Shown here piece after piece: positions 1-42,225 of a stretch of DNA of 42,225 nt. The first letter of the stretch is position 1. Every line of letters starts with the position of its first letter. Under the pieces are notes generated by a model. That model had not been told where the DNA came from. It searched no databases and saw nothing but the letters and a program-made list of their open reading frames with translations. This DNA comes from Pseudomonadota bacterium (GTDB lineage Bacteria > Pseudomonadota > Gammaproteobacteria > Burkholderiales > Burkholderiaceae_C). Position numbers and translations under genes: made by a program. Location of the stretch: positions 1 to 42,225 of the forward strand of contig JAJZEC010000034.1 of NCBI GenBank assembly GCA_021805825.1. The letters run 5' to 3'.

Positions 1-61
1 ATGTTCACACCGCGTCACAGTTTTTGACGTTTCTGAGGTCTGGACGTGCCGCAGCCGTAAT

Positions 62-109
62 TGGCGCCCGAAGTAGGACTCGAACCTACGACCCCCTGAT
101 TAACAGTCA
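62..109. repeat. attL: Left attachment site (attL), tRNA-Asn 3' fragment
   Basis: These 48 bases are identical to 42127..42174, and identity ends at both borders. Read on the minus strand they are the 3' part of a tRNA-Asn gene (anticodon loop, variable loop, T arm, acceptor strand, encoded CCA) with no 5' half, so no tRNA can be made. I read this as the host-side remnant left by integration. Bases 1..61 would be host DNA, too short to assign. Bases 110..250 hold no gene I can support. Confidence 0.93.
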
Positions 110-250
110 AGCCATGATACCGGAGGATTCCGCAGCACAATCATGGCGTTGCGATGCGTGTGCATGTCTCGTATCTGTCGATGCTGCACCCGCTGAAACC
201 CGCATTGCAGCGTGCCCCACTGTGCGATAAGAGACAACCCCATGCCCCCA

Positions 251-874
251 TCAGCGCAGCTTCCGGCGTCCACAGATGACCGTGCAGTGCTCGATGATTT
301 CCGCCGCGAGCCGCGCAAGCCGCACCCGCTGATTGGCGATGAAAGGCGCAGCACGTTGGGCGCTGGCAGGATCCGCCTTCGGCAGATCAAATCCCGACCC
401 CAGTTGGCTGCCGGCCTTCTGCATCCGTACCCACGCGAGCCGTGCATCCACATCCCTGCTGTCGATCAACTCTCCGATCCAGCCGATGTCCTCGATCTCA
501 CCGCGCAGCCGTTCAACGCGCCCATCGAGAGGCGGCATCGACTCAAGACGCCGTTCGTCGGCGCCATGCGTGGCATCCCGGAGGTCTTTCGCCAAGGCAG
601 CAACAGGTTCAAACGCCGTCCGCAGCGCCGCCAGCCGCGCATTGTGCTCGCGCCGATCCGCGCTGGTTGCGATCCACGCCGCCCCGGCTACCGGGATCGC
701 CGCGCCGATCAGCGTGCCGATTGCCTCCACAACCGTCTCGCCACCCGCCCGGCCGAGCGCAGCCGCAGCCGCAAGCCCCACGGCGGCCCCGAACAGCCAT
801 GCAAGCACGTGCGCGGCCGTCAGCGTGGCACGCCACTCCCGCAAGACTCGAAGCACCCGCTGCACCGGCTTCAT
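251..874 (-). CDS. Predicted membrane protein of unknown function, left-end accessory gene
   Basis: A 207-residue protein. The start is supported by a GGGAG sequence 6-7 bases upstream of the ATG. Two hydrophobic Ala/Gly-rich segments (about residues 20-42 and 48-70) are likely membrane spans with a short loop between them. The rest is charged and helical (ADRREHNARL, GRVERLRGEIEDI), suggesting a cytoplasmic coiled-coil tail. It is the last minus-strand gene before attL and is separated from the fibre genes by a plus-strand gene, a typical place for a lysogenic-conversion cargo gene. I do not recognise the family. An exclusion or envelope role is possible, but nothing in the sequence proves it. 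Confidence 0.6.
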   Translation of the reverse strand: MKPVQRVLRVLREWRATLTAAHVLAWLFGAAVGLAAAAALGRAGGETVVEAIGTLIGAAIPVAGAAWIATSADRREHNARLAALRTAFEPVAALAKDLRDATHGADERRLESMPPLDGRVERLRGEIEDIGWIGELIDSRDVDARLAWVRMQKAGSQLGSGFDLPKADPASAQRAAPFIANQRVRLARLAAEIIEHCTVICGRRKLR

Positions 875-1075
875 CCTGGCTCCCGCGGCTCACAGCGCCG
901 CACAGCCTAGCCCCTGCGCCAGTGTGGGCGAAGTCCTACACCGCGCGTTGCGGTGCGCCGCTTGCCCGACTGCACGCGCAGCACCATGATGGCCCTGCCC
1001 GCGAAGCCAGGTGCAGGCCTGTGCCGGCGTCAAGCCAACCGGCGCGCGGGCACTGGCGCCCCCGAGGACAGGATC

Positions 1076-1561
1076 ATGAAACTCATGCTCGAACCGGCAT
1101 CGATGAAGTGCAATTTCATCAGGCCTGACGAGGTGGAGGCGGGCACTTTTGTGCTGAACGGCGATGGCCTCTCTGTGGTCGTCACAGCAGGACAACCTCC
1201 GCAGAAACGCTTGCTTCATCTGACCGACAGGGAAGGCGACGTCAAGGCTGCGCTGCTCGATTTCAGAACCCAGATCGACGGCATTGCCATCAAACCAGAA
1301 GGCCTCCGCATTCTGCTCAATGATCCCCTTGAGCGCATTGAAGACCGCGCAGAAGTCAGCAATCCACCATCCGGCGTCCTCCTTATTGACGAAAGCGGTC
1401 CAGGCATTCTGTGTGGTCTCAGGCACTATAAGGTTTTGGTGAACCTCATCACTTGGCACGCAGCCGACTTCGCCGTGCGCGACACGATGCATGGTGTGGG
1501 CAAATGGAGCCTGACTGCCGATGGCGTCGCACAGGACCGGCAGGAGCTTTTCAGGCTGTAA
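1076..1561 (+). CDS. Hypothetical accessory protein (moron) opposing the late genes
   Basis: A 161-residue soluble protein with no signal or membrane segment. The ATG at 1076 follows a GAGGA sequence with 7-base spacing, the same GAGGAC-type ribosome site used by this phage's portal, scaffold and capsid genes. Codon first positions are rich in G and A, as in real genes. The local GC is visibly lower than in the flanking fibre genes. A weak promoter could lie at 962..990 (TTGCCC, 17 bases, CATGAT). Its stop lies 6 bases from the stop of the convergent fibre gene, with a hairpin between them. This isolated, opposite-strand, lower-GC placement is typical of a moron expressed in the lysogen. The family is not recognised. 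An overlapping minus-strand frame is the alternative. Confidence 0.6.
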   Translation: MKLMLEPASMKCNFIRPDEVEAGTFVLNGDGLSVVVTAGQPPQKRLLHLTDREGDVKAALLDFRTQIDGIAIKPEGLRILLNDPLERIEDRAEVSNPPSGVLLIDESGPGILCGLRHYKVLVNLITWHAADFAVRDTMHGVGKWSLTADGVAQDRQELFRL

Positions 1562-1566
1562 CCGGA

Positions 1567-1587
1567 CCTACGTGCCGCTCACGTAGG
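1567..1587. terminator. Hairpin between convergent genes, possible bidirectional terminator
   Basis: CCTACGTG, loop CCGCT, CACGTAGG: a perfect 8-bp stem with a 5-base loop between the stop of the plus-strand gene (1561) and the 3' end of the minus-strand fibre gene, overlapping the last codons of the latter. There is no clear T-run on either side, so terminator function is inferred from stem strength and convergent placement only. Confidence 0.4.
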
Positions 1588-2020
1588 CCAGGCTGATGCT
1601 GACGTTGTTGGTGTAGGTGACGCTTCCGTCGCCGTTGGTGACCCTGCAGCGGTACACGGCAGACCGGTCCGGATTGAGCACGCCGACCTTGCCGCCGAAG
1701 TACGTCGAGGCTGACGCGGGCGTGTTCGGGGTGATCACGGTGTCGCCGCTCACGAACTCCCAGCTGTACGCGACGGTGCCGCTGCCACCCGAGACGGTGA
1801 CAGTGGACGGCGAACTCGTCTGCGCGCGCGCGCCGTTCACCTTGGTCGTGCCGAACAGCGTTGACGGCGATGCGGTGGCGCTGAACGCGCTCCACACCGT
1901 CACCCACGTGCCGCCGCTGCGGCGCCTGATGCTGGTCACGCCGACCCAGCCGCCTCCGCTGCGGCGCTTCACCGTGCCGGGCGTGGCCCATGCGCCGAAC
2001 CTGCGGATCGAGAAGGTCAT
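1568..2020 (-). CDS. Tail fibre-associated protein with Ig-like domain
   Basis: A 150-residue protein. The N-terminal third is basic with repeated RR(S)GG(T/G)W-V short units (RRSGGGWVGV, RRRSGGTWVTV). The C-terminal two thirds, from about residue 68, read as a beta-sandwich of the PKD/Ig type: TVTVSGGSGTVAYSWEFVSGD, then a Y-x-C-x-V strand (VYRCRVTNGDGS). Such domains decorate phage fibres and tips and are usually exposed for host-surface contact. It is the last gene of the leftward late run, 6 bases after the stop of the upstream fibre gene. Function as a particle-surface or receptor-contact protein is inferred. Confidence 0.7.
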   Translation of the reverse strand: MTFSIRRFGAWATPGTVKRRSGGGWVGVTSIRRRSGGTWVTVWSAFSATASPSTLFGTTKVNGARAQTSSPSTVTVSGGSGTVAYSWEFVSGDTVITPNTPASASTYFGGKVGVLNPDRSAVYRCRVTNGDGSVTYTNNVSISLAYVSGT

Positions 2021-2026
2021 CGCCGC

Positions 2027-2452
2027 TCACCAGATCCACAGGCTGCCGTCACTCACGGCCCCGGGGTCACTCGACTGCACATAGATGCCGAGCGACGCCA
2101 GCGCGTGCGTGTGCGATGCGGCCGCGGCGCCGACCTGGGCGGCGGTCGGCAGCGGGTGCACATGGTCCGCGCGCGCGGCGGATGCAGCCGTTCCGACGCT
2201 GGCGCTGGACCCGAGGGCGGCCGGCGCGGTGCTGGCAAGCGGGGTACTGGTCGCGCCGCTGGCAATGCCGTCCAGCTTCGACTTGTCCGATGCGCCCATG
2301 AATCCGGAGGTGCTGCCGGTCGCCGGCGCGTGCGTGTGCGATGCGGCGGCCTTGCCCGCCAGCCCGGCATCCACGTAGTTCTTCGTCGTGGCCTCCATGC
2401 CGCTGGCCGGGTTGGCCGGCAGCACGATCGGCGTCAGGCTCTGGCGCCCCAT
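2027..2452 (-). CDS. Tail fibre protein with His-x-His repeats
   Basis: A 141-residue, Ala/Ser/Gly/Thr-rich protein. It begins with a fibre-type motif (MEATTKNYVDAGLAGK) and carries repeated histidine motifs (ASHTHAPAT, ADHVHPLP, ASHTHALASLG). Such H-x-H motifs in trimeric phage fibres bind metal along the fibre axis (established for T4 gp12/gp37-type fibres). The C-terminal GIYVQSSDPGAVSDGSLWIW is the common ending of fibre modules. It starts 4 bases after the previous gene's stop. It is probably one component of a host-recognition fibre assembled from several small gene products. Confidence 0.75.
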   Translation of the reverse strand: MGRQSLTPIVLPANPASGMEATTKNYVDAGLAGKAAASHTHAPATGSTSGFMGASDKSKLDGIASGATSTPLASTAPAALGSSASVGTAASAARADHVHPLPTAAQVGAAAASHTHALASLGIYVQSSDPGAVSDGSLWIW

Positions 2453-2456
2453 CGCA

Positions 2457-3248
2457 TCACCCCATCACCACCGCGCGGTACTGGTTCAGCGCCGGCGCGC
2501 CGGCGAAAACGAGGCGCACCGCGTTCACGCTCAGGCGCTGCACATCGACGATCACCTCATCATAGGGCGAGGAGTTGCGGTATACGGTCACCTGAACATC
2601 CAGCGTGCCCAGGTTGTGGGTCACGTCGTACTGCGTCGCCGTGCCATCGCCGATGCTCGCGGCAAACTTGCGCACCCGGCCTGCCCAGCTGGCAAGCTTC
2701 AGCGGGGTCACCATGCGCAGGTCGTCCGTGCCCGCGTCCGTTTCCGCCTGCGTGGCGATTTCGGCGATGCCCGCCGTCGTTTCGCTGGCTGGCGGGGCGC
2801 CCGCGACGAAACCGGTGAACGTGATCGCATCGGTGCCCAGCACCGGGTTGAGCGTCGTGCAACGCCAGGTCGTGCCAGCGCTGGTGCCGCTGTTCACCGA
2901 CACCACCGCGTTGTTGAACTCGGCGCTGGCGTTGGCATCCGGCGCGCGCCCCATGGCCGTGGCCGATCCGTTCCAGATGTAGATGCCGTTCTCCGCGGCG
3001 GCCGTCTGCGCCCGCACCAGCACGCGGTCGCCGACCGCCATGGTCACGCCGTCGATCGCGGTGCCGGGGCTGGCCAGGTTGATGTTCGCCTGCGTGGAAA
3101 CGACAACATCATCCTTCCAGGCCAGGCCTTCGATCAGGCTGTCGGCATAGCCCTTGGTGGCGGCGTCGCTGGCAGCGGTTGGCGCGGGCAGGCCCGTGAC
3201 CTTGGCGCCGCCGTTGAAGTTGAGATCGGTGAATACCTGCTTGGCCAT
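2457..3248 (-). CDS. Tail fibre protein
   Basis: A 263-residue protein with a GAGGA ribosome site 7 bases before the ATG. The N-terminus (MAKQVFTDLNFNG, then DAATKGYADSLIEGLAWKD) is the classic phage fibre attachment sequence. It is followed by a beta-rich region (VGDRVLVRAQTAAAENGIYIWNGSATAMGRAPDAN) seen in many tail fibres. The C-terminal ~60 residues (YDVTHNLGTLDVQVTVYR...) resemble the end of the neighbouring 3259..3942 protein, indicating a shared tip domain. It is likely the main receptor-binding fibre or its shaft. No enzymatic motif is visible. Confidence 0.85.
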   Translation of the reverse strand: MAKQVFTDLNFNGGAKVTGLPAPTAASDAATKGYADSLIEGLAWKDDVVVSTQANINLASPGTAIDGVTMAVGDRVLVRAQTAAAENGIYIWNGSATAMGRAPDANASAEFNNAVVSVNSGTSAGTTWRCTTLNPVLGTDAITFTGFVAGAPPASETTAGIAEIATQAETDAGTDDLRMVTPLKLASWAGRVRKFAASIGDGTATQYDVTHNLGTLDVQVTVYRNSSPYDEVIVDVQRLSVNAVRLVFAGAPALNQYRAVVMG

Positions 3249-3258
3249 GGTGGTGTCC

Positions 3259-3942
3259 TCAGATGCAGCGCGCGAAGCCCGCGAGCGGAGCGGAAAGGTT
3301 GATGACGAGGTTGTTGGCGGACAGATGGGTCACGGCGGCCTCGATGTCGGCGCCGCCCTGCGTGCGCACCGCGACAATGGGCTCGTGCCCGAGGTTGTGC
3401 GCGACCGACCAGGTGTCTGCCGCGGTGGCCTGCGTATGCAGGTAATCGTGCTGGTAGCGGTTCGTGACGCCTTGCGGCAGGTCATCGGTAGTGGGCGCGC
3501 GCGTGCCAGTCACGCGGCCCTTGGCATCGCGCTGGATCGCCAGCAGCGCACCCAGGCCGGAGTCAGGCACATCGGACAGCACCAGATCCACATTGCCGGC
3601 GCCGCCGTCCGGGCTGGTGATGGCAATGCTGCCGTCGCTCGACACAATCGCGCGCACGGTCCAGTCGCCATTCGCACGTCGCGTCACCAGCCCGGCGCCT
3701 GCCAGCGCGGCCACCGCCTGCACGTTCGCTGGCACTTCCAGCACCAGCTTCCACGGGATCGGTCTGGCTCCGGTTCCCGCCGATCCGCCGCCCGTGCCGG
3801 CGAGGGCGCGCAGATCGGATTCCTTCACCAGCGCGCCATCCGGCCAGCGCAGGTTCACGCCGACGGTCGCGCCGTCCACCGCGTGCCGTGGCACGTCCAC
3901 CGCGCGGCCGATGGTTCCGGCAACAGGTACGCGCACCTTCAC
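3259..3942 (-). CDS. Tail fibre/tip protein with HNLG C-terminal domain
   Basis: A 227-residue protein. I chose the GTG at 3942, whose GTGA overlaps the stop of the upstream membrane protein. Upstream translation in the same frame is Arg/His-rich and non-protein-like. The first ~50 residues (VPVAGTIGRAVDVPRHAVDGATVGVNLRWPDG) form a small beta domain. The C-terminus (WSVAHNLGHEPIVAVRTQGG...) matches the end of the 2457..3248 fibre. It is probably a baseplate/fibre component. The exact role is not assignable from sequence. Confidence 0.72.
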   Translation of the reverse strand: MKVRVPVAGTIGRAVDVPRHAVDGATVGVNLRWPDGALVKESDLRALAGTGGGSAGTGARPIPWKLVLEVPANVQAVAALAGAGLVTRRANGDWTVRAIVSSDGSIAITSPDGGAGNVDLVLSDVPDSGLGALLAIQRDAKGRVTGTRAPTTDDLPQGVTNRYQHDYLHTQATAADTWSVAHNLGHEPIVAVRTQGGADIEAAVTHLSANNLVINLSAPLAGFARCI

Positions 3943-4259
3943 CGCACCCTGCCCCCCGCCAGCCTGGCCAGTTCGCGCGCCTGCTCCGCGTCGGACTTCT
4001 CGATGTTGTCGAGCCGGCGTTCGACGTCTCCGAACCGCTGGCGCGCCTCGCTGCGCGGCATCGCGGTATCGGAGGCGCTGCGCACCGCGTCGGACAGCTG
4101 CCGCATCTGCGCGGCGATGCCGTTGACGCGCTCGTCCATCCGCGCCACCACCGTGCCCGTGCTCCACACCGACGTGGCCATCCACAGGATGCCCGCCGTG
4201 ATCAGCCCGACCATGATCGTCTGCACGTGCCGCTCGATGCCCGCGCGTTTCTCGCTCAC
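3939..4259 (-). CDS. Small membrane-anchored coiled-coil protein of the lysis region
   Basis: A 106-residue protein starting at a GTG (4259) preceded by GGAG. After a basic N-terminus there is one membrane span (about residues 14-31, IMVGLITAGILWMATSVW). A long heptad-like stretch follows (MDERVNGIAAQMRQLSDAVR, then FGDVERRLDNIEKSDAEQ). It lies between the transglycosylase and the fibre genes, just after a complete holin/lysozyme/spanin set. Known phages carry similar one-span coiled-coil proteins here as holin partners or antiholins; that role is inferred. The start could also be a few codons upstream. Confidence 0.6.
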   Translation of the reverse strand: MSEKRAGIERHVQTIMVGLITAGILWMATSVWSTGTVVARMDERVNGIAAQMRQLSDAVRSASDTAMPRSEARQRFGDVERRLDNIEKSDAEQARELARLAGGRVR

Positions 4260-4287
4260 CCTGCGTTCTCCGGTCTGCACGGTCACG

Positions 4288-4893
4288 CTATTCCGGGCGC
4301 GCGCAGGCGCCCGGCCCCCATGCGGCAAACAGCGGCTGCCAGCGCCCGATGATGCGGCGCGGGTATCCAAGGTTCTCGGCGCAGAAGCGCCTGGCGCGGC
4401 GGGCCTTTCCGCAGGCCGCATCGGCGGCGCGCAGATCCTGCGGGCGTCCGGCGGCGCGCCATTCCGCAAGCCAGTGGCCCAGCCCGCCGTTGTAGCCGCG
4501 CAGGGCCGCCCACATGCGCCCGCAGTTCGTTCCGGGCGGCGTCCGCACGTACAGGTGCCGGTCGTAGGTCACCAGCGCCCGCAGCGCCCAGGCCGGGCTG
4601 AGGGTGTCGCAGCCGGCCGGCAGTCCGGGGTACGCGCCGCAGATCCATGCCGCCGTCGCCGGCATGAACTGCGCCATGCCGGTGGCGCCGGCGGATGAGC
4701 GCGCCGCCGGGTTCCAGCCGCTCTCCTGCTGCACCTGGCCGGCGAAGGTCGCCACCGGCGCGTCCAGTCCCCACACCACGCGCGCCGTGCGGATCAGCGT
4801 GTCCCGGTAAGGCATGGCCGCGCGCGGCGCGGCGCCGTGCGCGCAGACCATGCTCGCGGCAACCAGCAGGACGGCGAGAGCGGCCGCGCGCAT
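4288..4893 (-). CDS. Endolysin: lytic transglycosylase (SLT family)
   Basis: A 201-residue cell-wall-cleaving enzyme. It begins with a hydrophobic export segment (residues 1-20, MRAAALAVLLVAASMVCAHG) that could act as a cleaved signal or as a signal-anchor-release segment. The transglycosylase core shows the SLT signature: QQESGWNP with the catalytic Glu near residue 54, then GATGMAQFMPAT, and later ALRGYNGG. Several cysteines near the end may form disulfides in the periplasm. The start lies 2 bases after the holin stop with a weak ribosome site, implying translational coupling. It cuts peptidoglycan glycan strands at the end of the lytic cycle. Confidence 0.88.
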   Translation of the reverse strand: MRAAALAVLLVAASMVCAHGAAPRAAMPYRDTLIRTARVVWGLDAPVATFAGQVQQESGWNPAARSSAGATGMAQFMPATAAWICGAYPGLPAGCDTLSPAWALRALVTYDRHLYVRTPPGTNCGRMWAALRGYNGGLGHWLAEWRAAGRPQDLRAADAACGKARRARRFCAENLGYPRRIIGRWQPLFAAWGPGACARPE

Positions 4894-4895
4894 CG

Positions 4896-5177
4896 TCACA
4901 GCCCGATGCTGACGCCGATGACGCAGGCGGCGATCACGATGGCACGACGCAGTGCCGCCATCGAGGCCAGCTGCGCGTCGATCCGGTCCGGCCGCCCGTA
5001 CGGAAACAGGCTGCGGTCGATCCAGTAGCCGGTCCACGCTGCGGTCGTGATCAGCGCGAGCTTGTACAGCACCACGCCCAGCTGCTGCGGCGCCATCCCG
5101 CCGACAGCGGCCAGCAGCAGCAGAGCGGCCGCGCCCCAGGGCGCCATGCGGAACAGGTCTTCCGGGAGTCGTCTCAT
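4896..5177 (-). CDS. Holin
   Basis: A 93-residue membrane protein. Predicted spans are at about residues 13-30 (APWGAAALLLLAAVGGM), 33-52 (LGVVLYKLALITTAAWTGYW) and 76-93 (RAIVIAACVIGVSIGL), with charged loops. The pattern MAPW...PQQLGVVLYKL...YWIDRSLFPY matches the putative holin family found in many proteobacterial prophages (Phage_holin_8-like, from memory). The ATG overlaps the Rz1 stop by 4 bases (ATGA), and the transglycosylase follows directly. It would form the inner-membrane lesion that times lysis. Confidence 0.82.
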   Translation of the reverse strand: MRRLPEDLFRMAPWGAAALLLLAAVGGMAPQQLGVVLYKLALITTAAWTGYWIDRSLFPYGRPDRIDAQLASMAALRRAIVIAACVIGVSIGL

Positions 5178-5464
5178 GGGTGCAGCCCCTCATCCGCCGG
5201 CGAGCCCTGCATGGCCCGGATCTGCCGCAGCTGCGCGTTGCAGGCTTCCAGCGCGCGCCGGCGCTCGCGGGCGATCCGCACCGCCTCGCCCACGGTCATG
5301 TCTTTCGGTCCGGCGATCGGGCACGGCGCGGTCAGCGCCCCGGGGATCGGCACGTAGCGCGTCACCGGCACCCGCACCACCTCGGGCGCGACGGTACGCG
5401 GCGGCGTGCCTGCGCAGCCCGCCAGCGCGGCCATGCCCGCAGCTAGTAGGACGTGACGCCGCAC
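5174..5464 (-). CDS. Rz1: Outer-membrane spanin lipoprotein (Rz1-like)
   Basis: A 96-residue lipoprotein. I chose the GTG at 5464, preceded by GGAG at 8 bases; a longer start at 5491 is possible. The N-terminus is a lipoprotein signal with lipobox LAGC, giving a mature Cys near residue 17. A Pro/Val-rich segment follows (APEVVRVPVTRYVPIPGAL), then a helical tail. The gene begins inside the end of the Rz gene in another reading frame, the classic overlapping spanin arrangement. With Rz it fuses inner and outer membranes in the last step of lysis of a Gram-negative host. Confidence 0.82.
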   Translation of the reverse strand: MRRHVLLAAGMAALAGCAGTPPRTVAPEVVRVPVTRYVPIPGALTAPCPIAGPKDMTVGEAVRIARERRRALEACNAQLRQIRAMQGSPADEGLHP

Positions 5465-5841
5465 AGCTTCGTCTCCATCAGGACGCGGCACGATGGCGCG
5501 CGCGTGGCCTCGTCGAACTTCGCGCGCCAGGCCGCCGCCTCGGCATCGGCGTGCTGGCGGTCCTGCGCGGCGCGTGCGGCGGCGGCGCGTGCGGCAGCGC
5601 GTGCGGCCTCGGCGCTGGCGCGTTCAGCGGCGGCCAGCCGGCTGGCCTCGTCCAGCGCCCGTGCCAGCCGGGCCACATCGGATTCGGCATCGGATGCCCG
5701 CCGCATCACCTGATCCAGCGCGGCGGACCCACGCACGTAGCCGGCCTGCCAGCGCAGGCTGCCGTAGCCCAGCGTGGCGGCCGCAACCGCCAGCGCGGCC
5801 GCGCCGGCCAGGTAGGGTCTGATGGCGCCCGGCATCCACAT
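5443..5841 (-). CDS. Rz: Inner-membrane spanin (Rz-like)
   Basis: A 132-residue protein with one N-terminal membrane span (about residues 9-26, YLAGAAALAVAAATLGYG). A long Ala/Arg/Glu-rich periplasmic coiled coil follows (residues 35-115) with a short tail. Topology, length and the overlapping downstream lipoprotein gene identify an i-spanin. It is the first gene of the lysis cassette and starts 4 bases after the giant polyvalent gene ends. A copy of the repeated GGCTTGATCCAGC element sits 25 bases before its start codon. Confidence 0.85.
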   Translation of the reverse strand: MWMPGAIRPYLAGAAALAVAAATLGYGSLRWQAGYVRGSAALDQVMRRASDAESDVARLARALDEASRLAAAERASAEAARAAARAAAARAAQDRQHADAEAAAWRAKFDEATRAPSCRVLMETKLCGVTSY

Positions 5842-5845
5842 GGCG

Positions 5846-8800
5846 TCATGCTGCCTTGCCGTCGCGCTGGATCAAGCCACGCCGGTCATCGCGCGCGCGC
5901 TGCAGGTAGTGCCCCTGCAGTTCCTGCCGGCGCTGCTGCAGATAGTCCAGCGCACGGCGGCGCAGCACGGCGTCGGCCTGCCCGCTGCGCGGCAGCTCCG
6001 CCGCCTCAATCGCCTCGGCGGCCTTGCGCCGGTTGCCGTCGCCCGCGGCCAGCGCGATCACCTCGCCCACCGTCATCGGGTCATCGCCGCGCAGGCGCTG
6101 GATCGCGCGCGTCATCCCGCCCGCGGCGGCCACCGCGTCCCTGTGCGCCGCGAAGACCGACCCGGGGGCCGCCACCAGCACCGGCGACCCGGCGCTGGTC
6201 ACGCGCACGTCGCCTGGCACCCTGCTGCCATCGCGCGACAGCCCGGTGTAGCGCGCCAGCTTCACGCCGGCGAACCCGGTCCCCAGCCGGGCGCGCTCCG
6301 CCCTGAACCCGTCCACGCCGTCCGCCACCCAGGCCGCGCGCAGCCGCGCAAGGCCGCGCTCGAAGGCGTCGCGCTGGCCGTAGAAGTCCTGCGCCACCGC
6401 CGCCTTGCGGTTGCCCTCGATGCCGAACGACGACACCACCGGCGCCTGGCTCAGCGCGTCGGCCACACCCCGGAACGATCCCGCGCGCAGGCCTTCCCCG
6501 AACCGCAGCCCGCGGCTGGCGGTGCCGCCCAGGCCGCCCAGCGCGGTCGTGACCAGCCATTCCAGCTGCTCGGGGGCCACGTCGGTCAGGCTGCTCATGT
6601 ACACCGGCGGCGTGAAGTCGTCGCCGCCGCCGATGCGGTTCAGCGCCCACGCGGCCTGCCTGTACACCTGCGGCGTGTCGGCGCGCCCGGTGGCAGCCTT
6701 CGGTACATCGAAGCGGTCGAAGCCGCCGTCCTTTGCGATCGGCCGCCCGAGGTCATCGCGGTTGCCGGCCAGCTGCATGGCCTTGGCCACCACGAACGGC
6801 GCGGCACCCTGCAGGCCCTCGTCCAGCGGCAGCGGCGAGAACGCGCGCACCGCGCCCTGCGCGAGGTCCACCACCACACTGGCGCGCTCGCGGTCACGCC
6901 CGGCCGCGGCCTGCGCGATGCGCCCGCCCGCGTAGCCGAACCAGTTGAACCCGTAGGGCAGCGGCAGCGCGAAATAGCCGTCCTGCGACCACGGCGCCGG
7001 GATGATCAGGCTCGTCTGCTTGCGCCAGGCGGGGATGGTCTCCCACGTGCTCAGGCCCTGCCGGTCCTCGTCGTCCATCAGCGCCAGCGCGAACGTGGCC
7101 TGCAGGCCCGCCAGCGCGGCCATGCCGGTGCCGACGGTCCCGGGGTTGTCGCGGATCAGGGTGCCCACGCGGTGCACGCCCTGCACGCTGGCGTTGAAGA
7201 ACAGGTACAGCGCGTTGGCCGCCTGGCCGAACGCGCCCTTGCGGTTGAAGTTCACCGTGATGTTCTTGGCGTACCCGGCGGCCTGTTCGCGCGTCCTGCC
7301 GGTCCTGCGCAGCGCCACGTAGGCCGACAGCCGCAGCGCGTTCTCCACGGCCACGTTGATGCGCTCCACCGCACGCGCCACCGGCGCCAGCGGGCGCGCC
7401 GCCGCGCTCAGCACGTGGCCGCGCGCCAGCAACGTGCGCCAGTCCTGCGCGCCCCGCGCAAGATCCCGGCCGATGCTCTCCACGTCGGGGATCACCGCGA
7501 TGCCGGTCTGCCCGCCCGCTTCCGCGAACTCGCGCGCCCAGTCCTCCATGCTCTTGCGCGCATCCGGCACATCCGCGTCGCCGGCGCGGTGCCTGAAGTC
7601 ACGGAACGCCGCCCGCATCGCCGCCGGGTAGGCGCGCAGTGCATCCGCCATCACGGCAGGGCCGTGCTCGGCGGCCAGGCCCGACAGCCCCAGCCCGAGG
7701 TCGCGCACCATGTTCACCGGCACGAAACCCGGGTTGTAGCTGGTCAGCGTCGCCGACAGGTAGCGCATCACCGGCCCCAGCACGCGCGAAAGCGCGTTCA
7801 GGTCGCGCGCGCCGAGGTTCAGCACGGCCCTGGCCAGCCGCGCGTCGTTGAAGCGCACGCGGTACAGCGTGCCGCCCTCGTTCACCAGCAGCGTGCGGTC
7901 CATGTCCTCGGCGCGGTTGCGCGGGCCGAGGTACGCCTCGCCGGTCGTCTCGTTGAACTTCCACTCCAGGTCGGCCGGCTCCACCGTCCACGCGGCCTCG
8001 TTGGGGTGTTCGCTGGCCAGCCGCAGCAGGGCGCGTCCCACGCGCGCCTTCTCGGCGCCCAGCGCGGCGCGCTGCGCATCGCCGATCATCTCGCCCAGGA
8101 TGTCCCCGGGCAGGTTGCCCTCGCCGCGGCCCAGCGCGCGGCGGAGGTTCTGGCGCGTGGCCGACGCGCCGCGCCCGGTGCCGTGGCCAAGGTCCGCGTC
8201 CAGACCATCGCCGCGCCCGCGCAGCGGCACGTAGTAGTGGTAGGTGTCCAGCAGCGCGTCGTGCAGCGGCTGCGTGATCTGGCCCGAGTCCAGCAGTTCC
8301 TGCAGGGTGCCGGCGCGCAGCCGGTCCACCATGCCGGCCAGGTGCACCAGCTTCGCGCGCGTCGCCGCGTCCATCACCTTGCCCGAGTACGGCCCGGCCA
8401 GGCGCCCGTCCAGCACCGCCTGCGCGTCCACCGTGCTGATGCCCGCGCCGCCGTCCGGCAGTGCCGGGTTGATCTCCGCGATGCGCGCGTTGCGCTCCGG
8501 CGCATGCCGCGCCAGCAGCATGTCCTCCAGCTGCGCGACGCTCACGCCCAGGTTGCGCATGCGCCGCTGCAGCGGCCCGATGAAATCGTGCTCGATCGCC
8601 TTGATGCGGTCGGCCACACGGCCGTGCATCAGGTTTTCCAGCCGGTAGGCGTCCATCGCATCCGGCAGCACGTCGCCTGCAAAGCGCTCGATGTCCTGCT
8701 GCGCGTCCCGCAGCGCCAGCATCTTGTCCTGCAGCGCCACCCGCGCGTCGTGCAGCGCACCGCGCACGCCCACCCAGCGGCCCGTATCGGCCTGCCAGCC

Positions 8801-11800
8801 CGGCGCGCCCAGCCGGTAGCCGCGGGCGGCCAGCTGGCCCAGCACCGCCGCGCGGCCCGCCTCGGCCTGCCGGCGCGCCTCGGATGCCGCCATGCGCGCG
8901 AGGTCCGTGCGGCTGTCGCCGGCAAGATCCGGCGCATCAGGCGCGCGCCGGCTGAACAGCGGTCCGTTGCCAGCGTCGTCGGGCGGTGGGATCATCGCAT
9001 CGGCCCCCGCTCCCTCGTCGGAACGAGAACGCATAGGTTCGGCGAGCGTAGTCCTGGATGCGCCGTACCCCGCGCCAGAGACACCGGGAGCGCCTTCTTC
9101 CCAGCCAGTCAGCAGCCATGAGTTCGAGCCTGGCTGTCGCACCAGTACCGCTGTATCCCCCGCAAGTGTAATTGCGGCGCGCAAGGTGCCACCGATTTCC
9201 GTGCGCCGCACTTCTTCGCCGCGCGCGATCACGTTCACCGTGCGCTGCGCCAGGCGCCCGGCCTCATCGCGCGTCATCCCGTCCTTGCGCATGCGCTGGC
9301 CGATCAGATGCGCAATGCCCTTGCCGGGGCGAACCGCGCCGCTCGCGGCAGTTTCACCACCCGTGCTGCCCCACACGAAATCCACCCAGCCCAGCCCCGT
9401 GCGGTACATCGCGCGGTGGGCGTCGGTACGGTCCAGCAGCACGCGCGTCATGGCCTCGGTGCCGCGGCGCTCGTTGGCCTCCACCGACTTCATCGCGCTG
9501 CGGCTGAAGCGCATGTCCGGGTTCTCCGGATCAAACGTGCCGCGGTTCCCGCTGGCGCTCTTGATCTGCGTCGGCTCGAACGCCACCCACTGCCCGATGT
9601 CGGGCAGATGGATGCCGTCGTACCCCTCACGCTCCAGCCGGCGGCGCAGTGCGCGCGCTTCGTCGAAGCTGTCGATCGCCTGCAGTTCGGCCAGCGTCAT
9701 GCGCTTCGGGTTCTGGATGCTCAGCTGCGCGTCGATCACGCGCTGGTCGGCTGGTACGTAGTCCGCCGCCTTCTCGGCATAGCGCGCGGCCTTGGCGCGG
9801 TCCTCGGCAAAGAAGTGCCCCAGCGCCGAAGTCATGTGCCCGGTGTTGCCGGACAGGCGGCCGTTGTCGAATGCCCAGAACCCGCTGCCGGTGCCGTGGT
9901 AGACCGTCAGCGGATTGCCCTGCGCGTCCATGGCCTTGCTGTCGCCGAACCAGCGGCGGAACTCCGGTGTGCTGGTCGGGCCTGCGCCGCCATGGTCGAA
10001 ACGCATCTCGCTGGCGCCGACATCGCCAGGCGCTGCTTCCGGCAGTCCGGCAGCCCGGCGCTGCTCGTACTGGTTCAGCACGTCCAGCAGCGTGTCGCGG
10101 AAGCGCCGCACGTCCTGCAGATAGCGGTTGCTGCCCAGGTCGCGCGTGCGGCCCAGCCTGGCCAGCAGACCATCGAGGAAGTCCATGAACGCCTTGGCCA
10201 CCCGGCGAAAGATTTCGGGTGAGCGCTCGGCCAGGCGCTGCAGGAAGGCGCGGTCGCCCATGGCATCGCCGACCGCGTTCGCCGTCAGTTCCTCGGCAGC
10301 CAGATCACGGTCCACCCGCTCGCCATGGGTCCGGCGCTCCAGCTCGGCCTGCCATTCCGGCAGCCGCCCCTGACGGCGCACTTCGGCTTCCAGCGCGGCA
10401 TAGAGATCAGGCGCCTGCTGGCGCAGGTTGTGCGTGAACTCGTGGGCCACCACCACCACCGCCGGCGCGTCGGCCCGCTCATCCACGAAGATGCGCCCCT
10501 GCTTGCGGAAGGTCAGGCCGTTCCAGGTGTCGGCCTCCGGCGTCAGGTTGCGGACAATGCTGATCCGTGTTCCGCTGGCGGATTCGAGTTCTCGGAGCGC
10601 TCGATCCAGAGCGTCGGGCAGCACATCCCGAGGGACTTCCCGGAAACGCATGGCGTCGGTATGGCCCACGGACGCGCGCCAGCGGTTGAGGCTGGCGGCG
10701 AGCTGTCGGCTGGCTTCGGTCTGCCGGGCAGGCAGCCCGGCGGGGATTCCGGATCCTTGCGTTTCACCAGTCTGGTTCCCGTGTGCGGTCGGTTCGCTGC
10801 GTCCAGCATGGCGCTGGTCACGGCGATCGGCAAGCGACGCCTGCCCGGTGCCATCCTGCGCTTTGCGCCGGCTCAGGAATGGACGCCCATCCAGGCGCGT
10901 CATACCGCGACCGGTCAGGCCTCGATCGCTTTCAGATACGGAGTGGACGATGCCATCCCCGGTCCGGTACATGATGTCCAGCACGCGCACTTCGGCATCG
11001 GCCAGCGCGCTGCCCAGATTGCGCATGCTGCCCAGCTCCAGCGGATCGTTGCTGAAAATGACCGCGGCGCTGGCGTTGCTCTCGTGCAGTGCGCGCAGCA
11101 CGGGCACCATGGACGTGCGCACGTCGCCGGTGCGCAGCTTGGCCATGTTCTCTGTGCCCATCGGATACACGCCGAGCGGCCTGTGCTGGTTGTCCAGCAG
11201 CAGAAGGCCCTCGGGCGTTCCGCTGTCCATGATGCGGCCCACCGCCTGCCGGGCCTGCGCCGGGCTATCCAGCAATCCCTTGGGCAGCGGAATCGTGCCG
11301 CTCTCACCAGCGCCCGTGGACACCTTGGCGAACTGCCGTTCGACGCGCGGCACTTCAACTGCGCCGCGTGGCGCCGTCGTGATGTCGCTGACGCCTTCCT
11401 GGAAATGCACGAACTTCCTGGAGCCGGGCACCACGATGACCGATCCGCGCAGCTCGATGCCGGAGCCATTCAGCAGTGCCGCGAACCGTTGCTCGATCTG
11501 CCGATCCGCAGCGCTCGGCTCCATCCGGCCAGACGGATGATTGTGCGCGAAGTACACGCCGCGCGCGCCGGGCACGGCGGCGACCGTGCTCGCCATCAGC
11601 CCAGGAACTGCGATGGACGCATCCAGCGAACCCATGGAATGCCGCGCTACCGCCAGCGGGGCGCCGTCGCCGTCCACGACCAGCAGCAGCAGCTGTTCCT
11701 GCGGGCTCTTGCGCAGCGGCGCGATGATGTGCGCGGCGTCCGCGGCACTGTGCACGCGCGCGATGCCGCTGGAAAACTCGCCCGTGCGCACCAGCCGCAC

Positions 11801-14800
11801 GCGCCGCCGGAGTCCGGCCGTGCCGGACGCAGCGGCTTGCGCTGCCGTCCCGCGGCGCCCGCCAGGCGAAGCATCGCCGCCGGCGGCCAGCTCGCGCCTG
11901 ACCGCGCTCAGCGTTTCCTTGCGGATCGCCCTCGCGGCAGAGTCGCCACCGTCGCCACGCTGCGCCGGGAAGTACAGTTCCAGCTGTCCTGGCTCGGGCT
12001 GCAGGAAGGACCGTCCAGCGTCATCGGCTTGCGGAAGTTCACCGCCAGCACGTTGCGCCGTATCCGGTAAGGGACGGGTGTTTCCATAGTGCGCACCATC
12101 CGGGCCCAGGGTGCCGATGCTACCAATGTCCGCCTGCTGCGGGCGTGGCCCGGCAAACAGGTCACCGCCGCCGGCCAGCATGTCCTTGCGGCCGGGTTGG
12201 CCGGTGCCGTTGCGTGCCGCGTCGCGGCGTTCAGCCTCGGCGTGCAGCTGCTCGCGCGGCGTCGGCGGCGCAAATAGGCTGCCCGATTCCGGTGCCCGGC
12301 CTACCTCGGCGGGCGGCCCTTCGGCACGGCCGCCGTCGAGGCCGAAGCCTGCGCCCGTGCCGCCTCGATCCGCGCCTTCACCTCCGGCGGCAGCACCAGC
12401 GGCGGCTCGCCCGGCACGTCCTTCGCGTTGGCCACCGCCACCCCCAGGTTCAGCAATGCGTCGAGCATCGGCACCGAGATCGAATCCGCGCGCCTGGTCG
12501 CCATGTGCGGCCCTCAGCCATTCGTTGGCGTAGCGTAGCGCATCGTCGATGGTCGATGCGGGAGCGGCGCCGAACAGGCTCTCGTTGGCGGCGCCCTTCT
12601 CCGCGCGCTCGGCAAACTCCGCCGCCGCACGCAGCGCATCGGCGATGCGGCGCGGCGCGCGCGCGTTGTCCGCGTAGAAGCGCGCCATCGACTCGGCCTG
12701 CGTGTTCCTGCCAAACAGATCGCGCTGGGCGATGAACTCGTCCATGCGCAGGCCGCGGCGCGCCGCTTCCCGCAGCAGTTCGAAAGCGTCGGCCACCACC
12801 CCTGGCAGGTTGCCCAGTGGCCCGCTGCGTTCCAGCCGGGCCAGCGCCGGCGCCGCCATCCGCATGGCGGACAGCACGTTGCGGCTCTCCGGATGCAGGT
12901 CTTCCACCATCGCCGACAGCAGCCGGTCGTCACCGTAGGCGCGTGCGATGACCGCCGCGTGCAGCCGCTGCAGGGCCGCGGCGTTCGGCTCGCCGCGCGC
13001 GTCCACCATCTGCGCGGCCTCGTTCGGCCCGAGATTGTGGAACCACGCGCGGAAGAAACCGCGGTTCGCGGCCGGCAGGATGCTGCCGTCCTCGCCCAGG
13101 CCCAGGCCGTCCAGCGCCGGCAGCGCGCGTGCGTCGGTGGTGGCGCGCTCCACCGGCGACAGGCCCAGCTGCGCGCCCGCATTGCTGGCGGCGGCCATGT
13201 CGCCGCTGTCGTGGGCGCGGTCGTACACGCGCACCAGCACGGGGCTGCGCATGCCGGCGATGGCCTGCGGGTCCACGCCGTGCGTCGCGGCGTCGGCCAG
13301 GATGCCCTGCCGGTAGTTCCCCGCACGGCCCGCGCGCCAAGCCGCCTGCAGGCCCGCCGTGCGGCCGTTGTTCAGCGCGCGCAGCGCGGCGTCCGCATAG
13401 GCCGGGTTCACGGCGCCGTCGGCATCGTGCGAGGCCTGTACCGCGTCGGCCTCGATCACGGCATAGCGCACCGGGATGCGGCGGCCGTCGGCCAGCTTCA
13501 CGTAGTCCTCGCGCCCCTGGGCGGCGCCCTCCGGCAACTGGCCACCTGACGCCGACACCATCGGCGCGCCGGTATTCGGGTCGCGCGAGAAGCCCAGCCG
13601 TTCGGGGTCCGGATTGCGGGCAATCGCCTGCATCTGCGCCACACTGGCCACCCGGCTGCGGTCGCGGTTCTGCAGGGTCAGGCCATTGTCGATGCGCAAT
13701 GGCGCACCGGCAGGCGGTGGCGGTGGCGATGGCGCCGGTGGGGTGGGGTCGGTTCGCTGCGCCGTCGGACCCAGCAGATCGCCAAGGTCTTCCGGCCGCG
13801 CAGGCGTTGCCATCGTGGGCGCGGTCTTGGCCGCATCGAACGCCGCGATGGCGGCGGCCGCGGCGGCCTTCTCGTCCGGGGTGCGTGCACCACGCCAGGC
13901 CTCGATCAGCTGCAGGCGTGTGGCGTCGCCGCGCACCGGCGCGGTGGCGGGCGGTGGCGCGGGCGGCGGCGGCTTTGCGGCACGCTGCACGGGTGCCGGT
14001 TCCGGCACCGGCCCGGGCCTGCGACGCGGCGCGGCCTCGCCCCACATGGACTGCCCGGCACGCGGACCCAGCAGCGCCGCCATCAGCGCCTGCACGCCGG
14101 CGTTGGCGGCCAGGCCCTCGCCCGTGCTCTCGCGCTTCGCGCCCTCCGGCAGCACGGTATTGAGCGCCGCGTTCTGCGCCAGTTCCGCGCCCACGCCCGC
14201 GGCGGCGCCGGTGGCCGAGCGCTTCAGCAGCCCGCCCGGCACGCTCAGCGGCACCGCGTTGGCGGCCACGTCGGTCAGCGCGCTGAGCGCCGCGGCCTCG
14301 CCCGCCTGCGCCGGCGTGCCGCCGGCCTCGATCACGTCCTGCGCCGTCTGCCCGGCGTGCGATGCGGCCGGGATGATGCTGGCCCTGGCGCTACGCTCCA
14401 GCGCACGGCCCGCAATCCCCGCGCCGCGGGCCAGCGCGCCGCGTGTTGCAGCGCCTGCCCCTGCACGTGCAATTCCGGTCGCCCCGCCGCTGAACATCAT
14501 TGCCGCAAGGTCCGGCACGAACGAGGCCACCTGCTGGGTCACGCGCTCGCCTGTGCTGGCGTCCGGCGCATAGCCGACGTCCTGCTGGAACCTGCCGATG
14601 CGGTCCACCGCGCGGCCCACGGCATCGGCCGCGCCATGCCCGCCCGTCACCGTGTCGATCAGCGCGGCGGCCGGCATGCCGCCGAAGAGGGTCGCGGTCC
14701 GCCCCATGCCGGACAGCCCCTGCGCCACGCCGCGCGACACGGCCATGCCGTAGTCGCCCATCACGTCACCCAGCCCGCGCTGCGGTGCTGGCTTCGGCGC

Positions 14801-14935
14801 GGTGGGCCTGGCCAGCGATTTCTCGAAGGCGTCGAAACCATCGAACAGTCCGGCACCGCCGGCCGCACGGCTCCCGTCCGTGTTCACCGTCCCGGTGCGC
14901 TCGAAGCGCCCGAAATCGTCGAACAGCCCGGCCAC
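5846..14935 (-). CDS. Giant polyvalent virion protein (3029 aa): ddrB-ParB-like, JAB, zincin, ART-like, nuclease-like, LPD38 regions
   Basis: It starts at a GTG one base after the previous stop (AGGGG ribosome site). Regions in order: a duplicated GLFDxF motif (residues ~3-13 and ~28-39); an Ala/Gly-rich helical part; a ddrB-like ParB region (~418-600, PVRYAVIEADAV at 488); a RadC/JAB metalloprotease-type fold with HNHPSG at 1131; a second JAB-like copy with FSNDP instead of the metal motif at 1294; a zincin with HEFTH at 1498; an ADP-ribosyltransferase-like domain with YHGTG at 1679; a Barnase/EndoU-type nuclease-like domain (PBECR-like, GWVDFVWG near 1850); and a long helical C-terminus containing an LPD38-type segment (NFNRKGAFGQ near 2562). 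This is the layout of phage polyvalent proteins, thought to be ejected with DNA and to counter host defences. Its place between virion and lysis genes fits a particle protein. Family names are from memory. The frame is weak around residues 811-880, where another gene overlaps. Confidence 0.88.
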   Translation of the reverse strand: MAGLFDDFGRFERTGTVNTDGSRAAGGAGLFDGFDAFEKSLARPTAPKPAPQRGLGDVMGDYGMAVSRGVAQGLSGMGRTATLFGGMPAAALIDTVTGGHGAADAVGRAVDRIGRFQQDVGYAPDASTGERVTQQVASFVPDLAAMMFSGGATGIARAGAGAATRGALARGAGIAGRALERSARASIIPAASHAGQTAQDVIEAGGTPAQAGEAAALSALTDVAANAVPLSVPGGLLKRSATGAAAGVGAELAQNAALNTVLPEGAKRESTGEGLAANAGVQALMAALLGPRAGQSMWGEAAPRRRPGPVPEPAPVQRAAKPPPPAPPPATAPVRGDATRLQLIEAWRGARTPDEKAAAAAAIAAFDAAKTAPTMATPARPEDLGDLLGPTAQRTDPTPPAPSPPPPPAGAPLRIDNGLTLQNRDRSRVASVAQMQAIARNPDPERLGFSRDPNTGAPMVSASGGQLPEGAAQGREDYVKLADGRRIPVRYAVIEADAVQASHDADGAVNPAYADAALRALNNGRTAGLQAAWRAGRAGNYRQGILADAATHGVDPQAIAGMRSPVLVRVYDRAHDSGDMAAASNAGAQLGLSPVERATTDARALPALDGLGLGEDGSILPAANRGFFRAWFHNLGPNEAAQMVDARGEPNAAALQRLHAAVIARAYGDDRLLSAMVEDLHPESRNVLSAMRMAAPALARLERSGPLGNLPGVVADAFELLREAARRGLRMDEFIAQRDLFGRNTQAESMARFYADNARAPRRIADALRAAAEFAERAEKGAANESLFGAAPASTIDDALRYANEWLRAAHGDQARGFDLGADARRIAEPGGGGGQREGRAGRAAAGAAAGGEGADRGGTGAGFGLDGGRAEGPPAEVGRAPESGSLFAPPTPREQLHAEAERRDAARNGTGQPGRKDMLAGGGDLFAGPRPQQADIGSIGTLGPDGAHYGNTRPLPDTAQRAGGELPQADDAGRSFLQPEPGQLELYFPAQRGDGGDSAARAIRKETLSAVRRELAAGGDASPGGRRGTAAQAAASGTAGLRRRVRLVRTGEFSSGIARVHSAADAAHIIAPLRKSPQEQLLLLVVDGDGAPLAVARHSMGSLDASIAVPGLMASTVAAVPGARGVYFAHNHPSGRMEPSAADRQIEQRFAALLNGSGIELRGSVIVVPGSRKFVHFQEGVSDITTAPRGAVEVPRVERQFAKVSTGAGESGTIPLPKGLLDSPAQARQAVGRIMDSGTPEGLLLLDNQHRPLGVYPMGTENMAKLRTGDVRTSMVPVLRALHESNASAAVIFSNDPLELGSMRNLGSALADAEVRVLDIMYRTGDGIVHSVSESDRGLTGRGMTRLDGRPFLSRRKAQDGTGQASLADRRDQRHAGRSEPTAHGNQTGETQGSGIPAGLPARQTEASRQLAASLNRWRASVGHTDAMRFREVPRDVLPDALDRALRELESASGTRISIVRNLTPEADTWNGLTFRKQGRIFVDERADAPAVVVVAHEFTHNLRQQAPDLYAALEAEVRRQGRLPEWQAELERRTHGERVDRDLAAEELTANAVGDAMGDRAFLQRLAERSPEIFRRVAKAFMDFLDGLLARLGRTRDLGSNRYLQDVRRFRDTLLDVLNQYEQRRAAGLPEAAPGDVGASEMRFDHGGAGPTSTPEFRRWFGDSKAMDAQGNPLTVYHGTGSGFWAFDNGRLSGNTGHMTSALGHFFAEDRAKAARYAEKAADYVPADQRVIDAQLSIQNPKRMTLAELQAIDSFDEARALRRRLEREGYDGIHLPDIGQWVAFEPTQIKSASGNRGTFDPENPDMRFSRSAMKSVEANERRGTEAMTRVLLDRTDAHRAMYRTGLGWVDFVWGSTGGETAASGAVRPGKGIAHLIGQRMRKDGMTRDEAGRLAQRTVNVIARGEEVRRTEIGGTLRAAITLAGDTAVLVRQPGSNSWLLTGWEEGAPGVSGAGYGASRTTLAEPMRSRSDEGAGADAMIPPPDDAGNGPLFSRRAPDAPDLAGDSRTDLARMAASEARRQAEAGRAAVLGQLAARGYRLGAPGWQADTGRWVGVRGALHDARVALQDKMLALRDAQQDIERFAGDVLPDAMDAYRLENLMHGRVADRIKAIEHDFIGPLQRRMRNLGVSVAQLEDMLLARHAPERNARIAEINPALPDGGAGISTVDAQAVLDGRLAGPYSGKVMDAATRAKLVHLAGMVDRLRAGTLQELLDSGQITQPLHDALLDTYHYYVPLRGRGDGLDADLGHGTGRGASATRQNLRRALGRGEGNLPGDILGEMIGDAQRAALGAEKARVGRALLRLASEHPNEAAWTVEPADLEWKFNETTGEAYLGPRNRAEDMDRTLLVNEGGTLYRVRFNDARLARAVLNLGARDLNALSRVLGPVMRYLSATLTSYNPGFVPVNMVRDLGLGLSGLAAEHGPAVMADALRAYPAAMRAAFRDFRHRAGDADVPDARKSMEDWAREFAEAGGQTGIAVIPDVESIGRDLARGAQDWRTLLARGHVLSAAARPLAPVARAVERINVAVENALRLSAYVALRRTGRTREQAAGYAKNITVNFNRKGAFGQAANALYLFFNASVQGVHRVGTLIRDNPGTVGTGMAALAGLQATFALALMDDEDRQGLSTWETIPAWRKQTSLIIPAPWSQDGYFALPLPYGFNWFGYAGGRIAQAAAGRDRERASVVVDLAQGAVRAFSPLPLDEGLQGAAPFVVAKAMQLAGNRDDLGRPIAKDGGFDRFDVPKAATGRADTPQVYRQAAWALNRIGGGDDFTPPVYMSSLTDVAPEQLEWLVTTALGGLGGTASRGLRFGEGLRAGSFRGVADALSQAPVVSSFGIEGNRKAAVAQDFYGQRDAFERGLARLRAAWVADGVDGFRAERARLGTGFAGVKLARYTGLSRDGSRVPGDVRVTSAGSPVLVAAPGSVFAAHRDAVAAAGGMTRAIQRLRGDDPMTVGEVIALAAGDGNRRKAAEAIEAAELPRSGQADAVLRRRALDYLQQRRQELQGHYLQRARDDRRGLIQRDGKAA
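5864..5882 (-). promoter_or_regulatory. Repeated late element, copy 1 (before lysis cassette)
   Basis: The minus strand reads GCGTGGCTTGATCCAGCGC. All 19 bases are identical to the copy at 28240..28258, and the inner 13 (GGCTTGATCCAGC) are identical to 22895..22907. Here it lies in the last codons of the polyvalent gene, 25 bases before the Rz start. Function as a late promoter, activator or antitermination site is inferred from its placement before late modules. Confidence 0.5.
12301..12504 (-). CDS. Small overlapping gene inside the polyvalent gene (67 aa)
   Basis: A 67-residue frame in the same direction as the surrounding giant gene but in another phase. It has its own stop codon (TGA) just upstream, then GAGG with 7-base spacing to an ATG: a complete translation start. 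Nearly all its third codon positions are G or C (about 94% by my count), as in this phage's other genes. The enclosing frame scores only about 57% here and encodes a Gly/Ala/Arg run of low complexity. The product (VPMLDALLNLGVAVANAKDV, then PPEVKARIEAARAQASAS) looks like a small helical protein. Family unknown. The alternative is a pair of compensating frameshifts in the giant gene. Confidence 0.5.
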   Translation of the reverse strand: MATRRADSISVPMLDALLNLGVAVANAKDVPGEPPLVLPPEVKARIEAARAQASASTAAVPKGRPPR

Positions 14936-14936
14936 A

Positions 14937-15731
14937 TCAGTCCCCTTCGCCCTGCTGCAGGTAGGCGTCGCTGCTGCCCACCAGCTGCGCGGCTGCGCGC
15001 GGATAGCCCTTCTTCACCAGGTAGGCGGCGACGACGCGCGGATCCTTGCCCTGCGCGATCAGTGCGCGGGCCTGCGCCAGTGCCTCAGCATCGGATGGTG
15101 CCGCCGGCTCCGGCTTTTCGGATGCGGTCTTGCCCACCTCTGCGGTCTCTGCCCGGCGCCTGTCCGCCAGCGCCGCCGCGGCGCCGGCCTCGGCGCCGTA
15201 CTTGCCGGCCTGCGCGCGCTGCGCGCCCGCCATCGCATCGCCCAGCGGCGTCAGCGCCACCGTCTGCGCCTCGGGCGCGCGGTAGGGGTCGATCACGGCA
15301 TTGCCCTGCACATCGGCACGCGGGATCAGCTTCCCGCCGCGCACCGCGTTGAGCCGGTTCAATGCGTCCACGTCACCGCTGTCCGCCAGTGCCGCCGCGT
15401 GCTCCGTCAGCTTCTGGTCGATCAGGTCGCCCAGCCCCGCCGTCACGTTGCGCAGCGGGATGCCGCTCAGCATCACCGTCGATGCCGCCTCGGGCTGCGC
15501 GATGCCCAGCTGGCCCAGCGCCGGCGCCAGCGTGTCCTGCGCGATGCCGCGCCGCTGCGCCTCGCGCGCCCGCTCGAAGATCTGGTCCAGCCGCGCGCGC
15601 CGCTCCATGCCCAGCACGCCGGCATCCCGTGCGCGCTGCGCCGGGCCGCCGCCCAGCAGGTCGCCCAGCGCCAGCGCGCCGGCGTTGGCCTGCGGCTGCC
15701 ACTGCGCCATCAGTTCGCCCAGGCTGGCCAT
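14937..15731 (-). CDS. Putative internal virion (ejection) protein, helical
   Basis: A 264-residue protein. Its ATG overlaps the previous stop (TGATG). It is Ala/Gln/Arg-rich and almost wholly helical, with segments such as LDQIFERAREAQRRGIAQD and QAREL-type heptads, a central GIPLRNVTAGLGDLIDQKLTEHAAAL, and a small C-terminal helix pair (DPRVVAAYLVKKGYPRAAAQLVG). No enzymatic motif is visible. Three such helical proteins in a row just before the giant polyvalent gene match the internal core/ejection protein slot of podoviruses (T7 gp14-16, P22 gp7/16/20). That role is inferred from position and composition. Confidence 0.68.
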   Translation of the reverse strand: MASLGELMAQWQPQANAGALALGDLLGGGPAQRARDAGVLGMERRARLDQIFERAREAQRRGIAQDTLAPALGQLGIAQPEAASTVMLSGIPLRNVTAGLGDLIDQKLTEHAAALADSGDVDALNRLNAVRGGKLIPRADVQGNAVIDPYRAPEAQTVALTPLGDAMAGAQRAQAGKYGAEAGAAAALADRRRAETAEVGKTASEKPEPAAPSDAEALAQARALIAQGKDPRVVAAYLVKKGYPRAAAQLVGSSDAYLQQGEGD

Positions 15732-16321
15732 CACGCACCCCCGTTGCCGCGCCGGGCCATGGTCCACGCCGCCGACTGCCCGGTCTGGGTGGCGAGGTCC
15801 AGCCACGGATTGCGGCGGATGCCGCGCAGCCGCAGCTCGTTCAGGAAATCCATGCCCTGCGCCTTGCTGCGCAGACGGGCGAGGTCCACGCCGAGGTTGC
15901 CGATGGCAAAGCCCTCGCGCTGCCGCTGCAGCGCCGGGGCATCAATGCGCGCCATCAGGTCCGCCACGCGGTCGCCGTAGTCCTGCACGCCGCCCGCGGC
16001 GTCGCGCGCGTCCTGCTGGAACGCGGCCGAGGTGCCGCCCGGCGTCGCCATGGCACCGGACGCCGCGGCGCGGTGCGCACGCAGGGCGTCCAGATAGCCC
16101 TGCAGCGCACCGGCACGGTCCTGCTCCGGCGCCGATGCGGCGGTTTCCTGCACGGTCTGCGCCACGCGCTGCGCCGCCGCCTGCCGCGCCGCCACCTGGT
16201 CGCGGATCTGCTGCGCCAGCGCCTCGTCCTGCCGGCGCGCCGTGCGCTGGCTGTTGATGTAGCCGGCGCCGGCCGATGCCGCGCCGATCGCCAGCGGAAC
16301 CCACAGTGCCTCGGTGCCCAT
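15731..16321 (-). CDS. Putative internal virion protein with N-terminal hydrophobic segment
   Basis: A 196-residue protein. I chose the ATG at 16321 (MGTEALWVPL) because GGGAG lies 8 bases upstream; an ATG at 16336 would overlap the previous gene. Residues ~6-22 (LWVPLAIGAASAGAGYIN) are hydrophobic and Gly/Ala-rich, like the membrane-inserting start of small podoviral ejection proteins such as T7 gp14. A long Ala/Gln/Arg coiled coil and a basic C-terminal end (LRGIRRNPWLDLATQTGQS) follow. It is coupled to both neighbours by overlap or 2-base spacing. A role in the DNA-ejection conduit is inferred. Confidence 0.66.
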   Translation of the reverse strand: MGTEALWVPLAIGAASAGAGYINSQRTARRQDEALAQQIRDQVAARQAAAQRVAQTVQETAASAPEQDRAGALQGYLDALRAHRAAASGAMATPGGTSAAFQQDARDAAGGVQDYGDRVADLMARIDAPALQRQREGFAIGNLGVDLARLRSKAQGMDFLNELRLRGIRRNPWLDLATQTGQSAAWTMARRGNGGA

Positions 16322-16323
16322 GG

Positions 16324-16956
16324 TCAGTGCTCCCACGTGTAGAACGGCGTGCGCGCCTGCGGCTGCGCGAACGAAAGGATCGGCTGGTACAGCGGCGTGC
16401 CGAACGCCTGGCGGTACTGCCTGGCCTGCCGCGACTGGTCGTACAGCCTGGCCATGCCGGCAAACACGTCGCCCAGCCCCTGTGCCTGCGCGCCGGCAAG
16501 CTCGCTGTCCAGCGCGGTGCGCATGGCGCTCGCCGCCTGCTGCGCGGCGGTGCCGGCGTCCAGCCCCGACTGCGCCATCGAGATCAGGTTCAGGCGCGTC
16601 TGCTGGTCCTGCCCGGCCAGCTGCGCGCCGGCGCCCTGCGCGCGCCGCTCGGCGTCCAGCACGCCGCGCTGGTACATCTCGCCGGCGGTGCGCTGCTGGT
16701 CGATCTGCGTGCTGCCTCCGGTCACGCCGTTGCGCGCCAGCGCAAAGCGCAGCTCGCGGTCGTTGATGCCCTTCTGCCGGTCCAGGTCCTGCCCGTAGTA
16801 GTCGCGCATCGCGCGCACGAAATCCTGGATCTGCCGCACGCGCGCCGGGCTGTTGTAGGCGGCGTTGACCGCGGCGGTGGTCGCGTCGATCTGCGCCTGC
16901 CGCTGCTGCTCGGCCTGCTGTGCCTGCTGCTGCGCCCTGTTCGATCCGCTGCCCAT
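16324..16956 (-). CDS. Putative internal virion protein, Gln/Ala-rich coiled coil
   Basis: A 210-residue protein beginning with a Gln/Arg-rich coil (NRAQQQAQQAEQQRQAQ). Helices follow (AAVNAAYNSPARVRQIQDFVRAMRDYYG), then a conserved-looking block around a Gly-rich turn (FALARNGVTGGSTQ) and an aromatic-ended C-terminus (QARTPFYTWEH). No catalytic motif and no membrane span is seen. Its place between the acetyltransferase-fold protein and two other helical proteins fits a particle-core protein. I do not recognise a named family. Confidence 0.66.
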   Translation of the reverse strand: MGSGSNRAQQQAQQAEQQRQAQIDATTAAVNAAYNSPARVRQIQDFVRAMRDYYGQDLDRQKGINDRELRFALARNGVTGGSTQIDQQRTAGEMYQRGVLDAERRAQGAGAQLAGQDQQTRLNLISMAQSGLDAGTAAQQAASAMRTALDSELAGAQAQGLGDVFAGMARLYDQSRQARQYRQAFGTPLYQPILSFAQPQARTPFYTWEH

Positions 16957-16957
16957 G

Positions 16958-17461
16958 TCACTGCCCCCTGGTCCGCGCGAAACACATCACGTCCTCGCCG
17001 CCCTTGCCGAAGGCGTGCCACAGGCCCTCGTACCGCATGCCCAGCCCGCGCCTGTACCACTCGTGCGCCCCGGTGCGGCTGGCCAGCGCGTTGGTCTGGA
17101 TGCGGCGCGTGCCGGGCTGCGCCAGCACCGCATCCATCACGCGCCGCGTGTGTTTGGTGATGCCGCGCCACCAGCGCGCCCAGCCGTCGTCCGTGCCCAC
17201 CATCCAGGTCTGCCAGATGCCGGGGCGCACCGGCTCGAAGCCGCCCGCGCACACCGGCATGCCGTCCGGCGCCATCAGCGCGAAGCTGATGCCGGGGATG
17301 GCCGCGAACCCGCGCGCGGCGGTGTCCGGGTCGTAGCGGTCCGCGTCGGTCAGCGCCAGGTACTGCGCGATCTCGTCGGCGCGCATGTGCATGGCCAGCC
17401 AGCCCAGGTCCATCACCGTGGGGCGCACCAGCCGCAGGCCCGCCGTGGGATTGCCGTCCAT
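16958..17461 (-). CDS. Acetyltransferase-fold (GNAT-like, DUF2833-type) phage protein
   Basis: A 167-residue protein. Its ATG overlaps the nozzle stop (TGATG). The sequence has the GNAT-like order: an N-terminal LRLVRPTVMDLGWLAMHMRADEI segment, a beta strand with FALMAPDGMPVCAGGFEPV, then WQTWMVGTDDGWARWW, and late motifs RRIQTNALASRTGAHEWYRRGLGMRYEG (the Y-x-x-x-G-F/M-type end of the acetyl-CoA fold). Similar short proteins sit in podoviral structural clusters. Whether it acetylates anything, or is a structural relic of the fold, cannot be told. The usual R/Q-x-x-G-x-G/A loop is not obvious. Confidence 0.65.
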   Translation of the reverse strand: MDGNPTAGLRLVRPTVMDLGWLAMHMRADEIAQYLALTDADRYDPDTAARGFAAIPGISFALMAPDGMPVCAGGFEPVRPGIWQTWMVGTDDGWARWWRGITKHTRRVMDAVLAQPGTRRIQTNALASRTGAHEWYRRGLGMRYEGLWHAFGKGGEDVMCFARTRGQ

Positions 17462-19359
17462 CACGTGCCGCTCCTGCAATCCTGCAGGTACACGTTCATC
17501 GCGTTCAGCGACCACTGAACCGATGATGGCGGAATGATGATTCCCGCGGCGCTCAGCGTGGAAGTCGCGGCCGCATTGAACCGCAGCTGGAACATGATCG
17601 AAGGCGCCGCTGCCGGAAACGGGATCATCAGGTTCGGCACCGAGTCGGCCAGCACGCGCGAGATGGGCGTGAACTGCGGCGGATCCTGCGACTGGTCCAG
17701 CGCAGCATCGATCGACACGTCACCACTGGCCACGATGTCCACGGCGGTGACGCGCTTGGTCGTGCCGGGCTGCCCGAAGTCCAGGAATGGCCAGCGCACC
17801 ACCCCTTCGATCGCTGCATATGTCGCGCCGTCGATGTCCTGGGACTGGCCCTCGTCGAAGGCGGCGATGGTGTTACCGTGCCGCACGTACAGCGTGCCGC
17901 CCAGCAGCGCGAACTCGTCGGCCGGCCACGGCAGCACGTACTTCGACCACGCGCCCGGCTGGCCCGGCTGGCCCATGGAATACACCAGCACGTCGCGGCC
18001 GAACGCCAGCCAGTACTGGCCCATCGCCGGGTAGTAGGTGGACCGGCGCGGCGGCACCAGCTGCGCGATCTCGCGGTAGAGCGGGTCCACCGGCATGCCG
18101 ACGTCGCCGGCCTGCAGGTTGGTGCTGCTGGCGGCGATGCCGACCGAGCGGATGCCCTGCGGCGTCGCGAAGAACAGGTCATTGCCCACCGCCTGCGCCG
18201 CGCGCTGGTACAGCGAGCCGATCCCCTCGATGGTGTCCAGCAGCGTCATGTTGGCGGGGTCGGGGTCCACCTGCCACATCTGGAAGGTGCTGGCATTCAT
18301 CACCACCAGGTTGCCGCGGTACAGGTTGAGCACGGCCACGTCGTTGGCGCCGTTCTGCTGCAGGCCGGTGGGCAGGTAGCCGGCGTCGCTGGCGCTCGAC
18401 CAGTCCAGCGGGTTGGCCGTCGCGCAGAAGCGGACGATGTCCTTGTCGCCCGCGAACACCTTGCCCGATGCGATCGCCACGACCTTGCTGTTGGGGCATT
18501 TCGGATCCTCGACGCGCCGCGAGATCGCCACCCACTTGATCGTGCCGTCCGCCACCGTGCCGCCGGCCGCCACCGGCCAGCCGGGTTCGGCAGCGCCGGA
18601 CACGTACAGCGGCGAGGCCTTCCACACCACGCGCGAGGCCTGCACCGCCTCCCAGACCACGCCGCCGTCGTTCACCTGCTGGCCCGGCACCAGCGGCCAG
18701 ACCGGCTCGCTGGTCCCCGAGGTCGCCGCAGCCGGCTGCACCGCCTTGTAGATCAGCCCGGCCGGCGGCCGCGCACCCGCGACCGACCAGCTCAGGCTGT
18801 CGTACAGCACGCCGCCGTTGCCGTTGGCGGTCACATGGAACGCCGCGCGCGCGTACCGGGTGCCGGCCGGGGCGGTGGCGGTCAGGCTGGAGGTGCGGAA
18901 GGCGCCGCCATCGGCGCCCTCGATGCTGTTGCCGCCGGCGAATCCGATGACCGCCTTGGCGGCGTCCAGCCAGTACACGCGCACCTGGCCGGTGGATGCG
19001 TGGAAGTCCGGTGCATCGAGGGCGATCGCGCCGCTGGCCGACAGCGACCAGCCCTGCTCGAACGGCGCAACCGTGTCGTTCCAGTGCAGCAGGCAGGTGC
19101 CGGCCATGCCGGCAAAGCCGTTCGGCTTGCACGTGCCGATCTGTCCCGCATACCAGGCCGCCTTGCCGCCGGTGAAGGCACGGTCGGTGCGGATGGAGGG
19201 CAGTGCGGTGCCGTCCAGCGCCTGCGCGGTCCAGCCGGCGAGGTCGCTCTCGAACGACGGATTGGCCAAGGCCGCCAGCGACACCGGCAGCAGCCGCGAC
19301 GGCTGCACCAGTGCGCCGGGCAGATAGACCGTGCCGGCCTGCCAGACGGGCGTGCTCAT
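17461..19359 (-). CDS. Tail nozzle protein, C-terminal part (P22 gp10 / T7 gp12-like) with jelly-roll insert
   Basis: A 632-residue protein; its ATG overlaps the stop of the preceding nozzle gene by 4 bases (ATGA). An N-terminal repeat unit (PVWQAGTVYLPGALVQPS) is followed by a carbohydrate-binding-type jelly roll (~residues 28-195: NPSFESDLAGW ... GWSLSASGAI ... TATAPAGTRYARAAFHVTANG). Two further W/EP-W units follow (~205-285), then a beta-propeller-like body from ~290 (VFAGDKDIVRFCATANPLDWSSA, VVMNASTFQMWQVDP, LFFATPQGIRSVG). The last part matches the way P22 gp10-type packaged-DNA stabilisation proteins read. It should sit below the adaptor and close the short tail. Confidence 0.75.
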   Translation of the reverse strand: MSTPVWQAGTVYLPGALVQPSRLLPVSLAALANPSFESDLAGWTAQALDGTALPSIRTDRAFTGGKAAWYAGQIGTCKPNGFAGMAGTCLLHWNDTVAPFEQGWSLSASGAIALDAPDFHASTGQVRVYWLDAAKAVIGFAGGNSIEGADGGAFRTSSLTATAPAGTRYARAAFHVTANGNGGVLYDSLSWSVAGARPPAGLIYKAVQPAAATSGTSEPVWPLVPGQQVNDGGVVWEAVQASRVVWKASPLYVSGAAEPGWPVAAGGTVADGTIKWVAISRRVEDPKCPNSKVVAIASGKVFAGDKDIVRFCATANPLDWSSASDAGYLPTGLQQNGANDVAVLNLYRGNLVVMNASTFQMWQVDPDPANMTLLDTIEGIGSLYQRAAQAVGNDLFFATPQGIRSVGIAASSTNLQAGDVGMPVDPLYREIAQLVPPRRSTYYPAMGQYWLAFGRDVLVYSMGQPGQPGAWSKYVLPWPADEFALLGGTLYVRHGNTIAAFDEGQSQDIDGATYAAIEGVVRWPFLDFGQPGTTKRVTAVDIVASGDVSIDAALDQSQDPPQFTPISRVLADSVPNLMIPFPAAAPSIMFQLRFNAAATSTLSAAGIIIPPSSVQWSLNAMNVYLQDCRSGT

Positions 19360-20135
19360 CGCGGCGCCCCTCCGGTGCCGGCCGCGGTGCCGGTGCCGTA
19401 GCGGTCCACCACATCGGGGGGCGGCGTGGTGCCGGGGCCCGACGGCGGCGGCGCGGCGCCTGCGCCCAGGTCCACATCCTCGAACGTCACCGACTGGTCG
19501 CCGGTCTGCCACACTGGCTCTACCGGCCCGGACTTGGCGGCGCTGCCCAGCAGGTCGATCACGGTGTACCGGTAGCCGTTGTCCGTGGTCGGTTCCACCA
19601 CGTCGCCCAGCGCGCGCGGCGCGCCCGGCTGCCACAGCGTGCCGCGCTCGCCCAGCCGTTCGGCGCGGTAGGCCATGCCGTTGGGCACGGTGGGCTGCAC
19701 CACGTCCCCCGGCAGGTGCGTCGCGCCGGCCTGCCACGCCGTCGCCTCCTGCAGCCAGTAGTGGAACACCTCGCCGTTGTCGAACTCCGCCACCACGTAC
19801 AGGTAGCCGAGGAACGGCGCCGCGAAGTGGACCTCCCTGAGCCCCAGCGCGGCCTGCGTGGGATCGGGATGGCGCAGCACATCGATCACGATGGCCGGAT
19901 CGGGCGAGGCCAGCACGCTGGTCGCGAACACGTGCAGCCTGCCTTTGAACACGCACAGGCCCCTGGTGCCGGCCGGCAGGGTGTACAGGCCTATCGTGCC
20001 GGGGCGCGCGCGAATGGTGGCCGCCTGCGTCACATAGCCGTTGACCAGACTGTAGAGTCCGTCCGGCGCCGCGCCGCCTTTGGTGCGCAGCCGGTTGATG
20101 CCCCTGGCGAACGATCCGAGGCTGACGGTGCGCAT
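19356..20135 (-). CDS. Tail nozzle protein, N-terminal part (P22 gp10-like)
   Basis: A 259-residue protein; its ATG overlaps the adaptor stop (TGATG). The start (MRTVSLGSFARGINRLRTKGG ... LYSLVNGYVTQAATIRARPGT) is the conserved N-terminus of P22 gp10-like nozzle proteins. A beta region (GLCVFKGRLHVFATSVL, FLGYLYVVAEFDNGEVFHYWL) follows. Then come two repeat units of the type W-x-x-G-x-x-x-x-GDVV-x-PT-x-NG-x-x-Y, and a Pro/Gly-rich tail. The continuation is in the next gene, so the nozzle is encoded as two polypeptides. I see the ATGA overlap and no stop-codon damage, so this looks like a genuine split, not a frameshift. Confidence 0.75.
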   Translation of the reverse strand: MRTVSLGSFARGINRLRTKGGAAPDGLYSLVNGYVTQAATIRARPGTIGLYTLPAGTRGLCVFKGRLHVFATSVLASPDPAIVIDVLRHPDPTQAALGLREVHFAAPFLGYLYVVAEFDNGEVFHYWLQEATAWQAGATHLPGDVVQPTVPNGMAYRAERLGERGTLWQPGAPRALGDVVEPTTDNGYRYTVIDLLGSAAKSGPVEPVWQTGDQSVTFEDVDLGAGAAPPPSGPGTTPPPDVVDRYGTGTAAGTGGAPR

Positions 20136-20875
20136 CAGGGCACCGCAAGCGGCAGATAGAGCGGATCAGGGTCCACGTACTGCGTCTGCCGCCCGGGCAC
20201 GTAGCGCCGCGTCTGGTGCGCGCCGGCCACCAGCTTCATCATGGTCTGCTCGAACTGCTGCAGGTACAGGCTGGCGTCCGGGTGCCCGTAGTGCGCCTTG
20301 GCGTTGGCCAGCGCCAGCAGGAACACCATCTCGTCGTCGATCGTGGCCTTGTCGTAGTCCGCCGCGAACGGCTCAAGGCCGAAGCGGCCCTTGATGCGCA
20401 GCTTGAAGTTCGCATCACCGGGTGCCGGCCACACTTCGATGCCTTGGCGGATCTCGTAGCGCGCCGGGAATCCCTGCACCCGGAAGGTGTACAGCTCCGG
20501 CGGAATCCCGGGCTGCAGCGCATACCAGATGACGTCGTGCTGCACGCCCACCCAGGTCACCTTGCGCGGGTCCATCCCTTTCGGGCAGGCGGTGGTGTCC
20601 AGCGCCGGCAGCTCGTAGTACCGCTGTCCGGGCGTCATGTTCCACGTGAATACGCGCTCGGTGCGCAGCACGTCGTAGCGCCGGAACAGGTACTTCTGCG
20701 CGCCGATCAGGAAGCTATCCAGCAGCGCCCGCATGCCCTGCGGCCAGGTCACAATGCCGGTGCCGTTGTCCAGATTGGCCGCAAACCCGAGTCGCGTGGC
20801 CAGATCCTGGCGCAGGTCCGCGAGCGTGCGGTGGGTGTTGTCGTCGCAGGCGAAGTTGTAGGGGTCAATGGCCAT
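20135..20875 (-). CDS. Head-tail adaptor (T7 gp11 / P22 gp4-like)
   Basis: A 246-residue protein. The helical start (TLADLRQDLATRLGF ... MRALLDSFLIGAQKYLFRRYDVLRTER) and the following beta region (FTWNMTPGQRYYELPALD, RYEIRQGIEVWPAPGDANFKLRIKGRF) have the pattern of podoviral adaptor/tail tubular protein A. It ends with a helix typical of this family (DEMVFLLALANAKAHYGHPDASLYLQQFEQTMMKLVAGAHQTRR). It should bind the portal's outer face and receive the nozzle, encoded immediately downstream. A terminator-like hairpin separates it from the head genes upstream. Confidence 0.8.
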   Translation of the reverse strand: MAIDPYNFACDDNTHRTLADLRQDLATRLGFAANLDNGTGIVTWPQGMRALLDSFLIGAQKYLFRRYDVLRTERVFTWNMTPGQRYYELPALDTTACPKGMDPRKVTWVGVQHDVIWYALQPGIPPELYTFRVQGFPARYEIRQGIEVWPAPGDANFKLRIKGRFGLEPFAADYDKATIDDEMVFLLALANAKAHYGHPDASLYLQQFEQTMMKLVAGAHQTRRYVPGRQTQYVDPDPLYLPLAVP

Positions 20876-20894
20876 GCGCGCACACTCCCGCCTC

Positions 20895-20925
20895 GAAAAT
20901 GGCGCCGCCGCGGTTCCGGCGGCGC
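20895..20925 (-). terminator. Intrinsic terminator-like hairpin after the head genes
   Basis: On the minus strand GCGCCGCCG, loop GAACCG, CGGCGGCGC form a perfect 9-bp GC stem, followed by CATTTTC. It lies in the only gap (20876..20949) between the small head protein and the adaptor. The T-run is short (4), so partial termination or RNA-end protection is likely. It would lower adaptor/nozzle transcripts relative to capsid transcripts. Confidence 0.5.
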
Positions 20926-20949
20926 AAGCTCACCCCACGTCGAACACTG

Positions 20950-21291
20950 TCAGGCGGCGGCGTCCTGCGCCGGCGCGGCCGCAGCTCTCGCAGCCTTCGC
21001 CGCCCGGCCGTCCACCACGTTGGCCTCGATCGCGCGCTGCACCTGCTCGAAGCCGCCCGGATAGGCACCCAGCACCGGGTCGGCGTTGCGCCGTGCGTAC
21101 ACGCCGCACAGCCGCTCATGCTCGTCACGCACGCTTTCGATCACGCGCGGCGCCAGCTCGCGCACCACCCGCACCGCTCCCTGCCCGTGCGCGGCCTCGA
21201 GGATCGGCACCTCGTGCGCGAACACCGCGGTGGCGATGTGTTCCATGTCGCGGTCGATCAGCACCGCCACCGTCTTGACGGACAGGCTCAT
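20950..21291 (-). CDS. Small head-region protein, function unknown
   Basis: A 113-residue protein starting at the ATG that overlaps the previous stop (TGATG); a GTG one codon upstream is possible. The N-terminal half has strand-helix elements (SLSVKTVAVLIDRDMEHIATAVFAHEVPILEAAHG). The middle is helical and charged (VRVVRELAPRVIESVRDEHERLCGVYARRNADPVLG) and the end is Ala-rich. It sits between the decoration-type protein and the adaptor, where head-completion or head-closure factors are encoded. I do not recognise the family and infer only a virion or assembly role. Confidence 0.6.
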   Translation of the reverse strand: MSLSVKTVAVLIDRDMEHIATAVFAHEVPILEAAHGQGAVRVVRELAPRVIESVRDEHERLCGVYARRNADPVLGAYPGGFEQVQRAIEANVVDGRAAKAARAAAAPAQDAAA

Positions 21292-21605
21292 CACGGGCCT
21301 CCCAGCAGGTAGGCGGAGACGGTGCCGGCGGTGCCGGCCGCGGTGACGTTCAGGCGCATCCAGGCCTGCACCGTCACGTCCTTCAGGACGGCCGGACCCT
21401 GTGTGGTCACGGTCAGCAGGTCGGTGTAGGCGACCCCGTCATCGGAGCCCTGCACCTTGACAGCGAACGCGCCGGTGCCACCTTCGGTCACGAGCAGGAT
21501 GGTGGTGTTGGTGCCGGGCAGGAACGGCGTGGTTTTGGGCCGCACGGCAGCCTGCGCGGCGGCGGCTGCCAGCGACACGCCGGAGCCGAGAACGAGGGTT
21601 TTCAT
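21291..21605 (-). CDS. Putative capsid decoration / head fibre-type protein
   Basis: A 104-residue protein. I chose the ATG at 21605 because GGAGG lies 6 bases upstream. It is beta-rich, with patterns of an Ig-like or jelly-roll head protein: NTTILLVTEGGTGAFAVKVQGSDDGVAYTDLLTVTTQGPAVLKDVTVQAWMRLNV, here seen as alternating hydrophobic strands. The first 20 residues are hydrophobic (LVLGSGVSLAAAAAQAAVRP) and could be misread as a signal peptide. The position right after the major capsid gene is where decoration proteins are encoded. The role is inferred from place and fold pattern. Confidence 0.62.
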   Translation of the reverse strand: MKTLVLGSGVSLAAAAAQAAVRPKTTPFLPGTNTTILLVTEGGTGAFAVKVQGSDDGVAYTDLLTVTTQGPAVLKDVTVQAWMRLNVTAAGTAGTVSAYLLGGP

Positions 21606-21681
21606 GGTGAACCTCCAGGCGGATGAGTGCTGCGGAGAAATGGCCATCCCTGGCCCCCCGCCGCACAAGGAGTTGTCCGGG

Positions 21682-22728
21682 TCAGGCGATCGCCAGCACC
21701 GCGTTGCTGCTGCGCTTGCTGCAGGTCAGGCGGTACTTGCTGGTCATGCCCCAGAAGTGCACGTAGCGGTCGTACAGCCGCTCCGGCTTGCGGTTGACCA
21801 TCCAGTGCCCGGACACCGGGCGCAGCACGATGCTGCGGCTGTTGAGGAAGTAGCAGCGCTTCGACCACGGCGTCGCCGGCGCGTACAGCTGGTCCAGCAC
21901 GTCGAAGCTGGGATCCCACACGATCTGCAGCCCCTTGAAGTACAGGTTGCTGATCGAGGCGTCCAGGCTCACGCCGCCCTTCTCGTTGCCGCCGCCCATG
22001 ATCTGGCGGTTGACGGTCTGGCCCGCCGCGTTGCGGTAGGCGTCGCAGAACGCGCTGCCGGCCACGATGAAGTCAGGCTTCATCTTTCCGATGCGGATGG
22101 TGTTGCGCCAGGCCTGCTCCATCTGGTCGATCAGGTTGGCGCCGGTCAGCGCGGTGCGCGCGTCATTGCGCCACCACGTGTACTGCGCGGCATCCAGGCC
22201 GCCCACCGATCCCACGGCCGGGGTCAGCGAAACGATGTGGTCGATGCCCGGGCAGGCCTTGGCCGACTGCGAGCCGTCCAGCAGCAGCTCCTCGTTGAGC
22301 TTTTCCTGCACGCCCATCTTCAGGGCGTTGTAGTTGGTCTTCAGCAGGTTGGTCAGCTGCAGCTTCTCGGCACCGGTGGCCACGGCCTCGCGGTCGTCGG
22401 TCAGGATGATGCCGTTGGCGGCAAGGGTGTCCTCGTCGAGTCCGAAGCCGTCGTGGAAGTTGTACCAGGCGTACTTGGCCTGCCGCACGGTGTCGCGCTG
22501 GTTGTAGCTCACCTGGTCGGCGCCGAAGTAGTTCTGGTAGTTGTTGTCGTTCTTGAAGTACACCTGCTCGGTGTAGAACTGGTTGCCGCCGGGCGCCTCC
22601 TGCTTGTGGGCGGTGAGCCAGAAAAACGTCGGGCGCTCGGTGTTGACCTGGTCCACCGGGTCGTTGCGGCGGAACACGTCCAGCTGGTAGTTGCTGCCGG
22701 TCTGCAGCTGCTGCGCGTTGAAAGGCAT
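21682..22728 (-). CDS. Major capsid protein (HK97 fold, BPP-1 type)
   Basis: A 348-residue protein with GAGGAC before the ATG. Its sequence (NDPVDQVNTERPTFFWLT, then DRYVHFWGMTSKYRLTCSKRS near the end) reads as the podoviral major capsid protein found next to scaffold genes in this phage type. A long helix region (EKLQLTNLLKTNYNALKMGVQEKLNEELLLDG) corresponds to the HK97 spine helix; YTWWRNDARTALTGANLIDQMEQAWRN and the following beta strands correspond to the A domain. It follows the scaffold after a 170-bp gap with a strong hairpin. A copy of the late element is at the start of that gap, 167 bases upstream, fitting extra expression of the most abundant virion protein. Confidence 0.82.
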   Translation of the reverse strand: MPFNAQQLQTGSNYQLDVFRRNDPVDQVNTERPTFFWLTAHKQEAPGGNQFYTEQVYFKNDNNYQNYFGADQVSYNQRDTVRQAKYAWYNFHDGFGLDEDTLAANGIILTDDREAVATGAEKLQLTNLLKTNYNALKMGVQEKLNEELLLDGSQSAKACPGIDHIVSLTPAVGSVGGLDAAQYTWWRNDARTALTGANLIDQMEQAWRNTIRIGKMKPDFIVAGSAFCDAYRNAAGQTVNRQIMGGGNEKGGVSLDASISNLYFKGLQIVWDPSFDVLDQLYAPATPWSKRCYFLNSRSIVLRPVSGHWMVNRKPERLYDRYVHFWGMTSKYRLTCSKRSSNAVLAIA

Positions 22729-22836
22729 GGCGATGTCCTCGAAGTGATCGGATGAACTCGATCCACGTCGAGGGGCGCGACGCCTCTTACATGCGCTACC
22801 GGACGCGACTCCGGCTCACTGGCTCACGTGGTGCGC

Positions 22837-22864
22837 GGGCCGCGGCGATTCTCCGCGGCGGCCC
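22837..22864 (-). other. Strong hairpin between scaffold and major capsid genes
   Basis: GGGCCGCGG and CCGCGGCGGCCC, around a CGATTCT loop, pair over 9 bp with a 3-base bulge. No T-run follows on the minus strand, so it is not a convincing terminator. It may be a processing or stability structure in the 5' leader of the capsid message. Confidence 0.3.
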
Positions 22865-22894
22865 GGCCGCACCATCAGCATGCACGTGCCGTTT

Positions 22895-22907
22895 GCTGGA
22901 TCAAGCC
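22895..22907 (-). promoter_or_regulatory. Repeated late element, copy 2 (before major capsid gene)
   Basis: GGCTTGATCCAGC on the minus strand; its TGA is the scaffold stop codon. It is identical over 13 bases to 5866..5878 and 28242..28254, and lies 167 bases before the capsid start. Function is inferred. Confidence 0.5.
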
Positions 22908-24097
22908 CCGCCGTTGGCAGCGGCGATGCCTGCTTCCAGCGCTTCCATGGGGTCGGTGTACTCGGCGCGCTGCATCGGCGCGCGCAGGCCGCCTGCAGGG
23001 CGCAGCGGCACATGCCCCACCGGTGCGCGCGGCGCGGGTGCCGGCGCCGCGGGCAGCGCGGGGATTTCCGCATAGGCGGCGCGCACCTCGTCCATCCAGC
23101 GCTCGGGCGGCATCGTCTCGCGGATGCGCCTGAGCACCGGCATCAGGAACGGCAGCTTGCGCTCGTAGTCCGGGTCCGCCGCGCGCAGCTGCTCGCCCAG
23201 CTGGTTCAGTCCGGTACGCGCCGTGTCCAGCGCGCGCTGCTGCTCGGCCTGCTGCCGGTCATGCTGCGTGCGCGTCGCCTGCAGGCGCACCGTCTGCCGC
23301 GCCTGGGCCAGCTCCACCGCGTGCCTGCGCGTCATGTCGCCCGCCTCCACCGCCTCGGCCAGGTCCGGGTGCTCGCTGAGCGGGTCGTGGATGCCGGGCG
23401 CCTCGCGGCCCAGCGCCTTGGCCAGCGTCTGCAGTTCCGCCTGCATCACGTCGTAGGCCTTGGCCAGCGCCTCGGGCGTGCCTGCGTTGACCATGCGCAG
23501 GTAGTCCATCGCCATGCCCATCTGCTGCGGGTTCGCGCCAGTGGACAGCACCATGCCTTCCCACTCGTCGGCCGCCTTCGCACGTTCGATCACGCGCGGC
23601 AGGTCGGCCGCATCCTTGATCCCGGCCTTCTCCATCGCCACCCGGAGCGGCCGCAGTTCGGCCAGCTCGCCGTGCATGGCGCGGAAGCGCTCCGCGGCCT
23701 TGGTCTTCAGCCCGAGCGAGCCGATTTCCTGCTCCGCGTCCTGCCGCTGCTGTGCCCTGGCGGCCTCCGCCGCGGAGGCCTGGTCCTCCGGCTTCGCCGG
23801 CGCGGCGTCACCGGGCTTGCCGCCCGCGTCGCCGGGCGCGGGCGGTTGGTCCCGCGCGTCCGCGTCGATCCGCTTCGGTGGCTGCGTATTGGCGGGTGTG
23901 GGGTCCGCCTGCCCTGCACCTGTCCCGGGACTGGCGTCGGCAATGCCGCGGTCCAGCGCCTCGGCCAGCTGGGCATCGAGGGTCGGCGGCGGCGCCTGCG
24001 TCCCGGCGGGCGCGGTGTCCGGTACGGGCGGCGGGGTGCCGGAAGCCGGCGCACTGGTGGCGCTGCCGGCGGCGTGCTGATCGGTCTGCGTGGTCAT
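22901..24097 (-). CDS. Capsid scaffolding protein
   Basis: A 398-residue protein with GAGGA before the ATG. It has a Pro/Ala-rich disordered N-terminus (~1-110) and then long charged helices (EIGSLGLKTKAAERFRAMHGELAEL, DMTRRHAVELAQARQTVRLQ, RDPDYE-type region, RRIRETMPPERWMDEVRAAYAEI). The C-terminal end is short, YTDPMEALEAGIAAANGGA. Composition and place between portal and capsid genes are those of podoviral scaffolds. The last ten residues nearly repeat the start of the portal protein (ALDAGIAAAN), suggesting a shared docking peptide. It would direct capsid assembly and leave the prohead. Confidence 0.8.
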   Translation of the reverse strand: MTTQTDQHAAGSATSAPASGTPPPVPDTAPAGTQAPPPTLDAQLAEALDRGIADASPGTGAGQADPTPANTQPPKRIDADARDQPPAPGDAGGKPGDAAPAKPEDQASAAEAARAQQRQDAEQEIGSLGLKTKAAERFRAMHGELAELRPLRVAMEKAGIKDAADLPRVIERAKAADEWEGMVLSTGANPQQMGMAMDYLRMVNAGTPEALAKAYDVMQAELQTLAKALGREAPGIHDPLSEHPDLAEAVEAGDMTRRHAVELAQARQTVRLQATRTQHDRQQAEQQRALDTARTGLNQLGEQLRAADPDYERKLPFLMPVLRRIRETMPPERWMDEVRAAYAEIPALPAAPAPAPRAPVGHVPLRPAGGLRAPMQRAEYTDPMEALEAGIAAANGGA

Positions 24098-24112
24098 CGC
24101 TGTGGTCCTCGT

Positions 24113-26245
24113 TTACGGGCTGCCGTTTCCGGCCGGGGTCATCGGTGGCTGCGGCGCCGGCGGTGGCGCATGCCCCGCGACCATTGCGCCGGGCGGCACG
24201 GCCGCTGGCGGCGGCAGCGCCACGGGCACGGGTTGCTGCGCGCCTTCGCGCGGGATGAAGCGGTCCGGGTCGGTGTGGTCGCCGGCGCGCGCGAAGGTCT
24301 CGCGCAGCAGCGCCTCGGCGCGGTCGGCCATGTCGTCCGGCGTCGATTGCCGCAGCGCGCCGATGGTCTGGATGCCCTGCTGCAGCAGCGGCAGCAGCGT
24401 GGCCCATGCCTGGCGGTCGGCCGTGGTGTTGGGCTTGCCCGAGCTGCCGGCGCGGATCGTCACGCCCACCAGCGCCGGCAGGTCGTCCACCGTCATCCCC
24501 TCCGGCCAGAACGCATCATCGCCCGCAATGGCACGCACGTCGCCGGCGTCCATCTGCAGCAGCGCCACCTCGGCGGTGTACTGCGCCAGCTCGCCCAGCG
24601 CGTCCTCCAGCACGTCGCGCATCGCGCCGGTGCGCGCGTGGAACCCGGTCTGCTGGATCTGCGCCTCGGTGGCGGTCTTGGCCGTCTGGATCGACTGCGA
24701 CAGCGCCTCCTGGATGCCCCAGATGCGCTCCATCTCACCCATGATGCTCTGCGTCTCGTACAGCATCGGGTCCAGCTGCGCGTAGGTCACGGGCGCGAAC
24801 AGCGTGCGGATGTCGGCTCCCGGCTGGATCGGATCCACGCCCACCATCTCCTGCGTCACGGCGCTTTCGACGCGGCGCGCGTCTTCCGGGCTCAGCAGTC
24901 CGCGGTTGAACACCGTCTTGGGCCGGGTACGCCGGCGATGCTCCGCAAACGCGCTGCGCACGCGGCTGTACTCGTCCTGCAGCTTGTGGCTGCGCCACAC
25001 CAGCGACTGCGGGTGCCGCTCGCCGTCGATCTCGCCGATCGCCAGCTGGAAGAACGGATAGAACCGCGTCGCCGCGTCCGGCGCATAGGGCCTGCGCACC
25101 CAGCGGTCGATGCCCTCGACCGCAGTCAGCACCGCGTTGGCGTCGCGGTCCCAGATTTCCTCGACGCGCACGTAGTCGAAGCCGTCGCCCCCCTGCGGCT
25201 GCGCCCCGCCGCCGCCCGTGGCCGATTCGTAGCCGTCGGCGTCCTCCGGCCGCACGTCGTCGGCATCCATCGCCGTGTCCTTGCCGTGCGCGGTCTGCGG
25301 CTTGCGCATGCGCCAGCGCGCCGCCTTCACCATGTCCTGCTGCGGCAGCCCGAACTGCGCCTGCGCGTCCTCCGCGCGCAGGAAGGCGCGGTGCGCGATC
25401 CACGGCGCGTCCAGGTACTCGGCCAGCAGCACGCCTGGCGCCACCTGCACGTCCTCGGCCTGCACCAGGTCGATCACGAAGCCGCGCGCGATGACACGCT
25501 CCACCCTGGTCTCCAGGCTGGCCAGCACGCGCTGGTACTCGGCCTGCTTCGCATCGCAGTCCGCCCGCCCGGGCTCATCCTGCAGCTGCTCGCGCAGCGC
25601 GGCCACGCGGCGGATGTTGTCCTGCAGGTCGGCGATCTGCTGCTGCGTGATCGGGTCCGGCGCCGTGCGTGTCTGCCAGGTGGCCTTGAGCCAGCCGGTG
25701 CCGATGGTCAGCGCGGAGCGCACCCAGCGCTTGGCGTGCCGCTTCATGCGGCCATCCCGCCACAGCCGCGACACGACAATGGCCAGCGTGTCAGCGAACG
25801 CCTTGTTGTCGCGCTGCCGCTGCTCGTAGCGGGCGCGCAGCCCCTCGAAGCGCGCGCGCACGGCCGCAGGGTCGGGTCCGGCACCGCCCGCCGCGTCCTC
25901 CGCCGTGTCGCGCAGCGCCTCCATGTCCGGCGGCTCGGCGCTGGGTGCCGTGGTCACGTCCACGTCGGGATCCTGCGCGTACAGGAACGCCACCAGGATG
26001 TCGATGAACGTGCCGATCAGGTTGGTGTCCACCTCGAAGCCGCTGTCGCCACGCGCATAGCGGCGGTCGCGCGCGTACTGCTTGCGCGCCTCGGCATCGA
26101 ACTTCCGCGCCTCCTCGATGCGGCGCAGCCACGCCTGCACGTCGGCCTTCTCGCGCTCGCGCGCGCGGCCGGCGTCATCCGGCGCGTTGGCCGCGGCGAT
26201 GCCGGCGTCCAGTGCCTGTTCCGGTGTCGCCCGGGTCGGGTCCAT
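24113..26245 (-). CDS. Portal protein
   Basis: A 710-residue protein, GAGGA before the ATG, 10 bases after the terminase stop. The start (TPEQALDAGIAAANAPDD) leads into a helical region, then the podoviral portal body: RRYARGDSGFEVDTNLIGTFIDILVAFLYAQDPDV near residue 55, HAKRWVRSALTIGTGWLKATWQTR near 175, FVIDLVQAEDVQVAPG, TRFYPFFQLAIGEIDGERHPQS and later SIMGEMERIWGIQEALSQSIQTAKTATEAQIQQTGF. Length fits P22-sized portals. It forms the dodecameric DNA channel at the head vertex and binds terminase, scaffold and adaptor, all encoded beside it. Confidence 0.86.
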   Translation of the reverse strand: MDPTRATPEQALDAGIAAANAPDDAGRAREREKADVQAWLRRIEEARKFDAEARKQYARDRRYARGDSGFEVDTNLIGTFIDILVAFLYAQDPDVDVTTAPSAEPPDMEALRDTAEDAAGGAGPDPAAVRARFEGLRARYEQRQRDNKAFADTLAIVVSRLWRDGRMKRHAKRWVRSALTIGTGWLKATWQTRTAPDPITQQQIADLQDNIRRVAALREQLQDEPGRADCDAKQAEYQRVLASLETRVERVIARGFVIDLVQAEDVQVAPGVLLAEYLDAPWIAHRAFLRAEDAQAQFGLPQQDMVKAARWRMRKPQTAHGKDTAMDADDVRPEDADGYESATGGGGAQPQGGDGFDYVRVEEIWDRDANAVLTAVEGIDRWVRRPYAPDAATRFYPFFQLAIGEIDGERHPQSLVWRSHKLQDEYSRVRSAFAEHRRRTRPKTVFNRGLLSPEDARRVESAVTQEMVGVDPIQPGADIRTLFAPVTYAQLDPMLYETQSIMGEMERIWGIQEALSQSIQTAKTATEAQIQQTGFHARTGAMRDVLEDALGELAQYTAEVALLQMDAGDVRAIAGDDAFWPEGMTVDDLPALVGVTIRAGSSGKPNTTADRQAWATLLPLLQQGIQTIGALRQSTPDDMADRAEALLRETFARAGDHTDPDRFIPREGAQQPVPVALPPPAAVPPGAMVAGHAPPPAPQPPMTPAGNGSP

Positions 26246-26255
26246 GATGCGGTCC

Positions 26256-27860
26256 TCAGCGGTAGTAGCGTTCGCGCGCGGCGCGGCCGGCCTCGTCGGG
26301 CTGCCGGTCGAACCACGCCTCGGTGAAGGGTTGCGGGGCGCGGTTGACCTTCGGCGCCGGCACCCGCGCGTTGCTCAGGCGGTCCAGCGCGCGGCCGATC
26401 AGGCCGCACACGTCCACCGCGTCATCCGGCGCACCCGGCGTCGGGAATGCCACCAGCTGCTCGAGCAGACGCTGCGCCCACGCCATGCCCCGCGGCAGGT
26501 GCACGCGGCCGGCCTCGCAGTACGCACGGAACGACTGCGCGCGTGCGGTCTTGTCGCCCACGGCCGGCAGCAGCTCGCGCGCGCAGCGCACCCGCCGCTC
26601 GGCCATCGCGCGCTCGATCGCCGGACCGATGGATGCCTCGATCACGCCGCGCTCGCCGTACCACACCAGTGCCGGCCCGTGCTGGTCCAGCAGCGCCAGC
26701 GCGGCGCGGATGCTGGTGTCGGTCGCCTCGCGTCCGCTCCACCAGTCCAGCGCCCACAGATCGCCCTCCACACACACACCCCATACGCCGTGCTCGGTCC
26801 AGTCGCCGGCCCCGGCGGTCACGGCGAAGTCGCTGGCCATGTAGCGCGACAGGTGCGCGGGCAGCTCGTCCGCGCCGTACCAGCGGATCCACTCGCGGCG
26901 GAACAGCGTGCCGGATGCCACCACCGGCGTCTGCTGGTACAGCGCCTGCCAGGTGCGGCGCGCGGCCGGCGCCGGGCTGTCCTCCACCAGCCGCCAGTGC
27001 GCAGCGTCGAACCACTCCGGCCACAGGTATTCGCCAGGCCTGCGCCCCACCGGGTCATCCTCGCGGTCGGCGCGCGCGGGGATGCGCAGCACCTCCCACA
27101 CCATGCCGTCGCGGCAGCGCACCGGCCCACTGCGCCCGTCGTAGTCCTCCGGCAGGATCATCCCGGCCAGGTCGTGGACGGCCCAGCGGGTCATCATCAG
27201 CACCGTCCAGCCGCCCGGCACCAGCCGCGTCTGCAGGTCGTCCTGGTAGGCGTCCAGCGTCTTGAGGCGCACCGCCTCGGACTCGGCCTCCTCCCGGCCC
27301 GCCACCGGGTCGTCGATCACCAGCCCGTCGGCGCGGTTGCCCGTGATGCCGGCGAGGATGCCGGCCGCCATCAGCTCGCTGCCGCTGGTCAGTGCCCAGG
27401 CTTCGACCGCCGACTGGTCCTTGGGCAGATCCGCGCCGAAGATCCCGCGGTACACCGGGCTGCGGCAGATCTGCCGCGCGCGCCGGCTCTGCTTTGCCGC
27501 GATCTGCGTGGCGTAGCTGGCCAGGATCACGCGCGCGCCGGGCCGCGCGCCCATGAACCACGTCGGTGCCACCACGCTGGCATAGCTCGACTTGGCCGAA
27601 CCGGGCGGCGCGAAGATCATCAGCCGCCCGTAGCGCGTCGTCATGCAGCGCTGCAGCGCGCGCAGGATCACGCGATGGTGCAGCGCCAGCGGGCTCTCGA
27701 CCGGCGCGAACATCCAGGCATCCGGGTCGGCGCTCACCGGGCGCCCGGGCACATCCACCGCCTGCGCATAGTCCTCCAGGCTCACCCGCGCACGCCGCCG
27801 GCGCAGCAGCTCGGCCGCCGCGCGCCCGCCGTCCGCCGCGCGCGCCGCCACGGCGCTCAT
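26256..27860 (-). CDS. terL: Terminase large subunit
   Basis: A 534-residue DNA-packaging motor. ATPase domain: Walker A FAPPGSAKSS near residue 83, an IxASYATQIAAKQSRRARQI helix, Walker B DGLVIDDPV near 178, and coupling motif LMMTRW near 222. The RNase H-like nuclease follows, with first acid in MASDFAVTAGAGDW near 342 and last acids in PDDAVDVCGL near 482. Length and motifs are those of complete podoviral TerL proteins. The ATG overlaps the small terminase stop by 4 bases. It translocates and cuts DNA at the portal. Confidence 0.92.
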   Translation of the reverse strand: MSAVAARAADGGRAAAELLRRRRARVSLEDYAQAVDVPGRPVSADPDAWMFAPVESPLALHHRVILRALQRCMTTRYGRLMIFAPPGSAKSSYASVVAPTWFMGARPGARVILASYATQIAAKQSRRARQICRSPVYRGIFGADLPKDQSAVEAWALTSGSELMAAGILAGITGNRADGLVIDDPVAGREEAESEAVRLKTLDAYQDDLQTRLVPGGWTVLMMTRWAVHDLAGMILPEDYDGRSGPVRCRDGMVWEVLRIPARADREDDPVGRRPGEYLWPEWFDAAHWRLVEDSPAPAARRTWQALYQQTPVVASGTLFRREWIRWYGADELPAHLSRYMASDFAVTAGAGDWTEHGVWGVCVEGDLWALDWWSGREATDTSIRAALALLDQHGPALVWYGERGVIEASIGPAIERAMAERRVRCARELLPAVGDKTARAQSFRAYCEAGRVHLPRGMAWAQRLLEQLVAFPTPGAPDDAVDVCGLIGRALDRLSNARVPAPKVNRAPQPFTEAWFDRQPDEAGRAARERYYR

Positions 27861-28216
27861 GGCCTCGCCTTGGCCCCGGCCAGTGCCAGTGCCAGCAGCT
27901 GCTCATCGGTCAGCTCGTGCAGGCTGCGCGTCTCGATCGGGCCGCCGCCCTCGCCGCTGATCGGCTGCGTCGGCCTGCCCCAGCCGCGGTCCAGCAGCAG
28001 CTCGGCCGCGCGTGCCCGTGCGGCCGCGGGCTCGTCCCCGTCGCGCATGATGCCGGCCAGCGCCGCGATCGCATCCTCGGTGTGCGTGCGCGCCAGTTCG
28101 CGCACGTGGCCGAGGTCCGCGCGCCTGCCCGAGGGGTTGCCGCTCTGGCCCTTGCGGAACGGCCGCCCCGGGCCTCGCCCGCGCGGCCTCGCTGTGGGTG
28201 TCCTGGCATCCGTCAT
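27857..28216 (-). CDS. terS: Putative terminase small subunit
   Basis: A 119-residue protein with the start put at the ATG at 28216; a GTG 7 codons upstream is possible. The basic N-terminus contains FRKGQSGNPSGRR, the signature of the DUF5681 family often found next to TerL. Helices follow (HVRELARTHTEDAIAALAGIMRDGDEPAAARARAAELLLDRGWGR). It overlaps TerL by 4 bases. It should recognise phage DNA and start packaging. A copy of the late element lies 26 bases before its start. Confidence 0.78.
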   Translation of the reverse strand: MTDARTPTARPRGRGPGRPFRKGQSGNPSGRRADLGHVRELARTHTEDAIAALAGIMRDGDEPAAARARAAELLLDRGWGRPTQPISGEGGGPIETRSLHELTDEQLLALALAGAKARP

Positions 28217-28239
28217 GGTGCCCAGCGTGGCAGGCACGG

Positions 28240-28258
28240 GCGCTGGATCAAGCCACGC
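28240..28258 (-). promoter_or_regulatory. Repeated late element, copy 3 (before terminase genes)
   Basis: GCGTGGCTTGATCCAGCGC on the minus strand, identical over 19 bases to 5864..5882. It overlaps the stop of the previous gene (TGA inside the motif) and sits 26 bases before the small terminase ATG, at the border between early replication genes and late morphogenesis genes. It is proposed as a late-gene control site. Confidence 0.5.
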
Positions 28259-28607
28259 GGCTGATGCTGGCGAACTCCGCCGTCAAGTCTTCCGCCACAC
28301 GGGCCTCGACCAGGCCGCTGCGCGCACGGGTATACACCCCTACCAGCAGGTCGATGCGCGAACGCAGCAGGCCTGGCAGCGCGCTGTGCCCATCCCCCAG
28401 CACGTACACGCCGATGCGGCCGCAGCCATCCACCGGCGCCGCGAACACATAGGCCCGTGCATCGCACGTGCGCAGCAGCCAGCCCATGCGCCGCGCGACG
28501 GCTGCGGCCGCGATCGCCGCGCCGGCCGCGGATCGCTCCACCGTGGCAACGGGTGCGACGTCACGCGTACGGCGATGGGCGTGGCGGTTGTAGGTGTGCG
28601 CGGTCAT
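28248..28607 (-). CDS. Hypothetical early protein
   Basis: A 119-residue protein. Its ATG overlaps the RusA stop by 4 bases, so it is part of the early leftward operon. A basic N-terminus (HTYNRHAHRRTRD) is followed by an Ala-rich helix (AAGAAIAAAAVARRMGWLLRTCDARAYVFAAP). Then comes a small beta region (GRIGVYVLGDGHSALPG) and helices. No family is recognised. As the last gene before terminase it occupies the place where late-gene activators are often encoded, but I see no helix-turn-helix or zinc motif. Confidence 0.6.
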   Translation of the reverse strand: MTAHTYNRHAHRRTRDVAPVATVERSAAGAAIAAAAVARRMGWLLRTCDARAYVFAAPVDGCGRIGVYVLGDGHSALPGLLRSRIDLLVGVYTRARSGLVEARVAEDLTAEFASISRVA

Positions 28608-29047
28608 GCCCCGTCCTCCATCATCGCGACATGGATCACGGCACCCACGAAATCCACGCTGCCGGGGCTATCGAAGGCGTACACCTTGGCCAGACGGGTG
28701 AACTCCACCACGCGCGCATCGTCGGCGATCAGCCCCGCATCCGTGAGCGCGTCCATGGTGGACCGCAGCAGCTTGTCCAGGTCCGGCTTGCGGTCGGGAT
28801 GCCTGCGCGACTTTGGCGCGCTGGCCGGCCGCGGCAGCGCGAACACCATCCGTACCGACAGCGGCCCGTCCAGCGGCCGCGTGATGCGCTGCGCGCACAT
28901 GGTTCCGATCGCGGCCCACTTCACCGCTTCGCGCCATGGCGCCACGCGCTTGCTCGACTCGACCATCACGCCGTGGCCCACGTGGCGCTTGCTGCCCTGC
29001 GGCGCCGGCAGGCCATGCACGTGGAAGTAGCACTCGCGCGCGCTCAT
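28604..29047 (-). CDS. rusA: Holliday junction resolvase RusA-like
   Basis: A 147-residue protein with the RusA pattern. The N-terminal strand FHVHGLPAPQGSKRH is followed by VRMVFALPRPASAPK and the metal-binding signature KPDLDKLLRSTMDALTDAGLIADDARV, containing the conserved Asp residues. RusA dimers cut four-way DNA junctions, resolving replication and recombination intermediates before packaging. Length is slightly above E. coli RusA (120). It is encoded directly after the replication loader, 4 bases downstream of it, as in many lambdoid phages. Confidence 0.88.
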   Translation of the reverse strand: MSARECYFHVHGLPAPQGSKRHVGHGVMVESSKRVAPWREAVKWAAIGTMCAQRITRPLDGPLSVRMVFALPRPASAPKSRRHPDRKPDLDKLLRSTMDALTDAGLIADDARVVEFTRLAKVYAFDSPGSVDFVGAVIHVAMMEDGA

Positions 29048-29051
29048 GCCG

Positions 29052-29591
29052 CTACCCCCGCAGTTCCGCCTCGATCCGCGCCAGATGCGCGCGCGCCTGC
29101 TCGGCCGTCGCGGGCGGCTTGCACTCTGGCTGCTGCTGGCTGATCGCAGCCAGTGGTTCGTCCGGCAGCGGCTCGCCGCGCATCACCGCCTCGCGGGTCA
29201 GCTCGTAGGCCTCGCGCAGCATGCGGTCGGCGCGGTCGGCGTCGGCGCGCTGGTAGGCCCATCCGTCCAGCCGCGACCACACCGCGCGGGTGAACGCGCT
29301 CACTGCCGGCGCACCGGGCCGCACTTCGGCGCGCACTACTGCCAGCGCCGGGATGCCGAGCGCCAGCGCGCGGAACTCCGGCAGCGTCGGCGGCCACGGC
29401 TCGCCGCTCGCCAGACAGCGGTCGATGCCCTCGCCGATCTGCACCGGCGTCAGCCCAGCGAGCCCGCGCGCCCAGGTGTCGCCGGCCACGGTCAGCGTGC
29501 CCTCGCGTTCGGGCGCCTCGCCGTAGGCGCTGGCCCAGCGGTGGCCGTAGATCGCGGCCATGCGCTCCCACAGGCGGCGCAGCCAGCGCAC
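29052..29591 (-). CDS. Replication protein P-like (helicase loader)
   Basis: A 179-residue protein. I chose the GTG at 29591, one base after the stop of the DUF1376 gene; the frame upstream is Ser/Ala-rich noise. The start VRWLRRLWERMAAIYGHRWASAYG and the block TWARGLAGLTPVQIGEGIDRCLASGEPWPPTLPEFRAL are typical of phage replication protein P-type factors, which bring the host replicative helicase to the phage origin. A helical tail with FTRAVWSRLDGWAYQRADADRADRMLREAYELT follows. Pairing with the upstream O-type gene supports the call. Confidence 0.72.
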   Translation of the reverse strand: MRWLRRLWERMAAIYGHRWASAYGEAPEREGTLTVAGDTWARGLAGLTPVQIGEGIDRCLASGEPWPPTLPEFRALALGIPALAVVRAEVRPGAPAVSAFTRAVWSRLDGWAYQRADADRADRMLREAYELTREAVMRGEPLPDEPLAAISQQQPECKPPATAEQARAHLARIEAELRG

Positions 29592-29592
29592 A

Positions 29593-30618
29593 TCAGGCCG
29601 GGAGTCGCTGCAGGGCGGGATGCTCGATGACGTTGCCGGCACGGTGCTCGCGGTCGTCGTCGCGCTCGTCGGCTTCGCGGTTGATGCGCTCGACGCGCTC
29701 GCACAGGCTCTCGCGGCGGCCGCCGCTGCGTGCAGGGGTCTGCTCATGGTCACGGTCTCGGGTGAGGGGAAACAGCCCGCGCCAGCCGCGCAGGGCGGAT
29801 TGCTCGAGCACGGCGCCGGGGTCGTTGCCGGCGTCGCGCAGCCTGGCCAGCGCGGCGATCGCCAGCGTCCTGGCCTTGGGCGTCAGCGGTGCGCGGATGG
29901 CGCGGCGCGCCTCGATCCACGCCGCCCACGCCGCGCCGGGGATCCACTCGGGCAGCACGTTGCCGGCGTCACGTGGCGGTGCCGTGGCGCGCCGTGGTGT
30001 CTTGGCCTGCGGCGGGTCGGCGGGTGGCGGGTCGGCGGCCTGCGGTGGCTCCGCCGGCGGGTCAGCGGACGGCGAGGGTGGCTGTGCATCCAGCGCGGCC
30101 CACGGGTTGGCAGGCGGCACTGCCGGCCTGGGTGGCGCTGCGTCCGCTGCCGGAACCCCACCCGCGGCAGCGGGGGGGTGGAGTTCCCGAAGGGAACGAG
30201 GGGGGGTTATGGTGTCTGGTGTCTGGTGAGCTTTTCGCTGGGTTTCTGATTTGGAACCCGGCGAAAACCCACCGGGTTCTTGCTTGGTTCCATTTGGGTT
30301 ATTCCGTGGGCGCCCACCGCGGCGGCCGTTCTCCCGTGCCGCGTTGATCCTGGTTTGGGCCTTGCCAATCTCTGCGTCTGCACGTGCGTTCGTCCAGCCG
30401 CCATCGACAAGCCGGAAAAACTCGGCGAGCACCGCATCGACGGCGGCGCGCTCCAGCTTCGAAAGCGCGCGTGCGATGCGGTAGACCTGCGCGGCCGGGA
30501 TGGGCGCCTCGGTCGCGTAGTAGCGGTCCAGCAGCAGCCCATAGGCGCCGTGCTCGAGCATGCTCAAGTGCCCTGTGTCGCGCGCGTAGTCGCCCAGGTG
30601 GCGCTCGTAGTAGTTCAT
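29593..30618 (-). CDS. DUF1376 (YdaU-type) phage replication protein, O-like
   Basis: A 341-residue protein; the ATG at 30618 overlaps the previous stop (ATGA). The N-terminal DUF1376 domain (residues 1-~95) shows NYYERHLGDYARDTGHLSMLEHGAYGLLLDRYYATEAPIP, a winged-helix-type DNA-binding region. A basic stretch (ARENGRRGGRPRNNPNGTKQ) and a very long Pro/Ala/Asp linker (~150-230) follow. The C-terminal helical domain (PEWIPGAAWAAWIEARRAI ... LEQSALRGWRGLFPL) is typical of prophage replication initiators. It should bind the phage origin, possibly within its own gene (not identified), and work with the P-like protein next to it. Confidence 0.8.
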   Translation of the reverse strand: MNYYERHLGDYARDTGHLSMLEHGAYGLLLDRYYATEAPIPAAQVYRIARALSKLERAAVDAVLAEFFRLVDGGWTNARADAEIGKAQTRINAARENGRRGGRPRNNPNGTKQEPGGFSPGSKSETQRKAHQTPDTITPPRSLRELHPPAAAGGVPAADAAPPRPAVPPANPWAALDAQPPSPSADPPAEPPQAADPPPADPPQAKTPRRATAPPRDAGNVLPEWIPGAAWAAWIEARRAIRAPLTPKARTLAIAALARLRDAGNDPGAVLEQSALRGWRGLFPLTRDRDHEQTPARSGGRRESLCERVERINREADERDDDREHRAGNVIEHPALQRLPA

Positions 30619-30959
30619 CGGGCGCCCCCCGGCATCCAGGTCAGCGCCAGCCGCCCCGTCACCGTGCAGCAGCGCAGCGCGGCGCGGCACACATGCCCTG
30701 CCCGCTCGATCTCCGGCAGGCGCCGCGCCAGCATGTAGCGGTCCAGCCGCGTCAGCATCGCCAGCTCGAAGCTGGTGTGGCCCGGAAACGCGCGCACCGC
30801 AGCGGCGGCGTGGTCCTGCTGCGCCAGGCGGCGGCCGCTGCGCGCCATGTGCGCCGCCGCGGCGCGCGAGCTTGCAGGATCGGTGCGACGCGCGGCTGGC
30901 GCGTCACGGTTGCCGCGCTGGAGCGCTCCGCAACCGGCCGGGATCGCGTTGGCCATCAT
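30615..30959 (-). CDS. Hypothetical early protein
   Basis: A 114-residue protein; the ATG at 30959 has GGAGG upstream and overlaps the previous stop. It is Ala/Arg-rich and has six cysteines or so spread out rather than in a metal-binding pattern (GCGALQ, GHVCRAALRCCTV). The central helix-rich part reads FPGHTSFELAMLTRLDRYMLARRLPEIERAGH. No family is recognised. It is tightly coupled within the early operon between a small DNA-binding-type protein and the replication initiator, so an early regulatory or replication role is likely. Confidence 0.55.
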   Translation of the reverse strand: MMANAIPAGCGALQRGNRDAPAARRTDPASSRAAAAHMARSGRRLAQQDHAAAAVRAFPGHTSFELAMLTRLDRYMLARRLPEIERAGHVCRAALRCCTVTGRLALTWMPGGAR

Positions 30960-31183
30960 TCCCCGTTCCTCCCTTGTGCGCCGCCCGCCGTCCACTCCAG
31001 TCCCTCGGTGGCCAGCAGGCGCGGCAGTAGGCTGGCCGTCCGCATTTCCATGGCAGCCCAGCGATGCAGCACGTCACGGACGATTTCCGAGTAGTCGAGG
31101 CCAGTCGCGCGGGCGCGCGCCTGCAGCACACACCAGGTTTCGGGTGTCACCTTCGCGCGCAGGTCCTTGAGCGGCAGCGACAT
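30956..31183 (-). CDS. Small protein, possible ribbon-helix-helix-type regulator
   Basis: A 75-residue protein. The first 45 residues, LKDLRAKVTPETWCVLQARARATGLDYSEIVRDVLHRWAA, have the strand-helix-turn-helix spacing of Arc/MetJ-type ribbon-helix-helix proteins: V-x-P-E-x-W then A-x-x-x-G-x-x-x-S-E-I-x-R-D-x-L. The tail is not conserved-looking. It is the second gene of the leftward operon, 3 bases after the Cro-like gene. A role as a DNA-binding early regulator is inferred from the fold pattern only. Confidence 0.62.
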   Translation of the reverse strand: MSLPLKDLRAKVTPETWCVLQARARATGLDYSEIVRDVLHRWAAMEMRTASLLPRLLATEGLEWTAGGAQGRNGE

Positions 31184-31186
31184 GGC

Positions 31187-31453
31187 TCAGGCGGCCTCGC
31201 GCTGTCCCGGGAGACGCACGCGGTAGCCCAGCACCCTGCCCCGCGCGTCGCGCTCCCAGATCACGTCGGGGCGCATTTCCTCGCAGAGGACGGCTCCGCC
31301 CGTGGCGGCCTCGATCGCCGGGCAGCGGCCCAGCGGCACACGGCGTCCGCGCCAGCCGGAGGCCATCTGCCACAGGTAATCGGGCGATGTGTCGAGCGCT
31401 TCCGCGAGCGCGCGCCGGCGGCCTTGGTCGGAGATGAATTCGATGAGCGTCAT
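31187..31453 (-). CDS. Cro/YdaS-like transcriptional regulator
   Basis: An 88-residue protein with a short HTH domain: TLIEFISDQGRRRALAEALDTSPDYLWQMASGWRGRR, in the style of the YdaS family (helix, RRRALAxAL, SPxYLWQMASG). VPLGRCPAIEAATGGAVLCEEMRPDVIWERD follows, the conserved end of YdaS-type proteins that reads as a Cro-like dimer arm. It is transcribed divergently from cI. The promoter TAGCAT ends 10 bases before the ATG, leaving a leader of only a few bases. It should bind the CTAG operators between itself and cI and favour lytic growth. Confidence 0.82.
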   Translation of the reverse strand: MTLIEFISDQGRRRALAEALDTSPDYLWQMASGWRGRRVPLGRCPAIEAATGGAVLCEEMRPDVIWERDARGRVLGYRVRLPGQREAA

Positions 31454-31463
31454 GACGCGCAAC

Positions 31464-31492
31464 ATGCTAGACACGTCTAGCAATAGTGTCAA
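31464..31492 (-). promoter_or_regulatory. Early leftward (cro) promoter
   Basis: On the minus strand TTGACA (31492..31487), exactly 17 bases, then TAGCAT (31469..31464). The -35 box is a perfect consensus. The predicted transcript starts about 3-4 bases before the Cro-like ATG at 31453. The spacer and -10 box are covered by the operator palindrome 31466..31481. Confidence 0.78.
31466..31481. promoter_or_regulatory. Operator palindrome over the cro promoter
   Basis: GCTAGAC, AC, GTCTAGC: a perfect 7-2-7 inverted repeat whose two CTAG cores are 10 bp apart, one helical turn. It covers the -10 region of the leftward promoter. The likely ligand is CI or the YdaS/Cro-like protein. Confidence 0.75.
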
Positions 31493-31515
31493 GCGTACAG
31501 CTAGCGCGACGGCTG

Positions 31516-31530
31516 CTAGCGCCGCGCTAG
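31516..31530. promoter_or_regulatory. Operator palindrome next to cI
   Basis: CTAGCGC, C, GCGCTAG: a perfect 7-1-7 inverted repeat with CTAG cores 11 bp apart, 11 bases before the cI ATG. A further GCTAGC lies at 31500..31505. The possible cI -10 box TAGACT (31528..31533) overlaps its right half, which would let CI or Cro control cI itself. Confidence 0.65.
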
Positions 31531-31541
31531 ACTGCGGACCC

Positions 31542-32288
31542 ATGCAGCCACTGCGCGATACCCGGCGGAACAACCTTGCGGCGCTGGTCACCCAGACCGG
31601 CGGGCAGGCCGCGCTGGCCGCGCGTCTTGGGCGCGATCGCAACCAGGTCTACCAGTGGCAGCTTCCCGTCGAATCGAAAGCCAGCCGCGGCATCGGCGAT
31701 CGCGTCGCACGCGAGATCGAACACCTGCTCGATCTGCCGTCCGGATGGATGGATGCCGACCACACCTCCGCGCAGACGCAAGTGCCATCCGCCACGGCCA
31801 TGACTGACGGCACAGCGCACGCAACTGCGGTTCGCGTCGCAGCCGATGAACCGGAACCCGGCTACGTTCGCCTGCCCTTGATGGACGCACACGTCGCCGC
31901 AGGCATGGCCATCCACAACCCGCAGTTCACGGGCGAAATCGTCGCCCACGTCGATGTCCTCAAGGACTGGGCCGACCGCGAGCTGCGCGCGCCCATCGGG
32001 TCGATCCGCGTCATCACCGCGCGCGGCGACTCCATGGTGCCCGACGTGCAGGACGGGGACGTGCTGTTCGTGGACACCGGCGTCACCCGCTACGTGAGCG
32101 ACGCCATCTACATCATCACCTACGCCGGCCGGCCGATGGTCAAGCGCCTGCAGGCGCGGCGCGACGGCAGCGTGCTCATCCGCAGCAGCAACCCCGCCTA
32201 CGAGCCGGAGGTCGTGTCCGCCGGCGAGGTGGACCAGCTGCATGTCGCCGGCCGCGTGCTGGTGGCGTGGACGCTGCGGAGGTTTTAG
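31542..32288 (+). CDS. cI: CI-type repressor (HTH + S24/LexA-like peptidase)
   Basis: A 248-residue protein. The N-terminal HTH is at about residues 8-45 (NNLAALVTQTGGQAALAARLGRDRNQVYQWQ). After a linker, the C-terminal S24 domain begins with YVRLPLMDAHVAAG. It has the catalytic Ser in TARGDSMVPDVQDGD (~164) and the Lys in AGRPMVKRLQ (~202), so RecA-stimulated self-cleavage is expected; an Ala-Gly cleavage site is visible at HVAAG. The ATG follows a possible -10 box (TAGACT) by 8 bases with no ribosome site, suggesting leaderless translation as for lambda cI. It should bind the CTAG operators and keep the prophage silent. Confidence 0.9.
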   Translation: MQPLRDTRRNNLAALVTQTGGQAALAARLGRDRNQVYQWQLPVESKASRGIGDRVAREIEHLLDLPSGWMDADHTSAQTQVPSATAMTDGTAHATAVRVAADEPEPGYVRLPLMDAHVAAGMAIHNPQFTGEIVAHVDVLKDWADRELRAPIGSIRVITARGDSMVPDVQDGDVLFVDTGVTRYVSDAIYIITYAGRPMVKRLQARRDGSVLIRSSNPAYEPEVVSAGEVDQLHVAGRVLVAWTLRRF

Positions 32289-32350
32289 AGGCGAGACGGA
32301 CGCAGGCAACGCCAACCGGTACACTGCAATCACCGTTCTGGACTAGCTCC

Positions 32351-33727
32351 GTGATCGCACAGAAAAGTGACCTACCGTTCGGCAGCGAGTTCTCGCCATC
32401 GCAGATCGAACTGCCGCGTCTGCTCGAGATCGCTCACGCTCACGAAGGAGACCCAAAGGCGCTGCAAGACGCCATCCGCGCGACCTATTTCTCGACGCAC
32501 GGCGGCGGCGGCACGAAGAACCAGAACACCCTAGCCATGAACTGTCGGCTAGGCATGCGCGCCTATGGTCTCATTGACGATGACGCCAATCTGACCGCCT
32601 TCGGCCGCGCTCTCCACGACAGCCGCAGCGATAGCGCACAGCTATACGACAAGCTGGCAGCGCACATCCTCCTAAACCTCAAGGGCATGGCGCTCGTGCG
32701 CTGCATCCAGGAGATGACTATCGCAGGCGAGCGCGTCACGCTCGACACCTTGCGCCACGCGCTCGAAGAGCGCGAGATTCACTTTCCGAAGGGCGGCAAG
32801 CACCCAAGCATGATGCGCCTCTGGCTTGAGAAGGCCAGAGTCTTCGCCCCTAATAGCTGGCGCGTGAACGAGGTAAGGCTGCGCGACCTCACCGGCACCG
32901 ATACCAACGAATTCGCTGTTTTGGCGCGCTTCACACCCGAGCAACGCGCCTTCCTCCTGGCCCTCGCAAACAGCGGCATCACCGACTCACGGCCTGCCAA
33001 CGTCATCCGCGACCTCGCGGCGGCAACCTACGGCGTCCGTTTCCCTGACAAGAATCTGCCGCAAGCCGTGCTCAACGCGCTACGCGATGCCGGTTACATC
33101 ACTTTCACCAAGACCACCGGCGGGCGCGGCGGCAAGCCGATGGAGGTGACGCCAACGGCGAAGCTGCGCGCTGATCTGGTGCAGCCATTGCTCGACCAGC
33201 TCAAGGCCCGTCTAGACCCAAAGCTCATCGACCTCCTGACGAAGCCGCTGGCCACCATCCTCAAGGATCTCGACGACGAGGACAAACATCGCGCAGGCCT
33301 CGCCCTGGAAGCCCTCGCCTTCCATCTCATGCGCATCCTGGGCATGGACTACATCGCCACGCGACTGCGGAACATCTCCGCGACCGGCGGTGCAGAGGTG
33401 GACCTCATCTTCCACTCGGCCCGTCTCGTCTATTCCCGCTGGCAGGTGCAGTGCAAGAACACCGCTCGTGTTTCCCTCGATGACGTGGCGAAGGAAGTCG
33501 GGCTAACCCACTTCCTCAAGAGCAACGTCATCGTAATGGTGAGCACCGGAGACATTGGCGGCGATGCTCGTCGCTACGCCAACAAGATCATGCAGGACTC
33601 GAATCTCAGCGTCGTGATGATCGACCGCCCCGACCTGGAGGCAATCAAGACGAACCCAGCCTCAATCGTTGATGCCTTCAAACGGGAGGCGCAGAACGCA
33701 ATGACCCTAAAGCAGTTGGACTTATGA
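32351..33727 (+). CDS. Restriction endonuclease (Mrr-like catalytic domain)
   Basis: A 458-residue protein from the GTG at 32351; an upstream GTG at 32267 would overlap cI. The N-terminal two thirds are helical, with DNA-binding-type winged-helix segments (LRHALEEREIHFPKGGKHPSMMRLWLEKARVF; IRDLAAATYGVRFPDKNLPQAVLNALRDAGYITFTKT). The C-terminal domain has a PD-(D/E)xK nuclease pattern: GGAEVDLIFH near residue 348, then RWQVQCKN near 365, and a following strand SNVIVMVSTG, as in Mrr-like enzymes. It overlaps the methyltransferase by 4 bases. This pair should cut foreign DNA lacking the partner's methyl mark. GC is clearly lower than in the structural genes, suggesting separate acquisition. Confidence 0.8.
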   Translation: MIAQKSDLPFGSEFSPSQIELPRLLEIAHAHEGDPKALQDAIRATYFSTHGGGGTKNQNTLAMNCRLGMRAYGLIDDDANLTAFGRALHDSRSDSAQLYDKLAAHILLNLKGMALVRCIQEMTIAGERVTLDTLRHALEEREIHFPKGGKHPSMMRLWLEKARVFAPNSWRVNEVRLRDLTGTDTNEFAVLARFTPEQRAFLLALANSGITDSRPANVIRDLAAATYGVRFPDKNLPQAVLNALRDAGYITFTKTTGGRGGKPMEVTPTAKLRADLVQPLLDQLKARLDPKLIDLLTKPLATILKDLDDEDKHRAGLALEALAFHLMRILGMDYIATRLRNISATGGAEVDLIFHSARLVYSRWQVQCKNTARVSLDDVAKEVGLTHFLKSNVIVMVSTGDIGGDARRYANKIMQDSNLSVVMIDRPDLEAIKTNPASIVDAFKREAQNAMTLKQLDL

Positions 33728-34878
33728 GGACACGCACCGTGAAGGAAGAACCCCAGAAGCCACGGCTGTTCCACAAGGCCAAGCACGGGAAGATTTTCCT
33801 CGGCGACAGCCTCGACGTCATGGCTGCGATGAAATCGGGAAGCGTTGATCTGGTAATGACGAGCCCGCCCTTCGGTCTAGTGCGCAAGAAGGAATACGGC
33901 AACGCTGACTCTCACGAGTATCTCGAATGGTTCAAGCCGTTCGCGGAGCAGTTCCGGCGCGTACTGAAGGACAGTGGCAGCCTCGTCATTGACATCGGCG
34001 GCGCCTGGATTCCCGGTCAGCCTACGCGTAGCCTGTATCACTTCAAGCTGCTCATCATGCTGTGCGAAGAGTTCGGCTTCCACCTCGCGCAGGAGTTCTA
34101 TTGGTGGAGCCCATCGAAGCTACCCACCCCGGCTGAATGGGTGACAGTCCGCCGCATCCGCGTGAAGGACGCTATCAATACGGTCTGGTGGCTTTCTAAA
34201 ACCCCATGGCCGAAGGCCAGCAATCGCCGCGTATTGCAGCCCTACAGTCCAAGCATGAGGGATTTGCTCGCGCGCGGCTACAAGGCGAAGAAGCGCCCTT
34301 CGGGGCACGACATTAGCGAAAAGTTCGCTATCGACAACGGCGCCGCCATTCCACCGAACCTTATCGCTCTGCCCAATACAGAGAGTAACGGCTTCTATCA
34401 CCGCTACTGCCAGGAGAATGGCATCAAAGCGCATCCTGCTCGCTATCCCGCCGAACTTCCCGAATACTTCATCCGTATGACCACAGATGAAGGTGACCTC
34501 GTGCTCGACCCGTTCGGCGGCAGTTGCGTCACTGGCGAAGTCGCCGAGCGCCTTAAGCGCAAGTGGGTGTGTGTCGATCTCAGCATGGAATATCTCGAAG
34601 GCGCGCTCGGCCGTTTCACGCCTGACAATGTGGCGGCACTCGCGGCGCGTGCCTCAGTCGCCGCAAAGATCGACGATGAGTCCAACTACTACAAGCTTCC
34701 CCGCCCCGGCATCCTCTGGAACGGCAGCCACGGAGACACGCTTCCTGAGGATGGCGGAAAGAAGCGTGTGATTAAGCCTTCGGGATCTGCAGCGCCCTCA
34801 AAGTCGATACTGTACGACTCTACTGATGCAGAATCACTACCAATTGCAGCAATTGGATATAATCAAGTCCTCCGATGA
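33724..34878 (+). CDS. DNA methyltransferase (beta class, N4-cytosine/N6-adenine)
   Basis: A 384-residue enzyme. Motif IV DLVMTSPPFGLV is near residue 42 and the AdoMet motif I DLVLDPFGGSCVTG is near residue 257, the IV-before-I order of beta-class methyltransferases. The Ser-Pro-Pro-Phe form is most often seen in N4-cytosine enzymes. The target-recognition region lies between them (RRIRVKDAINTVWWLSKTPWPKA, FYHRYCQENGIKAHPARYPAELPEYFI). It is translationally coupled to the endonuclease (ATGA). It protects host and prophage DNA. About 57% GC in sampled lines and near 40% at the 3' end, unlike the phage core. Confidence 0.88.
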   Translation: MRTRTVKEEPQKPRLFHKAKHGKIFLGDSLDVMAAMKSGSVDLVMTSPPFGLVRKKEYGNADSHEYLEWFKPFAEQFRRVLKDSGSLVIDIGGAWIPGQPTRSLYHFKLLIMLCEEFGFHLAQEFYWWSPSKLPTPAEWVTVRRIRVKDAINTVWWLSKTPWPKASNRRVLQPYSPSMRDLLARGYKAKKRPSGHDISEKFAIDNGAAIPPNLIALPNTESNGFYHRYCQENGIKAHPARYPAELPEYFIRMTTDEGDLVLDPFGGSCVTGEVAERLKRKWVCVDLSMEYLEGALGRFTPDNVAALAARASVAAKIDDESNYYKLPRPGILWNGSHGDTLPEDGGKKRVIKPSGSAAPSKSILYDSTDAESLPIAAIGYNQVLR

Positions 34879-34960
34879 GGGTTATCAATCTGTTCTTCGA
34901 GGTACGCTGCATAGAGCGCTACAAAGCCCAGGCCACGAACCACATCACTGTCAGGACGAC

Positions 34961-35830
34961 CTATCGCAATAAGTCGCCCTGCATGGGTGGCGACCTCACG
35001 CCGTGCACCCGGATGATGACTAGACGCCGCTCGACCTCGTTCTGTGCCGCATCGTAACCGACTGTCTCCTCAAAATCGCAGTCGATGGCGTCTCCGGGTA
35101 GCAGCGATATTTCGCGCCTATGGTAAGCGTCCAGCCACTCCCGGTGCAGGATGGTGACGCGTACCAATCGACCACCGCGCAGTACCGTCCACTGTGCCGA
35201 CGCCAGCATGTCAGGAAAGCGAACCTTAAGCCACTCACGACCACGGTTGACGACATGTTCTACAGCGGTCCCATCACCGCCGTTAGAGACGGTTGTGGCT
35301 TCGGGCAACGAAATATCACCCAGCTGGCTCTGGAACGTGACGCTGCTGCCCGCCAGCAGGCGTCGCGCACCGCGTACCTCATCAAGGGCGGCAACAGCCC
35401 TCTCAACTGATGGTGGCTCGTAACCAACCAGACCAGGCGCCTGTTCATAGTCTGGTTTCAGCGATTCGAGCACCTGCGCGATGATTGGCGCGTCGCCATC
35501 CATACGCGCAAGCAGAGCATGCTTGCCCTTGACCAGGAGCGCGCCCACCCAGCGCTTCCATTCTCCACTACCCAGCGTCTCGTCGGGTACGCCACGAAGC
35601 CAGCGCGCAAGCAAGATCTTCAGCGATGAGTGCTGCACATCGTTGAGGATCGATACCGGTTCGAGCTCGCTGTGGACGCTGGAAAGCAGCGCGCGATCAA
35701 GCGCATCAAGCGCCGCAATCATCTGCATCGCGCCGTTGAGGATGTCCAGTGCCTGCGAGCGACCAGCGTCATAGCCGATCGTCAGCGCGATCTCGCCCTC
35801 GGCTTCGCATACATCGAGCAGTCGATCCAT
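34961..35830 (-). CDS. Unknown protein convergent with the restriction-modification pair
   Basis: A 289-residue soluble protein. The helical N-terminal ~85 residues (GRSQALDILNGAMQMIAALDALDRALLSSVHSEL) are followed by SILNDVQHSSLKILLARWLRGVP and EWKRWVGALLVKGKHALLARM. The C-terminal beta domain (WTVLRGGRLVRVTILHREWLDAYHRREISLLPGDAIDCDFEETVGYDA) reads as a small barrel of a type I have seen in uncharacterised bacterial proteins but cannot name. A -10-like TAGAAT lies 6 bases before the ATG with no ribosome site, suggesting a leaderless message. It is tail-to-tail with the methyltransferase and similarly low in GC. A defence-linked role is inferred from context only. Confidence 0.65.
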   Translation of the reverse strand: MDRLLDVCEAEGEIALTIGYDAGRSQALDILNGAMQMIAALDALDRALLSSVHSELEPVSILNDVQHSSLKILLARWLRGVPDETLGSGEWKRWVGALLVKGKHALLARMDGDAPIIAQVLESLKPDYEQAPGLVGYEPPSVERAVAALDEVRGARRLLAGSSVTFQSQLGDISLPEATTVSNGGDGTAVEHVVNRGREWLKVRFPDMLASAQWTVLRGGRLVRVTILHREWLDAYHRREISLLPGDAIDCDFEETVGYDAAQNEVERRLVIIRVHGVRSPPMQGDLLR

Positions 35831-35836
35831 GCGGAC

Positions 35837-35842
35837 ATTCTA
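35837..35842 (-). promoter_or_regulatory. Possible -10 box of the convergent unknown gene
   Basis: TAGAAT on the minus strand (5 of 6 to TATAAT), 6 bases before the ATG at 35830, preceded by CC so that a CTAG core overlaps it. No good -35 box is seen 17 bases upstream. If used, the message would begin at or next to the start codon. Confidence 0.35.
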
Positions 35843-35933
35843 GGCTGCCGGGCTGAGGGCATGCACCCCACCCACCGGCACCGCATCAGGCAGGCCGCCC
35901 ACACCGCGGCCGCCGCAAACGTACTGCACACGA

Positions 35934-36368
35934 CTATCTGCAAGTCGCGGCGGCGGCCGCTTCTTCCGCCGCTTCTCCAGCGCCGCGCTGTCGCTCAGTG
36001 GCTTCGTACTGCTCGAAATCTGCAAAGAGCGTAGCGCTATCGGTCTTTGATGGCGGCGCGGATGAAGTCGATTCCGCCACAGCACCGACGCGCGCAACCG
36101 CACGTGCGCCGCTTCCCTCTGGCGCCAGCCCGCCCGGTTTCGTGCAGTAACAGCGCAGCCAGGCGCCGCGAATCAGGCACACGCGTCCGCTCCATCGGTC
36201 GATGTAGCCGATCTGCTGGGGCGCCCACGCCGACGACCCGCTCACCATGATGCGGTCGTAGCGCAGCACGAGCGCCACCGCGATGCCTGCCGACGCCACG
36301 CCCAGCGCCAGCAGCATGCCAACCAACGCCCGCCAGGGTCGCTTCAACGGCGCCGCGCAAGTCACCAT
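35934..36368 (-). CDS. Predicted membrane protein, accessory gene
   Basis: A 144-residue protein. A basic N-terminus is followed by one membrane span (about residues 15-36, LVGMLLALGVASAGIAVALVLRY), then a likely periplasmic part with a cysteine pair (GRVCLIRGAWLRCYCTKPGG) and a disordered Ala/Glu tail. It starts inside the last codons of the lipoprotein gene (7-base overlap), so the two are made together. Neither is part of the replication or virion modules, and both are envelope proteins, as in lysogenic-conversion or superinfection-exclusion cargo. Family not recognised. Confidence 0.62.
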   Translation of the reverse strand: MVTCAAPLKRPWRALVGMLLALGVASAGIAVALVLRYDRIMVSGSSAWAPQQIGYIDRWSGRVCLIRGAWLRCYCTKPGGLAPEGSGARAVARVGAVAESTSSAPPSKTDSATLFADFEQYEATERQRGAGEAAEEAAAAATCR

Positions 36369-36862
36369 GCGCGCGCCAGCGCCTCAGCCAGGGTGCTGAA
36401 CACAGGCTGCACCGTGGTGCATGGGCCATCTGAACCCTTCTGCCTGAACACGGCAACAACCTCGTTGTCCTGCAGATCCATCAGCGTCATCGTGAATCGA
36501 TAGATCCCGTGCTCCGTCAGCACGCACTGGCCAGTGGGGTCGGCTGTCAGGGTGATCCCGTAGCGAGCTGACGCCAGGTCGTACTGCGCGATCCGTCTAG
36601 GGCTTTGCGCCTCGGTCACGTACTGCTGCGCCGCTGCTGCTTTGACAACGAACCCGTGTTCGCTGAGCGCTTCGCTCATCTCCACGAAATACCGGGTGTG
36701 GTTCAGCACCGCGACCACCTTCGGCCCGTGGATGCCTGGCCGCAGCATCTTCACTGTGACCGGGCTGCTGGATAGCACGCACCCGCCAAGGGCAGTGCCG
36801 CACAGCGCCAGCACGAAGAACGCCAGCCAGCCGTGCACGCCACGCAGTTCCTTCCGGTCCAT
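36362..36862 (-). CDS. Putative lipoprotein, accessory gene
   Basis: A 166-residue protein with GGGAG before the ATG. The signal segment (residues ~11-26) ends in lipobox LGGC, giving a mature N-terminal Cys near 28 followed by VLSSS, so probable outer-membrane sorting. The mature part is a small alpha/beta domain: HGPKVVAVLNHTRYFVEMSEALSEHGF, RYGITLTADP, GIYRFTMTLMDLQDNEVVAVFRQ, ending in ALARAW. Two cysteines could form a disulfide. The gene faces away from the recombination operon, and a 15-bp palindrome (36886..36900) lies just upstream. A surface role in the lysogen is likely; target unknown. Confidence 0.68.
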   Translation of the reverse strand: MDRKELRGVHGWLAFFVLALCGTALGGCVLSSSPVTVKMLRPGIHGPKVVAVLNHTRYFVEMSEALSEHGFVVKAAAAQQYVTEAQSPRRIAQYDLASARYGITLTADPTGQCVLTEHGIYRFTMTLMDLQDNEVVAVFRQKGSDGPCTTVQPVFSTLAEALARAW

Positions 36863-36885
36863 CAGGCACTCCCGCTCGGGCCAAC

Positions 36886-36900
36886 ATTACGGATCGTAAT
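36886..36900. promoter_or_regulatory. 15-bp palindrome upstream of the lipoprotein gene
   Basis: ATTACG, GAT, CGTAAT: a perfect 6-3-6 inverted repeat, 24 bases before the lipoprotein ATG and AT-rich compared with its surroundings. It differs from the CTAG operators, so a different regulator, possibly a host one, may act here. Confidence 0.45.
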
Positions 36901-36933
36901 GACACCGCCGCGCCTGCGCGTCTAGCTAACTGC

Positions 36934-36962
36934 TTGACAAGCGTCTAGCGTTTGTCTAGCAT
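36934..36962 (+). promoter_or_regulatory. Rightward promoter of the recombination/integration operon, with operators
   Basis: TTGACA (36934..36939), 17 bases, TAGCAT (36957..36962): the same boxes and spacing as the cro promoter. GTCTAGC occurs at 36920..36926, 36943..36949 and 36954..36960; the last two are 11 bp apart and cover the spacer and -10 box. A repressor bound here would silence the operon starting at 36989. Confidence 0.75.
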
Positions 36963-36988
36963 TAGATGCCCTACAGCAGGAGACGCCC

Positions 36989-37258
36989 ATGCTCAACCCC
37001 ACCATCGCCGAAGCCCTGTCCCCCTTCGCCCCGCCCGGCAGCGCCTGCGTCACCGGCGCGCGCGAGCTGGCCGTGCGCCGCATCGTGTGCAATGCGGGCT
37101 CCGGCCTCGGCCTGTCCCAGGCCGCCATCAAGGCCGCGCAGAAGCGCGCGGCGCGGCTGCTGGTCGAAGGCTCCAGCGCCTACCGCGCCTGCGACGCCGC
37201 CCTGCGCGAGGCCATGGCGCAGCATCGCGGCAGCCACGACCTGCCGCCGGCCGCATGA
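36989..37258 (+). CDS. Small early protein, first gene of the recombination operon
   Basis: An 89-residue protein with AGGAG 7 bases before the ATG, 26 bases after the promoter. It is Ala-rich and helical: CVTGARELAVRRIVCNAGSGLGLSQAAIKAAQKRAARLLVEGSSAYRACDAALREAM. No motif that I recognise. First position behind a repressor-controlled promoter suggests an early lytic function such as an anti-host or regulatory protein; this is inference. Confidence 0.62.
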   Translation: MLNPTIAEALSPFAPPGSACVTGARELAVRRIVCNAGSGLGLSQAAIKAAQKRAARLLVEGSSAYRACDAALREAMAQHRGSHDLPPAA

Positions 37259-37270
37259 GGTGATCACGCC

Positions 37271-37636
37271 ATGACGACCCTCTGCATCGCCGATCTGCCA
37301 CGCGCCGAGCGCTCCCGGCTGGAAGTCCGGCGCGACGCCGCCATCGGCCGCCGCCTGGCGCGTGGCGGCATGCGCATCAGCCGCAGCGACCGTGTGCCGG
37401 AGCCGTGGGAACGGCTCGCGCGGTACTACGCCGTCGCAACCGGCAAGCGCTACGCACTCATCACCGCCATGCGTCCCGGCTTCGTCGGGTCCATGCCGGC
37501 ACCCCCGCGCGAGCCCGGCGCGCACGGCCGTGGTCCCGCGGCCGTCAACTCCGACCCGTGCCTGCCGGGGTCCGGGCAGCAGGCTCCCATCCCCGCAGCC
37601 AGCGCGGCCCTGGCCGCGCAGGAGGATTCGCCGTGA
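37271..37636 (+). CDS. Hypothetical early protein
   Basis: A 121-residue protein with GAGGTGA about 8 bases before the ATG. The N-terminal half is basic and helical (LPRAERSRLEVRRDAAIGRRLARGGMRISRSDRVPEPWERLARYYAVATGKRYALI). The C-terminal half is Pro/Ala/Gly-rich and probably disordered. Its stop overlaps the start of the nuclease gene (GTGA), so it is made together with the recombination proteins. No family is recognised. Confidence 0.6.
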   Translation: MTTLCIADLPRAERSRLEVRRDAAIGRRLARGGMRISRSDRVPEPWERLARYYAVATGKRYALITAMRPGFVGSMPAPPREPGAHGRGPAAVNSDPCLPGSGQQAPIPAASAALAAQEDSP

Positions 37637-38571
37637 ACGCCGTACCGATGCCCGCCACACCCGAACTTCCGCCATTCGATCCACGCGCACGCTTCCATGC
37701 CGGACGCCGCCTCGGCATCGGCGGCAGCGACGTCGCGCCCATCCTCGGCCTGTCGCCCTGGCGCACCGCGCTGGACGTGTACCTCGAGAAGACCGGCGAG
37801 GCCGAACAGCAGCCCGACAGCGAGGCCATGCTGTGGGGCCGCGTGCTCGAACCGGTCATCCGCCGCCAGTACGCCGAGCGCACCGGGCGCACCGTGATGA
37901 CCCCGGACACCATCATCTGCGAGCGCTACCCCTTCATGCGCGCCAACGTGGACGGCATCACCGACGATGGCCGCGTGCTGGAAATCAAGACGGCCCGCAC
38001 GGCGGACGGCTGGGGCGAGCCCGGCAGTGACTGGATCCCGCAGGCCTACCTGCTGCAGGTCCAGCACTACATGCTGGTCACGGCGCTGCCGGTGGCGGAC
38101 GTGGCCGTGCTGATCGGCGGCAGCGACCTGCGCACCTACGAGGTGCCGGCCGACCGCGGCATCCACGAGATCCTCATCGAGGCCGAGGCCCGCTTCTGGC
38201 AGCACGTCGAACGCCGCGAACCGCCGCCGGCCGTCACCTACGATGACGCGCAGCGCCGCTACGGGCGCAGCCCCGCGGCCGGCGCCGTGCTGGCCAGTGA
38301 CGAGGCCGTGGCGGCCATCGATCGCCTGCGCGCCATCAAGGCCGAAATCGAGATGCTCGAATCCGAGCAGGATCTGCACAAGGCAGCCGTCACCCGCGAG
38401 CTCGCCGACCGCGGCGACACCCTGGTCCACGCCGGCAGGACGCTGGCCACGTGGAAGCTGGCCAAGGCGCCGCAGCGCTTCGACACCAAGGCCTTCGCCG
38501 CTGCCCATCCGGACCTGCACGCGCAGTTCCTCGTCGCCGGCGAGCCCAGCCGCCGCCTGCTGATCAAGTAA
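37633..38571 (+). CDS. YqaJ-type phage exonuclease
   Basis: A 312-residue protein from the GTG at 37633 with a perfect AGGAGG 7 bases upstream. The YqaJ/lambda-exonuclease-type fold shows GIGGSDVAPILGLSPWRTALDVYLEKTG (~30-57), MLWGRVLEPVIRRQYAERTG with the conserved Glu, ANVDGITDDGRVLEIKTAR (the D...E-x-K catalytic set, ~105-120) and QAYLLQVQHYMLVT. A C-terminal helical extension follows (MLESEQDLHKAAVTRELA ... FLVAGEPSRRLLIK). It chews duplex ends to make single strands for the annealing protein encoded 15 bases downstream. Confidence 0.9.
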   Translation: MNAVPMPATPELPPFDPRARFHAGRRLGIGGSDVAPILGLSPWRTALDVYLEKTGEAEQQPDSEAMLWGRVLEPVIRRQYAERTGRTVMTPDTIICERYPFMRANVDGITDDGRVLEIKTARTADGWGEPGSDWIPQAYLLQVQHYMLVTALPVADVAVLIGGSDLRTYEVPADRGIHEILIEAEARFWQHVERREPPPAVTYDDAQRRYGRSPAAGAVLASDEAVAAIDRLRAIKAEIEMLESEQDLHKAAVTRELADRGDTLVHAGRTLATWKLAKAPQRFDTKAFAAAHPDLHAQFLVAGEPSRRLLIK

Positions 38572-38586
38572 CCCGGAGCCATCCAC

Positions 38587-39588
38587 ATGAACGCAGTCAT
38601 CGAATCCCCGCGCGCCATCGAGCGCGCCCCCGTCCCCGGCGCCAACCCCTTCGCCGGCGCGCCGGTCGCGGCGCGGCCCAGCAGCAACGCCGTCGCCGAT
38701 GCCGGCATGCAGCGCGAGATCGCCGAGGTGCAGGCCGCCATGGTCATCGCCAAGCGCTTCCCGCGCGATCCCATCGCAGCCACCGACCGCATCCTCAACG
38801 CCTGCACGCGACCCACGCTGGCGCGCGGGGCGCTGTACAGCTACGCGCGCGGCGGCACGGACGTCACCGGCCCCAGCATCCGGCTGGCCGAGGCGCTGGC
38901 GCAGGCCTGGGGCAACGTGCAGTTCGGCGTGCGCGAGCTCGAGCAGCGCAACGGCGAGAGCACCGTCGAGGCCTACGCATGGGATCTGGAAACCAACACC
39001 CGGCAGGTCAAGGTGTTCCAGGTCGGCCACGTCCTGCACACCAAGAGCGGCACGCGCCGCCTCACCGATCCGCGCGACATCTACGAGATGGTCGCCAACC
39101 AGGGCGCACGCCGGCTGCGCGCGTGCATCCTCGGCGTCATCCCCGGCGACGTGATCGAGGCCGCCGTCAAGCAGTGCGAGGCCACGCTGCACGCCGACGC
39201 CGACACCAGCCCCGAAGGCATCAGGAACCTGCTGGAGGCCTTCACGCCCATGGGCGTGACCAGAGAACAGATCGAGGCCCGCATCCAGCGCCGCATCGAC
39301 TCCATCCAGCCGGCGCAAGTGGCGCAGCTGCGCAAGATCTACACGTCCCTGCGCGACGGCATGAGCGCGCCGGCCGACTGGTTCGAGCCGGTCGAGGCGG
39401 CGGCACCCGCGCAGACGCCGGCGCGCGGCAACGCCGGCCTCAAGGCCTCGCTGGCGAAGCGCACGGCAGCGCCGGCGGCCGGCACCGACAATACGCGCCC
39501 CGAGCAGCACTACCCTGAGCAGCCCGAGCGCGACCCCCTGCAGCTGGACAGCGGCGCGCCCATCCTGCGCGATGGCGGTGAGGCATGA
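38587..39588 (+). CDS. Putative single-strand annealing recombination protein
   Basis: A 333-residue protein with GGAG 8 bases before the ATG. The core (~40-265: [112 protein letters not shown]) is a conserved phage family that travels with YqaJ nucleases and SSB. The C-terminal ~70 residues are disordered. It is not a plain RecT or Erf match that I can name. The annealase role is inferred from the nuclease-this-SSB gene order. Its stop overlaps the SSB start by 4 bases. Confidence 0.75.
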
Positions 39589-40070
39589 GCCGCGGCGTCA
39601 ACAGGGTCATCCTCGTCGGCAACCTGGGCGCCGATCCCGAGAAGCGCACCACGCAGGGCGGCACCGTCATCACCAGCATCCGCGTCGCCACCGGCGAAAG
39701 CTGGAAGGACAAGGCCACCGGCGAGACGCAGGAGCGCACCGAATGGCACCGCGTCAAGTTCTTCGGCCGTCTGGCCGAGATCGCCGCCGAGTACCTGCGC
39801 AAAGGTGCACAGGTGTACGTCGAAGGCTCGCTGCGCACCGACAAGTACACCGACAAGGACGGCATCGAGCGCTACAGCACCGACATCATCGCCGGCGAGA
39901 TGCAGATGCTCGGCTCGCGCCAGGGCGGTGGCGAGCGCGGCGCGGGCGCAGCGGCGCCCGCCGGCGGCGCCGACGCCTACCGCGCGGCCAGCGGTGGCGC
40001 ATCGTCCGCCAGGCGCCCCGTCGCCGCAGCGCCCGCCTCCAACGACTTCGACGATGAAATCCCGTTCTGA
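39585..40070 (+). CDS. ssb: Single-stranded DNA-binding protein
   Basis: A 161-residue protein. The OB-fold N-terminus (residues 1-~108: [66 protein letters not shown]) is that of bacterial SSB. A Gly/Ala-rich linker follows, and the protein ends in FDDEIPF, the acidic tip that binds SSB partner proteins. Length and tip are complete. It should coat single strands made during replication and by the YqaJ nuclease. Confidence 0.95.
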
Positions 40071-40083
40071 GACCTCCCTGAGC

Positions 40084-40305
40084 ATGTCCGCCTGGCTCAC
40101 ACCCGAGGAAGTCGCGCGGCTCACCGACACCAGGCCGCGCAGCTACGCCGCGCAGCGCCGGCGGCTGGCCGAGATGGGCGTGCCATTCACCACGTCCTAT
40201 TCCGGCAAGCCGCTCGTTGCCGCCAGCACGCTGCTGGGCGGCAAGGCGCGACGCATGTCGCCGGCGGGGCCGGACTGGTCTCGCTTGCCCGGGCGCGCCG
40301 CCTGA
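40084..40305 (+). CDS. DUF4224 protein, possible excisionase-type partner of the integrase
   Basis: A 73-residue protein from the ATG at 40084; an ATG at 40054 inside ssb is possible. SAWLTPEEVARLTDTRPRSYAAQRRRLAEMGVPFTTSYSGKPLVAASTLLGG is the DUF4224 pattern (LTPEE-x-x-x-LT, then Q-x-x-x-L-x-x-x-G-V/I-PF). This is a small winged-helix-like domain nearly always encoded next to tyrosine integrases. It lies 15 bases before the integrase. A directionality role is suggested by this link but not proven. Confidence 0.75.
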   Translation: MSAWLTPEEVARLTDTRPRSYAAQRRRLAEMGVPFTTSYSGKPLVAASTLLGGKARRMSPAGPDWSRLPGRAA

Positions 40306-40320
40306 GCGCATCCTGATCTG

Positions 40321-41277
40321 ATGGGCCGCCACCGCGTCCACAACACGCACCTGCCGCGCCACCTGCAGCGCAAGCGCGGCGCGTACTACTACGTCATCCG
40401 CAAGGGCGGCAGGGTTGTCTGGACGGCGCTGGGCAAGGACTATGGTGCAGCCTTGCGCCGCTGGGCCGAGTTCGAGGCCGAAGCCGTGCAGGCTGCCACG
40501 GTTGCCGATCTCGTGGCGGGCTACCTGGCCGCCTGCGAGAGCACCTGCAGGCCCGCCACCGTGGCGGGCTACCGCGCGTTCTCGCGCCGCCTGCTGGCCG
40601 TGTTCGGGCGCGTGCCGGTCGGCGACCTGAAGCGCGCCGACGTGGCGCGCTACGTCATGGAGCGCAACAGCCACGCCGGCAACCGCGAGAAGGCGCTGCT
40701 CAGCGCGGCCTACACATGGGGTCTCAACTGCGGGCTTGTCGCCTGTCCGGACCCGACCAAGGGCCTGAACGTCCGCGCCAGGGAGGCGCCGCGCCGGCGC
40801 TACGTCACCGACGACGAGCTGGCACGCCTGCTGGATGCCGCCGGCCGCCTGCGGCCGGCCATCGAGCTGGCCTATCTCACCGGCATGCGCCGTGCCGACC
40901 TGCTGGCGCTGCGGCTCACCGCGGCCACCGACGCCGGCATCGCCTACGAATCGAGCAAGACCGGCGCCACCGTCCTGATTGGCTGGACCGATGCTCTGCG
41001 TGCTGCGTGGAAGGGGTGTGCCGGTGACCGCATCGGGGCTGTTCCCGCCGTGGCCAAGACCACTGGCAGGCCCTACACCGCCCAAGGCTGGCGCCAGGCC
41101 TGGGAACGCATCCGCATGCGCGCAGGGCTGCCCGACGTGCGCTTCCACGACCTGCGCCGCAAGGCCGGCTCGGATCTGTCTCTCGAGGACGCCGGCGACC
41201 TGCTGGCCCACAGTGATCTGGGCGTCACCCGACGCCACTACCGCGCGAAGCCGAAACCGGCCCGTCCGGCGCGCTGA
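40321..41277 (+). CDS. int: Tyrosine-family integrase
   Basis: A 318-residue recombinase. A basic arm-binding start (RKRGAYYYVIRKGGRVVWTALGKD) is followed by a core-binding domain (~60-150, VADLVAGYLAACE ... YVMERNSHAGNREKALLSAAYTWGLNCGLV). The catalytic domain shows the Arg in YLTGMRRADLLALRL (~201), the H-x-x-R in FHDLRRKAG (~276), a His in LLAHSDLGVT (~300) and the Tyr nucleophile in RRHYRAKP (~308). All key residues are present, so it should be active. It catalyses recombination between the phage site and the tRNA-Asn gene 850 bases away. Confidence 0.95.
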   Translation: MGRHRVHNTHLPRHLQRKRGAYYYVIRKGGRVVWTALGKDYGAALRRWAEFEAEAVQAATVADLVAGYLAACESTCRPATVAGYRAFSRRLLAVFGRVPVGDLKRADVARYVMERNSHAGNREKALLSAAYTWGLNCGLVACPDPTKGLNVRAREAPRRRYVTDDELARLLDAAGRLRPAIELAYLTGMRRADLLALRLTAATDAGIAYESSKTGATVLIGWTDALRAAWKGCAGDRIGAVPAVAKTTGRPYTAQGWRQAWERIRMRAGLPDVRFHDLRRKAGSDLSLEDAGDLLAHSDLGVTRRHYRAKPKPARPAR

Positions 41278-41316
41278 CAGCCACGGCAGGCATCTCCGCC
41301 ACTCGGCCGCACGCTT

Positions 41317-41577
41317 TCAGTGCCGGCGTCTCGGCGCGACAAGATCGGTTATGGAGAACCCATGCAGATCGCCAAAGCGACGATACAGGTGGGCGATCGT
41401 CTCGCTCAGCACCGGGTTCGGAATGTGAAGCACTTCCGGATCCCCATCCAAGTCGAACAGCTCGTAGAAGTCGCCGCCTTGCGGCAAGGGCTCAACGCCG
41501 ACCCCGTGTTCCCGCAACACCTTCAGGACGTGAGTGCGAGGCTGGGCCCCATCCCATGGCCTCCTCTTCACCCTCAC
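41317..41577 (-). CDS. Small protein, possible HicA-like partner
   Basis: An 86-residue protein from the GTG at 41577, overlapping the previous stop (GTGA). THVLKVLREHGVGVEPLPQGGDFYELFD, followed by PEVLHIPNPVLSETIAHLYRRFG, has the helix-strand-strand-helix spacing of the HicA double-stranded-RNA-binding fold. The usual catalytic His of the G-S/D-H motif is not present; the place reads QGGDFYEL. It may be a degenerate or different toxin, or simply an unknown protein. Its overlap with the HicB-like gene is what suggests a two-gene module. Confidence 0.5.
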   Translation of the reverse strand: MRVKRRPWDGAQPRTHVLKVLREHGVGVEPLPQGGDFYELFDLDGDPEVLHIPNPVLSETIAHLYRRFGDLHGFSITDLVAPRRRH

Positions 41578-41981
41578 GACAAGGCTGCGACCTGCGGCCG
41601 ATCAGTGCTGCAGAAACTGAGCCTCCTCGGGACCTGGGCATCGGCCGGCAGGTTACCCACGCCCTCCACCACGACGCAGTGCAGGACGTGCTTGCGCGCA
41701 CCGGCAAAGTAGGCTTGCTCATATTCGGGCGGAGTCCTGGCCTTGCTGAAAAGCGCCCCAAGGTCTCGCCCGCGACGCAGATAGCTCTGGATCGTCGCAG
41801 TGAATCCGTGCGCGAACCGCTCCCGGGCTTCGCGTTCCGTGGCGCCCGTTGCGACGTAGTCCACCTCAAGCCCTTGGGCGAAGAAACCGCCATCCGCGCT
41901 CGGCATGACCAGCACGCGCAGTTCAGCCTCGACGGCGTGATTCCCGCCGCTGGCCGCATGTGTCATCGTTGGGCTCGTCAT
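41574..41981 (-). CDS. HicB-like protein
   Basis: A 135-residue protein. After a short variable start, ELRVLVMPSADGGFFAQGLEVDYVATGATEREARERFAHGFTATIQSYLRRG has the strand-turn-strand-helix pattern of HicB-type (partial RNase H-like) domains: a strand pair ending in G/C-L-E-x-D, V-A-T-G-x-T, then a long helix. The C-terminal part (AYFAGARKHVLHCVVVEGVGNL) is unlike the usual DNA-binding tail. It is the first of a two-gene minus-strand unit between integrase and attR, a common site for toxin-antitoxin or cargo genes. A hairpin lies just upstream. Confidence 0.58.
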   Translation of the reverse strand: MTSPTMTHAASGGNHAVEAELRVLVMPSADGGFFAQGLEVDYVATGATEREARERFAHGFTATIQSYLRRGRDLGALFSKARTPPEYEQAYFAGARKHVLHCVVVEGVGNLPADAQVPRRLSFCSTDRPQVAALS

Positions 41982-41988
41982 GGGTGTT

Positions 41989-42015
41989 CGGACTTCTGTC
42001 CCCGCCAGAAGTTCG
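41989..42015. promoter_or_regulatory. Inverted repeat upstream of the HicB-like gene
   Basis: CGGACTTCTG, 7-base loop, CAGAAGTTCG: a 10-bp stem with one G-T pair, 8 bases before the ATG at 41981. It could be the self-repression operator of the two-gene module or a leader RNA hairpin. Confidence 0.45.
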
Positions 42016-42078
42016 GCCTCCTTACGGAACCGAGACTCTCACAGTTTCGCTGGCGTTGCGTTAAGGCCTCCACGCCTG

Positions 42079-42109
42079 CGGATTTTAGACGCAAGCCCGG
42101 ATTTTAGAC
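42079..42109. repeat. Tandem 12-bp direct repeat near attR, candidate integrase arm sites
   Basis: CGGATTTTAGAC occurs at 42079..42090 and 42098..42109, a 19-bp period, inside the phage 17 bases before the att core. AT-rich short repeats beside the core are typical of integrase arm-type binding sites; no copy is seen beside attL. Confidence 0.5.
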
Positions 42110-42126
42110 ACGCGACCCGCTGGAAC

Positions 42127-42174
42127 TGGCGCCCGAAGTAGGACTCGAACCTACGACCCCCTGATTAACAGTCA
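42127..42174. repeat. attR: Right attachment site (attR)
   Basis: The second copy of the 48-bp repeat at 62..109, forming the 3' part of the intact tRNA-Asn gene and including the anticodon loop. The phage copy restores the tRNA. The junction of phage and host lies within these 48 bases, and bases after 42174 are host. Confidence 0.93.
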
Positions 42175-42203
42175 GGTGCTCTAACCGGCTGAGCTATTCG
42201 GGC
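42127..42203 (-). tRNA. tRNA-Asn (GTT)
   Basis: On the minus strand the acceptor strands GCCCGAA (5', 42203..42197) and TTCGGGC pair fully, with discriminator G and encoded CCA (42129..42127). The D arm AGCTCAGCCGGTTAGAGC, anticodon stem-loop CCTGACTGTTAATCAGG with anticodon GTT, and T arm with GTTCGAGTC are all present. Total length is 77 bases including CCA. The 5' half is host DNA and the 3' half comes from the phage attachment site. Confidence 0.95.
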
Positions 42204-42225
42204 GGGGATTGAGCATTGTCTTGGC

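Follow-up and report, generated by a model that had tools for sequence, protein, structure and literature searches.

A short repeat before the late modules of a prophage as the probable extended -35 region of three late promoters

What is the role of a 13-base sequence that stands, in the same orientation, before three different late modules of one prophage? The question arises in the window, by which we mean the whole 42,225-nucleotide stretch of DNA that was analysed, and for most temperate phages other than the model ones we know of no described mode of late control. A prophage makes up the window, its ends marked by an attachment-site repeat in tRNA-Asn(GTT), at 54-109 and 42119-42174. Its minus strand carries, in this order, a gene for a 119-aa protein (p119), a gene in the small-terminase position, the large terminase, the portal, a gene for a 398-aa protein and the major head protein, followed by more structural genes, a 3029-aa protein, spanins and an endolysin (Table 1). 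The other strand carries an Mrr-like restriction endonuclease domain beside a DNA methyltransferase (32267-34878, plus strand), and the pair is likely a restriction-modification cassette carried by the prophage. A tRNA-Ala called by ARAGORN at 29355-29447 (minus strand) lies inside an ORF and does not appear in the Rfam search; it is likely a false call.

Table 1. Positions in the window of the late genes, the putative late promoters and the prophage landmarks
Feature	Position	Strand	Remarks
tRNA-Asn(GTT)	42127-42203		
Integrase gene	40321-41277		
119-aa protein gene (p119 family)	28248-28607	minus	Adjoins the first putative late promoter
-35 TTGATC, putative late promoter 1	28246-28251	minus	In repeat copy 28242-28254; TGA is the stop of the 119-aa gene
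-10-like CACGCT, putative late promoter 1	28224-28229	minus	16 bp downstream; predicted start about 28217
Small-terminase-position gene	27857-28216	minus	ATG at 28216; weak DUF5681 match slightly below the cut-off
-35 TTGATC, putative late promoter 2	22899-22904	minus	In repeat copy 22895-22907; TGA is the stop of the 398-aa gene
-10-like CATGCT, putative late promoter 2	22877-22882	minus	Predicted start about 22870
Structured capsid mRNA leader (predicted)	22729-22825	minus	A hairpin followed by two covarying helices that cross
Major capsid (head) protein gene	21682-22728	minus	phrog_9953
3029-aa protein	5846-14935	minus	Matches several families of giant phage proteins, among them one named DarB-like antirestriction
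-35 TTGATC, putative late promoter 3	5870-5875	minus	In repeat copy 5866-5878, within the final codons of the 3029-aa gene
-10-like CAGCAT, putative late promoter 3	5848-5853	minus	Predicted start 5841, the first base of the ATG
First lysis-cassette gene (132 aa)	5443-5841	minus	Inner-spanin-like by eye
Rz-like spanin	5174-5491		Downstream of the first lysis-cassette gene
Endolysin	4288-5193		Downstream of the first lysis-cassette gene

A preliminary description of this DNA had reported the repeat, judged it very unlikely to be due to chance, and proposed that it is a late-control signal, either a promoter element with a phage activator or a site of antitermination or processing at the RNA level. 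Its observations hold up well. The 13-mer GGCTTGATCCAGC is present without mismatch on the minus strand at all three places (Table 1), the 19-mer GCGTGGCTTGATCCAGCGC is common to the first and third copies, and the distances of 26, 167 and 25 bases to the next gene are correct for the ATGs at 28216, 22728 and 5841. The copies also lie at the 3' end of the preceding gene as had been claimed, the first two contributing its stop codon and the third falling within its last codons. The statement about chance was too strong for the repeat taken alone: 16 different 13-mers occur at least three times on the same strand, compared with a mean of 2.6 in 60 sequences simulated by a second-order Markov model, and on a composition-aware score the motif reaches -8.85, the best simulated motif -8.78, and a window 10-mer, at -9.37, ranks above it. 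Repetition by itself is thus evidence of limited weight, modest to moderate at most, so that position and relatives have to decide the case. What seems unlike chance, in our judgement, is that all three copies share the coding strand with the late genes, each at a gene end and just before the next module. Chance, recent duplication, or a module-boundary sequence that promotes recombination between phages would be compatible with the 16 triplicated 13-mers and with copies at module borders, but these explanations leave the spacing to the ATG unexplained, and relatives have other sequences at the same places with the same spacing to a -10-like hexamer (see below); we give them next to no credence.

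A scan of the 3,349,292-base host genome found the 13-mer nowhere but at its three window sites, and the only additional window match with up to two mismatches is on the plus strand (25683-25695). Seven copies were found in total across 27 other genomes of the genus, and a motif-only scan of viral contigs with a 15-mer returned at least 120 stretches with one match each. A fourth exact copy in a close relative (locus L142, G399:C92:33613-33625) lies on contig C92 and not on the contig of its prophage. The window box is close to a dyad, GCTTGATCCAGC being symmetric by eye at 10 of 12 positions, but the dyad is not kept in the boxes of relatives and is for that reason not treated as a defining feature.

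Each copy contains TTGATC, followed after 16 bp by a hexamer of the form CANNNT. With a probability of roughly 0.7, we read the copies as the extended -35 regions of three late promoters, TTGATC-N16-CANNNT, probably used together with a phage factor. Taken on its own, the reading of the copies as promoters is very probable, and a phage-encoded specificity factor that reads the box is likely as well, somewhat less firmly. Under this reading the three promoters would separately drive the packaging, major capsid and lysis genes; they would be read by host RNA polymerase together with the phage-encoded factor, which would recognise the sequence around TTGA and activate them. The likeness to a sigma70 promoter is partial, with four of six positions matching in the -35, a spacing of 16 and a poor -10: among 25 sites the hexamer begins with C in 19 and with T in two. 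A simple sigma70 scan of 21000-31000 found no promoter. A weaker fourth site of the window, near 33935 on the minus strand and on the early side, matches the box at 10 of 13 positions and has the hexamer.

The search for related prophages drew on alignment-based searches that gave 107 further loci, with some contigs represented more than once; a search of viral contigs with the capsid protein alone returned nothing, and alignments were required. One close relative (L129, genome G399) keeps all three copies at matching borders, in aligned blocks that are 88-98% identical, mostly about 95%, and retention at such identity would by itself be weak evidence. Relatives with 47-59% capsid identity are more informative in two ways: no window-type box (at least 11 of 13 positions) with a hexamer at 16 bp was found in them, and they have a repeated box of their own. 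The phage L148 in genome G422, for example, shares 53% identity with the window in the terminase, 50% in the portal and 59% in the capsid protein, and its record gave no match to the window 13-mer with fewer than three mismatches. It has a 13-14-mer of its own, ACATGCCGTTGAC(G): one copy falls in the end of the 119-aa homologue, another immediately follows the 398-aa homologue, and a near-copy stands before the spanin region, directly after a hairpin with a T run. Own-box sites number three in G422, three plus one early in G423, five in each of G426 and G427, and three in each of G428 and G433 (one of the latter with TTTA). In all seven phages, the window included, a site precedes the capsid gene and another lies near p119; each phage has at least three promoter-like units, as judged by sequence. 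The remaining sites lie further along the late block, except for an early-side site of G423 (7100) and the weak window site near 33935. Only for the window, G422, G427 and G428 could lysis or spanin homologues be recognised after the third site. A ninth phage among those compared, G432, has one site only, before the capsid gene and with TTGACA.

More distant capsid relatives were left out of these box counts (G282, G162, G316, G089, G082, G186 and G105). The 13-mer has no match with fewer than two mismatches in the stretches compared for G282, G162, G316, G089 and G082, and none with at most one mismatch on the capsid contig of G186 or near the capsid gene of G105; some of these genomes do have exact copies at other places, with at least three in G082 among the matches listed. 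Many distant relatives (loci L170-L263) carry TTGACA with TANNNT at 18 bp, about 140-200 nt upstream of their capsid genes.

The sites share TTGA, the 16-bp spacer and NANNNT, although A2 and T6 of the hexamer entered into the selection of sites. When the box was the sole criterion (10 or more of 13 positions, TTGA kept, capsid site excluded), 38 own-box sites were obtained in eight phages; in these NANNNT stands at 16 bp in 19 and at 17 bp in seven, and at any other spacing from 10 to 22 in at most three. There is also a bias towards the late strand: for boxes matching at 11 or more positions in the seven phages, capsid sites again excluded, the hexamer is found at 16 of 25 sites on the late strand compared with 1 of 16 on the opposite strand. 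A box taken from another phage yields few hexamer-coupled sites unless it is similar to the phage's own.

The start codons check the position of the -10 independently, since the ATG was not used in choosing the sites. At 9 of 18 non-capsid sites the hexamer is followed at 6-7 nt by an ATG that opens an ORF of at least 45 aa, compared with 4 of 128 background sites (TTG-N19-NANNNT, ATG at 5-8 nt); the Fisher value of 4e-7 is optimistic because the phages are related. This count omits the capsid sites and the near-duplicates G399 (of the window) and G426 (of G425); it scores as a miss the G427 site 43166, which has an ATG at 6 nt but an ORF that leaves the record, and does not contain the G433 site 24632. 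Adding the seven capsid sites gives 9 of 25. At other sites the next start is 26-29 nt away (some in G425, G427 and G428) or not close, and for the capsid gene it is about 140 nt away. In the window, the predicted start of promoters 1 and 3 falls at the ATG or 1 nt before it, which means that the first genes of these units would be translated from leaderless mRNA. The ATG of the small-terminase-position gene stands 7 nt after the -10, so that this gene is predicted to be leaderless or nearly so, and a leaderless start for both it and the first lysis gene seems to us somewhat favoured by this layout.

A phage factor that reads the box would account for its constancy within a phage and its variation between relatives, where about four types are seen: GGCTTGATC in the window, TGCCGTTGACG, TGCGCTTGANT in G428, and CC[CG]TTGAAG in G427 and G433. 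The types are not unique to each phage, a TGCCGTTGACG-like box being common to G422, G423, G426, L159, L160 and L162. We compared the box on the p119 side with every capsid box among 14 phages that have a 119-aa homologue and a 16-bp capsid promoter, over ten flanking positions with TTGA left out and with L164 dropped as a near-duplicate of L178. The diagonal sum, for pairs from the same phage, was 78, compared with a mean of 44.8 and a maximum of 75 after permutation (0 of 20,000 permutations as high), a value that is again optimistic given the relatedness of the phages. Four of the phages with p119 (L200, L165, L163 and L157) have no such site near it and contribute nothing to this test, and in L148 and L178 the p119-side site is closer to the capsid boxes of other phages than to their own (9 versus 8).

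This agreement bears on the possibility that the sites are plain sigma70 promoters of the host, the repeat reflecting no more than selection for a -35 hexamer in a GC-rich phage, with no phage factor involved. TTGA does supply four of the six -35 positions; 7 of 19 loci without detected p119 have TTGACA and TANNNT before the capsid gene (spacer 18 in five, 16 in two), and across 80 loci 30 of 79 TTGAC occurrences have NANNNT at 18 bp. However, host promoters alone leave unexplained why the flanks and the last two -35 bases are common to the promoters of one phage, and why the -10 begins with C, where T would be expected, at 19 of 25 sites. We regard such promoters as a distinctly unlikely account of the window sites.

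The main rival to activation is repression, in which the oriented box on the late -35 would be an operator that silences the late genes in the lysogen. It ranks as the main rival because the stoperators of Cluster A mycobacteriophages are likewise short, asymmetric, oriented and variable between phages; in passages of two studies they are described as 13-bp, asymmetric sites, oriented with transcription, whose consensus varies along with the repressor (PMC9283540, PMC6550527). The present box resembles them in these respects: it is short and oriented, for the most part asymmetric, and differs from one phage group to another. The same passages put the stoperators at more than 20 per genome, most of them away from promoters and with early promoters included among the sites (PMC9283540, PMC6550527), whereas here there are far fewer, with three to five box sites with a -10 per phage, nearly all late and coupled to the -10 at a fixed distance. 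Moreover, an immunity repressor should act on early promoters, and the early region of the window holds no site at 11 or more of 13 positions (one at 10). Operators of a repressor therefore appear unlikely to us, though they deserve to be taken somewhat more seriously than host promoters alone.

The other half of the earlier proposal, a Q-type antitermination or RNA-processing site on the late transcripts, fares less well. In lambdoid phages, Q and the late promoter lie in a region matching the place of the first copy, and p119 itself occupies the position of Q. Yet there are several separate promoter-like units per phage and not a single late promoter; the predicted start, which coincides with the ATG at 9 of 18 sites, comes downstream of the box; and no member of an antitermination family was found among the 40 window ORFs scanned in PHROGs or for p119 and its homologues. 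Terminator-like hairpins within 80 nt upstream accompany 8 of 30 sites in the window and its relatives compared with 60 of 1,200 random spans. None of the eight belongs to the window, the count includes the near-duplicates G425 and G426, and one match (G426, 38532) is weak. These hairpins and the several separate units make antitermination very improbable. Of the original alternatives it is thus the promoter element with a phage activator that fits best, the activator being deduced: the -35 is paired, always 16 bp away, with a hexamer resembling a -10, and the relatives' own boxes share this layout, while an RNA-level site finds no support, as the conserved unit reaches as far as a DNA-level -10 and half of the non-capsid predicted starts coincide with an ATG.

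Which protein might read the box? No homologue of a known late activator was found among the 40 window ORFs scanned in PHROGs. The 119-aa family is present in eight of the nine phages compared, in seven by an all-against-all comparison and in the window by tblastn; none was found in the G432 record even at E 10. An HMM finds the family in 15 non-redundant ORFs of the loci. We tallied p119 against the capsid promoter in 28 de-duplicated loci that extend 2.2 kb or more upstream of the terminase: loci with the family have a 16-bp capsid promoter in 9 of 9 cases, with a -35 other than TTGACA in 8 of 9, and the 19 loci without detected p119 have a 16-bp spacer in two (both with TTGACA), another spacer in seven and no call in 10. 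This association is confounded by descent. The place of p119 in the circuit is also not uniform, since the promoter lies at the 5' end of the gene and not at the 3' end in L162, G427, G428 and at one G433 site. The protein has no Pfam match, weak PHROG matches of unknown function and no recognisable DNA-binding domain; models of it are mixed alpha/beta (pLDDT 79 for the window protein, 83 for the L180 homologue), and at E <0.001 Foldseek returned no PDB match for either of the two and none in BFVD for the window protein. On these grounds p119 is a tentative candidate for the factor that reads the box, and we think its having this role possible but doubtful. A YdaS/Cro-like gene (31187-31642), considered separately as a regulator, was set aside; it lies on the early side and not beside the late genes, and occurs in five of the nine phages.

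The stretch between promoter 2 and the capsid ATG is conserved in sequence and structure, and promoter 2 would make a structured leader of about 140 nt before the capsid gene. Three helices, two of which cross each other, were scored in an alignment of 16 phages: 92.8% of cells are paired, compared with a mean of 82.2 in shuffles, and double changes number 17, compared with a shuffled mean of 3.4 (none of 500 shuffles reached this count). The signal peaks clearly at zero slide. The helix 34-37/55-58 comes from RNAalifold and the others were drawn by eye. A model built from the first hairpin and this helix matches 31 of 70 sources, once in each and ending close to the capsid start; 15 of the 31 lie outside the training set, some being near-duplicates of it, and the other 39 gave no match at E 0.05. 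Folding of the 182-nt capsid leader is mildly better than that of shuffled sequences (z -1.72, 10 of 200 as good). The Rfam search gave no gathering-level match, only two at chance level far below gathering. The leader may be called a candidate new RNA family, covarying and apparently pseudoknot-like. The bases immediately preceding the ATG could, in 10 of the 16 phages, form a stretch of 6-8 pairs with the 3' arm of one helix, but there is no double change in the three alignable pairs of this alternative helix, and for that reason a translational switch is offered as a suggestion only.

The preliminary description contained neither the spacing to a -10, nor the leaderless layout, nor the structured capsid leader. 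A scheme that joins all of these, in which p119, with no known DNA-binding fold, would steer host RNA polymerase to CANNNT promoters with a diversifying -35 box, and one trigger would produce different modes of translation through leaderless packaging and lysis mRNAs and a capsid mRNA restrained by a pseudoknotted leader, is speculative, and we think it unlikely to be right in full.

Multiple late operons under one phage factor are known from P2 Ogr and other late activators. The Ogr site lies near -55 and has dyad symmetry, unlike the box described here, which sits on the -35 and is mostly asymmetric. In lambda PRE the recognition sequence of CII, TTGC-N6-TTGC, flanks the -35; by eye, no CII-like direct repeat with a consistent phase was seen around the -35 across these phages. 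The classic leaderless mRNA of a phage is that of lambda cI. Closer to the present case, passages of a study of Mu describe the late promoters lys, I, P and mom as activated by C and as having non-consensus -10 and -35 elements (PMC4461284), so that there too several late operons of one phage are preceded by the same short site. The C site is placed there upstream of the -35, overlapping it at mom (PMC4461284), whereas here the box contains the -35; a further difference from Mu is the constant 16-bp spacer, and the 40 window ORFs scanned in PHROGs gave no C-like protein. A -10 directly before the ATG, giving mRNA without a 5' UTR, is described for Deinococcus-Thermus (PMC12340547); here the predicted leaderless genes are the first genes of phage late operons and an extended -35 box is present. 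The titles and abstract openings in the part of the literature covered contained no account of the late promoters or the capsid-leader RNA of these phages. As read from sequence, the repeat would be a new version of an arrangement that is already known, multiple late promoters under phage control, here with an unnamed regulator.

What began as a repeat seen by eye has become a rule that finds promoter-like units in seven phages, the window included, despite a changing box, and it names a candidate family for the regulator. It suggests that phages diversify the specificity of their late promoters somewhat as they do their immunity; if this is true, two phages sharing a cell would be unable to switch on one another's late genes whenever their box types differ. 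Testable ideas on how such phages may set the ratios of their proteins come from the structured capsid leader and from the packaging and lysis mRNAs that are predicted to be leaderless.
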